Of a stretch of 64,000 nucleotides of DNA, positions 1-64,000 are shown in pieces. The stretch spans positions 56,203 to 120,202 of the forward strand of contig CACZKE010000007.1 in assembly GCA_902781705.1 (NCBI GenBank), given 5' to 3'. How positions within the stretch are numbered: position 1 is the first letter of the stretch; every line of letters begins with the position of its first letter. This DNA comes from an uncultured Bacteroidia bacterium (lineage in GTDB: Bacteria > Bacteroidota > Bacteroidia > Bacteroidales > UBA932). Below the pieces are notes generated by a model, which searched no databases, was not told the origin of the DNA, and worked only from the letters and a program-made list of their open reading frames with translations. The position numbers and the translations under genes are program-made.

Positions 1-1743
1 ACTGAATCCCGGATACATCATCTTGTACAGCCGGTCCTCCACGGATTCCCGGGCCCATGCGGCGTTGCGCAGATAGATCTCAAACTCACCCCGGTTCACG
101 GTACGGTTGTTTGCGAGAGCGAGGAGCGCTTTCAGCAGGGACGGCAGTTTCGATGAAGGGGCGCTGCCGTGGATGGACGTGAAGGTCAGGGAAACCTGCG
201 TCTGCATGTCGATGCCATTGACAGCCAGGTGGTCCCGGAAATCGGGTGCGGACATTCCGGCGGCGTCATACAGGGAGAGCATGTCGCCGAAATAGCCGCC
301 TTCTCCTTCCTCCAGGCCGGTGACCCCCGAAAGGCCGCCGCCCAGCAGGAGCGCGTAATTGAACATCCGGGAGCCGGGGACCTGCTTATAGACGACGCGT
401 ATACCGTTGGAGAATGTCCACAGGGAGCCCCCGGAGATGGGTTCCGGCTTCGTTTCCTTGATTTTCACCTTCGGGCAGGAGACATCCAGGGAGGAAGTGT
501 CGCGCTGCCAGGAATAGTCCTTGGAGTCCCGGAACGTGGAACCGTACAGGTAAGCCAGGTTATACTGGAACAGGGCGTTGTCCTCGTCCAGGGAGTCCAG
601 TTGCGCCCGATATTCGAGCGTCAGGTTCGAGAGTTGGCTCAACAGGGAGGTCGAGAACTGGTTGAACAGGCGCGTCTCCGTGCTGTCCGCCACGTTCTTG
701 CGGGCGAAAAGCCGCGTTTCTTCGCTGTAAGGAGCCAGATTCGCCCCGTACAGGAAATGGGATACGCAACGATCCACATACTTCCGGTTGGAAAGCGCGG
801 CTCCGCCCCGGAGCAGCATCCCGGCCATCATCGCCTGTTTCGCCTGGACGAACTCATTGACGGGAATGCCGAATTCATCCAGGCCTGCGAGCGTCTGGGA
901 GACCGTCTTCATCGCCGGCTCCAGATGCTCCCGGTCCGTCAGGACCTCCACGGCATACTCCTCGTCTCCCCCGGTTTCCGAACTGTTCAGATACTGGAAA
1001 TCCACTTTCCCATACGGGATGCCTGCATCCCGGAGATTCCTTTCGATCCGCCGCAGGGCCACGGTGCGGAACTCCCGGCTCAGGATACCCATCACGAGGG
1101 CCTGCGCCGTGTTCATCTGCTCCTGTGCCGTCCGCGGGGAAGCGTAGGCGATCCGGACCACGCCCTTGTCCCCCGACTGCGTCGGTTTCCAGACCACGGA
1201 AGGCATCACCGAGGGTTCCCAGACATAATCCGGTCCATGGCTGTTCTCCACGAAATGCTGCGGGACCATCATCGAGAAGATGTCCATCTTCTTCTTGAAC
1301 TCCGCCGGGTCGATGTCACCGCTCACGATGACGGCCTCGTCGGCCTGCGAAAGGGCTACCTGGGCGAAAGTCACCAAGAGGGTGGAATCCAGAACGTTGG
1401 CATCATAGACGGGAACACGGTCCAGATGCAGGACCGTATTGCCGTCACGGTCCAGGAACCAGCCGCCCGGGCGGGGGCCGATGCCGCTCCGCCGCAGGAA
1501 ACGGGTGTCCAGGCCGTCGGCAGCCCCGGCATCCGGGGCCTCTCCCCGACGCACGAGGGCGAAATCGGCAAACCCCTTGACGGCGTCATTCTTGACCATA
1601 TAATAGGACACTCCGCAGCGGAGCGTCCCCCGCTGGATCTTGTTATCCGCAGGCAGGGAAGGAAGAGTCTGCGCGGCTGGCACAATTCTTGAAAAAATCA
1701 GGAAGGCCAGACAGGCTACGATATGAAAATGTCGGGTGGACAT
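1..1743 (-). CDS. M16-like zinc peptidase homolog without visible zinc motif (3' end cut by window)
   Basis: Reading the minus strand from an ATG at 1743 gives 581 uninterrupted codons running off the window edge, so the C-terminus is missing. The N-terminus (MSTRHFHIVACLAFLIF, with PAAQ near residue 25) is a signal peptide. The body resembles insulinase/pitrilysin (M16) proteins of Bacteroidota: a SGDIDPAEFKKKM segment of the kind that closes one M16 half-domain, an inter-domain region, and a second half opening with SNGIRVVYKQVPGSRMFNYALLL. I do not see the inverted zinc motif HxxEH in the part present, so this may be an inactive paralog or the non-catalytic partner of a two-subunit M16 peptidase. 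It would be periplasmic. It starts back to back with the TPR gene. Family assignment is moderate; activity is unknown. Confidence 0.6.
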   Translation of the reverse strand, partial: MSTRHFHIVACLAFLIFSRIVPAAQTLPSLPADNKIQRGTLRCGVSYYMVKNDAVKGFADFALVRRGEAPDAGAADGLDTRFLRRSGIGPRPGGWFLDRDGNTVLHLDRVPVYDANVLDSTLLVTFAQVALSQADEAVIVSGDIDPAEFKKKMDIFSMMVPQHFVENSHGPDYVWEPSVMPSVVWKPTQSGDKGVVRIAYASPRTAQEQMNTAQALVMGILSREFRTVALRRIERNLRDAGIPYGKVDFQYLNSSETGGDEEYAVEVLTDREHLEPAMKTVSQTLAGLDEFGIPVNEFVQAKQAMMAGMLLRGGAALSNRKYVDRCVSHFLYGANLAPYSEETRLFARKNVADSTETRLFNQFSTSLLSQLSNLTLEYRAQLDSLDEDNALFQYNLAYLYGSTFRDSKDYSWQRDTSSLDVSCPKVKIKETKPEPISGGSLWTFSNGIRVVYKQVPGSRMFNYALLLGGGLSGVTGLEEGEGGYFGDMLSLYDAAGMSAPDFRDHLAVNGIDMQTQVSLTFTSIHGSAPSSKLPSLLKALLALANNRTVNRGEFEIYLRNAAWARESVEDRLYKMMYPGFS

Positions 1744-1764
1744 GGATTAAACGCATTTAGAGTA

Positions 1765-1772
1765 CAAAATTA
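1765..1772 (-). promoter_or_regulatory. -7 element for the M16-like gene
   Basis: On the minus strand the bases read TAATTTTG, matching the Bacteroidota -7 consensus TAnnTTTG, 21 bp before the ATG at 1743. A TTTG lies about 22 bp further upstream (1795-1798), roughly where a -33 box belongs. Confidence 0.5.
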
Positions 1773-1786
1773 ACATAAATAATTGC

Positions 1787-1794
1787 TATTTTTG
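1787..1794 (+). promoter_or_regulatory. -7 element for the TPR gene
   Basis: TATTTTTG matches TAnnTTTG exactly and lies 56 bp before the ATG at 1851. No convincing -33 TTTG is seen at the usual spacing. It sits beside the opposed -7 box of the M16-like gene, so the two genes share a compact divergent control region. Confidence 0.5.
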
Positions 1795-1850
1795 CAAAAT
1801 ACGTGCAAGCACAGACGGAAACGAATTAACAACAAATAAACCGTAACGAA

Positions 1851-2786
1851 ATGAAAAGATTATTTGTCGCGCTCGCGGCGTTCGCACTCGCCGCTGGAAT
1901 CGCCTCCGCACAGGACTTCAACGCCGCTGTGGAAACCTTCAACATGGGAGCCCAGACCCTTGAGACCAACAAGGCCGAGGCCCTGACCCAGTTCAAGAAC
2001 GCCCTCGCCCAGTTCCAGGCCTGCGAGGAAGCCGAAGCCGCCGAAATGATCGCCAAGTGCAAGGAAGCGATCCCCCAGACCATCCTTTCCATCGCGAAGG
2101 AGCAGATTAACGAAGCCCAGTATGACGAGGCCGTCGCCACCCTCAAGGAGGCTGCCGCCGTCGCCACCGAATACGGTATCGAGGATGTCATTGCCGATAC
2201 CAAGGAACTTATTCCCAACGCTTACACCCGCAAAGGTGCTGCCCTGCTGAAAGACAAGGACTTCGCCGGTGCCGCCGCCGCTTTCAAGGAGGTCGTCGCC
2301 CTCGATCCCGCCGATGGCCAGAGCCAGCTCCTCTACGGACAGGCCCTGATGCAGGCCGGTGACAACGACGCCGCCGTCGCCGCCCTCGAGGCCGCTGCCG
2401 CCAATGGCAAGGAAGACCAGGCCAACAAGCTTCTCTCCAACCTCTTCCTCAAGGAAGGCATGGCCCTGGTGAAGGCCGGCAAGAGCGCCGACGCCATCGA
2501 GGCCCTCGAGAAGTCCAACGGCTACGTGGAGAGCGCCAACGCCTACAAGCTCATCGCCAGCGCCAACACCAAGCTCGGCAAGAGCGCCAAGGCCATCGAG
2601 GCTTACAAGAAGTATCTGGAGATCAGCCCGAACGCCAAGGATGCCGCCGACGTGATGTTCACCATCGCCGCCACCGCCCAGAAGGCCGGTGACAAGGCTA
2701 CCGCCATCGAGTACTACAAGAAGCTCTCCGGCAACGCCAAGTACGCCGCCCAGGCCAGCCAGCAGCTCGGCGCCCTGCAGAAGTAA
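1851..2786 (+). CDS. Secreted tetratricopeptide-repeat (TPR) protein
   Basis: A 311-residue protein with a clear signal peptide (MKRLFVALAAFALAAGIASAQ, cleaved near residue 21). The rest is a run of alpha-helical TPR-type units, for example around residues 125-165 (GAALLKDKDFAGAAAAFKEV, then DPADGQSQLLYGQAL), 200-225 and 240-310 (KAIEAYKKYLEISPNAKDAA). TPR proteins are protein-protein scaffolds; with an export signal this one acts in the periplasm. Codon use is extremely GCC/AAG-biased, which suggests strong expression. It is a monocistronic unit with its own promoter and a strong terminator. The partner cannot be deduced from the sequence. Confidence 0.8.
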   Translation: MKRLFVALAAFALAAGIASAQDFNAAVETFNMGAQTLETNKAEALTQFKNALAQFQACEEAEAAEMIAKCKEAIPQTILSIAKEQINEAQYDEAVATLKEAAAVATEYGIEDVIADTKELIPNAYTRKGAALLKDKDFAGAAAAFKEVVALDPADGQSQLLYGQALMQAGDNDAAVAALEAAAANGKEDQANKLLSNLFLKEGMALVKAGKSADAIEALEKSNGYVESANAYKLIASANTKLGKSAKAIEAYKKYLEISPNAKDAADVMFTIAATAQKAGDKATAIEYYKKLSGNAKYAAQASQQLGALQK

Positions 2787-2825
2787 GCGCATCACCAATT
2801 CGGCTGAAAATCAGCCGGTTACATA

Positions 2826-2859
2826 AAACTCCCTGGTACGTTTGCACCAGGGAGTTTTT
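2826..2859 (+). terminator. Intrinsic terminator after the TPR gene
   Basis: A 12-bp perfect stem (AAACTCCCTGGT / ACCAGGGAGTTT) with an 8-nt loop and a T run on the plus strand. The A run on the left arm could also let it serve the minus-strand gene that ends at 2897. Confidence 0.85.
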
Positions 2860-2896
2860 CGTATCAGGCTGACGGTGAGCGCTTTGGGCGCAACGC

Positions 2897-4183
2897 TCAT
2901 TCCAGGCCAAACAGGCCGTAGGCGGCTTTCAGGTACTGGTCGTAGCACTCGGAGGGCTTGCCCCACATGCTGATGTAATAGAGGATGACGAGGTCATTGA
3001 CCGGGTCGATGATGTATTCCGTCCCGGCGGCGCCGCCCCAGCGGAACACGTCGTCGGACATGGCGGGAACGTTTTTGCGGGAAGGCGTACCGTGGAAGAG
3101 CTCGAAACCGAGGCCGAACTGGAAGCCGGGACCGCCGGCGTTCACTTCCGGAAGACGGTTCTGCCGCATCATCAGGATGGTCTCCGGCTTCAGGATCCGG
3201 TGACCGTTGAATTCACCCCCGTTCAGGAGCATCTGGCAGAACTTCGCATAGTCCCGGATGGGCCCGTACAGGCCCAGGGTGCCGCCGGCATAGGTCTTGG
3301 GACCCTGGAAGACCCGGTCCACGCCGGACATCGGCGAGGTGACGAAACGACCGTCCTGCCCCTTGCTGTAGGTTGTCACGAAACGGGGCTTCAGGGACTC
3401 GTCGTCGAAGAAATAACCCGTGCTGTTCATCCCCAGCGGGGTGAAGATGGTCTCCTGCAGGTACTCCGGCAGCGGTTTTCCGCTGATGATTTCAATCAGG
3501 TAGGCGATAACCTCCATGTCATAGTAATAGTTCCAGTCGGAACCCGGCTGGAAGCCCAGCGGGAAACGGAGGTTGAATTCCACATTCTCCTTGACGGTCG
3601 TGCGGGGAGCCATCACGCTCTCCCCTGCTGCGGCCAGGGAACGCAGGTATTTGTTGGTAACCGGGGCCAGGTAGCCGGAGGAGTGGCTCAGCAGATGCGC
3701 CACTTTCACGGGCTGCTCGGCCGGAACGGTCTTGAAACCGCCCTCGCCGTCTTCCACCAGGACTTCGTCCGGAAAGTTCGGAATCCACTTGGACACAGGA
3801 TCCTCCACATCCAGCAGACCCTTTTCATACAGGGTCATGAGCGCTGTCGCCACGACCGCCTTGGTCTGCGAAAAGAGGATATAGATATCGTCCGTCTCAG
3901 CCGGAATCCCCTGTTCCAGGTTTTTCTTGCCGAAGGATTTCTCATAGACGACGTCCCCGCCCTTGGCGACGAAAGCTGTCACGCAAGGGACTTTTTCCGC
4001 ATCGACAAAACCCTGCAGGACACTGTCCAGGGCGGCGACACGCTCCGGCGTGACACCCAGGGCTTTCATGTCCGGATGGTCGTTGAACTGCTGGGGCATC
4101 TTGTCCCCGCCACCGCACGAAGCGGCTACAAAGGCGGCCGCCACGAGGGCCGCCATCGTCATGCATTTTTTCATGGATCGCAA
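2897..4183 (-). CDS. Class C beta-lactamase-fold serine hydrolase, lipoprotein
   Basis: A 428-residue member of the beta-lactamase / esterase superfamily (Pfam PF00144). The lipobox AASC (Cys23) predicts lipid anchoring. The catalytic SxxK is Ser105-Gln-Thr-Lys108 (ILFSQTKAVVAT). The second-motif region reads GSDWNYYYDMEVIAYL, with YYD in place of the usual YxN. A WGG motif near the C-terminus (VFRWGGAAGTEYIIDP) stands at the KTG/HxG position. Such proteins are usually esterases or D-amino acid or peptide hydrolases rather than true beta-lactamases. It is the last gene of the seven-gene hydrolase cluster that starts at 12386, 33 bp after the CE1-type gene, so a glycan-deacylating role is plausible but inferred from context. 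Confidence 0.75.
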   Translation of the reverse strand: MRSMKKCMTMAALVAAAFVAASCGGGDKMPQQFNDHPDMKALGVTPERVAALDSVLQGFVDAEKVPCVTAFVAKGGDVVYEKSFGKKNLEQGIPAETDDIYILFSQTKAVVATALMTLYEKGLLDVEDPVSKWIPNFPDEVLVEDGEGGFKTVPAEQPVKVAHLLSHSSGYLAPVTNKYLRSLAAAGESVMAPRTTVKENVEFNLRFPLGFQPGSDWNYYYDMEVIAYLIEIISGKPLPEYLQETIFTPLGMNSTGYFFDDESLKPRFVTTYSKGQDGRFVTSPMSGVDRVFQGPKTYAGGTLGLYGPIRDYAKFCQMLLNGGEFNGHRILKPETILMMRQNRLPEVNAGGPGFQFGLGFELFHGTPSRKNVPAMSDDVFRWGGAAGTEYIIDPVNDLVILYYISMWGKPSECYDQYLKAAYGLFGLE

Positions 4184-4216
4184 ATTAAAATCAATTCGGA
4201 GGAATCGGTGAAGCCG

Positions 4217-6368
<2,152 letters not shown>

Positions 6369-6406
6369 CGTCAGATAGTGTTTTGTGGTTATGAATCAAA
6401 TGAACA

Positions 6407-7981
6407 TCAGCGGGCCCATGCCGTGCCTTCCGGGCTGCGGCGCCAACGGAAGTATTCGTCCAGCACGTTCAGGGCCGCTTCATCCGGTACCGGTCCGGCA
6501 TAAGGGACCGCCCCGCTCAGGTACATGGCCTGGGGATTTCCATTGTCGAAGGCGGGCCAGGTAGGAAGCCCGGGACCGTTGGGGTCGCCCGTCTTGGCGA
6601 AATTGGTCCAGTATTTCCCCATCGCCTGCATCAGTTCCTTGTCGCCGGGGATGGCGCGTTCCGGATCCACCATCTGGAACACGTAGGCAATGTCCTGTCC
6701 ATGCGGAGAGCCAAAACCGTACATCGGGGAGTCCGCCGGATACTCGGGATGCTGGTCGAAATAATACAGATAGGCGGGCGCCTTTCCGGTCCGGGCCTGC
6801 AGGCGGCACCAGCTCCACGTATGCCAGCCGAAGGCGGCATCCCGCATCAGATTGCGTGCGGAATGGGTAACGGTACCGTTTTCAAGCGGATAGGCTTCCA
6901 GCAGTTTCCCGGTGAAGGGACCGTAACGTTCCTCGAGCTCGGCCTGGTGCACCTTCCCGTCCTTGTTCCGGGAGAAACTCGCCCCTTCGTCGGAATTGTA
7001 TCCCGCGATGACGGCGACATCGTTGTACTCTCCCCTTTCGTACATCCGGTACTGGTCGTCCGGAATCACATGACCGTCCACGATGGGCCAGCCGCCTCCG
7101 ACGGCCAGGCCCCGTTCGACGAACTTCTCGGCCGGCAGGGCCCGCAGCTCCTCCACGGTGGAGACGCCCAGGCTTTCGGCGATCTTCACGCCCTCGGCTT
7201 CAGCCTGGGCAAGCGTTTTCATGTTTTCACCCGGATAGGTGGTGGGCCGGGTGGGCCCGAAGGAACCGCCGCTCTGGGAGATGGCGCCGCGGAACAGTCC
7301 CTTCGCCAGCGGGGACGCGCAGAGCATGCTGACGGAGATACCGCCTGCCGACTCCCCGAAGATGGTCACCTTGGTCGGGTCTCCGCCGAAGGCGGCGATG
7401 TTCCGCTGCACCCACTGCAGGCCGGCGATCTGGTCCAGCAGGCCATAGTTTCCGGATACGCCTTCCGGGTTTTCGGCACTCAGGCCGGGATGGGCCAGGA
7501 AGCCGAGTTTCCCGACACGGTAGGCCGTGGTCACGACGATCACCCCGTCACGGGCGAATGCCGTCCCGTCGAAGAGGGGGTCGGTCGTCGTTCCGGCGCC
7601 GAATCCGCCGCCGTAGATCCAGACCATCACCGGCAGTTTCTCCTTCGGGGATTTCGCCGGCGTCCAGATATTCAGGTACAGGCAGTCCTCGCTGTTGCCC
7701 CAGGGGTTTTTCCCCCATTGGACCGGGCTGTTGGCAAAATCGGTGGTTTCCCGGACCCCTTCCCAGGGAATGACCGGCTGGGGCGCTTTCCAGCGCAGGT
7801 CTCCCACGGGAGGAGCAGCGAAAGGAATCCCCTTATAGACCGTCATATCTTCCAGGACCGTTCCCTGGATCCAGCCACCTTCCACCTTGACCCGGCCGGG
7901 TTCGGAGGAGCAGGAGACAAGCTGCAGGGCCATCAGGGCCGCAAGGACCAATAAACGGAGCAAGTTTGGAAAGTGTTTCAT
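6407..7981 (-). CDS. Type-B carboxylesterase, lipoprotein (canonical GESAGG elbow)
   Basis: A 524-residue carboxylesterase of the COesterase family (PF00135). The signal peptide has a lipobox ending in Cys24 (LVSC). The oxyanion motif is WIYGGGFGAG, the nucleophile Ser211 lies in FGESAGG, an acidic region (GYNSDEGASF) follows, and the catalytic His is in GSPHGQDIAYVF. It is the most orthodox of the four type-B esterases in this window; the other three have GQSGGGG at the elbow. It lies 26 bp after the VKOR-DsbA gene and 38 bp before the next hydrolase gene. A role in deacylating an imported or surface-bound glycan is inferred from the PUL context. Confidence 0.85.
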   Translation of the reverse strand: MKHFPNLLRLLVLAALMALQLVSCSSEPGRVKVEGGWIQGTVLEDMTVYKGIPFAAPPVGDLRWKAPQPVIPWEGVRETTDFANSPVQWGKNPWGNSEDCLYLNIWTPAKSPKEKLPVMVWIYGGGFGAGTTTDPLFDGTAFARDGVIVVTTAYRVGKLGFLAHPGLSAENPEGVSGNYGLLDQIAGLQWVQRNIAAFGGDPTKVTIFGESAGGISVSMLCASPLAKGLFRGAISQSGGSFGPTRPTTYPGENMKTLAQAEAEGVKIAESLGVSTVEELRALPAEKFVERGLAVGGGWPIVDGHVIPDDQYRMYERGEYNDVAVIAGYNSDEGASFSRNKDGKVHQAELEERYGPFTGKLLEAYPLENGTVTHSARNLMRDAAFGWHTWSWCRLQARTGKAPAYLYYFDQHPEYPADSPMYGFGSPHGQDIAYVFQMVDPERAIPGDKELMQAMGKYWTNFAKTGDPNGPGLPTWPAFDNGNPQAMYLSGAVPYAGPVPDEAALNVLDEYFRWRRSPEGTAWAR

Positions 7982-8007
7982 ATCAGTGTGTGCGTATTAG
8001 AAAAAGG

Positions 8008-9135
8008 TCATTGTCCGTCCAACAAGTCCTCGACGGCCCGGATGAAGCCCTCGGGGGTATCGGCCTCCGGGATGATCCAGGAGGAGCCGGAGACCAGGCG
8101 CGGAATGCCGCTGCGGCCCTGTGCCGTCGTGCGGCCGAACAGTTCCAGCGTCCGGGAGAGATAATCCGCCGTCCATACGCCGTCCAGCGGCGCACCGCGG
8201 GAGAGTTCCCGGGCCTTGGCGTCGGCCTCCGCCGGGGAACGCGGGTACCAGCCTCTATCGCCGTCCGCCGCGAAGAGCCACTCGTCGAAGGTCCGGAACA
8301 GGTCCGGATCGGCCTTCCAAAGTCCCAGGGCCAGGCGGGCGAGGTCGCAGGAACCGGCGAAAGGATCCTCCGAAGCAGCGGGAATGTACGGGTTGCAGGC
8401 AGGACTCAGGGGCGTCGGACAAAGGACGAAGGAGACCTTGCCCCCGAAATGGGCGACAGCATCGTCCAGGAAGCCGTGGATGGTCCGGCAATGGGAGCAG
8501 CGGTAGTCGTAGAGAAGGGCGACCTTATCGTCGGCGTCCGCCGGTCCTACGACGGGCGAGACGGCCGCTTCGGGGATAGGCAAAAGAGCGTCGGAACGGC
8601 CGGTCTGCGCCCGGTAGGAAGGAGTCGTGAAAAACTGGAAGGCCATATAGGCGACGGCGACGAGCACACCCGCACCCACAGCCCCGAAAACTGCCTTCTT
8701 CCCCAGGTCCCGGGAAGAAAACAGGCATAGGAGGGCCGTGAGGATGCCGCACGCATGGGCCGACATGCAATAGGGGCAGAAAGCCTTCACTTTCGCCGCC
8801 TGCAGCCAGATGAACCACAGGCAGCACAGCAAGACCGTGACGGAGAGGCCCAGCAGGACCTTCCGGACGGTCGTGTCAAAATCGAAGAAAAGATACAGAA
8901 TGCACACCAGCAGGGCCAGGTAAGCCCCGACGGCCAGAACACTGATGGGCAGGAAGCCCATCAGGAGCGACCACCGGCTCCCCGTCACCGTGGCGCAGGA
9001 CGATCCCGCCCCGCAGCCGATAAGCCCCATCCCCGACAAGGCGTGGGCCGTCAGGATGATGGAAAGGACCAGGCCGACGGTGCACAGAAGCGCCATCGCC
9101 GGTCCATAGTATTTCCTGTATCTTTCTTTCGTCAT
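8008..9135 (-). CDS. VKOR-DsbA fusion: disulfide-bond-forming membrane protein
   Basis: A 375-residue protein joining a vitamin K epoxide reductase-type membrane domain (about residues 10-170, several transmembrane helices) to a periplasmic thioredoxin-like domain (about 195-375). The VKOR part has the loop cysteines Cys41 and Cys47 (C-x5-C, GCGAGSSC) and the quinone-proximal Cys120-Pro-Tyr-Cys123. The thioredoxin part has Cys213-Ser-His-Cys216 and a GIP segment fitting the cis-proline loop. In this family the thioredoxin domain oxidizes secreted proteins and passes electrons through VKOR to quinone, replacing DsbA/DsbB. It sits between two carboxylesterase genes (gaps 23 and 26 bp), so it is co-transcribed with them. 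The nearby GH54 enzyme has conserved disulfide cysteines, which makes it a plausible client. Confidence 0.88.
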   Translation of the reverse strand: MTKERYRKYYGPAMALLCTVGLVLSIILTAHALSGMGLIGCGAGSSCATVTGSRWSLLMGFLPISVLAVGAYLALLVCILYLFFDFDTTVRKVLLGLSVTVLLCCLWFIWLQAAKVKAFCPYCMSAHACGILTALLCLFSSRDLGKKAVFGAVGAGVLVAVAYMAFQFFTTPSYRAQTGRSDALLPIPEAAVSPVVGPADADDKVALLYDYRCSHCRTIHGFLDDAVAHFGGKVSFVLCPTPLSPACNPYIPAASEDPFAGSCDLARLALGLWKADPDLFRTFDEWLFAADGDRGWYPRSPAEADAKARELSRGAPLDGVWTADYLSRTLELFGRTTAQGRSGIPRLVSGSSWIIPEADTPEGFIRAVEDLLDGQ

Positions 9136-9158
9136 GACTCAAAGATAGTCATTTCCCG

Positions 9159-10763
9159 TCAGAAACGGCGCGGAAGGTCGTAGTCCATCAGGGCGCGGTC
9201 GTGGTTGTGGACCACCTTGCACTCTTTGTCGAAGACCATCGTATTGCCGTTTTCGGCCGTATAGGGTTCCCATGCGGGAAGGCCGGAGACGTTCGGATCA
9301 CCGGTCCTGATAAAGGAGATCCAGGCGGAACTGATAAGGTCGGAGAGCCGGTAGGCATCCGGCGTCCCACCCGTCATTTCACGCTGCAGGGCGATGTTGT
9401 TGAACATGAACGGGAGTTCCATGCCATGGCAGGCGCCGAGGGCGTTGCCGGAAGGTTTCCAGGTGAAGAAGTACATATACACCGGAGCCGCTCCCTGGGC
9501 GCTCTTGACATCGGCCATCTTCACGGCCGCCTTGCGGAGGAACATGTCGGTATAAAGGACCTCCTGCGGGGTATGGCCGGGATAGGCGGCGTCGTAGGCC
9601 TTCAGGAAACCGGCGGCCTTGTCCTTGCCCATCTGCTTCTCCAGGCGGCCCAGGACTTCCTCCTGCGTCAGGACCGGGCTGTTGTCATAGGTGAACTCGT
9701 TCTTGTTGGAACCGATGATCATCGGGATGTTCCGGCTGATCTCCGGGGCTTCCGGATCGAAGGATGGATCCGTGACATACTTGCCGTCCACGGTGGGGCA
9801 GAATCCGGAGGAAGAATGCAGCTTGACCGTAGCCCGGTGGCCGGCCGCGGCGAGTTCCTCATAGGTGAAATCCGCCAGTTTGTCGGCCTCGGAGGGCTTC
9901 AGGCCAAGTTCCTCGACCACCTGCAGGCCGAGCGCCTTGCCGTCCGCATCATTGTTGTGCAGGATCCAGGAGCCGCTCTGGGCAATCGCCCGGTGGAACA
10001 GGCCCATCGCGGAAGGCATCGCCATGAGGGTGTTCACCTTTCCGCCGCCGCCCGACTGGCCGGCGATGGTCACGCTGCCCGGGTCGCCGCCGAAGGCCTC
10101 GATGTTGTCGCGTACCCACTCCAGGGCCTTCACAAGGTCCTGCATGCCCAGGTTCACGGACTCCGAGTATTTGCCACCCAGGCCGCGAAGGTCGATGTAG
10201 CCGAGGATGTTGAGCCGATGGTTCAGGTTCACGACCACGATGTCTTCTTTCTCGGCGAGGGCACGGCCCTCATAGCAGGGCAGGTCGTTGCCGGAGCCGG
10301 AAGCGAAGCCGCCGCCGTGGATCCAGACAAAGACCGGGCGTTTCTTCCCGTCGGCCAGGCCTTTTGTCCAGACATTGAGGACCAGGCAGTTCTGCTCGTC
10401 CACCGGTTCGATGTTAAACTGGAAACCGAAACCGTAGTCGGTCCGGTCCTCCCGGTAACGCAGCGTAGTGGATGTCTGGGGTGTCTTGGGCCCATAGGTA
10501 CGGCATACCTTCACGCCCTCGAAAGCATCCGGGGCCTGCGGCGGCATGAAGCGTTCCGCCTTGGCGTAGGGAATGCCCTTGAAGGTATAGATGTCACCGT
10601 CCTTGTAGCCCTGTACCTTTCCGTACCGGGTCTGGGCGATGGTGGTCTCATCGCTGACGATCGCACGGGGCGCCGTCTCCGGCCCCCCTTTCTGGGAAGC
10701 CGCGGTCCCGCAGGCGGCCGAGAGGGCACCTGCGAGGACCAGGAATATCCATGTCTTTTTCAT
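9159..10763 (-). CDS. Type-B carboxylesterase, lipoprotein (GQSGGGG elbow)
   Basis: A 534-residue carboxylesterase-family lipoprotein (Cys18 after LSAA). Features are the oxyanion motif WIHGGGFASGSG, nucleophile Ser237 in AGQSGGGG instead of the usual GESAGG, an acidic residue in SNKNEFTYD, and His in ACHGMELPFMFN. It is closely related over its whole length to the gene at 10776-12386 and to the one at 30982-32580. The last residues (NHDRALMDYDLPRRF) resemble a broken fragment at 32657-32716. It lies 12 bp after its upstream paralog. The substrate is unknown; context points to esterified plant glycans. Confidence 0.85.
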   Translation of the reverse strand: MKKTWIFLVLAGALSAACGTAASQKGGPETAPRAIVSDETTIAQTRYGKVQGYKDGDIYTFKGIPYAKAERFMPPQAPDAFEGVKVCRTYGPKTPQTSTTLRYREDRTDYGFGFQFNIEPVDEQNCLVLNVWTKGLADGKKRPVFVWIHGGGFASGSGNDLPCYEGRALAEKEDIVVVNLNHRLNILGYIDLRGLGGKYSESVNLGMQDLVKALEWVRDNIEAFGGDPGSVTIAGQSGGGGKVNTLMAMPSAMGLFHRAIAQSGSWILHNNDADGKALGLQVVEELGLKPSEADKLADFTYEELAAAGHRATVKLHSSSGFCPTVDGKYVTDPSFDPEAPEISRNIPMIIGSNKNEFTYDNSPVLTQEEVLGRLEKQMGKDKAAGFLKAYDAAYPGHTPQEVLYTDMFLRKAAVKMADVKSAQGAAPVYMYFFTWKPSGNALGACHGMELPFMFNNIALQREMTGGTPDAYRLSDLISSAWISFIRTGDPNVSGLPAWEPYTAENGNTMVFDKECKVVHNHDRALMDYDLPRRF

Positions 10764-10775
10764 AGCAAACGGGGT

Positions 10776-12386
10776 TTAGAACATCCGGTTCGTCTGGTAT
10801 TGGAGCAGACCGTCGTCGTGGTGGTTCGCCACCCGGCACTCGTTGTCCAGGATCATCACGGCGCCGTTCTCCTCCGTCCAGGGATCCCACTGGGGAAGCC
10901 CCTCCACATTCGGGTTGCCGGTGCGGAAGAAGGCGATCCAGGCGGAACTCACGGTATCAGCCAGCTTAAAGGCCTTCTCAGACGCCCGGGTCATCTCCGG
11001 CTGCAGGGCGATATTGTTGAACACGAAGGGCAGCTCCATGCCGTGGCAGGCACCGATGTCGCTGCCTTCCGGTTTCCAGGCGAAGAGGAAGCTATACACC
11101 GGGGCACCGCCCTGGGCGCTCTTCGCCTTCACCTGCGTGGCGGCGCCGGGACGGAAGAAGAAGTCGGTATCCAGGAGGTCGCGCGGCTCCATGGCCGGAT
11201 AGGCGGCCTTGTAGTCCGCGATGAACTGGTCGGCCTTGGCCTCGTCACCGCCGAAACGCTCGACGAGTTTCGCACGGGCCTCCTCCATCGTCGTGCCGGG
11301 CTTCGCCACGCCATAGGAGAATTCATAGAGGTTCGTACCCACCAGCATCGGCACGTCCTTGCTCTGCTCGGGAGCGATGGGGGCCTCGGTGATGTACTTG
11401 CCGTCCAGGGTCGGAAGCTGTCCGCCGAATCCCACGCCACGGCTGCTGCGCGAAGCGCGGCGGCTCGCCGCCACCAGCTCCTCATAGGTAAAGGAGTCGA
11501 GCTTGTCGGTATGGCCGGGGGTGACACCCAGTTCCTTCGCAAAGGCCAGGCCGAAGGCCTTGGAGGCCTCATTCTCCGCGTATGGCATGTTGGAGCCGCT
11601 CTGGACAATGGCTTTCTGGAAGAGGCCGCGGGCGGAAGGCATCGCCAGGACGTTGGACACCTTGCCGCCACCGCCGGACTGGCCGCCGATGGTCACGTTG
11701 CCCGGGTCGCCGCCGAAGGCTTCGATGTTCTTGTTCACCCATTCCAGCGCCTTCACGAGGTCGCGCTGGCCCAGGTTCACGGACTCGGAATACTTGCCGC
11801 CCAGGCCGCGCATATCCGTGTAGCCCAGGACATTGAGGCGGTGGTTGACGGTCACGGCGACGATGTCGCCCTTCTCGGCGAGGGCCCGGCCCTCATAGCA
11901 CGGAAGGTCGTGGCCGGAACCGGAGGAGAAGCCGCCGCCATGGAACCACACGAACACCGGACGCTTCCTGCCGTCCAGGATGCCCTTGGTCCAGACATTC
12001 AACACGAGGCACTCCTTCTCGTCCATCGGTTCATAGACGAACTGGAAGGCGAAGTCGTAGTCGCTGGAAAGGTCCCGATAGTTCAGGTTTTCGCCCTGGG
12101 GCGCCTTGGGGCCGTAGGTACGGCACATTTTCACCCCGTCGAACTTGTCCGGATCGACAGCGGGCATGAAACGTTCCGCCTTGGCGTACGGGATGCCGCG
12201 GAACGTATAGACGTCCCCGTCCAGGAAGCCCTGGACACGGCCATAGACCGTCGGGACGGTGGTGGTTTCATCGGACACGATGGTCCGCAGGGCGGCCGGG
12301 AAGGCAGGCGCCGCAGCCTGGTTCCCCCCGCAGGAGACAACCGTCAGCGAGACGGCGGCGGCGAGGATGATGGAAAGCATTTTCAT
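10776..12386 (-). CDS. Type-B carboxylesterase, lipoprotein (GQSGGGG elbow), first gene of esterase operon
   Basis: A 536-residue carboxylesterase-family protein with a lipobox VVSC (Cys19). Key residues are HGGGFSSGSG (oxyanion hole), Ser237 in GGQSGGGG, Glu355 in TNLYEFSY and His448 in ACHGMELPF. The type-B family normally has Glu-Ser-Ala at the elbow; Gln-Ser-Gly here is shared with two paralogs and defines a subgroup. It is the promoter-proximal gene of a seven-gene cluster and diverges from the first SusC gene; the intergenic region carries a TTTTCCACC motif close to a possible -7 box. Lipidation suggests an outer-membrane or surface location. The deacylation target is inferred. Confidence 0.85.
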   Translation of the reverse strand: MKMLSIILAAAVSLTVVSCGGNQAAAPAFPAALRTIVSDETTTVPTVYGRVQGFLDGDVYTFRGIPYAKAERFMPAVDPDKFDGVKMCRTYGPKAPQGENLNYRDLSSDYDFAFQFVYEPMDEKECLVLNVWTKGILDGRKRPVFVWFHGGGFSSGSGHDLPCYEGRALAEKGDIVAVTVNHRLNVLGYTDMRGLGGKYSESVNLGQRDLVKALEWVNKNIEAFGGDPGNVTIGGQSGGGGKVSNVLAMPSARGLFQKAIVQSGSNMPYAENEASKAFGLAFAKELGVTPGHTDKLDSFTYEELVAASRRASRSSRGVGFGGQLPTLDGKYITEAPIAPEQSKDVPMLVGTNLYEFSYGVAKPGTTMEEARAKLVERFGGDEAKADQFIADYKAAYPAMEPRDLLDTDFFFRPGAATQVKAKSAQGGAPVYSFLFAWKPEGSDIGACHGMELPFVFNNIALQPEMTRASEKAFKLADTVSSAWIAFFRTGNPNVEGLPQWDPWTEENGAVMILDNECRVANHHDDGLLQYQTNRMF

Positions 12387-12634
12387 TGCAGTCAGATTTT
12401 TCGGGGATGGCTCCAGCCCATGAGCCGGTACAAAGAAAACGGTTTTCCACCGGAGGGGGGCCGGTCTATTTTATTTAATAAGGGGAAAATCCTTTTCCCC
12501 GGCATCCAAAAAATTTTCCACCCGAAAGAAAAATGCGTCCACTCCGCTTCCCCGGGAATCCTGTACTTTTGCTTCGGACGGGAGAACAGCCCCTCCCGGT
12601 CCGAACTGATAACCAAACCAACAAGCCCGTTCTT
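12387..12634. promoter_or_regulatory. Divergent control region: esterase operon / first SusCD operon
   Basis: This 248-bp region has no credible gene. For the plus strand, TACTTTTG at 12564-12571 is a full -7 match, 63 bp before the SusC ATG at 12635. For the minus strand, TTTCTTTG (12431-12438 read in reverse) is a one-mismatch -7 box for the esterase operon. The motif TTTTCCACC occurs twice (12443-12451 and 12514-12522), and a hairpin GGGGAAAA/TTTTCCCC lies at 12482-12500. The first motif copy is directly upstream of the minus-strand -7 box, a position fit for a regulator. A related CTTTCCACC occurs before the second SusC gene. Confidence 0.55.
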
Positions 12635-15600
12635 ATGAACCATTTGCCTATTTTTTTGAAAAACTTGAAAGCCGCCGCCGTTTCGGCGACGCTATTCCTG
12701 TGCACGGCCCTGGCCGTACAGGCGCAGAGCCTGACCGTGACCGGCTCGGTCACCGACCCCGCCGGGCAACCGGTCATCGGCGCATCGGTCTTCGTCACCG
12801 GCACCCAGAACGGCACCGTCACCGACGGCACCGGCAGCTACACCCTTCCCCGCGTCCCCTCGGACGCCGTCCTCCAGTTCTCCTGCATCGGCTACGCCAC
12901 CGTGGATGAGGCGGTCAACGAACGCAGGACCATCAACGTCGTTCTCGAAGAAGAGAACGAGATGCTCGACGAAATGGTCGTCATCGGTTACGGTACCGTC
13001 AAGAAGAAAGACCTGACCGGTGCCGTCTCCGTCATCAAACCCGAGGAATTCCAGAACAAGACCAACACCTCCATCGGCGACCTCCTCCAGGGCGCCGCAT
13101 CCGGCGTCAGCGTCCGTTCCACCGGTGAAATCGGCGGCGTGCCGTCCATCCAGATCCGCGGTACGGGCAACCTCACGAACAACGACCCCCTCTACGTCAT
13201 CGACGGTCTCCCGACCAACAACGACATCAACTTCAATGTCAATGACATCGAGTCCATCCAGATCCTGAAGGACGCCTCCGCGGCGGCCATCTACGGCTCC
13301 CGCGCCGCGAACGGCGTGGTGATCATCACGACCAAGAGCGGCCAGGAGAGCAAGACCAAGTTCGAATTCAACGCCCAGGTCGCCGTCCAGAACCTCAAGC
13401 GCATCAGCATGGCCGGTGCCGAGGAGTGGAAGAAATACTATGACGAAGCCATCGACAATGCCATCGCCGACGGCATCGAAGGCGTCACCCAGCGGATGGA
13501 CCACTGGAACAACGACACCGACTGGCAGAGCGCCTACTTCAAGACCGGCGTTTCCCAGAACTACGACCTGAGCATGTCCGGCGGCACCAAGACCGGCAAG
13601 TACCGCACGTCCTTCAACTACATGAGCAACAGCGGTACCACCATCAACCGCCGCCTGGAACGGTACACCCTCCGCGTGAACACCAGCGGCAAGCTGGGCA
13701 TCTTCACCATCGGAGAAAACATGTCCCTGGGCCGCACCTATATCCGTAACGCAGGCGGCGGCGCCCTCCGCAAGGTGGGCGGCTCCATCGCCGACGTCGT
13801 CCGCATGGTCCCGACCATCGCCGTCCGCGACGAGGAGAACGGCAACGAAGGCGGCTGGGGCATCGGCAACGAGGCGCACGCCCGCGCCCTCGGCGCCAAC
13901 CCGGTGGCCCAGTCCAACGACCGCGACCGCTGGACCAACGTCCTGTTCGCCCGCGGTACCGCCTACGCCGAGGCCAACATCTTCCCCTGGCTGAAATACC
14001 GCTTGAACCTGGGCGTGGACATCAACGCCAACGTCACCAACTCCTGGACCTCCGGCTATTCCGTGGCCCTGAACTCCGCTTCCGGCTCCAGCTCCGCCAC
14101 CGAGAGCAACTCCCGGACTTCCACCTACCTCGTGGAGAACACCCTGTCCATGGACAAGACCTTCGGAAAGCACCACGTCGATGCCATCGTGGGTACGACC
14201 TACCAGATGACCGACTACCAGACCAGCTCCGCCAGCCAGCAGGGCCTGATCCAGACCGCCAACGGCGATTTCCTGACCACGGTCTCCGCCGGTACCCAGA
14301 GTGCTTCCGTCTCCGGTACGATGTATCGCGCCGCCCTGATCTCCTACCTGGGGCGGATCAACTACGACTTCGACGGCCGCTACCTCCTGAGCCTCACCGG
14401 CCGTATCGACGGTTCCTCCCGTTTTGCGGCCGACTATCGCTGGGGATCCTTCCCGTCCGTCTCCGCCGCCTGGCGTATCAGCAAGGAGCCGTTCTTCAAC
14501 GTCAAATGGATCGACGACCTGAAAATCCGCGCCAACTGGGGTAACCTCGGTTCCCAGAATGTGGGCTACTACGACTACCAGATGTTCATCAACAACTACG
14601 CCCAGTACCTGTTCAACGGCGGCAACGGGGAGATCACCCATGGCCAGACCATGGTGAAGCTTTCCAACCAGAACCTGACCTGGGAGCGCCTGGAGCAGGC
14701 CAATGTCGGCCTGGACCTCGGCGTCCTCGGGAACCGGCTCCAGATGTCCGCCGAGTGGTACCGTTCCACCTCCCACGACGTGCTGACGCCGCTCCAGCTG
14801 CTGATGACCACCGGTAACGGCGGCGGCAACCCTTACGTGAACGCGGCCTCCATCCGGAACCAGGGCTTCGAACTCACCGCTTCCTGGCGCGACCAGGTGA
14901 GCAAGGATTTCTCCTACTCCATCGGAGCCAATGTCAGCCATTCCGCCAACAAGCTCCTGAGCTTCGGCTACGAGAACAAGGAAGGACAGACCACCGACTA
15001 CACCATCACCACGGCCGGCGAGCCGATCGGCATGTTCTACATGATCGAGACGATGGGGATCTTCCAGAGCCAGGAAGAGGTGAACAATTATGTCGGCGGG
15101 GAGGAGCGCAAGCCCATCCAGCCCACCGCCAAGCCCGGTGACCTCAAGTACCGGGACGCCAACGGGGACGGCTCCATCACCCCGGCCGACCGCGTGGTCG
15201 CCGGCAACCCCTGGCCCAAGTTCGAACTGGGCCTGAACCTGAGCGCCAAGTGGAAGGATTTCGACTTCAGCCTCATCGGATTCGGCAAGTTCGGCCAGCA
15301 GGCCTTCAACTTCAACCGCTGGTACCAGGAAGGCTTCCAGGACTGCAACAGCGCCCCCGTGGGCTACGACTACTGGCGTCCGGACAACAAGGATGCGAAG
15401 AACCCGCGCCTGCTGTATGCCGACGAGCGCAACGTCTATACCTGGATCACCCGCTGGCTGGAGGACGCCTCCTTCTTCAAGTTCAGTTCCGTTTCCGTGG
15501 GCTACACCCTGGCCCCGAAAGCCCTCAAGAAGTATTTCGAGAGCATCCATTTCTCGGTCTCCGGCCAGAACCTGCTGACCCTTACGAAGTACAGCGGCTA

Positions 15601-15700
15601 CGACCCGGATTTCCAGGGAACCCTCTTCGAGCCCGGCATGGACTTCTGCACCTATCCGTCCCCGCGCTCCATCATCTTCTCCGTCAATGTCAAGTTCTAA
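12635..15700 (+). CDS. SusC/RagA-type TonB-dependent glycan transporter (first pair)
   Basis: A 1021-residue outer-membrane transporter. The ATG at 12635 is chosen because it is followed directly by a signal peptide (FLKNLKAAAVSATLFLC, ending AVQAQ) and lies downstream of the -7 box at 12564; a longer reading from 12533 would include that promoter. Residues about 33-105 are a carboxypeptidase regulatory-like domain. The family signature DEMVVIGYGTVKKKDLTGAV opens the plug, which ends in DASAAAIYGSRAANGVV, followed by a 22-strand-type barrel ending in aromatic residue F. With its SusD partner 13 bp downstream it forms the pedal-bin importer for oligosaccharides. It is probably controlled by the HTCS in the same locus. 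Confidence 0.93.
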   Translation: MNHLPIFLKNLKAAAVSATLFLCTALAVQAQSLTVTGSVTDPAGQPVIGASVFVTGTQNGTVTDGTGSYTLPRVPSDAVLQFSCIGYATVDEAVNERRTINVVLEEENEMLDEMVVIGYGTVKKKDLTGAVSVIKPEEFQNKTNTSIGDLLQGAASGVSVRSTGEIGGVPSIQIRGTGNLTNNDPLYVIDGLPTNNDINFNVNDIESIQILKDASAAAIYGSRAANGVVIITTKSGQESKTKFEFNAQVAVQNLKRISMAGAEEWKKYYDEAIDNAIADGIEGVTQRMDHWNNDTDWQSAYFKTGVSQNYDLSMSGGTKTGKYRTSFNYMSNSGTTINRRLERYTLRVNTSGKLGIFTIGENMSLGRTYIRNAGGGALRKVGGSIADVVRMVPTIAVRDEENGNEGGWGIGNEAHARALGANPVAQSNDRDRWTNVLFARGTAYAEANIFPWLKYRLNLGVDINANVTNSWTSGYSVALNSASGSSSATESNSRTSTYLVENTLSMDKTFGKHHVDAIVGTTYQMTDYQTSSASQQGLIQTANGDFLTTVSAGTQSASVSGTMYRAALISYLGRINYDFDGRYLLSLTGRIDGSSRFAADYRWGSFPSVSAAWRISKEPFFNVKWIDDLKIRANWGNLGSQNVGYYDYQMFINNYAQYLFNGGNGEITHGQTMVKLSNQNLTWERLEQANVGLDLGVLGNRLQMSAEWYRSTSHDVLTPLQLLMTTGNGGGNPYVNAASIRNQGFELTASWRDQVSKDFSYSIGANVSHSANKLLSFGYENKEGQTTDYTITTAGEPIGMFYMIETMGIFQSQEEVNNYVGGEERKPIQPTAKPGDLKYRDANGDGSITPADRVVAGNPWPKFELGLNLSAKWKDFDFSLIGFGKFGQQAFNFNRWYQEGFQDCNSAPVGYDYWRPDNKDAKNPRLLYADERNVYTWITRWLEDASFFKFSSVSVGYTLAPKALKKYFESIHFSVSGQNLLTLTKYSGYDPDFQGTLFEPGMDFCTYPSPRSIIFSVNVKF

Positions 15701-15713
15701 ACCGGCACTTATC

Positions 15714-17279
15714 ATGAAAAAGATCATCCTCATCTCCTTCATCGCCGCGGCGGGACTGCTGTCGGCCTCCTGCAGCAAGGCCCTGCTGGACCTGGCCAAC
15801 CCGAACGCCCTCGTGGCCGAGAACTCCTGGAACACCCAGGCCGATGTGGAAGCGGGCCTGGTGGGAGTCTATCATACCCTGTACAACTGCTACTGGAACA
15901 GCTTCAACGCCTTCCAGATCTCCGGACAGTCCGACGAATTCTATTCCCTGTCCCCGGACGCCGACCTGGCCGGCTACGTGAACCTCAAGTACACCAACAC
16001 CGACCAGCGCTGGAACCACAACTCCTGGATGTACCTGTACCAGTCGGTCTTCCGCTGCAACCAGGTCATCGAGTATGCCGAGAAAGTGGAATGGGAGAGC
16101 GAGGCCAAGAAGGCCGAGGTCGTCGCCCAGGCGCGCGCCATGCGCGGCATGTCCTACTACAACCTCGCGATGCTCTATAAGAAGGCCCCGCTCGTGGACT
16201 GGGTTTCCGCCCCGGCCGACCAACCCGCCGAATCCACCTTCGAGGATCTCGTCGCCTTCATCGAGAAGGACTTCCTGTATGCCGCCCAGAACCTCCCCGA
16301 GAAGTTCGCCGAGGTGGGCCGGTTCAACAAATACTTCGCCTACACTTTCCTGGGCAAACTCTACATGAATTCCGGGCAGTGGCAGAAGGCCAAGGATGCC
16401 TTCGAGGTCGTCATCAAGAGCGGACGCTATTCCCTCGTTCCCGAATACCGCGACAATTTCAAGCACACCGCCAACAACAACGCCGAGTCCATCTGGGAGA
16501 TCCAGAACTCCGACCGCAACGACTCCTGGGGCGGTTTCTGGGGCATCGCCAACGATGATGCCGTGTGCAGCTTCACCGCCCGCCGCGACGAATTCCTGGC
16601 CCCGAGCTTCGGCGGCGGATTCGGCGACTACAGCGTGTACCAGTGGGTCATCGACATGTACAAGGATGAAAAGGATAAGGACGGCGGCTACGACATCCGC
16701 CTGCGGGACAATGTGATGTATCCCGAGATGTTCGACGACTTCCCCGGCCAGGTGCTCTACACCAAGTACACGAGCTGGAACACCGCCGAATGGGGCACCC
16801 AGGCCCGCTGCCGCAAATACTGCGTGGACTACTATGCCGAAGGGGCCGTCGCCCTGGGCAACAACCCCATCGACATCCGTATCCTCCGTTATGGGGAGCT
16901 GCTGATGAGCTACGCCGAAGTCCTGGTGGAAGTGGGCGGCGCCAGCGCCATCCCGGAGGCTGCCAAATATGTGGACATGGTCCGCGAACGGGCGAACCTG
17001 TACCCCCTTGCCCAAAGTGTCCATAAGGATTGCCTGAACGACCTCAAGGCGTTCAAGAAGCGCCTGCGGATCGAGCGTGAGAAGGAGACCTGCTTCGAGT
17101 ACGAGCGCTTCTTCGACCTGCGCCGCTGGGGTCTCGGCACCGACGAGGAATTCACAAACGAGGTGAAGGCCCGCGCCCAGAAATTCAAGGACAACTTCTC
17201 CAAGGGCAAGGAATGGCTTCCCATCCCGAAACCTGAAGTGGACAACAATCCGAACCTCACCCAAAATGATGGTTATTGA
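15714..17279 (+). CDS. SusD/RagB-type surface glycan-binding lipoprotein (first pair)
   Basis: A 521-residue lipoprotein. The start at 15714 (MKKIILISFIAAAG) places the lipobox SASC with Cys20 correctly; a longer in-frame start at 15687 would overlap the SusC stop and spoil the signal peptide. The helical, TPR-like SusD fold is seen in LLDLANPNALVAENSW, the RCNQVIEYAE helix, and the typical closing segment ERFFDLRRWG with KEWLPIPKPEVDNNPNL. It caps the SusC barrel and binds glycan at the cell surface. A strong terminator follows, so this pair is a unit separate from the second pair. Confidence 0.93.
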   Translation: MKKIILISFIAAAGLLSASCSKALLDLANPNALVAENSWNTQADVEAGLVGVYHTLYNCYWNSFNAFQISGQSDEFYSLSPDADLAGYVNLKYTNTDQRWNHNSWMYLYQSVFRCNQVIEYAEKVEWESEAKKAEVVAQARAMRGMSYYNLAMLYKKAPLVDWVSAPADQPAESTFEDLVAFIEKDFLYAAQNLPEKFAEVGRFNKYFAYTFLGKLYMNSGQWQKAKDAFEVVIKSGRYSLVPEYRDNFKHTANNNAESIWEIQNSDRNDSWGGFWGIANDDAVCSFTARRDEFLAPSFGGGFGDYSVYQWVIDMYKDEKDKDGGYDIRLRDNVMYPEMFDDFPGQVLYTKYTSWNTAEWGTQARCRKYCVDYYAEGAVALGNNPIDIRILRYGELLMSYAEVLVEVGGASAIPEAAKYVDMVRERANLYPLAQSVHKDCLNDLKAFKKRLRIEREKETCFEYERFFDLRRWGLGTDEEFTNEVKARAQKFKDNFSKGKEWLPIPKPEVDNNPNLTQNDGY

Positions 17280-17301
17280 TAAATAGTTGGTTATTATGGG
17301 G

Positions 17302-17335
17302 AAATACGGGAGCCGGGAGGTTCCCGTATTTTTTT
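17302..17335 (+). terminator. Intrinsic terminator after first SusCD operon
   Basis: A 10-bp stem AAATACGGGA / TCCCGTATTT with a roughly 10-nt loop and a run of seven T, 22 bp after the SusD stop. Confidence 0.88.
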
Positions 17336-17346
17336 GCGTCCACAAG

Positions 17347-17427
17347 GGTGGAAAGTTCTTCCGGAAAATTTTTCCCCGTCAAAAGAAAGTCTTTCCACCT
17401 GTCCTGAAAGCGGTCCGGATATCTTTG
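17347..17427 (+). promoter_or_regulatory. Promoter and candidate operator of second SusCD operon
   Basis: The -7 box TATCTTTG is at 17420-17427, 70 bp before the SusC ATG. A widely spaced inverted repeat, GGTGGAAAG (17347-17355) and CTTTCCACC (17391-17399), lies just upstream, the right arm abutting the -33 position. The same TTTCCACC core is found twice before the first SusC gene. A binding site for the HTCS is the likeliest explanation but is inferred. Confidence 0.55.
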
Positions 17428-17497
17428 TAACCGGATTAAACCCACAAAAACGCCGAAACACACAACCAATTTAATCAACTAATCAACAAAAGGCATT

Positions 17498-20400
17498 ATG
17501 AAAGGACTTTTCAGGAAAAGTTTGATGGCCTTCGCGGCCGTCCTTCTTGCCGGCTTGCCCGTCTTTGCCCAGAATCGGACGGTGTCCGGAACGGTCAAGG
17601 ATTCCAGCGGTGAGCCCGTCCCCGGAGCGGCCGTCATGGTCAAGGGGAACACCTCCATCGGCACCAGTACCGACGCGGAGGGTCTCTACACCCTGCCGGG
17701 TGTGCCCAACGGGGCCACCCTCATCTTCTCTTTCATCGGCATGGACACCCAGGAAGTCGCCGCGGGCAACCGCACGAAGGTGGATGTGGTGCTGAACGAA
17801 TCCGCCGAGATGCTCCAGGAAATGGTCGTCATCGGTTACGGTTCCATCAAGAAGGCCGACCTCACCGGTGCGGTCTCCGTCATCGACACGGACGACTACA
17901 AGAACAAGTCGAACACCTCCATCGCGGACGCCCTCCAGGGCCTCGCCGCCGGTGTGAGCGTGCGTTCCACGGGTGATCTGGGCGGCCTGCCCACCGTGCT
18001 CATCCGCGGTACCAGCTCCCTCACCGACAACACCCCGCTGTATGTGATCGACGGTATCCCGACCTCCAACAACATCGGTTTCAACGTGGATGACATCGAG
18101 TCCATCCAGGTCCTGAAAGATGCTTCCGCCGCCGCCATCTACGGCTCCCGTGCGGCGAACGGCGTTATCATCATCACCACCAAGCAGGGCGAGGCCGGCA
18201 AGGTCACGGTCAATTTCTCGAACCAGACCGCCGTCCAGTGGAACCCGCGGATGAAATTCGCCGACGCCAAGGAATGGAAGGAAATCCAGACCCGCATGAT
18301 CCAGGACGGTATCGACCGCGGCACTTCCGACCGCACCACCATCCCGAACTTCATGGGTGGCGACACCGACTGGCAGGACCAGTATTTCAAGACCGGTATC
18401 CAGCAGAAATACGACCTTTCCATCTCCGGCGGCTCCCGCGACGCCCGTTTCCGCGTCGCCTACGGCCACATGCAGAACAGCGGCGCCCAGGTGGGCCGCG
18501 ACATGCGCCGGGAGACCGTCTCCATCAACTCCACCCTCAAGAAAGGCATCGTCACCTTCGGCGAGAGCCTCCAGATGGGTCTGACCAACATGTACAACTG
18601 CGCGCCCTCCACGGGCGGACTGGGCGAGATCGTGGGCATGCTGCCTATCGTTCCCATCTATGATGAGAACGGCAAGCGCGGCTATGGTATCGGCAACGCC
18701 GAGACGGCCTTCACCACTTCCCACAACATCGTGGCCGAAGCCGATCCCGAGAAGAGCTGGTCCAAGCGCGAATTCCTCTATCTGCGCGGCAATGCCTGGG
18801 CGCAGGTCCAACTTCCCGTCAAGGGACTCTCCTACAAGCTGAACCTGGGCGCCAACATCATGGACAACCACACCCGTTCCTGGGAGACCGGCATCCATTA
18901 CGCCCTCAACTTCACGGACCTCCCGTCCTCCGCCACGGCCTCTTCCACCCGGAGCACCACGTACATCATCGAGAATACCCTCAACTACGACCGCGAGCTG
19001 GGCAAGCACACCATCAACGCCGTTCTGGGTCAGTCTTACCAGAACAACTTCTCCCAGAGCGCCAGCTCCGTCCGGGAGGACCTCATTTCCACCGCCTCCG
19101 GCATTTTCCTCAAGAACGTTTCCTCCGGTATCAACCTCAAGGAAGCCACCGGCACCACCAGCCAGAGCCGGCTGATCTCCTACTTCGGCCGGATCAACTA
19201 CTCCTATGACAGCCGTTACCTCCTCCAGGCGACGATCCGTGCCGACGGTTCCTCCCGCTTCGCCCCCGGCAAGCAGTGGGGCGTGTTCCCCTCCATGTCC
19301 GCCGGCTGGCGTATCTCGCAGGAAGACTTCTGGAATGTTTCCTGGATGAACGACCTGAAACTCCGCTACAGCTACGGCCGTCTGGGAAGCCAGAACATCG
19401 GCGACTACGACTGGATGTCCCTGGTGAACAACTATACCTCTTACCTGCTGAACGGCGACGCCGGCGGTGAAGTCCCCGGCCAGACCATCATGGCGCTCTC
19501 CAACATCGACATCTCCTGGGAAACCCTCGTCCAGCACAACATCGGTGTGGACATGGCCTTCCTGAACAACCAGCTCATGGTGACGGCCGAGTACTACATC
19601 AGCAAGTCCCAGGATTGCCTGTACAGCCAGCCCATCCTGAAAACAGTCGGTTCCTCTTCCGACCCGGTGGTGAACTCCGCCACCCTGACCAACCGCGGTA
19701 TCGAACTGTCCGTAAAGTGGCGCCAGAATATCGGCCGTGACTTCAACTACTCGATCGGCGCGAACTTCTCGCACAACGACAACGTCCTGAACGGCCTCGG
19801 CTACGGAATCGATTTCCGGGACGACGGCACCACCTATTCCCATGTGGGCCATCCGCTGGGCCTGTTCTACGCCATCGTGAGCGACGGCCTGTTCCAGAGT
19901 GACGAGGATGCCGCCAAGTATGTCAAGGACGGCAAACGCATCCAGCCCAACGCCAAGGCCGGTGACATCAAGTGGGTGGACTTCAACAATGACGGCCAGA
20001 TCAACAACGACGACCGCCAGATCCTGGACAAGAAGAGCCCCTGGCCCGGTCTCGCGGCTTCCCTGAACCTGATGATGGCCTACAAGGGTTGGGACATGCA
20101 GATCTCCGGTTTCGGCGAGTTCTTCAAGTGGGTCCGCAACGGCACCCGCGCCCAGACGGACGCCCTCAACACCTGGGCCCAGCGCCGCAGCGGCCTGGAC
20201 TGGTGGACGCCCACGAACAAGCACAACAATGTCTGGTATCCGCGTGAGTCCTATGGCTACACCGAGAACCAGCTTGGTTCCAGCGACCGCTGGCTCGAGC
20301 GCGGCGATTTCTTCAAGTTCAACTCCATCTCCCTCGGTTACAACTGGGAGCCGAAGGGCGCCGTGGGGCTTGTCATCAAGAACCTCCGTGCTTCCGTCAC

Positions 20401-20539
20401 GGCCCAGAATCTCCTGACCCTCACCAGCTATACGGGCTGGGATCCGGACTTCACGGGCGGCATCTTCACCCCGGGCAATGCCGGCAACACCATTGCCAAC
20501 CCTTACTCCGTCATCTTCGGTCTTAACATTACATTCTAA
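17498..20539 (+). CDS. SusC/RagA-type TonB-dependent glycan transporter (second pair)
   Basis: A 1013-residue outer-membrane transporter with signal peptide MKGLFRKSLMAFAAVLLAG (cleavage near VFAQ). A carboxypeptidase-regulatory-like domain spans about residues 28-100, then the signature QEMVVIGYGSIKKADLTGAV, a plug with DASAAAIYGSRAANGVIIIT, and a barrel ending in GLNITF. It is clearly related to the first SusC, but the barrel sequence differs enough to suggest a different oligosaccharide. Its SusD partner begins 5 bp after the stop. A promoter with a putative operator lies upstream. Confidence 0.93.
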   Translation: MKGLFRKSLMAFAAVLLAGLPVFAQNRTVSGTVKDSSGEPVPGAAVMVKGNTSIGTSTDAEGLYTLPGVPNGATLIFSFIGMDTQEVAAGNRTKVDVVLNESAEMLQEMVVIGYGSIKKADLTGAVSVIDTDDYKNKSNTSIADALQGLAAGVSVRSTGDLGGLPTVLIRGTSSLTDNTPLYVIDGIPTSNNIGFNVDDIESIQVLKDASAAAIYGSRAANGVIIITTKQGEAGKVTVNFSNQTAVQWNPRMKFADAKEWKEIQTRMIQDGIDRGTSDRTTIPNFMGGDTDWQDQYFKTGIQQKYDLSISGGSRDARFRVAYGHMQNSGAQVGRDMRRETVSINSTLKKGIVTFGESLQMGLTNMYNCAPSTGGLGEIVGMLPIVPIYDENGKRGYGIGNAETAFTTSHNIVAEADPEKSWSKREFLYLRGNAWAQVQLPVKGLSYKLNLGANIMDNHTRSWETGIHYALNFTDLPSSATASSTRSTTYIIENTLNYDRELGKHTINAVLGQSYQNNFSQSASSVREDLISTASGIFLKNVSSGINLKEATGTTSQSRLISYFGRINYSYDSRYLLQATIRADGSSRFAPGKQWGVFPSMSAGWRISQEDFWNVSWMNDLKLRYSYGRLGSQNIGDYDWMSLVNNYTSYLLNGDAGGEVPGQTIMALSNIDISWETLVQHNIGVDMAFLNNQLMVTAEYYISKSQDCLYSQPILKTVGSSSDPVVNSATLTNRGIELSVKWRQNIGRDFNYSIGANFSHNDNVLNGLGYGIDFRDDGTTYSHVGHPLGLFYAIVSDGLFQSDEDAAKYVKDGKRIQPNAKAGDIKWVDFNNDGQINNDDRQILDKKSPWPGLAASLNLMMAYKGWDMQISGFGEFFKWVRNGTRAQTDALNTWAQRRSGLDWWTPTNKHNNVWYPRESYGYTENQLGSSDRWLERGDFFKFNSISLGYNWEPKGAVGLVIKNLRASVTAQNLLTLTSYTGWDPDFTGGIFTPGNAGNTIANPYSVIFGLNITF

Positions 20540-20544
20540 GAGAT

Positions 20545-22296
20545 ATGAAGAGAATCATCACCATACTGTCTGTCGCCGCGGCCGCCGCGCTGCTGGCGCC
20601 CTCCTGCTCGAAGGATATGCTGCAGCTGGAAAACCCGAACTCCCTGAGTTCTTCGACAGCCTACACCTACGAATCCGACCTGGACGCGGCCCTTGTGGGC
20701 GTGTACCACGCTTTCAACGGCGGATTCTTCAACAGCGGCATGTCCATCATCTTCGGTTCCCAGTCGGACGAAGGCTACAGCTATTCCCCGGCCATGGACC
20801 TGGTGGATTTCGTCAGCTTCAAGTATCCGAATTACGACCAGAACTGGAACGTCACCCAGTGGAAGTGCCTGTACAACCAGATTGCCCGCTGCAACCAGGT
20901 CATCACCTATATTGAGAACGTGGAAGAATGGAAGGAATTCAGCAAGGAGCAGATCCTGGCCCAGGCCAAGGCCATCCGTGCCTGGGACTACTACATGCTC
21001 ACCATGCTGTACCAGCATCCGCCGTATGTGGACTACATAGCCCCGGCCGGCGACCAGCCCGCGCAGACGCCTTATGAGACCCTCTGCGAAAAGATCATCG
21101 AGGATGCCAAGTACGCCTACGACAACCTTCCGTCCGATTACCTTTCCGGCCCCTGGAAGGGCCAGTACCGCGTGACCAAGTGGTTCTCCGCCACCCTGCT
21201 GGGCCGGGTGAACATGAACAGCGGCAACTACGCCGAGGCCGCCAAGTGGTTCAAGGATGTCATTGACAACGGCAAGTCCGTCGGCGGTGAGAAGCTCGCC
21301 CTCGTGGATGACTATCTCTGGAACAGTGACGACGCCCATGAGAACAACAAGGAAGCCGTCTTCGAGCTCCAGTTTGCCAAGGGCAACGCCAACGCCGGTT
21401 ACTTCGCCGCTTACGGCTGGGGCTGGAACGACGGTGCCACGCCGGACCACCGCAACTGGAGATGGAAGCTCATGTGCCCGTCACCGGTGGGCTGGGGAGA
21501 CTTCTGCGCGGAGACCTGGCTGGTCTATGCCTTCAAGAACGAGAAGACCGTGAAGAACACTCCCCGCACCACCGCCGGTCAGTTCGACCAGCGCCTGGAG
21601 TGCTCCCTCTTCTACCTGGATATCTGGAAAGACTATCCCGGCCACGCCCAGTGGCAGTGGGGCGAAGGTTACGAGGAAAAGGTTGACGCCGGTGAACTGG
21701 AAGCGCCGGGATGGTACAACAACGGCAGTTACTGGACCGGGGACCGCGTATTCACCAACAAATACACCAACTGGTACGGCGGTGACTACAACGTGAAGAT
21801 CGCCGACAACGAGCCCACCAACGTGCGTGTGTTCCGCCTGGGTGAAATCCTGATGGACTATGCCGAGTGCCTGGCCCAGACCGGCGACCTTAAGGGCGCC
21901 ATCGACCAGATCGACATTGTCCGGCAGCGCGCCGGCCTGGCGAAACTCGCGGACCGCGAACCGATTCCGGCGGTCTGGACCAACCCGCTCACCGACGATG
22001 TGATCGACTTCAACAAGGACTACGGCTATGCCGCCATCAAGAGCGGGAACTATACGCTCGCCGACGTCATGAGCGTCATCGACCTCGAGGACATGAAGGA
22101 GACTTGCTACGACTCCGAGCGCAACGTGAACCTCCGCCGCTGGGGCGTCGGGGACACCGGTGGCGCTTTCTACAAGCGAGTGGCCGCCCGTTCCAGCAAG
22201 TACAAGAACCAGTTCGCCCCGCACAAGGTCTGGATCCCCATCCCGCAGTCCGAGGTCAAGAACAATCCGAACCTCGATCAGATCGAGGGCTATTGA
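20545..22296 (+). CDS. SusD/RagB-type surface glycan-binding lipoprotein (second pair)
   Basis: A 583-residue lipoprotein with lipobox APSC (Cys21). It has SusD hallmarks: MLQLENPNSLSSSTAYTYES at the mature N-terminus, the RCNQVITYIE helix, and the terminal pattern ERNVNLRRWG followed by KVWIPIPQSEVKNNPNLDQ. It is about 60 residues longer than the first SusD; the additional sequence is an aromatic-rich stretch around residues 290-420 (YGWGWNDGATPDHRNW, YWTGDRVFTNKYTNWY) that could extend the glycan-binding face. It is co-transcribed with the SusC gene 5 bp upstream and closed by a strong hairpin terminator. Confidence 0.92.
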   Translation: MKRIITILSVAAAAALLAPSCSKDMLQLENPNSLSSSTAYTYESDLDAALVGVYHAFNGGFFNSGMSIIFGSQSDEGYSYSPAMDLVDFVSFKYPNYDQNWNVTQWKCLYNQIARCNQVITYIENVEEWKEFSKEQILAQAKAIRAWDYYMLTMLYQHPPYVDYIAPAGDQPAQTPYETLCEKIIEDAKYAYDNLPSDYLSGPWKGQYRVTKWFSATLLGRVNMNSGNYAEAAKWFKDVIDNGKSVGGEKLALVDDYLWNSDDAHENNKEAVFELQFAKGNANAGYFAAYGWGWNDGATPDHRNWRWKLMCPSPVGWGDFCAETWLVYAFKNEKTVKNTPRTTAGQFDQRLECSLFYLDIWKDYPGHAQWQWGEGYEEKVDAGELEAPGWYNNGSYWTGDRVFTNKYTNWYGGDYNVKIADNEPTNVRVFRLGEILMDYAECLAQTGDLKGAIDQIDIVRQRAGLAKLADREPIPAVWTNPLTDDVIDFNKDYGYAAIKSGNYTLADVMSVIDLEDMKETCYDSERNVNLRRWGVGDTGGAFYKRVAARSSKYKNQFAPHKVWIPIPQSEVKNNPNLDQIEGY

Positions 22297-22322
22297 TCCC
22301 TGCTGTCCCAGTTTGCATGATA

Positions 22323-22359
22323 CAGGTGCCGGAATCATTTGGATTCCGGCCCTGTTTTT
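22323..22359 (+). terminator. Intrinsic terminator after second SusCD operon
   Basis: A long stem CAGGTGCCGGAATC paired with GATTCCGGCCCTG around a 5-nt loop, followed by TTTTTC. It lies 26 bp after the SusD stop and separates the operon from the HTCS gene. Confidence 0.88.
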
Positions 22360-22392
22360 CCTATTTTTACGTATTGATTTGACCGATTGACC

Positions 22393-25300
22393 ATGAAGCG
22401 ATTTCTGCTCATCCTGACTTTGACCGCCCTGGTGCTTCCCGCCCGCGCCGACTGGGCCGGAGAGTTCCGGTACTATGTATATGGATCCGAACAGGGCCTG
22501 TGCGACGAATATGTCCTGAACACCTACAAGGACCGGAACGGATACCTTTGGGCCTGCACGTCCAACGGACTGGACCGGTTCGACGGAAACCGCTTCGTCC
22601 ATTTCAGTTCCCACTCGGCCGACGCGAGGACCCGGATCGAGAACGACTTCATCTACGGGGTCGCCGAGGATGGTAACGGCTGCATCTGGGCCGTCAGCAA
22701 TGCCGGACTCATGCGAATCAGTTGCAAGGAAGGAACGGTATCCTTCTCCAAGGACCTCTGGCAAGAGTCCGACCTGCTGACCTTGCCGATGAACGGCATC
22801 CAGGCCGACGGTGACCGCCTGCTCTGGGTCCTGCAGCGGGACGGACTGGTCGCCGTGGAACTGGATGAAAAGAGCGCGGTCACCCGGGTGGAGAAATATC
22901 CGGCTCCGAGCACATCCCTCCGCTACATGTCCGTGGGGGAAAACGTCATCTGGGTCGGTGGATTCGACGGCGTGTCCTGCTTCCGGAAAGGCCGGGCCGG
23001 TCAACTCGAGGCCGTACCGGGTCCGGAGAATCCCAAACTGGCCGACATCCGGGACGTTTCCACCGTCCTGATCCAGGGGAACTACCTTTGGATCGGTACC
23101 GAGGACGGGCTGTTCTGCTACGATGTCCGGTCCCGTTCCCTGACCACGTTCCAGCATGACCGGCAGAATCCGTCCTCCCTCTCCGACGATCACGTAACCT
23201 GTCTCGCGGCGGATTCCTCGGGCGATATCCTGGTCGGAACATCCCGGGGAATCGACCATTTCACCCGGGCCGGAAAATTCGGGCACATCACCCAGGGACG
23301 CCCACGCAAATCACTGAACACCAACTATGTAAACCATATCCTGGTAGATCGGGACGGTACGCTTTGGGTGAGTACGCTCGTGGGCGGCATCAACCAGATC
23401 ACGCCCAAAAACGTGATGGAAGAGGACATCCTGTCCGTGACCGAAGGGATTTCCAACATCGTTGCCTGCAACTATGAAGACCGCGACGGGAACCTGCTGA
23501 TGGGAATCCTGGGCAAGGGCCTGGGAATCCGCCGGGCAGGACAGGATCAGGTGGAAATCCACTCGCTCAAGGGAAAAGGCGGCCTGTCCCAGGAGGACAT
23601 CTTCGTCATCCGGCAGGACCACAACGGCGATTACTGGATGGCCAGCCGCAACGACGGACTGATCTTCCTCTCGCACCGGGATCTGTCCCGTCCCCGTTTC
23701 AAATCCTACCATACGGACAACTGCGGCATCGCCTCCAACCATATCTTCGACCTGGAATACGACCCGGTCCGCAAGGGAATCTGGTACTGCACCAACGAGA
23801 GCCTGGGATTCCTGGACATCGGACAGATGACCTTCCATCGCATCTGGCTGTCTTCCGAGACCGACTATGCGGCAAGGTTCCACTGCCTGTACCTGGACAG
23901 CCGCGAACGGCTGTGGGCAGGCGGATACGGCCTTTGCACGATAGACTTGAAACGGAATTCCAACCTGGACGGCACCGTCGACGTGGATTTCCGGCCGTCG
24001 CTTTCCGCCTCCGGCGACGCCCATTTGGAACGGATCACCTCCATCACCGAGTCACCGGACGGGAAAATCTGGGTCGGGTGCCAGGGCAACGGCGTCTTTT
24101 CCCTGGAGGAAGACGGTCATTTCGCGCCGATCCCGGTCCAGTACGGCCCCTTCCGGAGCCGCGTCACCAAGTTGATTCCCGACTCGTCCGGCGATATCTG
24201 GATCGGCACCACGGACGGCATCCTGTGTTACTCTCCCTCCCTCCGCCGGATGTCCAAGTTTTCGGAAGCCGACGGCCTGCCTTCCAACCACTGCTACATC
24301 GATTCCGGTTACCGGCTCTCCGACGGACGGATCACCTTCGGAACCACCAACGGACTCGTATTTTTCAACGCTCCGATCCAACGCCTTCACAGTACCGACA
24401 GGAAGGTCTTCATCACGGGATTGGAAAAGGAGGACGAATTCTCCCTGGGGGACATCACCCAGGTGGACATCTACCCGGACCATCCTTCCTTCAACATCCA
24501 TTATTCTGCGCTGGACCTCTCCAACCCGCGCAGCGTCCTGTACTCCTATAAGATTGACGGACTAGATACTGACTGGACGGTAAGTCCCGCAGGAACAGTA
24601 CGTTACAACAACCTTAAGCCCGGAGATTACACCTTCCGGGTGCGCTGCACCAATGCCGATGATACCTGGTCCACAGAAGAAACCCTCCTGAACGTCAACG
24701 TGCATCCGCGGTTCATCCAGACGCCCTGGTTCTGGGGACTGCTGTTCCTTACGCTCCTCTCGGGCATCCTGTACATGGTGTACCTGAATGCCCGGGCCGC
24801 CCGCATCAAGCAGCGTGAACTCTCTTCCGAAGTGGCGGAGAAGACCGCCGACCTCACCCAGGCCATGCAGGATATCCTCCGTTCCAAGGAATCTATCGAA
24901 GAGCAGAATCTCCTGCTGGAGGAACAGAAAGCCAAGCTGGAAGAGTATTCCGCCCGGATGGACCGGGCCAACAAGGAGAAGATGGCCCTGTACACCCAGC
25001 TCACCCATGAGTTCAAGACGCCCCTTTCCCTGATTCTCGGACCGGTCAGCGAAATGGCTGCGACCAACAAGGACGCGACCCTCGCCCCGGCCATCGAGAT
25101 CATCGACCGGAATTCCAAATACCTGCTTTCCCTGGTAAACCAGGTCCTTGACCTGAGAAGGGTGGATTCCGGAAAAGTGAAAATGCATCAGGAAAGTTTC
25201 AACATCGCCCGGCTGTCCGACATCTATGCCCTGGACTACGGAACCGTCCTGAAGGAACGGAACATCACCTTCGACACGGCGACGCGGATGGTCCACAAGC

Positions 25301-26493
25301 ACATCCTCTCCGACCGGGACATCATCAACAAGATCCTGTCGAACCTGATGTCCAATGCCGTCAAGCACACTCCGGCCGGCGGCCGGATCTCCCTCAGGAT
25401 GGCGCAGGTACCGCGGTCCGACGGTCAGATGATGCAGTACCTGTCCGTTTTCAACACCGGCAGCTACATCGAGCCGTCGGAACAGAAGAAGATCTTCGGC
25501 CTGTTCTACAAGATCGGTGACAAGCCCGGATATCCCACAGCCGGCATGAGCAGCAGCGGCATCGGCCTGTACCTGGTGCGCCAGCTGGTCACGGAAATGG
25601 GCGGTGAAATCCGCGTCAAGAGCAAGGAGGGCTGGGGAACGGCCTTCCGGGTCCTCTTCCCGGTCACGCTGGTGAACAGCAAGGCCGTGGAGGACCAACC
25701 CTACACACCGCCGGAAGATGAAAACCAGCCTGTCCTCCTGCTGGTGGAAGACAACGACGACATGCGCGCCTACATCAAGAGCGTCCTGTCGGACAAGTAC
25801 CATATCGCCGAGGCGGCGAACGGCGAAAAAGGCTTCGACCTCGCCAAGAAGATCACGCCGGATTTCATCATCTCCGACCTGATGATGCCGGTATGCGACG
25901 GCCTGCAGTTCTGCCGGATGATCCGCGCAGACAGTACCCTGAGCCACATCCCCTTCCTGATGCTTACCGCCCTCTCGAACGACAATGCCCGGCTGAGCAG
26001 CTACAAGGAGGGCGTGGACGCCTTCCTGGTGAAACCGTTCGACAAAGAGATGCTCCTCACCCGTATCGAGAACATCCTCAGCAACCGGCAGCAGCAGCAG
26101 CATGAGGTTTCCTTCGACCTCAGGAACGCCTATGCGAACGTAAATATCGAGCGATCCGACAAAGTGTTCATGGAAAACCTCCTGAACATCCTCAAGGACA
26201 ACTACACGAATCCGGAATTCAACGTTCCGCAGCTACAGTCCCTGATGTGCATGAGCATGACGCCTTTCTACAAGAAGATATCGGCCCTCACGGGTCTTAC
26301 CCCGGCCCTGTTCATCCGCCTGTACCGGCTCCAGACCGCGAAGAAGATGCTGGAGGACCATGCCGGCGACAAGGGCATCAGCATCTCGGAAATCGCCTAC
26401 ATGGTAGGGTTCAACGATCCCAAGTACTTCTCCAAGTGCTTCCAGAACCAGTACCACGTCCTCCCCAGTGCCATCCTGCAGGGAGAGGCATGA
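22393..26493 (+). CDS. Hybrid two-component system (HTCS) PUL regulator
   Basis: A 1366-residue one-protein two-component system. The ATG at 22393 gives a signal peptide (MKRFLLILTLTALVLPARA); a TTG two codons upstream is less likely. Residues about 25-690 are a periplasmic double beta-propeller made of repeats such as DRNGYLWACTSNGLDRFDG. A Y_Y_Y domain spans about 700-770, and a membrane helix about 777-799 (WFWGLLFLTLLSGILYMVYL). The histidine kinase has His872 in LTHEFKTPLSLI and an ATPase domain with GIGLYLVRQLV. A receiver domain has Asp1162 in DFIISDLMMPVCDG, and a C-terminal AraC-type HTH spans about 1256-1366. Such proteins bind a specific oligosaccharide in the periplasm and activate the adjacent PUL, here probably both SusCD operons and the arabinan-degrading genes. 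Confidence 0.95.
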   Translation: MKRFLLILTLTALVLPARADWAGEFRYYVYGSEQGLCDEYVLNTYKDRNGYLWACTSNGLDRFDGNRFVHFSSHSADARTRIENDFIYGVAEDGNGCIWAVSNAGLMRISCKEGTVSFSKDLWQESDLLTLPMNGIQADGDRLLWVLQRDGLVAVELDEKSAVTRVEKYPAPSTSLRYMSVGENVIWVGGFDGVSCFRKGRAGQLEAVPGPENPKLADIRDVSTVLIQGNYLWIGTEDGLFCYDVRSRSLTTFQHDRQNPSSLSDDHVTCLAADSSGDILVGTSRGIDHFTRAGKFGHITQGRPRKSLNTNYVNHILVDRDGTLWVSTLVGGINQITPKNVMEEDILSVTEGISNIVACNYEDRDGNLLMGILGKGLGIRRAGQDQVEIHSLKGKGGLSQEDIFVIRQDHNGDYWMASRNDGLIFLSHRDLSRPRFKSYHTDNCGIASNHIFDLEYDPVRKGIWYCTNESLGFLDIGQMTFHRIWLSSETDYAARFHCLYLDSRERLWAGGYGLCTIDLKRNSNLDGTVDVDFRPSLSASGDAHLERITSITESPDGKIWVGCQGNGVFSLEEDGHFAPIPVQYGPFRSRVTKLIPDSSGDIWIGTTDGILCYSPSLRRMSKFSEADGLPSNHCYIDSGYRLSDGRITFGTTNGLVFFNAPIQRLHSTDRKVFITGLEKEDEFSLGDITQVDIYPDHPSFNIHYSALDLSNPRSVLYSYKIDGLDTDWTVSPAGTVRYNNLKPGDYTFRVRCTNADDTWSTEETLLNVNVHPRFIQTPWFWGLLFLTLLSGILYMVYLNARAARIKQRELSSEVAEKTADLTQAMQDILRSKESIEEQNLLLEEQKAKLEEYSARMDRANKEKMALYTQLTHEFKTPLSLILGPVSEMAATNKDATLAPAIEIIDRNSKYLLSLVNQVLDLRRVDSGKVKMHQESFNIARLSDIYALDYGTVLKERNITFDTATRMVHKHILSDRDIINKILSNLMSNAVKHTPAGGRISLRMAQVPRSDGQMMQYLSVFNTGSYIEPSEQKKIFGLFYKIGDKPGYPTAGMSSSGIGLYLVRQLVTEMGGEIRVKSKEGWGTAFRVLFPVTLVNSKAVEDQPYTPPEDENQPVLLLVEDNDDMRAYIKSVLSDKYHIAEAANGEKGFDLAKKITPDFIISDLMMPVCDGLQFCRMIRADSTLSHIPFLMLTALSNDNARLSSYKEGVDAFLVKPFDKEMLLTRIENILSNRQQQQHEVSFDLRNAYANVNIERSDKVFMENLLNILKDNYTNPEFNVPQLQSLMCMSMTPFYKKISALTGLTPALFIRLYRLQTAKKMLEDHAGDKGISISEIAYMVGFNDPKYFSKCFQNQYHVLPSAILQGEA

Positions 26494-26608
26494 GAAAGAC
26501 ACTTTGGAAAGCACATTCTGAAGCCGCCATCAGGCGGCAGAGCGGAGGCCGTGTCCGTCAGGACTTATAGGCCGGGAGCGCCGGGGGATAATAGGGGGCA
26601 GAGCCCCC
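26494..26608. repeat. Palindrome-rich intergenic stretch between HTCS and GH43 genes
   Basis: No gene is visible. The 115 bp contain short GC-rich palindromes: GCCGCC..GGCGGC near 26522-26538 and GGGGGCAGAGCCCCC at about 26595-26609. The latter can act as a terminator for the two converging genes, although its T run is poor. Similar mosaics of short GC palindromes lie at 63737-63847, suggesting a dispersed repeat. Confidence 0.4.
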
Positions 26609-27646
26609 TCAAAGGTCCACCGTGGGCCAGCCGTCCGGGGTCCAGGTGATGTCGCAGACGAGGAGTTTCGAGCGGTATTCGTACTCGCTGTCATAGCCAT
26701 GCATGAACATGTAGTCCTTGCCGTCAAAGTTCACGACCGCGCAGTGGCCCACACCGGCGTAGTGGCCGTTGCCCTTGGCCACCACGGTACCGCCGCCGTC
26801 CATCAGGGATACGCCGTTCTTGTCGATATACGGTCCTGTAACCTTCTCGGAACGGCCGACAACCACGTTATACGTGCTGTTCTTGCCGCGGCAGCAGAGG
26901 TCATAAGAGACGAACAGGTAGTAGTAGTTCCCGTGACGGAAGATGAACGGAGCCTCCACGGCACCGTTGCCCGGGTCGAAGTCCGGACCGCGCGAGTCGC
27001 GCTTGATACCGTCATCCTTGCCGGCGATGTCCTTCGTCGTCCCTTCCGGACGGCGGCAGATCGGATACCACTCCTGCGGTTCGGCCATCTTGGTCATGCT
27101 CTCGTCCAGCTTGAACATCTTGATACCCCGCCAGAAGGAGCCGAAGCACAGCCAGCCGGTGCCGTTCTCGTCCACGATCATGTTCGCATCGATGGCGTTC
27201 CACTCGTCGCGGCCGGGGATGGACTCCACGATCATGCCCTGATCCTCCCACTTGAAATCCGGGGACTCGGGGTTCAGCGTCTTGTTCGTGGCGACGCCGA
27301 TGGCGGAGATGTTGCGGCCGAACACCGAATAGGAATAATAGATGTACCAGAGTCCGTTGTGATACTGGATGTCCGGAGCCCAGGGCATCCAGCGGAAGCC
27401 CTTGTCCGTGGCCCACTTCGGCGTCTCCGAAAAGACACGCGGCTCAATGCGCCAGGTCTTCATGTCGGTGGAGGACATGCAGCCCATGCCGGTCGTGAAC
27501 ACATAGTAGCGACCGTCACAGAAAGCGGCGACGGGATCGTGCGCGTCCGGATACTCGACGAGCGTACCCGGCTCGGGGCCGAACCGCTGGGCGGAGAGGG
27601 AAACCGTGACCAGGAGTCCCAGGACGGGGAGGAATTTCTTGAGCAT
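26609..27646 (-). CDS. GH43 endo-alpha-1,5-L-arabinanase
   Basis: A 345-residue secreted five-bladed-propeller glycosidase (signal peptide ending SLSAQ, residue 20). The family's three catalytic acids are visible: Asp37 in DAHDPVAAFCDGRYYVF (general base), Asp153 in NAIDANMIVDENG (pKa modulator) and Glu231 in GAVEAPFIFRHGNYYYL (general acid). Segments such as FGSFWRGIKMFKLDE, CCRGKNSTYNVVVGRSEKV and TGPYIDKNGV are typical of arabinan endo-1,5-alpha-L-arabinosidases rather than xylosidases of the same family. It would cut the linear arabinan backbone, periplasmically or at the surface. It converges on the HTCS gene and diverges from the GH54 gene. Confidence 0.92.
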   Translation of the reverse strand: MLKKFLPVLGLLVTVSLSAQRFGPEPGTLVEYPDAHDPVAAFCDGRYYVFTTGMGCMSSTDMKTWRIEPRVFSETPKWATDKGFRWMPWAPDIQYHNGLWYIYYSYSVFGRNISAIGVATNKTLNPESPDFKWEDQGMIVESIPGRDEWNAIDANMIVDENGTGWLCFGSFWRGIKMFKLDESMTKMAEPQEWYPICRRPEGTTKDIAGKDDGIKRDSRGPDFDPGNGAVEAPFIFRHGNYYYLFVSYDLCCRGKNSTYNVVVGRSEKVTGPYIDKNGVSLMDGGGTVVAKGNGHYAGVGHCAVVNFDGKDYMFMHGYDSEYEYRSKLLVCDITWTPDGWPTVDL

Positions 27647-27673
27647 AGCTTACAGTATTTTGTTTAACTGGTT

Positions 27674-27681
27674 GCAAGGTA
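27674..27681 (-). promoter_or_regulatory. Possible -7 box of the GH43 gene
   Basis: On the minus strand TACCTTGC lies 27 bp before the ATG. It differs from TAnnTTTG in the last half. A small dyad GGTGaaaataCACC (27724-27737) between the two divergent genes echoes the GGTGGAAA/TTTCCACC motif seen before the SusC genes. Confidence 0.3.
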
Positions 27682-27778
27682 ACGCTTTTTGGCGGAATAA
27701 AGGGGGACAATCCTGCGGGATTGGGTGAAAATACACCTGTTCGGGAAAATAATCAACCTTCCCTCGCACACGAATGCC

Positions 27779-27786
27779 TATCTTGC
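27779..27786 (+). promoter_or_regulatory. Possible -7 box of the GH54 operon
   Basis: TATCTTGC is 39 bp before the ATG at 27826 and resembles the -7 box of the divergent GH43 gene (TAYCTTGC in both), which differs from the TAnnTTTG consensus in the same way. Confidence 0.3.
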
Positions 27787-27825
27787 GGATGCTTTCAAAA
27801 GGCATCAAACCAAACACTTTCCGAT

Positions 27826-30800
27826 ATGATCAAAAAACCGATCCTTTTCACGGCACTCGCCCTGGCACTGGCCACCCCGGCCACGATCGTGGCGGGCATC
27901 GCCCTTTCCAGCGGACCGGCCGCCGTCCCGGCTCGTCCGGAAGGCCCCTGCGACATCTATGCCGCCGGCGACACTCCTTGCGTCGCGGCCCACAGTTCCA
28001 CCCGCGCCCTGTATGCCTCCTACGAGGGCCCCTTGTACCAGGTGATGCGCCAGTCCGACCGGGCCACGCTGGATATCTGCGTCGTTCCGGCCAGCCCCGG
28101 CGATCCGGGCGGCTATGCCAATGCCGCCGCACAGGACGAGTTCTGCAAGAACACCACCTGCTGGGTGACGGTCCTCTATGACCAGTCCGGCAAGGAGAAC
28201 CACCTGTACCAGGCCCCGCGCGGCGCCTTCGTGGGTGCCGCCCTCGGCGGATTCGACACGATGCCCATCGCGGACATGGCCCCGGTCACCCTCATGGGCC
28301 ACAAGGTCTATGGCATCTTCTTCGTCCCGGGCATGGGCATGCGGCAGAACGACCCGCACGGCACGGCCGTGGATGACCAGGCCGAAGGCCAGTACTGGGT
28401 GATCAACGGTCACCACTACAACTCCGGCTGCTGCTTCGACTACGGCAATGCGGAGACCGACAGCCGTGATGACGGCGACGGCACCATGGAGACCACCTAC
28501 TACGGCAACCAGCCGCTGTGGTACCACGGCGACGCCCCGGGTCCGTGGATCATGACCGACCAGGAGAACAACCTCGTGGGCTGCGTGAACCCCGATCCGA
28601 ACGACAAGTACTGCGAGGGCCTTCCCAGCATCAGCTGGCGCTTCGTCACGGCGACCGCCGACGGCGAACCTCACCACTGGCGCTCCATGGGCGGCAATGC
28701 CCAGGGCGGCGAACTGATCACCATGTTCGACGGTTCCCGTATCCAGAACGACCGCAACAGCTACGATCCCATGCGCAAGCAGGGCGCCATCGTGCTGGGC
28801 AACGGAGGTGACAACAACAATTACTCCTCCGGTACCTTCTACGAGGGTGCGATGACCGCTCCGGACACCTTCCCGACCGTGGAGACGAACCAGGCCATCC
28901 AGGCCAATGTCGTCGCCGCCGGCTACGATGTCCAGCGCCTCGCCATCGGTGCGTCCGACAAGACCGCCACCCCGAACGGCCTGCAGACCTTCTCCCCGGG
29001 TTCCGTGGGCAACACCACCGTCTCCTTCGTGAACACCACCAAGGCCCCCATCAACGACCTGACGCTCACCATCGATGCCCCGAAGGGCTGGAAGGTGAAT
29101 GTCCTGGGCAGCAAGGAGACCGCGAAGAAGGTCGATTACGCCGTCCTCCCCGGCCAGACCGTCATCGCGAACTTCACCGTCACCGCCGGCTCCCGCGAGT
29201 ATAACGGCGACCTGACGGCGAAGGCCGCCTGGACCGCTCCGGACGGCAAGGCCTGGAACGAGACCGCCGTCGAGAAGGTGCGCAACGTCGCTCCCGTGAA
29301 GATCAACGAGTTCCGCGTCGCCGACGGCGTGAACAAGACCAACTCCTTCATCGAGCTGTACAACGCCTCCGACAAGGAAGTGGACATCGCCGGCTGGGAG
29401 ATCGTCCAGCATGGCGCCACCCTGCCCTACTTTTCCACCATCAAGGTCCCCGGCGGCACCAAGCTCGCCCCGAAGGCTTTCTATCTCCTCGGCCTCTCCA
29501 CCTCCGGCCTCGCCGTGGACGCCGCCAAGGGCGACAAGACCCTGTATGTGCGCGACGTAACCGGCATCCAGGCGGGTGACGAAATCACCATCGGCACCGG
29601 TGCCAACGCCGAGAAGCACAAGGTGGCCGTCGTCGTCAAGCACGAACCGGCGCCCGTGGAAGGCGGCGACTTCATGCGCCACTACGGCCGCGTGATAAAC
29701 GCCCTCGGCACCCCAACCACCCTGTGGCAGCCGCTGCCGGACGGTCCGGTGATCACGATCCCTGCCGGTTCCACCAGCGTTCCCGTGGACAACACCCTCG
29801 GTTTCAAGGTGGGCGCCAAGATGGCCATCGGGTACGGTGCGAAATATCCCGCCCCCGTCGCGAACTTCGAGAAATACGAGGTCGTGACCGTCACCAAGGT
29901 CGGCAAGCCCGGCACCCAGGCCTGGCTTGCCTATGACGCCAAGCCCGGCGACCGCAACATCAAGGTGTCCTCCGTGGAGAACATCAGTGTCGGCGACGTA
30001 ATCCGCCTGGACATCGACAGCAAGGGCCACGGCGTGGAATACGTGAAGGTCAAGAAGGTAGGCACCGCATCCGCCAAGAGCCCGGGCCGCGGACCCATGA
30101 CCCTCGAAGAGGCCGGCACCGGTCTTACCCTCACCAAGCCGCTCAAGTACGCGCACTCCGCCAACATGCCGTTCAGCTGCAACGGTACCGGCATCTCCTT
30201 CACCCCGGCGACGAAGTTCGACCACTCCAGCAACGAGCCCGTCCTCGCCCTCGTCTATGAGATCGTCCTCGAGGAAGGCCTCCAGCGCGACCATCCGGTC
30301 GACGAGGTCATCTGCGACCCGTCCGTCAAGACCGCCGGCTACCAAGGCGAAATCGCCCCGGACCAGCTCTTTGGCGGACCGGCCCTCGCCCGCATGGGCA
30401 ACATGACCCTCTACGATGCCGAAGGCCGCGTAGTGGACTGCCTCAACTGGGGTACCATCGTGGATCCGATGCTCGCCGAAGGTTTCCAGGGCCAGTCCGG
30501 CCTGGAGGAATACGGCAACTACATCCACCTCAAGGTGGAAAACGAGAACCGCGGCTGGGGACGCGATCCCAACGCGCCTACCCTGCTGAACCCGCACCTC
30601 AGCGCCGGCCGTTATCCGGATGGCGCCGACACCGACGACAACATGGTGGACTTCAAGTTCCAGCTTTCCACGAACCTCTACGAGCCCGCCAAGGCCGGTT
30701 CCAAGAAGATCACCATTACCGACACGCAGGGCCTCCGCATCGGCCACCTGTTCAACATCGGCTACGGGGATGACCTGGAGACCGTGATGGTGGCGACCAT

Positions 30801-30969
30801 CGACGGCCCGCGCACGCTCACGAGCACCGTCAAGTTCGGCGAATTCACCCGTGAGATCAAGACCACGGTCATCGACCTCACCCTGGGTGCTCCGCTGAAG
30901 AAGGACCACATCGCCGGCGCCTCCATCACCGACAACTTCCCGACCCCGGGCTATGCCAACTGCTTCTAA
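27826..30969 (+). CDS. GH54 alpha-L-arabinofuranosidase with NEW3, interrupted lamin-tail domain and repeated modules
   Basis: A 1047-residue secreted enzyme. The ATG at 27826 is chosen because a signal peptide follows (MIKKPILFTALALALATPAT); an upstream start at 27721 would add a non-exported leader. Residues about 41-370 are a GH54 (AbfB-type) catalytic domain: Glu247 in TDQEN matches the known nucleophile, Asp329 in GGDNN the acid/base. The three disulfides known from the Aspergillus enzyme are matched by Cys42/Cys52, Cys107/Cys112 and the vicinal pair Cys202-Cys203. About 390-482 is NEW3-like. A lamin-tail domain begins near 490 (VKINEFRV, FIELYNASDKEVDIAGWEI) and its closing signature GRYPDGADTDDNMVDF lies only near 930-945, with repeat modules between. 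It releases terminal arabinofuranose. GH54 is mostly fungal, so transfer is possible. Confidence 0.85.
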   Translation: MIKKPILFTALALALATPATIVAGIALSSGPAAVPARPEGPCDIYAAGDTPCVAAHSSTRALYASYEGPLYQVMRQSDRATLDICVVPASPGDPGGYANAAAQDEFCKNTTCWVTVLYDQSGKENHLYQAPRGAFVGAALGGFDTMPIADMAPVTLMGHKVYGIFFVPGMGMRQNDPHGTAVDDQAEGQYWVINGHHYNSGCCFDYGNAETDSRDDGDGTMETTYYGNQPLWYHGDAPGPWIMTDQENNLVGCVNPDPNDKYCEGLPSISWRFVTATADGEPHHWRSMGGNAQGGELITMFDGSRIQNDRNSYDPMRKQGAIVLGNGGDNNNYSSGTFYEGAMTAPDTFPTVETNQAIQANVVAAGYDVQRLAIGASDKTATPNGLQTFSPGSVGNTTVSFVNTTKAPINDLTLTIDAPKGWKVNVLGSKETAKKVDYAVLPGQTVIANFTVTAGSREYNGDLTAKAAWTAPDGKAWNETAVEKVRNVAPVKINEFRVADGVNKTNSFIELYNASDKEVDIAGWEIVQHGATLPYFSTIKVPGGTKLAPKAFYLLGLSTSGLAVDAAKGDKTLYVRDVTGIQAGDEITIGTGANAEKHKVAVVVKHEPAPVEGGDFMRHYGRVINALGTPTTLWQPLPDGPVITIPAGSTSVPVDNTLGFKVGAKMAIGYGAKYPAPVANFEKYEVVTVTKVGKPGTQAWLAYDAKPGDRNIKVSSVENISVGDVIRLDIDSKGHGVEYVKVKKVGTASAKSPGRGPMTLEEAGTGLTLTKPLKYAHSANMPFSCNGTGISFTPATKFDHSSNEPVLALVYEIVLEEGLQRDHPVDEVICDPSVKTAGYQGEIAPDQLFGGPALARMGNMTLYDAEGRVVDCLNWGTIVDPMLAEGFQGQSGLEEYGNYIHLKVENENRGWGRDPNAPTLLNPHLSAGRYPDGADTDDNMVDFKFQLSTNLYEPAKAGSKKITITDTQGLRIGHLFNIGYGDDLETVMVATIDGPRTLTSTVKFGEFTREIKTTVIDLTLGAPLKKDHIAGASITDNFPTPGYANCF

Positions 30970-30981
30970 ACCAAACATAAT

Positions 30982-32580
30982 ATGAACACACGAATGACAA
31001 CTCTGCTGGCAGCGGCTACTCTTCTCGCTGCTGCATGCGGACAGCGGGCCGTACAGCCGACGCATCCCGGTCCCATCACGGCCGGAGAACACACCCGCGT
31101 CAACACCACATATGGCACTGTCGAGGGTTACTTGGACAACGATGTCTATACTTTCAAGGGCATCCAGTATGCCCAGGCCGAACGGTTCATGCCTCCCACT
31201 GCTCCCGATCCCATCGAAGGAATCCGGATGTGCAAGCTCTACGGCCCCAAGGCCATGCAGGGGGAAAACCTCATTTGGAAAGACGATACTCAACGGGACT
31301 ATACCTTTGGCAACCAGTTTATCCTGGAGCCCATGAGCGAAGAAGGCTGCCTGGTTCTCAACGTTTGGACGAAAAGCCTGGACGACGGAAAGAAGCGTCC
31401 TGTCTTCGTCTGGATCCATGGAGGGGGCTACTCCTCCGGCTCCGCCCATGACCTGGCCTGTTATGAGGGGCGTTCCCTGGCTGACAAGGGCGACATTGTC
31501 ACCGTGAGCATCAACCACCGCCTGAACGTGCTCGGTTACATGGACCTGACCGCCCTGGGAGGCCGGTTCGAAAGTTCAGTGAATCTGGGCATGCAGGACA
31601 TCGTGAAGGCACTCGAATGGGTCCATGAAAACATTGCGAAGTTCGGTGGCGACCCGGACCAGGTCACGATCGGCGGACAGTCCGGCGGCGGTGGAAAGGT
31701 ATCCACCTTGATGGCCATGCCTTCCGCGAAAGGACTGTTCCACCGGGCCGTCGTCCAGAGCGGATCCACGCTTCGCGTGGGAGACCAGGAGTACTCCCGG
31801 AAGCTGGGCCTGGCCACCCTTCAGGAACTGGGCGTGAAACCAGCGCAGGCCGAGACAAAACTCCCGGAATTCACTTATGAGGAGCTCGTCGCAGCCGGCA
31901 ACCGGGCCTCCCGGAAGATTGCAACGGCCGGCATCCGGGGCGGTTTCGGCCCGGTCATGGATGGAAAGATTGTTGCGGAACAACCCTTCGATCCGGAAGC
32001 GTCCGAAATCAACCGTGGCATCCCGATGCTGATCGGAACGGATTTCAACGAGTTCACCTTCGACATCTCCCCGGAAAAGACCCTGGACGAAGTGAAAGCC
32101 GCTCTCACGGAGCGGATGGGAGAGGAAAAGGCAGTCCAGTTCATAGAGGAATTCCCGAAAGCTTTCCCGGACGAAGCCCCAAAGGCGATGCTGTATATGG
32201 ACACCAGATTCCGCGCCGGTGCCATTAAGCAAGCGGCGGCAAAGAGCCGCCAGGGCGGTGCAAACGTCTATGTCTACCAGTTCACCTGGAAACCGGAGAA
32301 CAACGCCCTGGGTGCCAGCCACGGCATGGAACTCCCGTTCATGTTCAACAATGTCGCCATTCAGCGGGAGATGACCGGATCCTCCGAAAGTGCCTACAAA
32401 CTACAGGAGGTTATCAGCAACTACTGGCTCGCTTTCATCAAGACCGGAGATCCGAATGTGGCCGGACAGCCTGTCTGGGAGCCCTATAACGAGGAAACCG
32501 GACCTTGCATGATCCTGGACAACACCTGCGTGATGAAATACAACCATGACAAGAAACTCCTGGAGATCGCCAATCCTTAG
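30982..32580 (+). CDS. Type-B carboxylesterase, lipoprotein (GQSGGGG elbow), GH54-linked
   Basis: A 532-residue carboxylesterase-family lipoprotein (lipobox AAAC, Cys19), 12 bp after the GH54 gene and therefore in the same transcript. Motifs are WIHGGGYSSGSA, Ser234 in GGQSGGGG, GTDFNEFTF and ASHGMELPFMFN. It is a full-length paralog of the genes at 9159-10763 and 10776-12386 across the PUL. Its third codon positions look less strictly C/G than in the adjacent GH54 gene, hinting at a different history or weaker expression. Pairing with an arabinofuranosidase suggests removal of ester groups carried by arabinose side chains; this is inference. Confidence 0.85.
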   Translation: MNTRMTTLLAAATLLAAACGQRAVQPTHPGPITAGEHTRVNTTYGTVEGYLDNDVYTFKGIQYAQAERFMPPTAPDPIEGIRMCKLYGPKAMQGENLIWKDDTQRDYTFGNQFILEPMSEEGCLVLNVWTKSLDDGKKRPVFVWIHGGGYSSGSAHDLACYEGRSLADKGDIVTVSINHRLNVLGYMDLTALGGRFESSVNLGMQDIVKALEWVHENIAKFGGDPDQVTIGGQSGGGGKVSTLMAMPSAKGLFHRAVVQSGSTLRVGDQEYSRKLGLATLQELGVKPAQAETKLPEFTYEELVAAGNRASRKIATAGIRGGFGPVMDGKIVAEQPFDPEASEINRGIPMLIGTDFNEFTFDISPEKTLDEVKAALTERMGEEKAVQFIEEFPKAFPDEAPKAMLYMDTRFRAGAIKQAAAKSRQGGANVYVYQFTWKPENNALGASHGMELPFMFNNVAIQREMTGSSESAYKLQEVISNYWLAFIKTGDPNVAGQPVWEPYNEETGPCMILDNTCVMKYNHDKKLLEIANP

Positions 32581-32615
32581 GCTTCCCCTGTAAAATCATT
32601 GGCTATTGGAAAGAG

Positions 32616-32655
32616 AAGAGCTTTATGCGAATTAACCACATAAAGCTCTTTGTCA
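32616..32655. terminator. Hairpin after the GH54-esterase operon
   Basis: A 12-bp perfect stem AAGAGCTTTATG / CATAAAGCTCTT with an 11-nt loop, 36 bp after the esterase stop. The plus-strand T run is short. On the minus strand the hairpin would follow the esterase remnant at 32657-32716, as a terminator of that lost gene would. Confidence 0.6.
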
Positions 32656-32656
32656 T

Positions 32657-32716
32657 TTAAAGATACCGTAAACCGGCACCAAGGTCGTTCTCCATGAGGG
32701 CACGGTCATTCTGCAG
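32657..32716 (-). pseudogene. Vestigial 3' end of a type-B carboxylesterase gene
   Basis: On the minus strand the bases encode LQNDRALMENDLGAGLRYL and a TAA stop, with an in-frame TGA just upstream. The segment NDRALMENDL matches the C-terminus of the carboxylesterase at 9159-10763 (HDRALMDYDL), and the DNA of the two stretches is also recognisably similar. No more of the gene is visible upstream. It is best read as the remnant of a deleted esterase that once faced the GH54-linked esterase. It is short, so chance similarity cannot be excluded. Confidence 0.45.
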
Positions 32717-32757
32717 TCAATTTGTGTAAAGGAACCATTTATTCTCGAATTATTCTA

Positions 32758-32765
32758 TATTTTTG
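32758..32765 (+). promoter_or_regulatory. -7 element for the sulfatase gene
   Basis: TATTTTTG matches TAnnTTTG and lies 21 bp before the ATG at 32787. No good -33 TTTG is seen at 19-22 bp. Confidence 0.5.
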
Positions 32766-32786
32766 CAAACTCAAGACTGATTTAGC

Positions 32787-34409
32787 ATGCCCTCGAACCT
32801 CCGATTAGCCCTCACCAGCGCCACGGCCCTCGCCGCGGCGGGCGCCTGCTCCCAGAAAGAGACGGAACCGCCGAAACCCCTGAACGTCGTGTACATCATG
32901 TGCGACGACCACTCGTACCAGACCATCAGCGCCTACGACCGGCGGTACATCGAGACGCCGAACATCGACCGCATCTCCGAAGAAGGGGCCCGGTTCACGA
33001 ACAGTTTCGTCGCCAACTCGCTCAGCGGTCCTTCCCGCGCCTGCCTGCTTACGGGCAAGCACAGCCACGCCAACGGCTTCACCAACAACGAGCACGGCAT
33101 CTTCGACGGCAGCCAGCAGACCCTTCCCAAACTCCTGCAGGCCGGGGGCTACCAGACGGCGATGGTGGGCAAATGGCATCTGGTGAGCGACCCCACGGGC
33201 TTCGACTACTGGGACATCCTCACCGGCCAGGGAGACTACTACAACCCCGTTTTCATCCGGGAAGGCGAACGGATCGTGCGGCACGGCTACTCCACGGACA
33301 TCACCACCGACGTGGCCCTGGACTGGCTGGATGGACGCGATACGGACAAACCGTTCTGCCTGTTCCTCCACTACAAGGCCCCGCACCGCAGTTGGATGCC
33401 GGACTTGCAGGACCTGGGGATGTATGACGATGTCACCTATCCCCTCCCCGAAACCTTCTACGATGACTACGCCACCCGGGAAGCCGCCGCGAAGCAGGAG
33501 ATGAGCATCCTGGCGGACATGAACGTGGTCTATGACCTCAAGATGGCCGACCGCGAAGGCGAGATCCACACTCCCGAGAACCCGGGTCTGGAGCAGTACG
33601 GGCGCGACCTGTACCGGCGGGACCTCGCCCCCGGCGAACTCGTCCCTGGCCGGATGGACGCGGAACAGCAGGCCGCCTGGGACGCCTACTACGATCCCAT
33701 CATCGAGCGGTTCAAGCGGGACAGCCTGTCCGGGAAAGCGCTGTATGAGTGGAAGTATCAGCGATATATGCGGGACTACTGCAGCGTTATCCATTCCGTG
33801 GACCGGAACGTGGGGCGGGTCTATGACTACCTCCGCGACCACGGCCTGCTGGAGAACACCGTCGTGGTCTATACTTCCGACCAGGGATTCTTCATGGGCG
33901 AGCACGGTTATTTCGACAAGCGGTTCATGTACGAGGAAAGTTTCCGGACGCCGCTGCTGGTGCGCCTGCCGGGGCAGAAGCGCCACCGGGACATCGACGC
34001 CTTCGTGCAGAACATCGACTATGCCCCGACCATCCTGGAGATGGCGGGCCTGCCGGTGCCGGAGGACATCCAGGGCGAGAGTTTCCTTCCATTGCTGGAG
34101 GGAGTCAAGCCGTCCAAGGTCATGACGACCGAGGGAAAAGGCTGGCGCAAGTCTCTCTACTACCATTATTATGAGTTCCCGGCCGAGCATTCGGTCCGTC
34201 GCCACTACGGGGTACGGACGGAGCGGTACTCCCTGATGCATTTCTACAACGACATCGACGAGTGGGAACTTTTTGACCTGCAGGAGGATCCGATGCAACT
34301 ACATAACCTCTACGGGGAGCCCGGGACGGAGGACATCACCCGGGAACTGCGTAAGGAACTGGAGCGCCTCCAAGTGCTGTACGACGACCCCATTATCAGC
34401 CGCAACTGA
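32787..34409 (+). CDS. Serine-type (anSME-dependent) S1 sulfatase
   Basis: A 540-residue type I sulfatase. The N-terminus is a signal peptide ending in AGAC (Cys21), a weak lipobox. The activation site is S-x-P-S-R-x4-T-G starting at Ser80 (LSGPSRACLLTG); Ser80 would be converted to formylglycine by an anaerobic sulfatase-maturing enzyme, the normal route in Bacteroidota. Calcium ligands are Asp40-Asp41 (IMCDDHS) and the later DQGFFMGEHG. The C-terminal block ERYSLMHFYNDIDEWELFDL is typical of the family. It has its own promoter and terminator, so it may be a neighbour rather than part of the arabinan PUL; arabinan is not normally sulfated. The substrate is unknown. Confidence 0.9.
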   Translation: MPSNLRLALTSATALAAAGACSQKETEPPKPLNVVYIMCDDHSYQTISAYDRRYIETPNIDRISEEGARFTNSFVANSLSGPSRACLLTGKHSHANGFTNNEHGIFDGSQQTLPKLLQAGGYQTAMVGKWHLVSDPTGFDYWDILTGQGDYYNPVFIREGERIVRHGYSTDITTDVALDWLDGRDTDKPFCLFLHYKAPHRSWMPDLQDLGMYDDVTYPLPETFYDDYATREAAAKQEMSILADMNVVYDLKMADREGEIHTPENPGLEQYGRDLYRRDLAPGELVPGRMDAEQQAAWDAYYDPIIERFKRDSLSGKALYEWKYQRYMRDYCSVIHSVDRNVGRVYDYLRDHGLLENTVVVYTSDQGFFMGEHGYFDKRFMYEESFRTPLLVRLPGQKRHRDIDAFVQNIDYAPTILEMAGLPVPEDIQGESFLPLLEGVKPSKVMTTEGKGWRKSLYYHYYEFPAEHSVRRHYGVRTERYSLMHFYNDIDEWELFDLQEDPMQLHNLYGEPGTEDITRELRKELERLQVLYDDPIISRN

Positions 34410-34448
34410 TCCCATTTTCGGATTTTCACCGTAAAATACCGGGATATG

Positions 34449-34480
34449 AACGGCCTTCCAGTGCGTTGGAAGGCCGTTTC
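34449..34480 (+). terminator. Hairpin terminator after the sulfatase gene
   Basis: A 12-bp perfect stem AACGGCCTTCCA / TGGAAGGCCGTT with a 6-nt loop followed by TTTC; the T run is short. Confidence 0.65.
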
Positions 34481-34500
34481 CGGACTTTATCCGTCTCCAT

Positions 34501-34533
34501 TTTGCTTAGACGGATAGTTTTCCGGTACTTTGC
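34501..34533 (+). promoter_or_regulatory. Promoter of the unknown lipoprotein gene
   Basis: TTTG (34501-34504), a 21-bp spacer and TACTTTGC (34526-34533). The -7 box has one base fewer between TA and TTTG than the usual TAnnTTTG; the same form precedes topA. Confidence 0.5.
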
Positions 34534-34570
34534 AGGGAAGGATCCGGGACTGGCCCCGGAAAAGATTGAG

Positions 34571-35740
34571 ATGAAGCGAACGCTGATTTTGGGATGCCTC
34601 GCCGGCATCTTCCTGCCCCTCGCCTGCGAACGGCTGGACAACGACCGGGACCTCCACACCGGAGGGAACGGATACATTTTCACCCTGGAGGACGTGGCCC
34701 AACTCATGGCCGCCGTCCCTGTCGGGGAAGCCCAGATCGGAGAGGTCCGGGATGCCGTGTCCGCCTCCTGCGGAAACGGATATGACGACGAATACACGAT
34801 GAAGGACCTGTTCCTCACCCCGGGTGCGGGCATCGGCACGGAAACGGCCACTCGGGTGGAGGCCTATCCGGAGCCGCTGCGGGACCTGCTGACCGAACAC
34901 GTCCGGCGGACCCTGGGCGGGACGCGCGCCCTGGACGCAGAACAGTTCCTGGACCAACTCTCCTCCTCGGACGTCCAGATCTACTGGCCTTATTCCGAAC
35001 TGTTTGAAGGCAGTTCCGAAAGGCCGGTCATCACCTTCGACCCCGGGGACAATTCCGTCCGGAACATCGGCTACCTCCGCCGGGAGGACGGAAGCGTCGA
35101 AGAACTCATCGTCGATGAAGAGATGGCCTGCCAGCGTCCCGTCTGGGTCATCAGCCGGAATGCCGATGCGGAATACCAGTCCCTGGAAATGCGCCGGCGG
35201 GAAGACCCGGACTGGGGTACCGGAGGAGGGATTGTCACATCCGGAACCCGTGCCTCGAACAAGAATTATTTCCAGACCCTCGTCCTCCGGTCCATCCAGG
35301 CGAACCGGCAATTCGACTCGTGGTTCGCGGGCGGAAGCGAGTTCCTCGTGAAGGTCGGCGCCATCGAGGACTTTACGGCATCCACCGAAGCGGAACTCCG
35401 GCTCTATACCCCGTCCGTCACGGATTTCCTTATCGTCGTGCGGCGGAACCAGGTCGGGAAACCAGTGGATTTCAACGCCGTCCTCGTGTCGGAATGGACC
35501 GGAATGGTGGACAACTGCGCTTTCATGATGGTGGAAGATGACGGAGGCACTCTCACCACCTGGAAGTGCTCCGCCATGGTCCGGTACAACTCCAAAAGTT
35601 ACGGTTTCGAAATCGAACTGCCGCTGCATTCCCGGGACGACATCGTCTGGCGGGGTGCCCTCACCAGGACCTACATCGAGCGGAACTGCGGCGCCGTAGG
35701 GCATTTCGGCGACGTGGACCTGGTCATGGATCTGATCTGA
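34571..35740 (+). CDS. Lipoprotein of unknown function
   Basis: A 389-residue protein that I do not recognise. The ATG at 34571 gives a compact signal peptide with lipobox PLAC (Cys19; MKRTLILGCLAGIFLPLAC); an in-frame start at 34466 lies upstream of the promoter and is rejected. An N-terminal helical part (residues about 35-135) is followed by a beta-rich part with conserved-looking aromatic and acidic clusters (DVQIYWPYSELFEGS, PVITFDPGD, PVWVISRNADAEYQSLEM) and a C-terminal part containing FDSWFAGGSEF and DNCAFMMVEDDGG. No enzyme motif is evident. It is a single-gene unit with its own promoter, before a long leader region. Confidence 0.7.
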   Translation: MKRTLILGCLAGIFLPLACERLDNDRDLHTGGNGYIFTLEDVAQLMAAVPVGEAQIGEVRDAVSASCGNGYDDEYTMKDLFLTPGAGIGTETATRVEAYPEPLRDLLTEHVRRTLGGTRALDAEQFLDQLSSSDVQIYWPYSELFEGSSERPVITFDPGDNSVRNIGYLRREDGSVEELIVDEEMACQRPVWVISRNADAEYQSLEMRRREDPDWGTGGGIVTSGTRASNKNYFQTLVLRSIQANRQFDSWFAGGSEFLVKVGAIEDFTASTEAELRLYTPSVTDFLIVVRRNQVGKPVDFNAVLVSEWTGMVDNCAFMMVEDDGGTLTTWKCSAMVRYNSKSYGFEIELPLHSRDDIVWRGALTRTYIERNCGAVGHFGDVDLVMDLI

Positions 35741-35786
35741 CCTGTTTTCCGGATTCCGATTTCACTGTATCCGAACCGCATAACTC

Positions 35787-35817
35787 TTTGCGATTCGGAA
35801 AACATTTCCTATCTTTG
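35787..35817 (+). promoter_or_regulatory. Strong consensus promoter of the structured leader / Oar-like receptor
   Basis: TTTG (35787-35790), a 19-bp spacer and TATCTTTG (35810-35817), a textbook Bacteroidota promoter. It lies 434 bp before the receptor ATG, so the transcript begins with a leader of roughly 425 nt. Confidence 0.75.
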
Positions 35818-35823
35818 CAGCGT

Positions 35824-36251
35824 CCAAGAGAAGGGTTTTATCCGGACCTGGACAGACATATTAGATGAAAGTGTAACTGCTTTTATCCTTGGGGGAAATC
35901 TGGTAAATTTCATTAGATCAGGGATAGACAGTACCTTCATCACTTGTATGGCAAATTGTGCCCGTCAGTGGCACTCATCCATACGGGTGTGGAGTATTGT
36001 TTATTTGATCACGGCTTTACCAGAGCCTCTCCCCAGATAAACGACATGCTCCACACTTTCTTTATGTGGAACCCCCTTCCGAAGGAGCCGGAAGGAATGC
36101 TGCGAATTCGTATCCAAGACATATCAGACTTATGAACGGAAGGATGAATAGTTATAACAAGTTGATTAATTTCCGTTCAAACAAGGGTGCGGCCGCGAGG
36201 TCCCGCCCTTTTGTCGTGCCTATTCTTACTCAACCATCTTTTATTTAACTT
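35824..36251 (+). promoter_or_regulatory. Long structured 5' leader (candidate cis-regulatory RNA or small RNA)
   Basis: This 430-bp stretch lies between a consensus promoter and the TonB receptor gene, and base composition shifts to A/T-richer than the coding DNA. Visible elements in order: hairpin GATGAAAG/CTTTTATC (35864-35887); GTATGG (35946) pairing with CCATAC (35979), enclosing GTGCC/GGCAC; a long-range stem GTGTGGAG (35987) with CTCCACAC (36049), continued by GTTTAT with ATAAAC, enclosing GGCT/AGCC; GAACGGAA (36134) with TTCCGTTC (36171); and a terminator-like hairpin at 36183-36213. I find no match to the conserved boxes I know for cobalamin, TPP, SAM or glycine riboswitches, nor tmRNA, RNase P RNA or a tRNA. 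No convincing small protein is seen. Confidence 0.55.
36183..36213 (+). terminator. Terminator-like hairpin just before the Oar-like receptor gene
   Basis: AAGGG (bulged TG) CGG pairs with CCGCCCTT, followed by TTTTGTC, only 38 bp before the receptor ATG. Placed between promoter and gene, it would either end a leader RNA or act as a conditional attenuator. Confidence 0.45.
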
Positions 36252-39200
36252 ATGAGATTCAACCTCAAATCCATTCTCCTCGCCGCCACCATGCTGGCAG
36301 CGGGCGTCGTCGCCCATGCCCAGGTGACGACTTCCTCCCTGGGAGGACGCGTATCGGACAAGAGCGGTCCCGTCGCAGGCGCCACGGTCATCGCCACCTA
36401 CGGTCCTACCGGTTCCACTTACTATGCCGTCACCAATGAGAACGGCAACTACCGCATCAACGGCATCACGCCGGGCGGCCCCTACTCCGTGAACATCGAA
36501 ATGCTCGGCTACCGGAAAGTCGAGAACCAGAATGTCTATGCTCCCCTCGGTGAGACGGTCCTCGTGGACGGTTTCCTGGAGGACGAATCCCTGAACCTGG
36601 ACGCCGCGGTGTTCGTCGCCGACGGCAACGATTCCGGCATGAACATCAAGCGCTCCGGCGCCGGTACGGCCGTGAGCCAGCGCACCATGCAGGCTCTGCC
36701 GACTGTCAGCCGCAGCATGAACGACGTGATGAAGCTCACCCCGCAGGCCTCCACGACCACGAACGGTCTGGCCGTCGGCGGCGGTAACTACCGCTCCTCC
36801 TACGTCACCGTGGACGGTGCGGCTTTCAACAACGCCTTCGGTATCGGTTCCAACCTGCCGGCCGGCGGAAGCCCGATCTCCCTGGATGCCATCGAGCAGA
36901 TGAGCGTGAACATCACCCCGTTCGACGTCCGTCACTCCGGCTTCACGGGCGGTGCCATCAACGCCGTCACCAAGAGCGGTACCAACGAGTTCCACGCCTC
37001 CGCCTACGACTACTACACTTCGGACAAGGTCCGCGGTTACAAGGTCGAAGGTGAGGACCTGAACAAGACCACCTTCCTGAATAACACCATTGGCTTCACC
37101 GTCGGCGGCCCCATCATCAAGAACAAGCTGTTCTTCTTCGTCAATGCCGAATACACGGCCGATACCGTCCCCGGCTCCAACAAGGTGGTGAGCACCGCTT
37201 CCGGCCGCGTGGATCCGAACTTCACCCCGAATACGGACGTCGTCCGGCCCACCGAGACCTTCATGCAGGAGGTCCTGAAGACCCTCGACAGCAAGTACGG
37301 CTACAACCCCGGCCGCTACCAGGGCTATTCCCTGAGCACCCCGGACTACAAGATCATGGGCCGTCTGGACTGGATCATCAACCAGGACAACAAGCTCAAC
37401 CTCCGCGTGAGCCACACCCACAATTTCGACTCCAACTCCCCGTCCAGCTCGGTGAACCCGATCAACCCGAACCCGTACAACCGCAATACCTACGGCCGTA
37501 CTTCCACCTATGCTCAGTTCTTCGAGTCCAGCCGGTACTACCAGGAACAGAACTTCACCTCCGTCGCGGCCGAACTGAATTCCCGCCTCTTCGACGGCAA
37601 GGGTGCCAACATGCTGCGTGCCACCTGGTCTCACCAGAACGAGCCCCGCAGCTTCGTGGGCGGCAACTTCCCGACCGTGGACATCCTCGAGAACTATGTG
37701 GACAAGGACGGCAAGAACAACCGCGCCGTGCTGACTTCCTTCGGTCCCGACCCGTTCACCTACGGCAACCTCCGCGACGTGCACACCGTCGTGGTCACGG
37801 ACGAACTCACCTGGTCCGCGGGCATCAACAACTTCGTCGCCGGTCTCCAGTACGAGTACGACAACACCAAGAACGGCTTCATGCAGGGCGGCCTCGGCTA
37901 CTATGTCTATGACAGCTGGGAGTCCTTCCTCGCCGAGGGCAAACCGGTGGCCTTCGCCATCACCCACTCCAACCGCGACGACCTCGCCCAGGTCTTCCCG
38001 GCCTTCTCCTACAACCAGGCTTCCGCCTATATCCAGGACGAGTTCGACTTCAGCGACTACTTCAAGCTCACCGTCGGTCTCCGCGCCGAGCTCCCGTTCT
38101 ACCCGTCCATCGCCGGCAATGAGAACAAGGAATTCCTGACCCTCGCCGCCGGCAGCCAGTCCATGAAGGGCATGAGCACGGCCGACATGCCGAAGGCCCG
38201 CATCAACCTTTCCCCGCGCATCGGCTTCAACTGGGATGTCCTGAAGAACCGCAGCCTCGTGGTCCGCGGCGGTACCGGCCTGTACACCGGCCGCATTCCG
38301 TTCGTGTGGATCGTCTCCGTGGCCGGTAACAGCAACTGCCTCCAGGCCCAGTACATCGACACCGACGGTTCCAACCCCAACACGCCGTCCTTCCACGCCA
38401 CCACGGATGAAATCCTGAAGGACATCTACGGCGGCTCCTTCAAGGCCCAGGATCTCGCCGCCCCGACCGGTGCGACGATCATCGACCGCGAGCTCAAGAT
38501 GCCCACCACCTGGAAGACTTCCCTCGCCGTTGACATGAACCTGCCCGGCGGTATCAAGGGTTCCATTGAAGGTATCTACAACTACGATTTCAACACGGTG
38601 CAGGCCCTCCGCCTCGGTTATGTCGAGGGTGACGGCATCCAGCTTCCGGGTGAGCCCGCCAAGCGCGCCTCCTTCTCTTCCGAACGGATCAAGAACAGCC
38701 TCGGCAGCACCGTGAGCCCGTACTACCTGACGAACTCCGACCTCCACGGAACCTACTACTCCGTGACCGCCCAGCTCTCCAAGAACTTCAACAACGGCCT
38801 GAGCCTCATGGCGGCCTACACCCGCAGCGACTCCAAGTCCATCCAGGAAGGCTACGGCGACCAGGTTTCTTCCCTGTTCTCCGGCGGCAACTACAGCGTG
38901 AACGGCTCCAACAAGCCCGAACTCGGCCACTCCGCCTTCGTCTCCCCGAACCGCGTCATCGCCAACATCGGCTACAAGATCCAGGAAGGCAAGCACCTGG
39001 CCACGACCCTGGGCCTGTTCTACGAGGGCTTCAACCACTGCTTCGTGGGTGGTTACTCCTACACCCGGTACTCCTACACCTTCGGTGTCCGTTCCGGAAG
39101 CTATGTGAACGACGTCACCGGCGTGGGCGGTTCCCAGAACCTGATGTACATCCCCACCGACGCTGATCTCACCAAGATGACCTTCAAGGACGAGGCCAAC

Positions 39201-39566
39201 AAGGCCGCCTTCAAGGAGTTCATCGAGAACGACAGCTACCTCTCCAAGCACCGCGGCGAGTACTCCGAGCGCGGCGCCAAGGTCGCTCCCTGGCAGAACC
39301 GCATCAACCTGAAGGTCGCCCAGGACTTCATCCTGGACGTCGCCGGCAAGCCGACCACCCTGCAGGTGGGCGTGGACGTGCTGAACGTCGCCAACCTCCT
39401 CAACTCCAACTGGGGCCTCACCAAGCAGGTCAGCTCCGAGAACATCCTCGAGATCAGCAAGGCCGGCAGCGAAGGTGTCTATACCTTCACCGCCCCGACC
39501 GTGAAGAACTACCGCAACACCTTCAACACTTGGCAGCTGCTCCTGAGCGCCCGCCTGTTCTTCTAA
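36252..39566 (+). CDS. Oar-like TonB-dependent outer-membrane receptor
   Basis: A 1104-residue outer-membrane protein with signal peptide ending AHAQ (residue 24). Residues about 27-115 are a carboxypeptidase regulatory-like domain (LGGRVSDKSGPVAGATVIAT, GNYRINGITPGGPYSVNIEMLGY). A plug follows, with SYVTVDGAAFNNAFGIG and GFTGGAINAVTKSGTNEFHAS, the motif string typical of Oar-type receptors, then a large barrel ending LLLSARLFF. It lacks the SusC signature and has no SusD partner, so it is not a classical glycan importer; Oar-type receptors have been linked to protein or peptide handling and surface functions. It is monocistronic, preceded by the structured leader and followed by a strong terminator. 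Confidence 0.9.
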   Translation: MRFNLKSILLAATMLAAGVVAHAQVTTSSLGGRVSDKSGPVAGATVIATYGPTGSTYYAVTNENGNYRINGITPGGPYSVNIEMLGYRKVENQNVYAPLGETVLVDGFLEDESLNLDAAVFVADGNDSGMNIKRSGAGTAVSQRTMQALPTVSRSMNDVMKLTPQASTTTNGLAVGGGNYRSSYVTVDGAAFNNAFGIGSNLPAGGSPISLDAIEQMSVNITPFDVRHSGFTGGAINAVTKSGTNEFHASAYDYYTSDKVRGYKVEGEDLNKTTFLNNTIGFTVGGPIIKNKLFFFVNAEYTADTVPGSNKVVSTASGRVDPNFTPNTDVVRPTETFMQEVLKTLDSKYGYNPGRYQGYSLSTPDYKIMGRLDWIINQDNKLNLRVSHTHNFDSNSPSSSVNPINPNPYNRNTYGRTSTYAQFFESSRYYQEQNFTSVAAELNSRLFDGKGANMLRATWSHQNEPRSFVGGNFPTVDILENYVDKDGKNNRAVLTSFGPDPFTYGNLRDVHTVVVTDELTWSAGINNFVAGLQYEYDNTKNGFMQGGLGYYVYDSWESFLAEGKPVAFAITHSNRDDLAQVFPAFSYNQASAYIQDEFDFSDYFKLTVGLRAELPFYPSIAGNENKEFLTLAAGSQSMKGMSTADMPKARINLSPRIGFNWDVLKNRSLVVRGGTGLYTGRIPFVWIVSVAGNSNCLQAQYIDTDGSNPNTPSFHATTDEILKDIYGGSFKAQDLAAPTGATIIDRELKMPTTWKTSLAVDMNLPGGIKGSIEGIYNYDFNTVQALRLGYVEGDGIQLPGEPAKRASFSSERIKNSLGSTVSPYYLTNSDLHGTYYSVTAQLSKNFNNGLSLMAAYTRSDSKSIQEGYGDQVSSLFSGGNYSVNGSNKPELGHSAFVSPNRVIANIGYKIQEGKHLATTLGLFYEGFNHCFVGGYSYTRYSYTFGVRSGSYVNDVTGVGGSQNLMYIPTDADLTKMTFKDEANKAAFKEFIENDSYLSKHRGEYSERGAKVAPWQNRINLKVAQDFILDVAGKPTTLQVGVDVLNVANLLNSNWGLTKQVSSENILEISKAGSEGVYTFTAPTVKNYRNTFNTWQLLLSARLFF

Positions 39567-39605
39567 GCGTCCCGTCCAAGAGGCTGTCAATCAGCCTGAT
39601 ACAAG

Positions 39606-39640
39606 AAAGAGCCTGGTGCAGATGCACCAGGCTCTTTTAT
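39606..39640 (+). terminator. Intrinsic terminator after the Oar-like receptor gene
   Basis: A 15-bp perfect stem AAAGAGCCTGGTGCA / TGCACCAGGCTCTTT around a 2-nt apex (in practice a 4-6-nt loop), ending in TTTTAT. The A-rich left arm makes it bidirectional, also serving the minus-strand U32 gene ending at 39668. Confidence 0.88.
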
Positions 39641-39667
39641 TTAACAGACTCAGAGTCAAACCGCTAG

Positions 39668-41542
39668 CTACCGCACCGTCATCTCGCAGACGCGGCAGTC
39701 GAAGTCCAGGCGGAGGCGGCGGCCGTTGTTCACGAGGTACAGGGGGTCGGGACGGGTGCCGGGGCGCTGCTTCGGACAGAGGCCCAGTTCGTGGCGAAGG
39801 CAGTATTTGGTACGCATGTATTCGATGCCTTCGCGATGCGACAGTTCATAGGCATCCTCCATCTGCACGGCGCCCCGCTCCCGGTAGATGTCCCGGGCGA
39901 CGGAATTGGCCACGTTATCCTTGTAAGTGAGCGTTTCCGGCGCAGGAATCGGACCGACCGTTCCTTTCCGCAAGGGTAACATCCGGACCGGAAGGGCGTC
40001 CAGCTGCTCCGCCAGGCGGCGGCGGATGCCGTTCAGGAAAGAGGCGGGCAGGAAGGGAACGGCATCTCCCGCTTCCACTTCCTGAACCGTAAAGGTATAG
40101 ATGTCCGTACGTTTGGAGAGTTGGGCCCGGACAGTTTCCAGCATGCGGGCGGGATCCCGGGCCGGATCGGCCGTGACCGTCTCCGTCAGGGACGCGGAAC
40201 GGCCGTCTTCGGCGATGGCTTCGGCCGATATTTCCCTGCCGTCGAAACGGACGGAGATCCGGACGCCGATTTCCCGCACCGGGCGGTCCGCTTCCAGGCG
40301 GCGCTCAAACTCCGCATCGATATTGCGGTACAGCCGCACACCGGGCCGCAATCCCTCCACCTCCTTGCAGCGGATGGTAAAGCCTTCGCACACATCACCC
40401 CGGAAACCGACGATGGCACCGTCCCCGCCCACGAAAGCGAATCCGTCGCCATTATGCAGCGTAAGGCCCGCTGAAACGGGTTTCAGGGCAATGACGCCCG
40501 GCTTGAGGGAGCCAACCGTGCCGATGTATTCGCCCATGGACTTGGGCGCATCCATCGAGGCCCAGGAGCCCCGGCGGCCGTCCAGGAAGAGTTCCGTATA
40601 ATCCCGGTTGAAAGACTTGCGCAGATCCGGGGTGAAACCGCCCCGGACCATTCCGAAGGAGGCCCGGCGATACCGGTCCGGATAACGCCGGCACAGGGCG
40701 TCCAATGCCTCGGAATAGGCCCGGACGACATTCCGGACATAGGAGATGCCCTTGAGGCGGCCTTCGATCTTGAAGGAATCGGCCCCGGCCCCGGCCAGAT
40801 CTTCCAGCCGGTGGATCAGGTTGAAATCCTTCAGCGACAGCAGCGCCTTGTTCCGGGCCAGGACACGCCCTTCCCCGTCCTCCAGGTCATAGAGCGACCG
40901 GCAGGCCTGGACACAGGCACCCCGGTTGGCACTCCGGCCGGCCAGGTGCTCTGACAAATAGCACTGACCGCTGTAGCACACGCACAAGGCACCATGGACA
41001 AAGACCTCCAGTTCAGCCCCTACGGCCTCCCGGACGGCGCGGATCTGCTCCAGCGAGAGTTCCCGCTCCAGCACCAGCCGCCCATAGCCCAGGCTTTCCG
41101 TGAAACGCGCCTTTTCCGGCGTACGGATGGCGCACTGGGTGGAGGCATGGAGGATCATCCCTTCCGGAGCCAGCCGGGTCACGGCCGGATCCTGGACGAT
41201 CAGGGCGTCCACGCCGGCATCGGAGAGTTCCTGCAGAAGCCGCCGGGCCTCCGGGATCTCCTCCTCATAGATCAGGGTGTTGAAAGTCACGTAGATCCGG
41301 GCGCCAAACCGGTGCGCATAGGTGCACAGTTCCCGGATGTCCTCCACCGGATTCCCCGCCGCCTGGCGCGCCCCGAAGGCCGGGCCGGCGATATACACGG
41401 CATCGGCGCCGCAGTCGATGGCGGCCCGGCCGATTTCCGCCGTGCGGGCGGGGGCAAGGAGTTCGAGATTTCTCGACTCCGCCTCCGGCTCCGCTCGAAA
41501 TGACAAAGGGGGCTCCGCTCGAAATGACAACGTAGCCGCCAC
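39668..41542 (-). CDS. Peptidase U32 family protein (RlhA/YegQ-like)
   Basis: A 624-residue U32-family protein. The core begins ELLAPARTAEIGRAAIDCGADAVYIAG; the family's cysteine cluster is at CVCYSGQCYLSEHLAGRSANRGACVQACR, followed by KDFNLIHRLEDL and GADSFKIEGRLKG. A C-terminal region with CRVCEM completes it. Members include RlhA (23S rRNA C2501 hydroxylation) and the TrhP-type tRNA hydroxylation proteins, so an RNA-modification role is as likely as proteolysis. The start is a GTG at 41540-41542, and the first about 24 codons (LSFRAEP PLSFRAEP EAESRN) are encoded by a duplicated intergenic-type repeat; no Met lies between it and the conserved core. It is last in the PBP1A-ddl-prmC operon, 1 bp after prmC. 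Confidence 0.85.
   Translation of the reverse strand: MAATLSFRAEPPLSFRAEPEAESRNLELLAPARTAEIGRAAIDCGADAVYIAGPAFGARQAAGNPVEDIRELCTYAHRFGARIYVTFNTLIYEEEIPEARRLLQELSDAGVDALIVQDPAVTRLAPEGMILHASTQCAIRTPEKARFTESLGYGRLVLERELSLEQIRAVREAVGAELEVFVHGALCVCYSGQCYLSEHLAGRSANRGACVQACRSLYDLEDGEGRVLARNKALLSLKDFNLIHRLEDLAGAGADSFKIEGRLKGISYVRNVVRAYSEALDALCRRYPDRYRRASFGMVRGGFTPDLRKSFNRDYTELFLDGRRGSWASMDAPKSMGEYIGTVGSLKPGVIALKPVSAGLTLHNGDGFAFVGGDGAIVGFRGDVCEGFTIRCKEVEGLRPGVRLYRNIDAEFERRLEADRPVREIGVRISVRFDGREISAEAIAEDGRSASLTETVTADPARDPARMLETVRAQLSKRTDIYTFTVQEVEAGDAVPFLPASFLNGIRRRLAEQLDALPVRMLPLRKGTVGPIPAPETLTYKDNVANSVARDIYRERGAVQMEDAYELSHREGIEYMRTKYCLRHELGLCPKQRPGTRPDPLYLVNNGRRLRLDFDCRVCEMTVR
41487..41530. repeat. 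Two direct copies of a 20-bp repeat inside the U32 start region
   Basis: The 20-mer beginning GGCTCCGCTCG and ending AAATGACAA occurs at 41487-41506 and 41511-41530, a 24-bp period. An inverted partner sequence (ATTTCTCGACTCCG, from 41468) lies beside it. The arrangement looks like a mobile palindromic (REP-like) repeat that has been captured as the N-terminal codons of the U32 protein. Confidence 0.6.
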
Positions 41543-41543
41543 G

Positions 41544-42446
41544 TTATTTCGTGTAGAAGATGAAGCGGTTCTTGTCGTAGAAGTCCTTGACGATATCGGT
41601 CTGGCCGAAGCCGGCGTCGCGGAAGACGGCCGCAGTCTCCTTGCCCAGCACTTCGTTGATCTCCGTCAGTCCCTTGCCTTCATGGGCCAGGAAGCGTTCG
41701 GACCAGCGGGCGATGGCCCGGTAGAACTTGAGCGGATCCTCGTCCGGGACGAACAGGGCCGATGCCGGCTCGTAGTCCAAGACGTTCTTCCGGATCAGGT
41801 GCTTCTCGGACTCCATCACATAGGGCGGATTGGAGAGGATGAGGTCAAACTCCCCGAAGTTGAATTCCTGTTCGGGGTCCAGGACATCGGCATTGACGAA
41901 AGTCGGGGCCTGGGCGCCGGAGGCCTTGATCTCGGCGGAGAAATTCTGGCTCCGGGCCACGTCCAGGGCGCCTTCGGAGTTGTCCACGCCCACCACATGC
42001 GAGCCCGGGACCGCCAGGGCGACCGTCCAGGCGATGTTGCCCGATCCGGTACAGAGGTCCAGGATGCGCACGGGCTCGGCACTCCGGCCGTACGGGATGC
42101 GGCGCTGCTTGATCCGGGCCGCCAGTTTGATGGCCTCCCGCACCAGGAGTTCCGTCTCGGGACGAGGCACGAGGACATTCTTGTCCACCTTGAAGATATG
42201 TCCGCAGAACTCGGTCTTGCCCACGACATACTGGATGGGTTCGCCGGCCTGGAGCCGGACCATTGCCTCGGCGAGGGGCTGCACCTTCTTCTTGTCAATC
42301 TGGTACTGCGGCTCGATGATATGCGTATAGTTCTTGGTTCCCAGCACTTCGGAGCACAGTTGCAACACCACGGCCTTGGCTTCCGCCGTGGGGTACAGGT
42401 TCTCCAGCGAGGTGACGCCGTCGCGGATGAATTCGGACAGGAGCAT
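41544..42446 (-). CDS. prmC: Peptide chain release factor N5-glutamine methyltransferase
   Basis: A 300-residue PrmC/HemK enzyme. It methylates the Gln of the GGQ loop of RF1 and RF2 using S-adenosylmethionine. The N-terminal helical domain (about 1-95) includes the VVGKTEFCGHIFKVDKNVLV region before PRPETELLVREAI. The SAM-binding motif is LDLCTGSGNIAW and the catalytic NPPY is in LILSNPPYVMESE. Length is normal. It lies 4 bp after ddl and 1 bp before the U32 gene. Confidence 0.95.
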   Translation of the reverse strand: MLLSEFIRDGVTSLENLYPTAEAKAVVLQLCSEVLGTKNYTHIIEPQYQIDKKKVQPLAEAMVRLQAGEPIQYVVGKTEFCGHIFKVDKNVLVPRPETELLVREAIKLAARIKQRRIPYGRSAEPVRILDLCTGSGNIAWTVALAVPGSHVVGVDNSEGALDVARSQNFSAEIKASGAQAPTFVNADVLDPEQEFNFGEFDLILSNPPYVMESEKHLIRKNVLDYEPASALFVPDEDPLKFYRAIARWSERFLAHEGKGLTEINEVLGKETAAVFRDAGFGQTDIVKDFYDKNRFIFYTK

Positions 42447-42450
42447 GGGC

Positions 42451-43470
42451 CTAGGCGTTTTCGATGATGGTGGTCAGGAAATCCGTGATGCTCAGGCCGG
42501 CAGCCCGGACCATCTTCGGGACCAGGGAGGCGTTGGTCATGCCCGGAATGATGTTTACTTCCAGGAAATAGATCCCGTCCGGTGCGACGATATAGTCCAT
42601 CCGCACCAGTCCCTTGCAGCCGAGACGGCGGTAAATGCGGCGGGAGATGTCCTGGATGCGGCCTGTCAGTTCGTCCGGGATCTCCGCCGGGCACACTTCG
42701 CGGCTGCGCCCGTTGTACTTCGCGTCGTAGTCGAACCAACCGGTTTCGGAGATGATCTCAATGACGGGAAGGGCCTTCACTTCACCGCCGTCAAGATAGA
42801 CGGCGCACGTAAGCTCATGCTCGGAACGGACTCCTTTCTCCACGATGACGGTATCCCCTTCCGTCAGGGCATACCGGACCGCAGCCGGAAGGTCTTCCGC
42901 CCGGGTCACCCGGGTGATGCCGAAACTGGAACCGCCGGCCGTGGGCTTGACGAACAGGGGCAGGCCCAGTTGTTCGACCGCCCGGGAAGAGAAGGCCTCC
43001 ACGTCTTCCCCTTTCCGGTAGAAGGCGTCCGGTGCCAACTTCACATAATCCACGCCGCGGAGATAACTCTTGCAGGAGTATTTGTCGAAGGCCACGGTAG
43101 TGACGAAAGCGCTGCAGGAGGAGTGCGGGATGCCCAGCATCTCGAAATAGCCCTGCAGGAGGCCCGTCTCACCGGGGGCGCCGTGCTGCATGATGTACAC
43201 GAAGTCGAACTTGACCTTCTCGCCCAGGACGCGGACGGAGAAGTCCGTCTTGTCCACCTGGGGCTGCGCTCCCTCGGGGAACGGAACCCGCATCGAATTG
43301 GCCTTCCGCATCGCAACGAGTTTCCAGTCCCCGAAACGGGCGAAGATTTCATAGACATCGTATTGGAATTCGTCAATCCGGGAAGCGGTGAATTCCCCGC
43401 TCCGGCACGATACCTCCCACTCGGAGGAGTCGCTGCCGTAGATGACGGCTATGCTCTTGTAATCAGACAT
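42451..43470 (-). CDS. ddl: D-alanine--D-alanine ligase
   Basis: A 339-residue ATP-grasp enzyme that makes the D-Ala-D-Ala dipeptide for peptidoglycan. Visible family features: VYIMQHGAPGETGLLQGYFEMLGIPHSSC, then DKYSCKSYLRG, LFVKPTAGGSSFGITRV (ATP grasp) and the metal-binding end YFLEVNIIPGMTNASLVPKM. In the first motif HGAPGE stands where most Ddl enzymes have HGxxGE, so it is conserved. It sits 15 bp after the PBP1A gene and 4 bp before prmC. Confidence 0.95.
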   Translation of the reverse strand: MSDYKSIAVIYGSDSSEWEVSCRSGEFTASRIDEFQYDVYEIFARFGDWKLVAMRKANSMRVPFPEGAQPQVDKTDFSVRVLGEKVKFDFVYIMQHGAPGETGLLQGYFEMLGIPHSSCSAFVTTVAFDKYSCKSYLRGVDYVKLAPDAFYRKGEDVEAFSSRAVEQLGLPLFVKPTAGGSSFGITRVTRAEDLPAAVRYALTEGDTVIVEKGVRSEHELTCAVYLDGGEVKALPVIEIISETGWFDYDAKYNGRSREVCPAEIPDELTGRIQDISRRIYRRLGCKGLVRMDYIVAPDGIYFLEVNIIPGMTNASLVPKMVRAAGLSITDFLTTIIENA

Positions 43471-43485
43471 AAGGTCGATGGTAAG

Positions 43486-45801
43486 TTATTCAAAGTAATA
43501 TTCTTCCAGGTCGGACTTCGCGGAGGCGGCCCGTTCGTCGCCGTCGCAGAAGGATCGCTCCACCCCGGCGGGGAAAGCATCGTTCGAGGAGATGCCCAGC
43601 GTACCGTCCGCGAGGACTTTCTTCATCCAGATTCCCCAGATGGGAAGGGCCATGTTGGCTCCCTGGCCCAGGGCGGTGGAGGCGAAATGGACATAGCGGT
43701 CCTCCGCACCCACCCAGACACCGGCGGTGATGGTGGGGGTGTAGCCGATGAACCAGCCGTCGGAGTTGTCGTTGGTGGTTCCGGTCTTGCCGGCGATGGG
43801 ACCGCTGAGCCCGTAGCGGAAGCGCAGGCGGGAGCCCGTACCGCCGTCCACGACGCCCCGCATCATCTGGATCATCGCATAGGCGGCGTCCTCGGAGACG
43901 GCTTCATGGCGGCGTTCGGAGAACTGGCCGAGCACGTTGCCATCGCTGTCCTCGATCCGGGTAACGAAGAGCGGATAGGTGTAAAGGCCCCGGGACGGGA
44001 AGGTATTATAGGCGGTAACCATCTCATAGACAGAAAGGTCCGCCGATCCTACACAGAGGGAGACGACCGGGTCGATCCGGCCGCTGATACCCATCTTGTG
44101 CATCATGGCGACCATCGCCTCGGGCCCTAGCTGCTTCATCAGGTAGGCCGCCACGGAGTTGGAACTCTGGGCGAGTCCCCAGCGGAGGTCCACCATCGTC
44201 CCGCTCGTATGCGGGTCCTGCGGGGTCCAGGTCTGGTTCCCGTTCACCACCAGGACCTGCGGCACGTTGAGCACCTGGTCGCAGGGGGTCATCCCGGATT
44301 CCATGGCCAGGGTATAGAGGAACGGCTTCACGGTGGATCCCACCTGCCGCTTGCCCTGCCGGACATTGTCATACTTGAAGTATCGGTAATCCGGTCCGCC
44401 CACATAGGCGCGGATATGGCCGGTGACGGGCTCGATGGCCATGAAAGCCGCCCGGAAGAAGGACTTGTAGTAGCGGATGGAGTCGTCCGGGGTCATCACG
44501 GTATCCCGGTAACCGGGTTTGTCCCAAGTGAATACGCGCATGGGCACCTTCTGGGAGAAACTCTTCAGGATTTCCGAATCGGACTTGCCGGAGGCCTTCA
44601 TCATCCGGTTGCGGTCGCTCCAGCGGCGGGCCTGTGACATGGCGACATCCATAATCTTCTGGTCCGTCCCGTTGGCGAAGGGAGCGTTCTTCTTGCCCCG
44701 GAGTTCCCGGAAGAACGCTTTCTGGAGATTCGTTCCCAGATGTTCGGCCACGGCTTCCTCCGCATAGCGCTGCATCTTGTAGTTGATGGTCGTATAGATG
44801 CGCAGACCGTCCTGGTCCAGGTTATACGGGGTACCGTCGCTCTTGAGGTTCTTGTTGAGCCAGCCGTACAGGGGATCGTCGGCCCACTGGAGGGAATCCG
44901 CCCGGAAATCCTCCACCGTGGGATAATCCCGCCGGCGCGGACGCTCGGCGCTCATCGTACGGCGGAGCATGTCGCGGAAATAGGGGCCCACACCCGTGGT
45001 CCGGTCCATGCCGCGGCTGTGCAGTTCGATGGGAAGGTTCCGCAGGGAGTCGCATTCCGCCCGGGTCAGGTAGTCCTGGTCCGCCATGCGGCCGAGCACG
45101 AGGTTCCGGCGCTCCAGCGCCTTGTCGGGATTGATGGCCGGGTTATAGCGGGTGGGCTTGTTCACCATGCCCACCAGGACCGCGCTCTCCTCCACCTTCA
45201 GGTCGATGGGATTCTTGCCGAAGAACTGCAGGGAGGCCGACTGGATGCCGTAGGAGTTGGACCCGAAGAACACGGCGTTCAGGTACATGTCCACGATTTC
45301 CTCCTTCGTATAGTTGCGCTCGAGTTTCACCGCGGTGATCCACTCGCGGAGTTTGATCCAGACCATGTCCAGTTTGGAAGCGTGTTCCTTGCGGGGATAG
45401 AGCGTCTTGGCCAGCTGCTGGGTGATGGTGGAGCCGCCACCCTGGCTGGAATCGCGGGAGAGGAGCGTCTTGAACAGGACGCGGAACAGACTCTGGATGT
45501 CGATGCCGGAGTGCCGGTAGAAACGGGCGTCCTCCGTAGCGACGGTCGCGTGGACCAGGTGCAGGGGCAGTTCGTCGTAGCCGACGAAGGTACGGTTCTC
45601 GATATGGTAGGTGGTCAGGATCTCGCCTTCCTCGGCGATGACCTGGGTCGCGAGTTTGCTGTCGGGGTTCTCCAGTTCCTCGATGGTCGGGATCTCGGCG
45701 AAGGCCCATACGATCACCAGCAGGATGAGTACCAGGGCGATGGGTGCGAGGAGGAGGATCCAGAACCAGCGGATGATCTTCTTGCGGGTATTCTCTGACA
45801 T
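43486..45801 (-). CDS. Penicillin-binding protein 1A (bifunctional transglycosylase/transpeptidase)
   Basis: A 771-residue class A PBP. The ATG at 45801 (MSENTRKKIIRWFWILLLAP) is chosen; a longer reading from 46488 would run through the divergent topA gene and promoters. A single membrane anchor (about 12-35) is followed by a GT51 transglycosylase domain (ATEDARFYRHSGID, GGSTITQQLAKTLYP). The transpeptidase domain has the serine motif STVK (VGSTVKPFLYTLAME), SSNS and KTGTT (AGKTGTTNDNSDGWF). It polymerises and cross-links peptidoglycan from the periplasmic face. It heads an operon with ddl, prmC and the U32 gene, coupling cell-wall steps. Confidence 0.93.
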   Translation of the reverse strand: MSENTRKKIIRWFWILLLAPIALVLILLVIVWAFAEIPTIEELENPDSKLATQVIAEEGEILTTYHIENRTFVGYDELPLHLVHATVATEDARFYRHSGIDIQSLFRVLFKTLLSRDSSQGGGSTITQQLAKTLYPRKEHASKLDMVWIKLREWITAVKLERNYTKEEIVDMYLNAVFFGSNSYGIQSASLQFFGKNPIDLKVEESAVLVGMVNKPTRYNPAINPDKALERRNLVLGRMADQDYLTRAECDSLRNLPIELHSRGMDRTTGVGPYFRDMLRRTMSAERPRRRDYPTVEDFRADSLQWADDPLYGWLNKNLKSDGTPYNLDQDGLRIYTTINYKMQRYAEEAVAEHLGTNLQKAFFRELRGKKNAPFANGTDQKIMDVAMSQARRWSDRNRMMKASGKSDSEILKSFSQKVPMRVFTWDKPGYRDTVMTPDDSIRYYKSFFRAAFMAIEPVTGHIRAYVGGPDYRYFKYDNVRQGKRQVGSTVKPFLYTLAMESGMTPCDQVLNVPQVLVVNGNQTWTPQDPHTSGTMVDLRWGLAQSSNSVAAYLMKQLGPEAMVAMMHKMGISGRIDPVVSLCVGSADLSVYEMVTAYNTFPSRGLYTYPLFVTRIEDSDGNVLGQFSERRHEAVSEDAAYAMIQMMRGVVDGGTGSRLRFRYGLSGPIAGKTGTTNDNSDGWFIGYTPTITAGVWVGAEDRYVHFASTALGQGANMALPIWGIWMKKVLADGTLGISSNDAFPAGVERSFCDGDERAASAKSDLEEYYFE

Positions 45802-45860
45802 TTTAAAAAATTTCTTTATGTGCGTACAAGACCTAAGGTCTTGCGGGATGTTCCGAATTA

Positions 45861-45868
45861 CAAAAGTA
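45861..45868 (-). promoter_or_regulatory. -7 element for the PBP1A operon
   Basis: TACTTTTG on the minus strand is an exact TAnnTTTG match 59 bp before the ATG at 45801. It is back to back with the topA promoter. Confidence 0.5.
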
Positions 45869-45877
45869 ATCAGAAAA

Positions 45878-45911
45878 TTTGGAATAATCCCCGAAATCTC
45901 GCTTACTTTGC
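45878..45911 (+). promoter_or_regulatory. Promoter of topA
   Basis: TTTG (45878-45881), a 22-bp spacer and TACTTTGC (45904-45911), the same shortened -7 form as before the lipoprotein gene at 34571. It is 26 bp upstream of the ATG. Confidence 0.5.
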
Positions 45912-45937
45912 AAAATAATAGGTAAACGCAGAAGATA

Positions 45938-48247
45938 ATGGAGGGAAAAAACCTGGTCATCGTAGAGTCTCCCGGAAAGGTGAAGACCATCCAGAAGTAC
46001 CTGGGCAAAGAGTATCTCGTCAAAGCCAGCATCGGACATATCCGTGACTTGCAGGAAAAGAAACTGGGCGTGGACGTCGCACACGGCTTCCAGCCCGAAT
46101 ACGTGGTTCCGGCCGACAAGAAGAAAGTCGTCGCCGAACTGAAGAAGCTCTCGTCGGCCGCCGAGACCGTCTGGCTCGCCTCCGATGAGGACCGCGAAGG
46201 GGAAGCCATCTCCTGGCACCTGTCGGAGACGCTGGGCCTGAACAAGGCGAAGACCCGCCGCATCGTATTCCACGAAATCACCAAGCCGGCCATCCTGGAG
46301 GCCATCGAGCATCCCCGCGACATCGACCTGAACCTGGTGGACGCGCAGCAGGCCCGGCGTGTGCTGGACCGGCTCGTGGGCTTCGAACTCTCGCCCGTGC
46401 TGTGGCGCAAGATCCAGCCCAAACTCTCCGCCGGCCGGGTGCAGAGCGTGGCCCTGCGCCTCATCGTGGACCGCGAGAAGGAAATCATGGCCTTCCACAG
46501 CGAGCCCTTCTATCGGGTGGAAGCGCTCTTCCATCCGGAGGGAACGCCCGCCACGCTCAAGGTGAAAGCCCTGCTGGACACCCGCTTCCCTTCCGAGGAA
46601 GAGGCCCGGAAGTTCCTGGAGGACAGCATCGGTGCGTCCTACCGGATCGACTCGCTGGAAAAGAAGGAGGCCACCCGGTTCCCGGCTCCGCCTTTCACCA
46701 CATCCACCCTGCAGCAGGAAGCTTCCCGCAAGCTCCACTTCCCGGTGGCAACGACCATGCGTGTGGCGCAGGCCCTCTATGAACGGGGTCTGATCACCTA
46801 TATGCGTACCGACTCGGTGAACCTCTCCACCCTGGCCCTGGGTGCGGCCAAGAAACTCATCCTGGACAATTTCGGCGAAGAGTATTCCCACCCGCGCCAG
46901 TATCGGACCAAGACCAAGGGCGCCCAGGAAGCCCACGAGGCCATCCGCCCTACTTTCCTGGAGAACGCGACCATCGACGGGACGGCGCAGGAAAAGAAAC
47001 TCTATGAACTGATCTGGAAGCGCACCGTCGCCTCCCAGATGAGCGAGTCCCGGGTGATGAACACCTCCATCCGGATCGCGTCCGACAAGCGGACCGAACA
47101 CTACGCCCTGCAGGCCTCCGAGATGCTGTTCGACGGCTTCATGAAGGTCTATCTGGAAGGCCGGGACGACGAGGAACCCGAAGAGGGAGACCTCGTGCTG
47201 CCGGAACTGCATGTCGGCGACCGGATGGATGAAAAGGGCATCACCGCCCAGTGCAAATACACGGCCGCCCCGCCGCGTTACTCCCAGGCCACCCTGGTCA
47301 AGAAACTCGAGGAGCTGGAAATCGGCCGTCCGTCCACGTACGCGACCATCATCTCCACCCTCACCACCGGCCGCGGCTATGTGGTGAACGGGGACAAGGA
47401 AGGGACGAAGGTCCCGGTCAGGGACCTGTTCCTGAAGGGCGGCGCCCTCTCTTCCAAGGAGCGCATGGAGACCGTGGGGGCGGAGCGCGGCAAGCTGCTC
47501 CCGCAGGAGATCGGTGTCATCGTTTCGGACTACCTGGTCAAGAATTTCAGCGATATCATGGACTACGATTTCACCGCGACGGTGGAGAAGGATTTCGACG
47601 AGATCGCGGCCGGGAACAAGGTCTGGAACAGCCTCATCGGCGAGTTCTACGGCCCGTTCCACCAGCAGGTGGAAAAAGTCCTCGGCAATCACGAATACAG
47701 CCATGTCAGCCGTGAACTGGGCGTAGCCCCGGATGGGCAGAAAGTGACGGCCGCCTTCGGCAAATTCGGCGCCTATGTCCAGAAAGGCGAAGGCGAGACG
47801 CGTCAGTTCGCCTCCCTCGGCAAGGGCCAACTCATCGAGACGATCACCCTGGAGGACGCCCTGAAACTGTTCGAACTGCCCCGCACCGTAGGCGAATACG
47901 AGGGCGTTCCGGTCATCGCCACCAAGGGGAAGTTCGGTCCCTACCTCAAATATGGCGACCGGAACTTGAAACTGCCCCGTGGAGCCGACCCGCTCAAGAT
48001 CACCCTGGCCCAGTGCATCGACCTCATCACGGAAGCGGCTTCCGCCCCGGCGGCGAACGCCGTCATCGCGGAGTGGGGTGATATCCGGATTATCAACGGA
48101 CGTTACGGTCCGTATCTGAAATCGGGCGAGCAGAACTACCGGATCCCGAAAGGAACGGACGCCAGTGCGCTCACCCTGGCTGACTGTCAGGCCATTATTG
48201 AAAAATCCGAACCGACTTCCAAGGGGAAAAGACGCTTAAAAAAATAA
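45938..48247 (+). CDS. topA: DNA topoisomerase I (type IA)
   Basis: A 769-residue type IA topoisomerase that relaxes negative supercoils. The TOPRIM domain opens with VIVESPGKVKTIQKYLG and has the acidic triad LASDEDREGEA. The active-site Tyr is in ITYMRTDSVNLS, with GRPSTYATI further on. The C-terminus carries topoisomerase C-terminal repeats (FGKFGAYVQKG, GKFGPYLKYGDRNLKLP, GRYGPYLKSGEQNYRIP) and a Lys/Arg-rich tail (SKGKRRLKK), without zinc-finger cysteine clusters. It is monocistronic and divergent from PBP1A. Confidence 0.95.
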   Translation: MEGKNLVIVESPGKVKTIQKYLGKEYLVKASIGHIRDLQEKKLGVDVAHGFQPEYVVPADKKKVVAELKKLSSAAETVWLASDEDREGEAISWHLSETLGLNKAKTRRIVFHEITKPAILEAIEHPRDIDLNLVDAQQARRVLDRLVGFELSPVLWRKIQPKLSAGRVQSVALRLIVDREKEIMAFHSEPFYRVEALFHPEGTPATLKVKALLDTRFPSEEEARKFLEDSIGASYRIDSLEKKEATRFPAPPFTTSTLQQEASRKLHFPVATTMRVAQALYERGLITYMRTDSVNLSTLALGAAKKLILDNFGEEYSHPRQYRTKTKGAQEAHEAIRPTFLENATIDGTAQEKKLYELIWKRTVASQMSESRVMNTSIRIASDKRTEHYALQASEMLFDGFMKVYLEGRDDEEPEEGDLVLPELHVGDRMDEKGITAQCKYTAAPPRYSQATLVKKLEELEIGRPSTYATIISTLTTGRGYVVNGDKEGTKVPVRDLFLKGGALSSKERMETVGAERGKLLPQEIGVIVSDYLVKNFSDIMDYDFTATVEKDFDEIAAGNKVWNSLIGEFYGPFHQQVEKVLGNHEYSHVSRELGVAPDGQKVTAAFGKFGAYVQKGEGETRQFASLGKGQLIETITLEDALKLFELPRTVGEYEGVPVIATKGKFGPYLKYGDRNLKLPRGADPLKITLAQCIDLITEAASAPAANAVIAEWGDIRIINGRYGPYLKSGEQNYRIPKGTDASALTLADCQAIIEKSEPTSKGKRRLKK

Positions 48248-48280
48248 AGTGGAGGCCCTTCTGCTTGGGATTTGACATTA

Positions 48281-48308
48281 AAAACGGCGTTTTTCGACGC
48301 CGTTTTTT
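48281..48308 (+). terminator. Intrinsic terminator after topA
   Basis: AAAACGGCGT, a 6-nt loop, then ACGCCGTTTTTT, a classic stem with T run 33 bp after the topA stop. Confidence 0.9.
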
Positions 48309-48361
48309 GTTGAATCGTAAATTTTCAGCCCGGAAAATGAACAACTTATAAAAAAATTTTT

Positions 48362-48369
48362 TAATTTTG
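48362..48369 (+). promoter_or_regulatory. -7 element for the Lrp/AsnC gene
   Basis: TAATTTTG matches TAnnTTTG within a very A/T-rich stretch, 35 bp before the ATG at 48405. Confidence 0.5.
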
Positions 48370-48404
48370 TAGCGGTTAGTTTGAAACAGTAATCTTCCAG
48401 ACCT

Positions 48405-48920
48405 ATGGCTACATCCTATCACATCGACCAGATCGACCAGAAAATCCTGTCCTTCCTTGTCAAGAACGCCCGGATGCCGTTCCTGGAGATCGCCCGCGAA
48501 TGCGGCGTCTCCGGCGCCGCCATCCATCAGCGGGTCAAGCGTTTGGAAGCGAACGGAGTGATCACCGGATCCCGGCTGCTGGTGAAGCCGCAGGCGCTCG
48601 GCCTGAACGTGTGCGCCTATATCAGCATCTCCCTGTCGGAGTCCACCCGGTACCCCGAGGTCATCGCCCAACTCAAGAAAATCCCCGAAATCGTCGAGTG
48701 TCATTTCGTAACCGGACGCTACGCCATCCTCGCGAAGGCGTACTGCCTGGACAACGACCACCTGATGGAAGTCCTCCTGAACACCATCCAGAAGATTCCG
48801 TATATCCAGTCCACGGATACGATGATCTCCCTGGACGAGCCCATCGAGCGCCAGGTGTGGGTGAAGGAATTCAAGAGTACGACCTATACCGGCCTCAACC
48901 GCGGGAAATCCGAAGAATAG
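48405..48920 (+). CDS. Lrp/AsnC-family transcriptional regulator
   Basis: A 171-residue DNA-binding protein. Residues about 5-60 form the AsnC-type winged helix (DQIDQKILSFLVKNARMPF, CGVSGAAIHQRVKRLEANGVI). Residues about 70-150 form the RAM ligand-binding domain (GLNVCAYISISL, VECHFVTGRYAILAKAYC). Such proteins form dimers and octamers and sense amino acids or related molecules. The target genes are not evident. Its last 26 bp overlap the convergent ispD gene. Confidence 0.9.
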   Translation: MATSYHIDQIDQKILSFLVKNARMPFLEIARECGVSGAAIHQRVKRLEANGVITGSRLLVKPQALGLNVCAYISISLSESTRYPEVIAQLKKIPEIVECHFVTGRYAILAKAYCLDNDHLMEVLLNTIQKIPYIQSTDTMISLDEPIERQVWVKEFKSTTYTGLNRGKSEE

Positions 48921-49599
48921 CCTCGGCCAGGAGGAGGTCCTCCTGCGTCGTCAGTTTGATGTTGTTCCGCTCCCCTGCGATGTAGGAGAGCGGAATTCCG
49001 TATCGGCGCGCGACCGACGCGTCGTCGGTGAAAAGCGTGTCATACCCCTGCGCATAGGCGGCCTTCAAGTCCTCGCTGCGGAAGACCTGGGGGGTCTGGA
49101 CCCCATAGACGCGGGAACGGTCCACCAGTTCCCCCGAGTCTTTCAGCGAGCCGTCGGAAACCTTGTCCAGGACGGCGAGGGTGTCCACCATGGGCACGAC
49201 CGGAATGAGGGCGCGGACGCCCTGGTCCATCTGCGCGAACATCGCCCGGATGAGGTCCGCGGACAGCAGCGGGCGGACCCCGTCGTGGATGGCAACGACG
49301 GCCCCGTCGGGAACATGGGCCAGAGCGTTCCGGACGGAGTGGAAACGGGTGATGCCACCCTTGACAAGCCGCTGGGGACAGTTGAACCCTTTTTCCTGGC
49401 AGTAACGGCGCCACCAGGCGACATGTCCCTCGGGTAAAACCGTAATCACCTGAATGTCAGGGTATGCCTCCACGAACCGTTCGATGGTCCGCTGCAGGAC
49501 GGCCCGTCCGTCCAGGGAAAGGAACTGCTTGGGAAGGGCGGAGCCCATCCTGAGGCCCGACCCGCCGGCAGTCACGACCAGGTACTTTTTTCGCTCCAT
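48895..49599 (-). CDS. ispD: 2-C-methyl-D-erythritol 4-phosphate cytidylyltransferase
   Basis: A 234-residue nucleotidyltransferase of the non-mevalonate isoprenoid pathway: MEP plus CTP gives CDP-ME. The family's nucleotide-binding start is VVTAGGSGLRMGSALPKQFLSL, followed by KGGITRFHSVRNAL, AIHDGVRPLLS, and the C-terminal QTPQVFR and FTDDASVAR. The VTAGGSGLRMG loop has Gly where many orthologs have Ala. The 3' end overlaps the lrp-type gene by 26 bp in convergent orientation, with no terminator between them. Confidence 0.93.
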   Translation of the reverse strand: MERKKYLVVTAGGSGLRMGSALPKQFLSLDGRAVLQRTIERFVEAYPDIQVITVLPEGHVAWWRRYCQEKGFNCPQRLVKGGITRFHSVRNALAHVPDGAVVAIHDGVRPLLSADLIRAMFAQMDQGVRALIPVVPMVDTLAVLDKVSDGSLKDSGELVDRSRVYGVQTPQVFRSEDLKAAYAQGYDTLFTDDASVARRYGIPLSYIAGERNNIKLTTQEDLLLAEAILRISRG

Positions 49600-49637
49600 T
49601 AAGTGAGAATCTTTACGCGAATGTAAGATTTTTTTCT

Positions 49638-49645
49638 TAATTTTG
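49638..49645 (+). promoter_or_regulatory. -7 element for the mre-mrdA-rodA operon
   Basis: TAATTTTG, an exact TAnnTTTG match, 38 bp before the mreB ATG. Confidence 0.5.
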
Positions 49646-49683
49646 AGCGATTATTCACTTACGAAAAACTAGAAAGAGAAAAC

Positions 49684-50706
49684 ATGGCATTCCGTTTCCT
49701 GAACCAGGAGCTCGCTATAGACCTCGGCACGGCCAATACCGTCATCTTCCAGAATGACCAGATCGTGCTGGACGAGCCCTCCATCGTCGCCATCGACAAT
49801 ACGAACAACAAGTGCATCGCGCTGGGCCAGAAGGCCAAACTCATGCACGAGAAGACGAACCCCGGCATCCGCACCGTCCGTCCGCTCCGCGACGGCGTGA
49901 TCGCGGACTTCAACGCGGCCGAGATGATGATCCGCGGTTTCATCCGCCAGGTCAATTCCAAGCACCGCAGCCTCTTCGCCCCGAACCTGAAACTCGTCGT
50001 GGGCATCCCTTCCGGTTCCACGGAAGTGGAGATCCGTGCCGTCCGTGACTCCTCCGAGCATGCCGGCGGCCGCGACGTGTATCTGATCTTCGAACCGATG
50101 GCCGCGGCCCTCGGTATCGGCCTGGACGTGGAGGCGCCGAAGGGCAACATGGTCGTCGACATCGGAGGCGGCACCACCGAAATCGCCGTCATCTCCCTGG
50201 GCGGTATCGTCCAGCAGGATTCCATCCGCGTGGCCGGCGACGTCTTCACGACGGACATCCAGAACTACCTGCGCCAGCAGCACGTCATCAAGGTGGGTGA
50301 GACCACGGCCGAAAAGATCAAGATCGCCGTGGGTTCCGTCATCCCGGAACTGGACGTGGAGCCCGAACCGTTCCTCGTGCGCGGTCCGAACCTCATGACC
50401 GGCCACCCCGTGGAGGCCCTTATCCCCTACCAGGAGATCGCCCACTGCCTGGACAAGTCCATCGCCCGCCTGGAGACCTCCATCCAGCAGGTCCTGGAGC
50501 AGACCCCTCCGGAACTCTACTCCGACATCGTGGAGAACGGCATCTTCCTCTCCGGCGGCGGAGCCCTCCTCCGCGGCCTGGACAAGCGCCTCTCCGAGAA
50601 GGTCAACATCCCGTTCCACGTGGCGGAGGATCCGCTCCGCGCCGTGGCCCGCGGCACCTGCATCGCGCTCAAGAACACGGACAACTACTCCTTCCTGATG
50701 CGCTAA
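49684..50706 (+). CDS. mreB: Rod shape-determining protein MreB
   Basis: A 340-residue bacterial actin. The phosphate-1 loop is LAIDLGTANTVIF; other actin-fold markers are RPLRDGVIADFNAAE, GGRDVYLIFEPMAAALG, VVDIGGGTTEIAVI (phosphate-2) and FLSGGGALLRGLD (adenosine motif). It forms membrane-associated filaments that guide lateral cell-wall synthesis. First gene of the five-gene rod operon; mreC begins 1 bp after its stop. Confidence 0.97.
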   Translation: MAFRFLNQELAIDLGTANTVIFQNDQIVLDEPSIVAIDNTNNKCIALGQKAKLMHEKTNPGIRTVRPLRDGVIADFNAAEMMIRGFIRQVNSKHRSLFAPNLKLVVGIPSGSTEVEIRAVRDSSEHAGGRDVYLIFEPMAAALGIGLDVEAPKGNMVVDIGGGTTEIAVISLGGIVQQDSIRVAGDVFTTDIQNYLRQQHVIKVGETTAEKIKIAVGSVIPELDVEPEPFLVRGPNLMTGHPVEALIPYQEIAHCLDKSIARLETSIQQVLEQTPPELYSDIVENGIFLSGGGALLRGLDKRLSEKVNIPFHVAEDPLRAVARGTCIALKNTDNYSFLMR

Positions 50707-50707
50707 T

Positions 50708-51526
50708 ATGCCCAAAGAGAGGTCGATTCTCCCCCGGATTATCAGTGCAGCAATCTTCATCCTGATGGAGATTGCTGCGTTGCAACTACTCTCACGCAAC
50801 GCGAGCCTCCAGCAGATCTGGATCGCCCGTGCGGCACACGGGGTGATGGGTACCGTCTGGGGCAGCACGCAGAAGATTGCGAACTACTTCAACCTGAGGA
50901 AGATCAACGAAGACCTGGCGAAGGAGAACTTCGAACTTCGCGAAGAGTTGGATACCTACCGGAGTGAGGCCCATGCCCGGCGCATCGACTCGCTGGGCAT
51001 CGCCCACGGCCGCGTGCAGGGCTTCGACTACGTCCCGGCCGAGGTGATCAAGATCAGCCGCAACAAGCAGCACAACTACATGATCCTGAACAAGGGTTAT
51101 GAGGACGGCATCCAGGAGAAATCCGGCATCATCACCCGGAGCGGGGTCGTGGGCATCGTGGACGCGGTGAGCGCCCACCACGCCTACGCCTTCTCCTTCC
51201 AGAACAGCGACATCTCCATCAGCGGCCGCCTCGGCGAAGAGGGCGCGACGGGCCTCCTGGTCTGGGACGGCGTGCGCTCCAACGGCGCCATCCTCCAGGA
51301 AGTGCCGCTCCAGTACAAGTACGAAGTCGGGGATACGGTGTACACCAGCGGCCATTCGCTGGTCTTCCCGCCGGATATCCCGCTGGGCCTCGCCGGCGAT
51401 GCCAAGGTCATCAACGGTGCCACCAATGAAATCCGGGTGGACCTGTTCCAGGATTTCACGGCCATCCGCTATGTGACCGTCGTCCATAACACGGCTTTCG
51501 ACGAAGTGGAGGATTTCGGCCTATGA
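50708..51526 (+). CDS. mreC: Rod shape-determining protein MreC
   Basis: A 272-residue protein with one N-terminal membrane helix (about 8-27), a coiled-coil stretch (LRKINEDLAKENFELREELD, about 62-82) and a periplasmic double beta-barrel (residues about 100-265; NKGYEDGIQEKSGIITRSGVVGIV). It links the MreB filament to PBP2/RodA and the periplasm. Its end overlaps mreD by 4 bp (ATGA). Confidence 0.93.
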   Translation: MPKERSILPRIISAAIFILMEIAALQLLSRNASLQQIWIARAAHGVMGTVWGSTQKIANYFNLRKINEDLAKENFELREELDTYRSEAHARRIDSLGIAHGRVQGFDYVPAEVIKISRNKQHNYMILNKGYEDGIQEKSGIITRSGVVGIVDAVSAHHAYAFSFQNSDISISGRLGEEGATGLLVWDGVRSNGAILQEVPLQYKYEVGDTVYTSGHSLVFPPDIPLGLAGDAKVINGATNEIRVDLFQDFTAIRYVTVVHNTAFDEVEDFGL

Positions 51527-52035
51527 GAAAGAACAGTTTCTTCCTGGTGTACCTCCTCCTGACGGTGGTCCAGATGCTTATCTGCAACTACTTCAACCTG
51601 AGTCCGTACGTGATGCTGTCCATCCTTCCGGTGATGGTGCTGTGCATTCCGCTCCGCGTCCCCACCTGGGTCACGATGGTCATCGCGTTCGCGACGGGAT
51701 TCGTGGTGGACCTGCTCTCCGAGGGAATCCTCGGGCTCAACGTCCTCGCCCTGGTCCCGGTCGCCTTCGTCCGGAAGGAGGTCATCCGCCTCATCTTCGG
51801 CGGAGAACTGTTCGCCCGCAAGGAGGACTTCGCCGTCCGGAAAAACGGCTTCGGGATGGTGCTGATGGCCATTATCCTGGTCCAGGCACTCTTCCTCGCG
51901 ATCTATGTCTGGGCCGACGGGGCCGGCACCCGGCCGCTCTCCTTCCAGGCCATCCGGTTCGGAGCATCCCTCGTCGCCGGGGTGCTGGTTTCCCTGCTGG
52001 TCATCGGCATCCTCGCCCCTGATACGCGCAAATGA
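51523..52035 (+). CDS. mreD: Rod shape-determining protein MreD
   Basis: A 170-residue integral membrane protein with about five hydrophobic helices, starting MRKNSFFLVYLLLTVVQMLI and ending VAGVLVSLLVIGILAPD. Sequence conservation in MreD is low, but position between mreC and mrdA and the 4-bp overlaps on both sides identify it. It is a component of the elongasome. Confidence 0.88.
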   Translation: MRKNSFFLVYLLLTVVQMLICNYFNLSPYVMLSILPVMVLCIPLRVPTWVTMVIAFATGFVVDLLSEGILGLNVLALVPVAFVRKEVIRLIFGGELFARKEDFAVRKNGFGMVLMAIILVQALFLAIYVWADGAGTRPLSFQAIRFGASLVAGVLVSLLVIGILAPDTRK

Positions 52036-53876
52036 CCACGGACCGCAGGCATATCAAACTCCTGATCGGTCTGGGGGTGGTCGCCGCCGTCCTCCTGGCG
52101 AAGATTTTCTCCATCCAGGTCCTGGACGAGCACTACAAGATCGATGCGGACATCAATTCCACGGTCCGGGAGATGATCCTCCCCACCCGCGGGGTCATCT
52201 ACGACCGGAACGGGAACATCCTCGTGGGAAACAAGGTGGCGTACGACATCCTCGTGAATCCGCGCGAGGTGGAGGCTTTCGACACCCTCGCCCTCGCCGC
52301 CGTCCTGGACGTAACACCGGAATTCCTGCGCGGCAAGATGGACGAGTACCACCGGAACCGCCGCAAGATCGGCTTCCAGAGCGTGACGATGCTCAAGCAG
52401 ATCCCGGCGGAAACCTACAACCGCTTCGCCGAGGTCCAGTACCGCTTTCCCGGCTTCCGGGGGCAGGTGCGCGGCATCCGGGACTACCCCATCAACGCCG
52501 GCGGCAACCTCCTTGGCTACGTTTCCGAGGTGAATCAGGCCTATATCGACAAGCATCCGGGCGAATACCGGAGCGGCGACTACGCCGGCATGACCGGCAT
52601 CGAGGCAGCCCGCGAAAAGGAACTGCGCGGCGAGAAGGGATACCACATCTTCCTCCGGAACTCCCACAACCAGATCGAGCAGCCCTACAAGGACGGCGCG
52701 TTCGACAAGGAGGCCGTTCCGGGGCATGACATCGTCACCACCATCGACGCGAACCTCCAGCAGTACGGGCAGGAACTCATGCAGAACAAGGTGGGGGCCC
52801 TCGTCGCCATCGAACCGAGTACCGGCGAAATCCTGGCCCTGGTATCCTCGCCGGGTATCGACGTGGACCAACTCGCCGACATCGGCAAGCACTACGACGA
52901 AATCGCGAAAAACCCGTACCGGCCCATGTACAACCGCGCCGTGCAGGCTTCTTATCCCCCGGGATCCGTGTTCAAATTGGTGAACGGGCTCATCGGCCTG
53001 GAGGAGGGTGTCCTGCGTCCGGAGATGATGTACCCCTGCAACCACGGCTACCACTTCGGGGCCGGACACAAACTGGGGTGCCACGGGCATAAATCGCCCC
53101 TCAACATGGAGGAGTCCATCATGATGTCCTGCAACGCCTACTACTGCTACGTCCTCAAGAACATCCTGGACAACAAGAAGTTCGACGGGGACTACGGCGA
53201 GGCGCTGGACCATTGGCACGACATGGTCACGAGTTTCGGGTTCGGCACCAAACTGGGGTCCGACTTCCCGAACGAATTCAGCGGCAGCATCCCCACGGCC
53301 AAGACCTACAACAGGGCATACGGGAAAGGCCGCTGGAATTCCACCACGGTCATCTCCCTGTCCATCGGCCAGGGTGAAATCCTGGCGACCCCCATGCACC
53401 TGGCCAACCTGTGCGCGACCGTCGCGAACCGGGGCTACTACTACATCCCCCATATCATCAAGGCCTCGGAAGGCGTGGAGATCGACCCGAAATATTACGA
53501 GAAACAATATACCAAGGTTTCCCCGGAGCATTTCCCCAAGGTCATCAAGGGCATGTGGCGGGCCTGTAACTCGGGCGCCGGTATGGGCGGAACGGCCTGG
53601 GTGGCCCATATCGACGGGCTGGACGTGTGCGGCAAGACCGGCACGGCCCAGAACCCCCGCGGCGCCGACAACTCCGTGTTCATCTGCTTCGCGCCCATGG
53701 ACGATCCCAAGATCGCCATCGCCGCCTATGTGGAAAACGGCGGATTCGGCGCCACCTACGCGGCTCCGATGGCTTCGCTCATGGTGGAGAAATACCTCAA
53801 GGGCGAAGTGAAGCGGGAAGACCTGGAAAAGCGGATGAAGGAAGCGAACCTGATGTCCCGCGTGAAGAAGGATTAG
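52032..53876 (+). CDS. mrdA: Penicillin-binding protein 2 (elongation transpeptidase)
   Basis: A 614-residue class B PBP with one N-terminal membrane helix (about 7-28). A pedestal/dimerisation domain (TRGVIYDRNGNILVGNK, then GYVSEVNQAYIDKHPGEY, GMTGIEAAREKELRG) precedes the transpeptidase domain. Catalytic motifs are SVFK (PPGSVFKLVNGL), SCN (MMSCNAYYCY) and KTGTA (CGKTGTAQNPRG). It cross-links lateral peptidoglycan together with RodA. The start overlaps mreD by 4 bp. Confidence 0.95.
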   Translation: MTTDRRHIKLLIGLGVVAAVLLAKIFSIQVLDEHYKIDADINSTVREMILPTRGVIYDRNGNILVGNKVAYDILVNPREVEAFDTLALAAVLDVTPEFLRGKMDEYHRNRRKIGFQSVTMLKQIPAETYNRFAEVQYRFPGFRGQVRGIRDYPINAGGNLLGYVSEVNQAYIDKHPGEYRSGDYAGMTGIEAAREKELRGEKGYHIFLRNSHNQIEQPYKDGAFDKEAVPGHDIVTTIDANLQQYGQELMQNKVGALVAIEPSTGEILALVSSPGIDVDQLADIGKHYDEIAKNPYRPMYNRAVQASYPPGSVFKLVNGLIGLEEGVLRPEMMYPCNHGYHFGAGHKLGCHGHKSPLNMEESIMMSCNAYYCYVLKNILDNKKFDGDYGEALDHWHDMVTSFGFGTKLGSDFPNEFSGSIPTAKTYNRAYGKGRWNSTTVISLSIGQGEILATPMHLANLCATVANRGYYYIPHIIKASEGVEIDPKYYEKQYTKVSPEHFPKVIKGMWRACNSGAGMGGTAWVAHIDGLDVCGKTGTAQNPRGADNSVFICFAPMDDPKIAIAAYVENGGFGATYAAPMASLMVEKYLKGEVKREDLEKRMKEANLMSRVKKD

Positions 53877-53880
53877 GACG

Positions 53881-55413
53881 ATGATCGGAGAGAACACACA
53901 TCAAAGGGGCCTCAAGCAGTCCATCGACTGGAAACTGATCGGCGTGTATATCCTGCTGGTTCTGATCGGCTGGGTGAACATCTACGCGTCCATCCATTCC
54001 GAGGACCCGGCCTCCATCTTCGACTGGAGCGTCCGCAGCGGCAAACAGTTCGTCTGGATGCTCACCGCCTTCGGCCTGGCCGGTCTCATCCTGTTCGTGC
54101 TGCCGCCCCGATTGTGGGAAAGCGCCTCCGTGCCCATGTACGTCATCGTCTGTGCCCTGCTGGTGCTGGTCATCTTCGTTTCCAAGGACGTGAAGGGGTC
54201 GCACTCGTGGTTCGAACTGGGTCCGATCAAGTTCCAACCGGCTGAAATATCGAAGATTACGACTTCCCTCCTCCTGGCCTCGGTCATGAGCCGGCAGAAC
54301 TTCAAGATCACCCAGTGGAAGGATTTCCTCCTGGCGGCCGCCATCATCGCCGTGCCCATGCTCATCATCGTGGCGGAAAGCGAGACCGGCTCCGCCCTCG
54401 TGTATGCCGGCTTCATCTTCGTCCTGTACCGGGAAGGTTTCTCCGGCTGGTGGCTCGGGCTCATCGGCCTGGTGATCCTGCTCTTCATCACGACGCTTAC
54501 CATCAGCCCCTATACCTCCATCCTCATCCTCATCGGCATCCTGACCCTGTGCAACGCCTTCATGGGCCCGCGCAAGGAGTTCTGGAAGCGGCTCGGCATC
54601 GGCGTCGGCTTCGTCGCGCTGATGGCCGTCCTGCCCTGGCTGTGGGGGATGCTGCAGGGGGCGGTCCAGGGCCATCTGGACTGGATGGAGCGCGTGGCCT
54701 GGGTGCCGACGGCCCGGGAAAGCCAGACCTACCGGTGGGCCTTCCTCCTGAAAATCAAGCCCCTGTACATCTTGCTGGGACTCAGTTTCCTGCTCCTCCC
54801 TTTCCTGGGCATCCGCGCTTTCCGGGGCAAAGACGGCTTCCTGGGGCTGTCACTGGCCGCTTTCATCGTGGGCGTCGTCCTCGTTTTCTCCACGGATTTC
54901 ATCTTCCAGAACGTCCTCCAGGACCACCAGCGTTCCCGCATCGAGGTACTCCTCGGCATGAAGGAGGACCTCGCCGGCGTGGGCTACAACGTGAACCAGT
55001 CCAAGATCGCCATCGGCTCCGGCGGACTCACCGGCAAGGGTTTCCTGCAAGGAACGCAGACGGCCTTCGGCTTCGTCCCGGAACAGTCCACTGACTTCAT
55101 CTTCTGCACCGTGGGCGAGGAATGGGGCTTCGTGGGCTGCCTCGTCGTCATCCTGCTGTACGTATTCCTCATCGTACGGCTGATCCTGGACGCCGAGCGC
55201 TGCCGGGAAAGCTTCAACCGCATCTACGGCTATTGCGTGGCCTCGTGCATCTTCATGCACCTGTTCATCAACATCGGCATGACCGTAGGCCTGATGCCCG
55301 TCATCGGCATCCCGCTCCCGCTCCTCAGTTATGGCGGCTCTTCCCTCTGGGCCTTCACGGTCCTGATCTTCATCTTCGTCGCCCTGTATAGGCAGGAGAA
55401 GAAGTATTTCTAA
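53881..55413 (+). CDS. rodA: Peptidoglycan glycosyltransferase RodA (SEDS family)
   Basis: A 510-residue polytopic SEDS protein. Family signatures are SWFELGPIKFQPAEISKI, AESETGSALVYAG, GFVPEQSTDFIFCTVGEEWGF and GIPLPLLSYGGSS. It polymerises lipid II together with PBP2. The protein is longer than typical enterobacterial RodA (about 370 residues); the additional length lies in the central region around residues 225-335 (VQGHLDWMERVAW, KPLYILLGLSFLLLPFLG), which adds loops and helices, a feature I recall in other Bacteroidota. It closes the operon and converges on the DUF4249 gene 16 bp away. Confidence 0.94.
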   Translation: MIGENTHQRGLKQSIDWKLIGVYILLVLIGWVNIYASIHSEDPASIFDWSVRSGKQFVWMLTAFGLAGLILFVLPPRLWESASVPMYVIVCALLVLVIFVSKDVKGSHSWFELGPIKFQPAEISKITTSLLLASVMSRQNFKITQWKDFLLAAAIIAVPMLIIVAESETGSALVYAGFIFVLYREGFSGWWLGLIGLVILLFITTLTISPYTSILILIGILTLCNAFMGPRKEFWKRLGIGVGFVALMAVLPWLWGMLQGAVQGHLDWMERVAWVPTARESQTYRWAFLLKIKPLYILLGLSFLLLPFLGIRAFRGKDGFLGLSLAAFIVGVVLVFSTDFIFQNVLQDHQRSRIEVLLGMKEDLAGVGYNVNQSKIAIGSGGLTGKGFLQGTQTAFGFVPEQSTDFIFCTVGEEWGFVGCLVVILLYVFLIVRLILDAERCRESFNRIYGYCVASCIFMHLFINIGMTVGLMPVIGIPLPLLSYGGSSLWAFTVLIFIFVALYRQEKKYF

Positions 55414-55429
55414 AGCCCTACGGGCGGCG

Positions 55430-56575
55430 TCACAAATAAGGAAACCGCCAGTCTCCGTAATACTCTTCTTCCGAAGGAAGGTCGATGCGTGCGGCGGCCG
55501 TATTGAGGACTTCCACAAAACCGATACCGCCTTCGATGTTGGAGGGGACGGTGACGGGCTCCACGATGGCGGGTTCGTATCCGTCCGAGGAAATGGTCCG
55601 TAGGGCACGGAGATAGAAATAGGCGTCCCGGGAACAATGACTGAGGCGGATTTCCAGACGATGCGCAGCCCGGCAACGGTCAAAACCACGCTCCTGGGCC
55701 TCGATGTATCCGTAACGCCGGAGGACTTCTGCTCCAAGACTCATGAAATCCGGTCCCTCATCGTTCCAGGAGGAGAACGCATTCATCTTGAGATGCGCCG
55801 TCCCGTCCCGGAACATCTGGTCGGAAAAGCAGGCGAAGGATCCGTTTCCGGAAAAGTCAAAAAAGGTCAGGTCGTCCGCACCCATGTTTCCGTCCAACAG
55901 GACCGGGTCGTCCAAATCATGTATATACAGGGTGTTATCCACGGAAACGAAAAGGTCGGGGCCTCCGTCCAGGAAAGAATACCAACCCTCGGAAATGTTC
56001 CGGAGGGAAATGGAATACCAGTTCTCCTCACCTTTCCGGTCAGGAACATCGGCCCGGAGTTGGAGATAACGGTCCGTCCAGTCTATATGCCGGACGGTAA
56101 CCCGGGCCGTATCCACCTTCGCGATGGACACCGGTTCCGGAACGGTCATTTCGGAAGATGCCGCCTTGTAGGCTCCCTGATTGGCCTCGAACTGCAGGCG
56201 GACTTTGTCCCCCGGCCGGAGCGATGCCGGGAATGTGACGGGGAGTTGGCGGTGATGGTCGAGTTTGAGACCGTCTGACATCAAGGGCATCACGGTCCAG
56301 TCGGAATAGTCGGAATGCTGTTCCGTCAGATCTGCCGTACGCACACTGACGTCGGCCACCTCCTTTCCGTTCACGGTACAGATGACCCGGGCGTCCTCCA
56401 CGGCTTTCACAAGGCCCCCTTCGCTGAGGGAAATACAGACGGTCTGGACATCGGACGCCTGCTCCAGCCAGCCGACGGCCATGAGCCGGGGTTCCACCCG
56501 GCTGAAATCGTAATCGATGGTACTCGTACAGGCCCCGACAATGAGCGCTGTCAATGGAATGAAGATTCTTTTCAT
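55430..56575 (-). CDS. DUF4249 lipoprotein, partner of TonB receptor
   Basis: A 381-residue protein matching the DUF4249 pattern: lipobox GACT (Cys16 in IVGAC), an Ig-like N-terminal half (LMAVGWLEQASDVQTVCISLS, VEDARVICTVNGKEV) and a C-terminal half with RLSHCSRDAYFYLRALRTIS and GYEPAIVEPVTVPSNIEGGIGF. DUF4249 proteins are usually encoded directly after STN/FecA-like TonB receptors and are likely surface lipoproteins helping substrate capture. It starts 3 bp after the receptor stop. Function is unproven. Confidence 0.85.
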   Translation of the reverse strand: MKRIFIPLTALIVGACTSTIDYDFSRVEPRLMAVGWLEQASDVQTVCISLSEGGLVKAVEDARVICTVNGKEVADVSVRTADLTEQHSDYSDWTVMPLMSDGLKLDHHRQLPVTFPASLRPGDKVRLQFEANQGAYKAASSEMTVPEPVSIAKVDTARVTVRHIDWTDRYLQLRADVPDRKGEENWYSISLRNISEGWYSFLDGGPDLFVSVDNTLYIHDLDDPVLLDGNMGADDLTFFDFSGNGSFACFSDQMFRDGTAHLKMNAFSSWNDEGPDFMSLGAEVLRRYGYIEAQERGFDRCRAAHRLEIRLSHCSRDAYFYLRALRTISSDGYEPAIVEPVTVPSNIEGGIGFVEVLNTAAARIDLPSEEEYYGDWRFPYL

Positions 56576-56578
56576 GGC

Positions 56579-59188
56579 TTAGAATGTCCTGGTGTAACCG
56601 ACGGAAGGGAAGAAAGGAAGGAGGGTGATCTTCTTGAGCCGGACCGAATGGACCTGCTGCCATTCCCATGTCCCGTCCGGATTGGAACTGGCCGTGGATG
56701 TTTCCTTGTTCTCCTTGAGTACCAGACTCGGATTCTTGTGATTATAGACGTTGTACACGCTCAGGTTCCAGATTCCTTCCCCGCGTCGATGCTTCCGGTG
56801 GAAGTTGAAGCCCAGGTTCAGGTTGTGGCTGGAAGGAAGGCGGTAGTTGTTCCGGGAAGTGACAAAGTCCTCGAAGCGCAGGTCGCCGGCGGGTGAAGCC
56901 ATGACGATCCTCCGCTCCGGAAGGGTGGTCACTCCGCCCGAGGCGAAGTGCCAGGTGGCGCTGAGATCGAACCGCTCATTGAACCTGTGGTTCACCACAA
57001 GGTTCACGTTGTGCCGCCGGTCGTAGCGGTACGGGAAGCGTTCGCCCCGGTTGATGGTCGGGAACAGCCGGTCGCTTTTCGCGAGCGTATAGCCCAGCCA
57101 GCCGGTGGTCTTCCCCATCGTCTTCTCGACGAAGAGTTCCAGGCCCATCGCCCGGCCGGAGCCCACTTCCACCTTGTTCTCCCATCCGTTGGAGTCGAAC
57201 AGGAACGCTACGCCTTCCTTGTACTCCAGAACGTTCTGAATGGATTTGTAATACCCCTCCAGCGAGAATTCCCAGCCGGGAATGCCGTTATAGTACAAGC
57301 CCAGCGAGAACTGGTCCGACGTTTCGGGACGGATGTCCTTGGTGATGGGGACCCAGAGGTCCAGGGGAAGGGTGATCTGCGAGGAAGACAGCAGGTGGAC
57401 ATACTGCGACATCCGGGAATAGGACGCTTTGGCCGCCCAGTCGTCGGTGAAATTCACTTTCGCGCTCATGCGCGGTTCCAGGGACCAATAGGTTTTTCCC
57501 TGGGTGTTGAACAGGGAGGCATGAAGGCCGGGATTCAGCGTCAGGCGGTTCCCGAGACGGATGTCGTCCTCCACATACAGGCTGGCCTCATGGCCCACCT
57601 GCGTGTCATTGCTTCTCAGGTTGAGCGTCGTGTCGATCTGGACCACCCCGTCCGATATCTCCTGGGCATAGGTGGACACGGTTTCCGGGATGAAGGTGTG
57701 GAATGTGTACTGGGCGCCGAACTTGACCTGTCGGGAAGAGGAGGGCATATAGTCGAAGTCGGCCTTCGCCACCCAGTCCCGCATCCCGGAACGGTAGTCC
57801 AGTTGGTACCGGCTGTTGTCGACGGTTCCGTCCAGGGCCGTTTCCTTGGACACCAGGTCCGAGGCCACCTTCATCCGGTAACGATTGTAGGCCACCGTCG
57901 TATTGGCAAAGAGTTTCGGGCCCATGACATGGTTCCAACGGAGGGCCGCCACCGTATTCCCCCACCGAAGACCCAGGTACGAGTTGTCGGTGGTGGAACT
58001 GCCCATCCGGGAATTTTCGGATTGGTCGTCGTATCGGTAGTGGAAGTTGTCCAGGCCGTTGTAAACGTTGAAAAACAGTCGGTCTCGCTCGCTGAAGCGG
58101 TGCGTGAACTTGGCATCCAGGTCATAGAAATAATACGTTCCGTCGAACCCGGCAAGTTTGACGATCGGGGTGAGGAAGAACGTATGCATGCCCCGCGCAC
58201 TGATGGAATAGGAGGTCCTTCCTTTCCAGATGGGCCCTTCCAGGTGCAGTTTGTCGCTGATCATGCTCACGCCGAAACTCCCGTGTGTCTCATACAGATT
58301 GCCGTCGTTAGTGCGGACATCGACGATGCTGGAGATACGGCCGCCGTAGCGGGCCGGGAAGGAGCCTTTGTACAGGGTCATTTTCTTGATGGCTTCCGGC
58401 TGGAAGATGGAGAAGATACCCAGCAGGTGTTCCGCATTGTAGATGGGAATCCCGTCCAGCAGGAGCAGGTTCTCGTCCGGTCCGCCGCCCCGGACGTAGA
58501 TGCCGGAGAAGCCCTCCGTCCCGCCCTGGACACCGGGCAGGAGCTGGAGCGTCTTGATGACATCGGCCTCGCCGAAAAGGGCCGGGGCCGACTTGATGAC
58601 CTGCAGCGGAACCTCGATGGCGCTCATCTTGGTCGATGCGATGCCGGATTCCTTCTGCGCAGTGACGACGGCCTCTTCCAGGGAAGCGCCGGGAACCAGT
58701 TGCACATGGACAGTCCGGTTGCTCCGCGCGGGAATGGTGACCGTCTGCGTCGCATACCCCACATAGGAATAGGTGACTTTGACCTCCTCCTTTTCCGGAA
58801 TCGTCAGGGAATAGAAACCGAAGTTATTGGTGACGGCCCCGTCCCTGCCGACGGTCGCTCCAGCTCCGATGAGCGTCTCGCCCGTGGCGGCATCCGTGAT
58901 CAGACCGCTGATCGTCACTTTCCGTACCTTCCTGAGAACCACGTGGTTTCCCTTGATCTCATAGCGGATGTCCGTCCCCTCGAATAGGCTTTCCAGCGCC
59001 TGCTCGAGCGTGGCCCCATCGGCCTGTACCGCTTTCCTCTCCAGCGGCAGCGCGGCATCATACACGAAATGGACACCATACCTCTGCTCCAGGGCGGCCA
59101 TCCCCTCGCGCAGCGTCGTCTGCGCCCACAGGCTCGTCGCGACCAGCAGAAGGACGACCGTCGGTAGCGTTTTTCTTATCATATTCAT
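56579..59188 (-). CDS. FecA-like TonB-dependent transducer with STN domain
   Basis: An 869-residue outer-membrane receptor. A signal peptide (ending SLWAQ, residue 22) is followed by a secretin/TonB short N-terminal (STN) domain (about 30-88; GMAALEQRYGVHFVYDAALP), a carboxypeptidase regulatory-like domain (about 93-175), a plug (ETLIGAGATV lies before it; TEGFSGIYVRGGGPDENLLL within it) and a beta-barrel. STN domains contact FecR-type anti-sigma factors, so this receptor probably signals ligand binding to the FecR and ECF sigma encoded upstream. The ligand is unknown. It lies 15 bp after the barrel gene and 3 bp before the DUF4249 gene. Confidence 0.9.
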   Translation of the reverse strand: MNMIRKTLPTVVLLLVATSLWAQTTLREGMAALEQRYGVHFVYDAALPLERKAVQADGATLEQALESLFEGTDIRYEIKGNHVVLRKVRKVTISGLITDAATGETLIGAGATVGRDGAVTNNFGFYSLTIPEKEEVKVTYSYVGYATQTVTIPARSNRTVHVQLVPGASLEEAVVTAQKESGIASTKMSAIEVPLQVIKSAPALFGEADVIKTLQLLPGVQGGTEGFSGIYVRGGGPDENLLLLDGIPIYNAEHLLGIFSIFQPEAIKKMTLYKGSFPARYGGRISSIVDVRTNDGNLYETHGSFGVSMISDKLHLEGPIWKGRTSYSISARGMHTFFLTPIVKLAGFDGTYYFYDLDAKFTHRFSERDRLFFNVYNGLDNFHYRYDDQSENSRMGSSTTDNSYLGLRWGNTVAALRWNHVMGPKLFANTTVAYNRYRMKVASDLVSKETALDGTVDNSRYQLDYRSGMRDWVAKADFDYMPSSSRQVKFGAQYTFHTFIPETVSTYAQEISDGVVQIDTTLNLRSNDTQVGHEASLYVEDDIRLGNRLTLNPGLHASLFNTQGKTYWSLEPRMSAKVNFTDDWAAKASYSRMSQYVHLLSSSQITLPLDLWVPITKDIRPETSDQFSLGLYYNGIPGWEFSLEGYYKSIQNVLEYKEGVAFLFDSNGWENKVEVGSGRAMGLELFVEKTMGKTTGWLGYTLAKSDRLFPTINRGERFPYRYDRRHNVNLVVNHRFNERFDLSATWHFASGGVTTLPERRIVMASPAGDLRFEDFVTSRNNYRLPSSHNLNLGFNFHRKHRRGEGIWNLSVYNVYNHKNPSLVLKENKETSTASSNPDGTWEWQQVHSVRLKKITLLPFFPSVGYTRTF

Positions 59189-59203
59189 TTTCAGACGTTT
59201 CCT

Positions 59204-59857
59204 CTAGTATATAAGCCCGATCTTCGGCCCCACGGTGAGATTGGTCCGCTTTTCTGAATGCTTGTAATAGTTGAACGTGACAGGCTGGTAATCCAGGGAC
59301 ACGCCGAAGGAGAGTTTAGCGCCCTTCGTGCCGATATGTCGGGAAACACCCAGGTCGATGGAGCCGAAGACACCGCCCTTCACGTCAAGGGTATGGTCCA
59401 GATCTCTCAGGTACTCATAGTCAGAGGCATCGATCGTCCCGTCACCGCCATACAGAACGCCATAGTTCAAGCTGGAATCGCTGAAAAAGGCATACCCCAG
59501 CCGCGCCCCGACAAAAGGCGTCCATTTCCGGTCCGGAAGGAAATCGTACCGGGCATACACAAAGGGACGGACGGCATGATACGGTTTCGTCTGCACAATG
59601 ATGTTTTCCATTCCGCTGGGAAGCAGCCGGCTCATATAACTGGTATAATTCACGCCGGCCCCGGCCGAAAAATGCTCATTGACCTTATACCCTCCGAACA
59701 GGTCGAACCCGTAGCGGTTGGCCTCCGACTTCTTGAGGCTGATGCCGTAGGAAGCATCGACCCCGATTTCGAATTTCCTGATTTCCTGGGCGGAGAGGGA
59801 CGGCAGCAGGCAACAGGCTGCCGCGAGCAATACGATCTTTCTAACTGCGTTATTCAT
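59204..59857 (-). CDS. Small outer-membrane beta-barrel protein
   Basis: A 217-residue protein from the ATG at 59857 (MNNAVRKIVLLAAACCLLPS, cleavage near LSAQ); alternative in-frame ATGs at 59863 and 59908 are less natural signal-peptide starts. The mature part has alternating amphipathic strands (KFEIGVDASYGISLKK, YGFDLFGGYKVNEHFSAGAG, WTPFVGARLGYAFF, KLSFGVSLDYQPVTFNYY) of a PF13568/OmpW-like 8- to 10-stranded barrel. It is inserted between fecR and the STN receptor, an unusual place, and is probably co-transcribed with the receptor. Function unknown. Confidence 0.75.
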   Translation of the reverse strand: MNNAVRKIVLLAAACCLLPSLSAQEIRKFEIGVDASYGISLKKSEANRYGFDLFGGYKVNEHFSAGAGVNYTSYMSRLLPSGMENIIVQTKPYHAVRPFVYARYDFLPDRKWTPFVGARLGYAFFSDSSLNYGVLYGGDGTIDASDYEYLRDLDHTLDVKGGVFGSIDLGVSRHIGTKGAKLSFGVSLDYQPVTFNYYKHSEKRTNLTVGPKIGLIY

Positions 59858-59892
59858 AATCATTTCATTATCAATCGATTTCACAAAGCGCC

Positions 59893-59924
59893 TTATGTAA
59901 AACGACATAAAGCGGTTTACATAA
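59893..59924. promoter_or_regulatory. Inverted repeat between fecR and barrel gene
   Basis: TTATGTAAA (59893-59901) and TTTACATAA (59916-59924) are perfect 9-bp arms with a 14-bp spacer. It could be a regulator-binding site before the barrel-receptor-DUF4249 transcript or a weak terminator after fecR. I see no TAnnTTTG box here, which would fit dependence on the locus's own ECF sigma factor. Confidence 0.4.
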
Positions 59925-59956
59925 TTACCTATGCATGAAGCACTTGCGGGAAACGG

Positions 59957-60724
59957 TCATTTCCGGTCGATGGTGACGTCCAGGGCGGCTTCGATGAGGG
60001 AGAGGGTTTCGTCGAGGTCGGCCGTGGAGAAGGTGCCGGTGAGGAGCCGGGAGGGGGCGTCGGTGGAGAGGGGGACGCCGTAGAAGGCGGAGAGCTCCTG
60101 GAGGACGGTTTCCAGCGGGGTGGCCTCGTAGCGGAAGGAGCCGGTGGCCCAGGCCGATGGATTCGGAAGCGGAGTCTCTTCCAGGACGGGGACGGCATCC
60201 CGGAGCGAGGCGGACTGCCCGGCCGTGAGGATGAGGCCGTCACCCTGGGTTCCCGCAAAGCGTACGCGGCCCTCGGTGACATCGACCCGCGTGTCCATGC
60301 CACCGGCAGCGACCTGGAAGACGGTCCCGAGGACCGTAACCGTGGCCGAGGGTGCCGTGACGGTGAAGGGGTGCGCCTCGTCATGGACGACCTCATAGAG
60401 GACCTTGCCGGTCATCGACACCTGCCGGGAGGCCTTGTGCGGCTGGTAGCGGAGCGTCGCTCCCGGGGCAAGGGTGGCGCGGGTACCATCGACCAGGGTA
60501 AAGGCCTGCGCCAGGTCGTAGCTGCGGTATTCGGTCCATGTGTTCCGCCAGGAGAAGAATACGCCGAGGGCCAGGGCCGCCGCGACGGGCAGGGTCCACA
60601 GCAGCCACACCGGATGGCGCCGACGGGCTCCGGAGAGTTTCTCCCACGCGGCCTGCGTGTCGAACGTCCCCTGCCGATAATGGCGGAGGACAAAGGAAAG
60701 ATGCTTTTCGTCAAAATGATCCAT
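59957..60724 (-). CDS. FecR-family anti-sigma factor
   Basis: A 255-residue inner-membrane regulator. A short cytoplasmic part (about 1-37) precedes one membrane helix (about 38-57, PVWLLWTLPVAAALALGVFF). The periplasmic FecR domain (about 70-165) includes LVDGTRATLAPGATLRYQP, GKVLYEVVHDEAHPFTVTAP and TVLGTVFQV, and is followed by a DUF4974-type STN-contacting domain (PLETVLQELSAFYGVPLST, residues about 185-253). It holds the ECF sigma factor inactive until the TonB receptor signals. At 255 residues it is shorter than many Bacteroidota FecR proteins, mainly in the cytoplasmic part. It lies 36 bp after the sigma gene. Confidence 0.9.
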   Translation of the reverse strand: MDHFDEKHLSFVLRHYRQGTFDTQAAWEKLSGARRRHPVWLLWTLPVAAALALGVFFSWRNTWTEYRSYDLAQAFTLVDGTRATLAPGATLRYQPHKASRQVSMTGKVLYEVVHDEAHPFTVTAPSATVTVLGTVFQVAAGGMDTRVDVTEGRVRFAGTQGDGLILTAGQSASLRDAVPVLEETPLPNPSAWATGSFRYEATPLETVLQELSAFYGVPLSTDAPSRLLTGTFSTADLDETLSLIEAALDVTIDRK

Positions 60725-60760
60725 ACACCCTCAAGACGCACAACTCCGTGAAAAGTACCA

Positions 60761-61261
60761 TCAGAAAAATGAAAAAATGAAGTCGAGGATTTCCGGGCCG
60801 CCATCGCGGAGGGTCTCCAGCGCCCGGGAAATGTGATTACGGACGGTGTGTTCGGAAAGGTTCAACTCTTCAGCTATCTCCTTGTAGGACAGGCCGTCAC
60901 GCTTGGCCAGAAGGAGGCATTTCCGGCGCATTTCGGGGAGGGAATCCACGGCGGTCCAAAGGCGGGCTTCCAGGGTGGAGCGCTCCGCTGCTTCGTCGTC
61001 GGAAATGGGCCCGTCCAGGTCCATGGGCAGCGGTTCCGTCTTCCCGGTCCGCCGGAGCGCATCGATGCAACGGTTCCGGACGGCCGCATACAGCCAGGCC
61101 TTCACGCTCTGAATCGCTTTCTCCTGCTGCCAAAGTGCCGTAAAACTCTCCTGGACAATATCTTCCGCCGCATCCGGATCACCCAGGTAGTGCAGGGCAT
61201 ACAGGCACAGCGGACGGTAATACGTCCGGAACTCCGATTCCAATGCCTTCGACTTGTCCAT
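60761..61261 (-). CDS. ECF-type RNA polymerase sigma-70 factor
   Basis: A 166-residue ECF sigma factor. Region 2 is seen at YYRPLCLYALHYLGDPDAAEDIVQE with SVKAWLYAAVRNRCIDALRR, and region 4 at LPEMRRKCLLLAKRDGLSYKEIAEELNLSEHTVRNHISRAL (in two parts: residues about 109-131 and 132-150). It is expected to activate the downstream fecR, barrel, receptor and DUF4249 genes when FecR releases it. The start codon is only 8 bp after a -7 box (61270-61277), so its mRNA has almost no leader. Confidence 0.93.
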   Translation of the reverse strand: MDKSKALESEFRTYYRPLCLYALHYLGDPDAAEDIVQESFTALWQQEKAIQSVKAWLYAAVRNRCIDALRRTGKTEPLPMDLDGPISDDEAAERSTLEARLWTAVDSLPEMRRKCLLLAKRDGLSYKEIAEELNLSEHTVRNHISRALETLRDGGPEILDFIFSFF

Positions 61262-61269
61262 ACCGGCTG

Positions 61270-61296
61270 CAAAGATACGAAAAATACGTATCTTTG
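61270..61296. promoter_or_regulatory. Palindromic divergent promoter (ECF sigma / DUF1460)
   Basis: CAAAGATACG (61270-61279) and CGTATCTTTG (61287-61296) form a perfect 10-bp inverted repeat with a 7-bp spacer. Each arm contains TATCTTTG, a perfect -7 box reading outward: to the sigma gene (ATG 8 bp away) and to the DUF1460 gene (ATG 5 bp away). Both transcripts would be leaderless or nearly so, and the two promoters must compete for RNA polymerase. Confidence 0.65.
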
Positions 61297-61301
61297 TCGG
61301 T

Positions 61302-62144
61302 ATGAGACGATGGATGACTGCGCTGGTCCTCTTCCTCTCCCTGATGGCCTGTCAGGGACAGACGCCGGCCGAAAAGTATGTGACCACGCCGGAAGACGAG
61401 GCGTTGGCCGTTCAAGTAATGACGGACCTGAAAGGGTATGCCGATGAACCCGTGGGCGACCGCATGGTCCGGGCGGCGGAGGCGCTGCTTGGACAGCCGT
61501 ATGTAGCTGGAACACTGGAAGAACCGGAACAGGAAACCCTGTGCATCTACCTCACGCGGACGGACTGCATTCTCTTCGTGGAGACGTGCCTGGGACTGGT
61601 CCGCGCAGCTGGGCAGGACGGTTCCTTTGAGACCCTGGCCCGGGAACTGCGCGAGAGCCGGTACCGCGACGGGGTGTGCGGTCGCTATGAAGACCGGCTG
61701 CACTATACGACCGAATGGGCCCGGCAAGGCGTGAAACGAGGCGTCCTGCAGGAAATGACGGGGGCGCTGGGCGGCGTGGATTTCGGCCATCCGGTCCATT
61801 ACATGTCCCGGCATCCGGACTCCTACAAGCGGATGACGGATGTCGATGCCATCGCCGCCATCGAACGGCAGATCAACGCGGTGCCTTCCTCCTACATTCC
61901 CAAATCGGCTTTGAAAAAGGCCCTTCCGGGCATCCGGAACGGCGACATCATCCTCTTCACAACGAAGGTGGACGGCCTGGACGTATCCCACTGCGCCATC
62001 GCCAAAGTGGCACCAGGGAAGCCGGTCCGGTTCATCCACGCATCCACCGTGCCCATGAAGGTCGTCATGGACCCCAAGACCCTGGAAGAGTATGTGATGG
62101 GCCGGAAAGCCGTTACCGGTATCCAGGTGTACCGCGTCCGTTGA
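61302..62144 (+). CDS. DUF1460 lipoprotein (NlpC/P60-like amidase or peptidase)
   Basis: A 280-residue protein from the ATG at 61302 (MRRWMTALVLFLSLMAC, lipobox with Cys17); a longer reading from 61254 would start inside the divergent sigma gene. It matches DUF1460 (N-acetylmuramoyl-L-alanine amidase-like): the catalytic Cys is in RTDCILFVETCLGL, a His in LDVSHCAIAK, and GDIILFTTK matches the fold's GDI strand. Proteins of this family have a papain-like fold and are thought to act on peptidoglycan fragments. It probably is not part of the sigma/FecR circuit but shares its divergent promoter. Confidence 0.85.
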   Translation: MRRWMTALVLFLSLMACQGQTPAEKYVTTPEDEALAVQVMTDLKGYADEPVGDRMVRAAEALLGQPYVAGTLEEPEQETLCIYLTRTDCILFVETCLGLVRAAGQDGSFETLARELRESRYRDGVCGRYEDRLHYTTEWARQGVKRGVLQEMTGALGGVDFGHPVHYMSRHPDSYKRMTDVDAIAAIERQINAVPSSYIPKSALKKALPGIRNGDIILFTTKVDGLDVSHCAIAKVAPGKPVRFIHASTVPMKVVMDPKTLEEYVMGRKAVTGIQVYRVR

Positions 62145-62171
62145 TATTCTTCCAGAAATTTCGTAAATTTG
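62141..62171 (+). promoter_or_regulatory. Promoter of eno
   Basis: TTG (62141-62143), a 20-bp spacer and TAAATTTG (62164-62171). The -33 box overlaps the stop codon of the preceding gene; the ATG is 41 bp downstream. Confidence 0.65.
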
Positions 62172-62200
62172 CGGCGCTCCTAAGAAAGCAAACATTTTAA

Positions 62201-63517
<1,317 letters not shown>

Positions 63518-63538
63518 TCCAGGCGTGCTTAACGAATC

Positions 63539-63562
63539 AAACCGGCTCCCCTCACGGGAGTC
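63539..63562 (+). terminator. Intrinsic terminator after eno
   Basis: A stem AACCGGCTCCC / GGGAGTCGGTT (one mismatch) around a CTCAC loop, followed by eight T. Confidence 0.9.
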
Positions 63563-63587
63563 GGTTTTTTTTGTCGACTGCAACGAC

Positions 63588-63730
63588 CTCATCCTCAATT
63601 CTGCCCATATTTGAGGACGAACTAACGTATTCTGCCATCTCGTCCTCATTTCTGCCCACCTTTGAGGACGAACTAACGTATTTTGCCATCTCATCCTCAT
63701 TTCAAGCCGATTCTGAGGATGAACATCGCC
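63588..63730. repeat. 51-bp tandem repeats with internal dyads
   Basis: Two complete 51-bp units (63588-63638 and 63639-63689) and a diverged partial third (63690-about 63730). Each complete unit contains CCTCA near its start and TTGAGGACGAACTAACGTAT later, so every unit can fold into a hairpin (TCCTCA with TGAGGA). No gene is visible. The partial unit keeps both dyad arms (CATCCTCA / TGAGGATG) by compensating changes. Confidence 0.75.
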
Positions 63731-63736
63731 AATCGG

Positions 63737-63847
63737 AGGCCGCAGGCCGACTCATCCCCCTTCCAGGGGGACCGGAGGGGGTGTGCCCCCTCGGGGGCAG
63801 CCGCGTAGCGGCAGGGGGTCGGACGGCGGAGCCGACGTTTTTTGCGT
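63737..63847. repeat. Palindrome-dense GC-rich stretch upstream of the rRNA operon end
   Basis: Adjacent short palindromes: GGCCGCAGGCC, CCCCCTTCCAGGGGG, GGGGGTGTGCCCCC, CCCCCTCGGGGG, CCGCGTAGCGG, and GTCGG(9 nt)CCGAC followed by GTTTTTT. It looks like a dispersed intergenic repeat; the last hairpin with its T run could terminate plus-strand transcription. No coding potential. Confidence 0.55.
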
Positions 63848-63863
63848 TCGACCGAAGGAAGAA

Positions 63864-63900
63864 CAAAAATCCCCGGAACTCCATAGGAGTCCGGGGATTC
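63864..63900 (-). terminator. rRNA operon terminator
   Basis: On the minus strand AATCCCCGGACTCC pairs with GGAGTTCCGGGGATT (one bulge) and runs into TTTTTG, directly after the 5S rRNA gene. Confidence 0.85.
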
Positions 63901-63906
63901 AAAAAA

Positions 63907-64000
<94 letters not shown>

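What the first reader, a model, noticed from the sequence alone, without database searches (positions are those of the whole stretch)
27826..30969. GH54 arabinofuranosidase whose lamin-tail domain is interrupted by a repeated module
Seen: after a complete GH54 catalytic domain (Glu247, Asp329) and a NEW3-like domain, a lamin-tail domain opens near residue 490 (VKINEFRV / FIELYNASDKEVDIAGW), but its later strands (LYDAEGRVVDCLNWG, about 855-870; GRYPDGADTDDNMVDF, about 930-945; FPTPGYANCF at the very C-terminus) are far away. Between them lie four related units of about 45 residues: near 560 (GDKTLYVRDVTGIQAGDEI), 641 (STSVPVDNTLGFKVGAKMAI), 702 (GDRNIKVSSVENISVGDVI) and 950 (GSKKITITDTQGLRIGHLF). 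Known: GH54 is chiefly fungal and lamin-tail domains are normally contiguous. Inference: the repeats are insertions that enlarge the accessory domain, perhaps for carbohydrate or surface binding.
Basis: partly seen in the sequence, partly recalled or inferred. Interest (0 to 1): 0.72.

Follow-up and report, generated by a model that had tools for sequence, protein, structure and literature searches.

The report
Enzyme with domains nested inside themselves
A bacterial enzyme of the plant-sugar-cutting kind appears to carry a small domain inserted repeatedly inside copies of itself, like Russian dolls, within another interrupted domain; such self-nesting is rarely described and could give secreted enzymes arms of adjustable size.

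Summary
The gene at 27826-30969 encodes a GH54 enzyme (Glu247, Asp329 present), a NEW3 domain and a lamin-tail domain (LTD) interrupted twice. Insert I reads C C C h h h; insert II reads C h. Among 160 distinct unit-bearing GH54 ORFs, 148 have equal numbers of C and h in insert I (2+2, 3+3 or 4+4), and none interleaves them within an insert. Covariation pairs C1-h3, C2-h2 and C3-h1, i.e. nested; this was best in 25 of 25 bootstraps. Short paralogs lack C1 together with the last hairpin, and lack insert II. Other Acidobacterial enzyme types carry such units, one reading as a balanced bracket word of eight, partly by eye. So a Rider-like domain seems inserted recursively into itself and into the LTD. 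The one multi-level precedent found is cyanobacterial RNA polymerase Si3. Function is inferred.

The parts
27826..30969 (+). GH54 - NEW3 - interrupted LTD protein, 1047 aa, ATG start (an in-frame TTG lies upstream at 27721)
27946..28926 (+). GH54 catalytic domain, residues 41-367, with Glu247 and Asp329
   Evidence: PF09206 E 1.7e-117; PDB matches 6sxt and 1wd3, E about 1e-105; residues checked
28993..29226 (+). NEW3 (NPCBM-associated) domain, residues 390-467
   Evidence: PF10633, 28.5 bits, cut-off 24.4
29287..29493 (+). LTD part a, residues 488-556
   Evidence: PF00932; motif order as in contiguous LTDs; lamin Ig-fold matches of the model
29506..29640 (+). C1: N-part of the outermost unit of insert I, about residues 561-605
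   Evidence: unit HMM on the gene's own locus L001 (offset 59); pairs with h3 by covariation
29752..29907 (+). C2: N-part of the middle unit, about residues 643-694
   Evidence: unit HMM; pairs with h2, the weakest of the three
29923..30063 (+). C3: N-part of the innermost unit, about residues 700-746
   Evidence: unit HMM; pairs with h1
30115..30180 (+). h1: C-part hairpin of the innermost unit, residues 764-785
   Evidence: hairpin HMM
30184..30249 (+). h2: C-part hairpin of the middle unit, residues 787-808
   Evidence: hairpin HMM
30253..30318 (+). h3: C-part hairpin of the outermost unit, residues 810-831
   Evidence: hairpin HMM; absent together with C1 in 2+2 paralogs
30331..30660 (+). 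LTD part b, residues 836-945
   Evidence: motif order; coupling of 549-556 with 843-851 (modest)
30667..30801 (+). C4: N-part of the single unit of insert II, about residues 948-992
   Evidence: unit HMM in the 94%-identical orthologue L006; sequence
30862..30933 (+). h4: C-part hairpin of the insert II unit, residues 1013-1036
   Evidence: hairpin HMM in L006 (E 0.02); sequence
30934..30966 (+). LTD part c, residues 1037-1047
   Evidence: the same motif follows PDG..DF almost directly in paralogs without insert II
12533..22296 (+). two SusC/SusD-type pairs upstream (context)
22387..26493 (+). hybrid two-component sensor/regulator upstream (context)
26609..27646 (-). GH43 enzyme, divergent neighbour (context)
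30982..34409 (+). carboxylesterase-family protein and sulfatase downstream (context)

Best explanation
The C-terminal 560 residues are one lamin-tail domain interrupted at two loops by copies of a small, insertion-prone beta domain (Rider-like). The copies were inserted into each other at the loop between their N-part (C) and C-part (h). Insert I is therefore C1(C2(C3 h1)h2)h3 and insert II is C4 h4. Shown here by computation: homology of the C parts to one another and of most h parts, the order C^n h^n in relatives, the joint absence of C1 and h3 in short paralogs, and nested covariation in insert I. Inferred: that the units fold as in the K1-lyase Rider, that each insert grew by duplication into an inner loop, and that the nests project from the LTD as arms that help an exported arabinofuranosidase of a polysaccharide-utilisation locus hold on to glycan or cell surface, or that rigidify it (function about 0.4).
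For: C relatedness and, for most pairs, h relatedness. Equal counts with C before h: 148 of 160 unit-bearing distinct GH54 ORFs in insert I, (3,3) 110, (4,4) 18, (2,2) 20; none interleaved within an insert (the window's own gene is among them). Covariation on 134 sequences (118 unique; effective number 75): block scores C1-h3 0.99, C3-h1 0.74, C2-h2 0.58; the six other pairings -0.28 to 0.23; nested sum 2.31 against 1.28 for the next of six assignments; best in 25 of 25 bootstraps and stable to the pseudocount. The couplings of the contiguous C3-h1 unit transfer best to C1-h3 (0.68) and C2-h2 (0.47), then C2-h1 (0.39). Short paralogs: C1 and the last hairpin missing together, insert II absent. 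A contiguous C-h unit in a phage-tail-type protein, L278 (h E 0.02), and weakly in a pilin-like protein, L284 (h E about 3). Other hosts: GH2, GH78, Sde182-type. Fold: model pLDDT 85.4, pTM 0.84; Foldseek probability 0.99-1.00 to K1 lyase 7w1c, 1.00 to depolymerase 7vul and up to 1.00 to lamin Ig domains. Rider is a protruding beta-barrel-like domain in a turn of its host and takes part in polysaccharide binding (PMC8822698, passages).
Against: Insert II covariation (73 sequences) shows the inner pair C5-h4 (top 2.7% of blocks) but not the outer pair C4-h5. Twelve of 160 ORFs are unbalanced by HMM in insert I: four are cut by a locus or contig end, one (L021) is a piece of a broken gene, and seven uncut ORFs have one part without a hit. 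In insert II, of 97 with units, 48 are (2,2), 11 (1,1), 35 (2,1), 2 (1,0) and 1 (2,0) by HMM. The HMMs were built from members of the same family and thresholds for h are loose (E up to 5). H2-H3 similarity (18.5) is within the range of the shuffled controls. Joining the LTD halves raised the Pfam score to 52.9 bits, but a wrong join reached 50.7, so that test does not discriminate. LTD a-b couplings overall are not enriched among the top 45 pairs; only one block near insert I stands out. The query does not reach the Rider or FliMN_C cut-offs. Foldseek TM-scores over the whole model are low (0.10-0.15). Nothing tests glycan binding.
Confidence: 0.8

Rival explanations
1. The C parts form one stacked block and the h parts another (a solenoid-like or swapped assembly with parallel pairing C1-h1, C2-h2, C3-h3), so the order C^n h^n reflects block duplication rather than nesting.
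For: C^n h^n order alone is compatible with it; C parts resemble each other and most h parts resemble each other. The outer pair of insert II is not seen by covariation.
Against: Parallel pairing scores 0.41 against 2.31 for nested and was best in 0 of 25 bootstraps. The 2+2 paralogs lack C1 and h3, not C1 and h1. A contiguous C-h unit exists in another protein (L278).
Confidence: 0.08
2. The LTD ends early (Pfam 488-580) and everything after it is a separate multi-domain tail; the later LTD-like motifs are chance or belong to another domain.
For: Pfam aligns the LTD to 488-580, running into unit 1; the join test is not discriminating.
Against: Contiguous LTDs from the same genus or order show most of the motifs in order in one domain. 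Paralogs without insert II run PDG..DF almost straight into PTPG.N. One block of couplings links 549-556 with 843-851.
Confidence: 0.08
3. The nesting is real but has no selected function of its own: a small domain with close termini tolerates re-insertion and accumulates neutrally. (Compatible with the architecture of the best explanation; rival to its function.)
For: The number of units varies (0-2 in insert II, 2-4 in insert I) within otherwise similar proteins. The same kind of unit sits in unrelated hosts.
Against: The 3+3 form is the commonest (110 of 160) and occurs in records of several phyla at about 53-64% identity to the query, with many nearly invariant residues in the units, which suggests selection to keep them.
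Confidence: 0.35

Closest known systems
Recursive hybrid-motif (HABAS) insertions of cyanobacterial RNA polymerase Si3 (PMC13114784, passages read; PMC11515920, search listing only)
   Same: A small domain acts both as insert and as host, giving A1-B1-C-B2-A2 patterns up to six levels.
   Different: Intracellular polymerase and a different domain by name; here mainly carbohydrate-related proteins of several unrelated families, and variable depth within one enzyme family.
Rider domain of Klebsiella phage K1 lyase (PF24149; 7w1c; PMC8822698, passages read)
   Same: Foldseek probability 0.99-1.00 for the model; sits in a loop of a host; beta-barrel-like; the profile's first half (positions 4-48 of 89) aligns to C3 of the query.
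   Different: Described there as one protruding domain per chain, no nesting mentioned in the passages read; the query is below the Pfam cut-off (14.9 bits against 27).
Bacterial GH54 proteins with RICIN, LTD, NPCBM_assoc and RPT1 domains noted in PMC8155123 (passages read)
   Same: Probably the same or a related architecture; RPT1 may denote these repeats (my inference).
   Different: The passages list domains only and do not mention interruption of the LTD or nesting; RICIN was not found in the query.
Fungal GH54 AkAbfB type (1wd3, 6sxt)
   Same: Catalytic domain.
   Different: Fungal members carry AbfB/CBM42 (PMC8155123 passages) instead of NEW3-LTD with nests.

Membership tests
GH54 (PF09206) | catalytic domain match above the curated cut-off | tested here: met
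   392.5 bits, cut-off 25
GH54 (PF09206) | catalytic Glu and Asp in place | tested here: met
   E247, D329 in the block aligned to fungal structures; their catalytic role is recalled from the literature on AkAbfB, not from a call
GH54 (PF09206) | alpha-L-arabinofuranosidase activity | not testable with these tools
   no assay
LTD (PF00932) | match above cut-off | tested here: met
   45.8 bits, cut-off 34.3; 76 of 76 members of A1 match at E up to 0.1
LTD (PF00932) | contiguous domain | tested here: not met
   the later motifs are separated by inserts; present but displaced
Rider (PF24149) | match above the curated cut-off | tested here: not met
   14.9 bits, cut-off 27; 29 of 76 members match at E up to 0.1, best 0.0014
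Rider (PF24149) | fold similarity | tested here: inconclusive
   Foldseek probability 0.99-1.00 to 7w1c chains (E 0.034-0.13), 0.97 to 7w1d_H (E 0.15), 1.00 to 7vul (E about 0.001); no coordinates to inspect
FliMN_C / SpoA (PF01052) | match above cut-off over the whole domain | tested here: not met
   query 21.4 bits, cut-off 23.8, profile positions 14-55 of 73 only; 41 of 76 members match at E up to 0.1, best 1e-9, so a relative may pass the cut-off (bits not shown)
Recursive domain insertion | A1-B1-C-B2-A2 pairing in insert I | tested here: met
   order and counts, co-absence, covariation
Recursive domain insertion | the same pairing in two-unit forms of insert II | tested here: inconclusive
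   inner pair seen, outer pair not
Recursive domain insertion | three-dimensional confirmation | not testable with these tools
   model coordinates not provided

The most novel reading that the evidence does not exclude
A self-inserting protein module that obeys a bracket grammar: C parts open, h parts close, and a protein is built correctly only when the word is balanced. It has spread across bacterial phyla and unrelated extracellular enzymes, to six or more levels, and serves as a glycan-contacting arm whose reach is set by nesting depth.
Probability: 0.35. Interest if true: 0.85.

Novelty: new variant of a known kind. Interest (0 to 1): 0.7.

Why it matters
Insertion of a domain into itself over several levels is rare in print; the one multi-level case my searches turned up is RNA polymerase Si3. 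This family offers many natural variants of depth 1 to 4, and perhaps 6 or more elsewhere, in otherwise similar enzymes, so growth of nested domains, folding of split domains and the value of nesting depth can be tested by comparison and by removing a level. It also explains why domain libraries see only fragments (LTD running into unit 1, weak FliMN_C and Rider hits).

Tried and rejected
Single-sequence structure prediction gave pLDDT 31 and was not used. phmmer and profile searches against PDB sequences gave nothing convincing for the units: the best profile hit was a phage tail tube, 9n71, E 0.0067. No PHROG matched the three proteins tried at E up to 0.01; two unit-bearing fragments had no match in phage records by tblastn and one of them had one match in plasmids. 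The Pfam join test for the LTD does not discriminate: right join 52.9 bits, shorter right window 48.9, first half alone 45.3, one control join 42.8 and seven wrong windows 44.0-50.7. Insert II covariation does not show the outer pair. GH54 was found in 1 of 395 genomes sampled from the phylum, the window's own, and in 37 of 300 of the genus. FliMN_C was rejected as a family assignment for the query (partial, below cut-off). No carbohydrate-binding module family could be named. An earlier count (147 of 163 balanced) had kept some cut copies in place of complete ones; one search recounts with the longest copy and is the one reported. The hairpin pattern was written by me after seeing the sequences and also matched outside hairpins (L230 at 561, L231 at 1546, L232 at 820).
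Full report
What is there. Window 27826-30969 (+) encodes 1047 residues. Pfam finds a GH54 catalytic domain (41-367), NEW3 (390-467) and LTD (488-580), plus sub-threshold FliMN_C and K1-lyase Rider hits around 700-748. Glu247 and Asp329 are present in the block that aligns to solved fungal GH54 enzymes. The opposite strand has a long ORF, 27805-31518, which I take as a by-product of composition.

Neighbourhood. Upstream lie two SusC/SusD-type pairs, a hybrid two-component regulator and a divergent GH43; downstream a carboxylesterase-family protein and a sulfatase. This is the look of a polysaccharide-utilisation locus (inference from family content). There is no Cys in the first 40 residues, so no lipobox there; export by an ordinary signal peptide is my reading of the N-terminus, no predictor was run.

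Relatives. A scan of genome contigs (a collection of bacteria and archaea only) gave 206 pattern matches, 199 encoding relatives, 80 kept: mostly Bacteroidales, also records titled Planctomycetota or Phycisphaerae, Acidobacteria, Gemmatimonadetes, Verrucomicrobiia and KSB1. By PF09206, 37 of 300 genomes of the genus, 37 of 237 of the family of one Acidobacterial record, 5 of 298 of a Phycisphaerae class sample and 1 of 395 of the phylum sample (the window's own genome) carry GH54.

The interrupted LTD. Aligning the query with long and short paralogs shows that the 820-836 aa forms run from the PDG..DF motif almost directly into PTPG.N, whereas long forms carry about 95 (query) to about 165 residues in between. 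LTDs of other proteins fetched from the same genus (L088, L089) or order (L090, L091) show most of the order INE / FIELYN / ..G(W) / AKGxYxL / strand with G.vvD / GR.pDG / ..kGaaN within roughly 115-155 residues (read by eye). The query has the same order with insert I after FYLLG and insert II after PDG..DF. Lamin Ig folds are among the Foldseek matches of the model, over about 61-76 columns, which need not include the displaced strands. Covariation across insert I (95 sequences) gives one block well above the rest, 549-556 with 843-851 (0.96, median 0.10), but a-b pairs are not enriched among the top 45 pairs. A Pfam test with joined halves was not discriminating (numbers in Tried and rejected).

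The units. The four C parts are mutually related (profile scores 36-69; maximum of 120 column-shuffled controls 20.4). The four h parts score 18.5-38 with one another, the lowest pair being no better than those controls. By HMM, insert I of relatives reads C...Ch...h. In 165 distinct GH54 ORFs (192 rows before removing duplicates), 5 have no hit and 160 have units; of these 110 are (3,3), 20 (2,2), 18 (4,4) and 12 unbalanced: four cut by a locus or contig end, one (L021) a piece of a broken gene, seven uncut ORFs with one part undetected. None interleaves C and h within an insert (own gene included). Insert II, where present (97), reads (2,2) in 48, (2,1) in 35, (1,1) in 11, (1,0) in 2 and (2,0) in 1; in the sequences printed the two-C forms that I looked at show two hairpins by eye. 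The query has one unit there; most relatives have two. The HMMs were built from this family, so they bear on order and number, not on independent discovery.

Pairing. If C and h were simply block-duplicated, C1 should go with h1. The 2+2 paralogs lack C1 and the last hairpin. In L077 and L080 the extra C follows C3 and the extra h precedes the others. Mean-field covariation on 134 insert-I sequences (118 unique; effective number 75; in 4+4 forms the innermost unit was left out by script) gives block scores C1-h3 0.99 (reached by 0.04% of 25,768 blocks), C3-h1 0.74 (0.5%), C2-h2 0.58 (2.0%), the six others 0.23 or less. Nested pairing sums to 2.31; the other five assignments range from -0.02 to 1.28. 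It is best in 25 of 25 bootstraps and stable to the pseudocount. Insert II (73 sequences) shows the inner pair (top 2.7%) but not the outer pair, so nesting in two-unit inserts II rests on order alone.

Other carriers. Searching Acidobacterial genomes with the C-terminal alignment or a C profile found units in a GH2-type protein (L231: five C and six h by HMM; six C with a possible seventh, and seven h, by eye), a GH78-type protein (L232: two C and three h by HMM; three and three by eye) and a Sde182 cellulose-binding-type protein (L230). In L230 the refined HMM gives eight C and seven h and a hairpin pattern of mine adds the eighth, reading CCCCCChhhChChhhh, a balanced bracket word with sibling units inside the third level. 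A contiguous C-h unit lies in a phage-tail-type protein (L278, h E 0.02) and, weakly, in a protein with a pilin-type methylation motif (L284, h E about 3); L282 and L283, also pilin-like, show only C by HMM. This supports C-h as the elementary domain.

Fold and function. AlphaFold2 on residues 480-1047 with 76 sequences gave pLDDT 85.4 and pTM 0.84. Foldseek matched Klebsiella phage depolymerases 7vul and 7w1c with probability up to 1.00, though with low TM-scores over the whole model and E about 0.001-0.13, and phage tail proteins in BFVD. The Rider of K1 lyase is described as a protruding beta-barrel-like domain of two three-stranded sheets plus a short helix, in a turn of the beta-helix, structurally like the P22 coat I-domain, contributing to stability and taking part in polysaccharide binding (PMC8822698, passages). 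From this, and from the other enzyme hosts being carbohydrate-related, I infer arms that contact glycan or surface, or that stabilise; neutral growth is a serious rival.

Known and new. PMC8155123 (passages) lists bacterial GH54 with RICIN, LTD, NPCBM_assoc and RPT1 domains, so bacterial GH54 with an LTD is not new. Recursive insertion is known, six levels deep, in cyanobacterial RNA polymerase (PMC13114784, passages). My ten paper searches (open-licence PubMed Central only, listings capped) showed no description of nested units in GH54 or other glycosidases; that is a statement about those listings only.

Noticed in passing
G537:C19, G676:C22, G636:C173, G618:C11, G498:C55, G526:C107, G609:C17, G506:C16: In 8 of 37 GH54-bearing genomes of the genus sample a long (open frame 1040-1131 aa) and a short (820-891 aa) GH54 paralog lie within 6 kb of each other; the window's genome has only one copy.
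   Followed up: partly
L198 (Novosphingobium sp. P6W plasmid), 4513-6546: A GH54-type C-terminal module (four C in insert I by HMM) without its catalytic part; the ORF begins inside the LTD, downstream of an ISKra4-family transposase gene.
   Followed up: no
L021, 4050-10707: GH54-like sequence split over several ORFs, apparently broken or frameshifted.
   Followed up: no
L282 (832-1722), L283, L284 (1026-2036): A C part, weakly with h in L284, inside pilin-like proteins (N-terminal methylation motif found in L282 and L284) from an Acidobacterial class sample.
   Followed up: no
window 34466-35740 (+): 424 aa ORF with no Pfam match at E up to 1e-4, next to the sulfatase.
   Followed up: no
window 27805-31518 (-): 1237-codon open frame antisense to the GH54 gene; probably a composition effect.
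   Followed up: no
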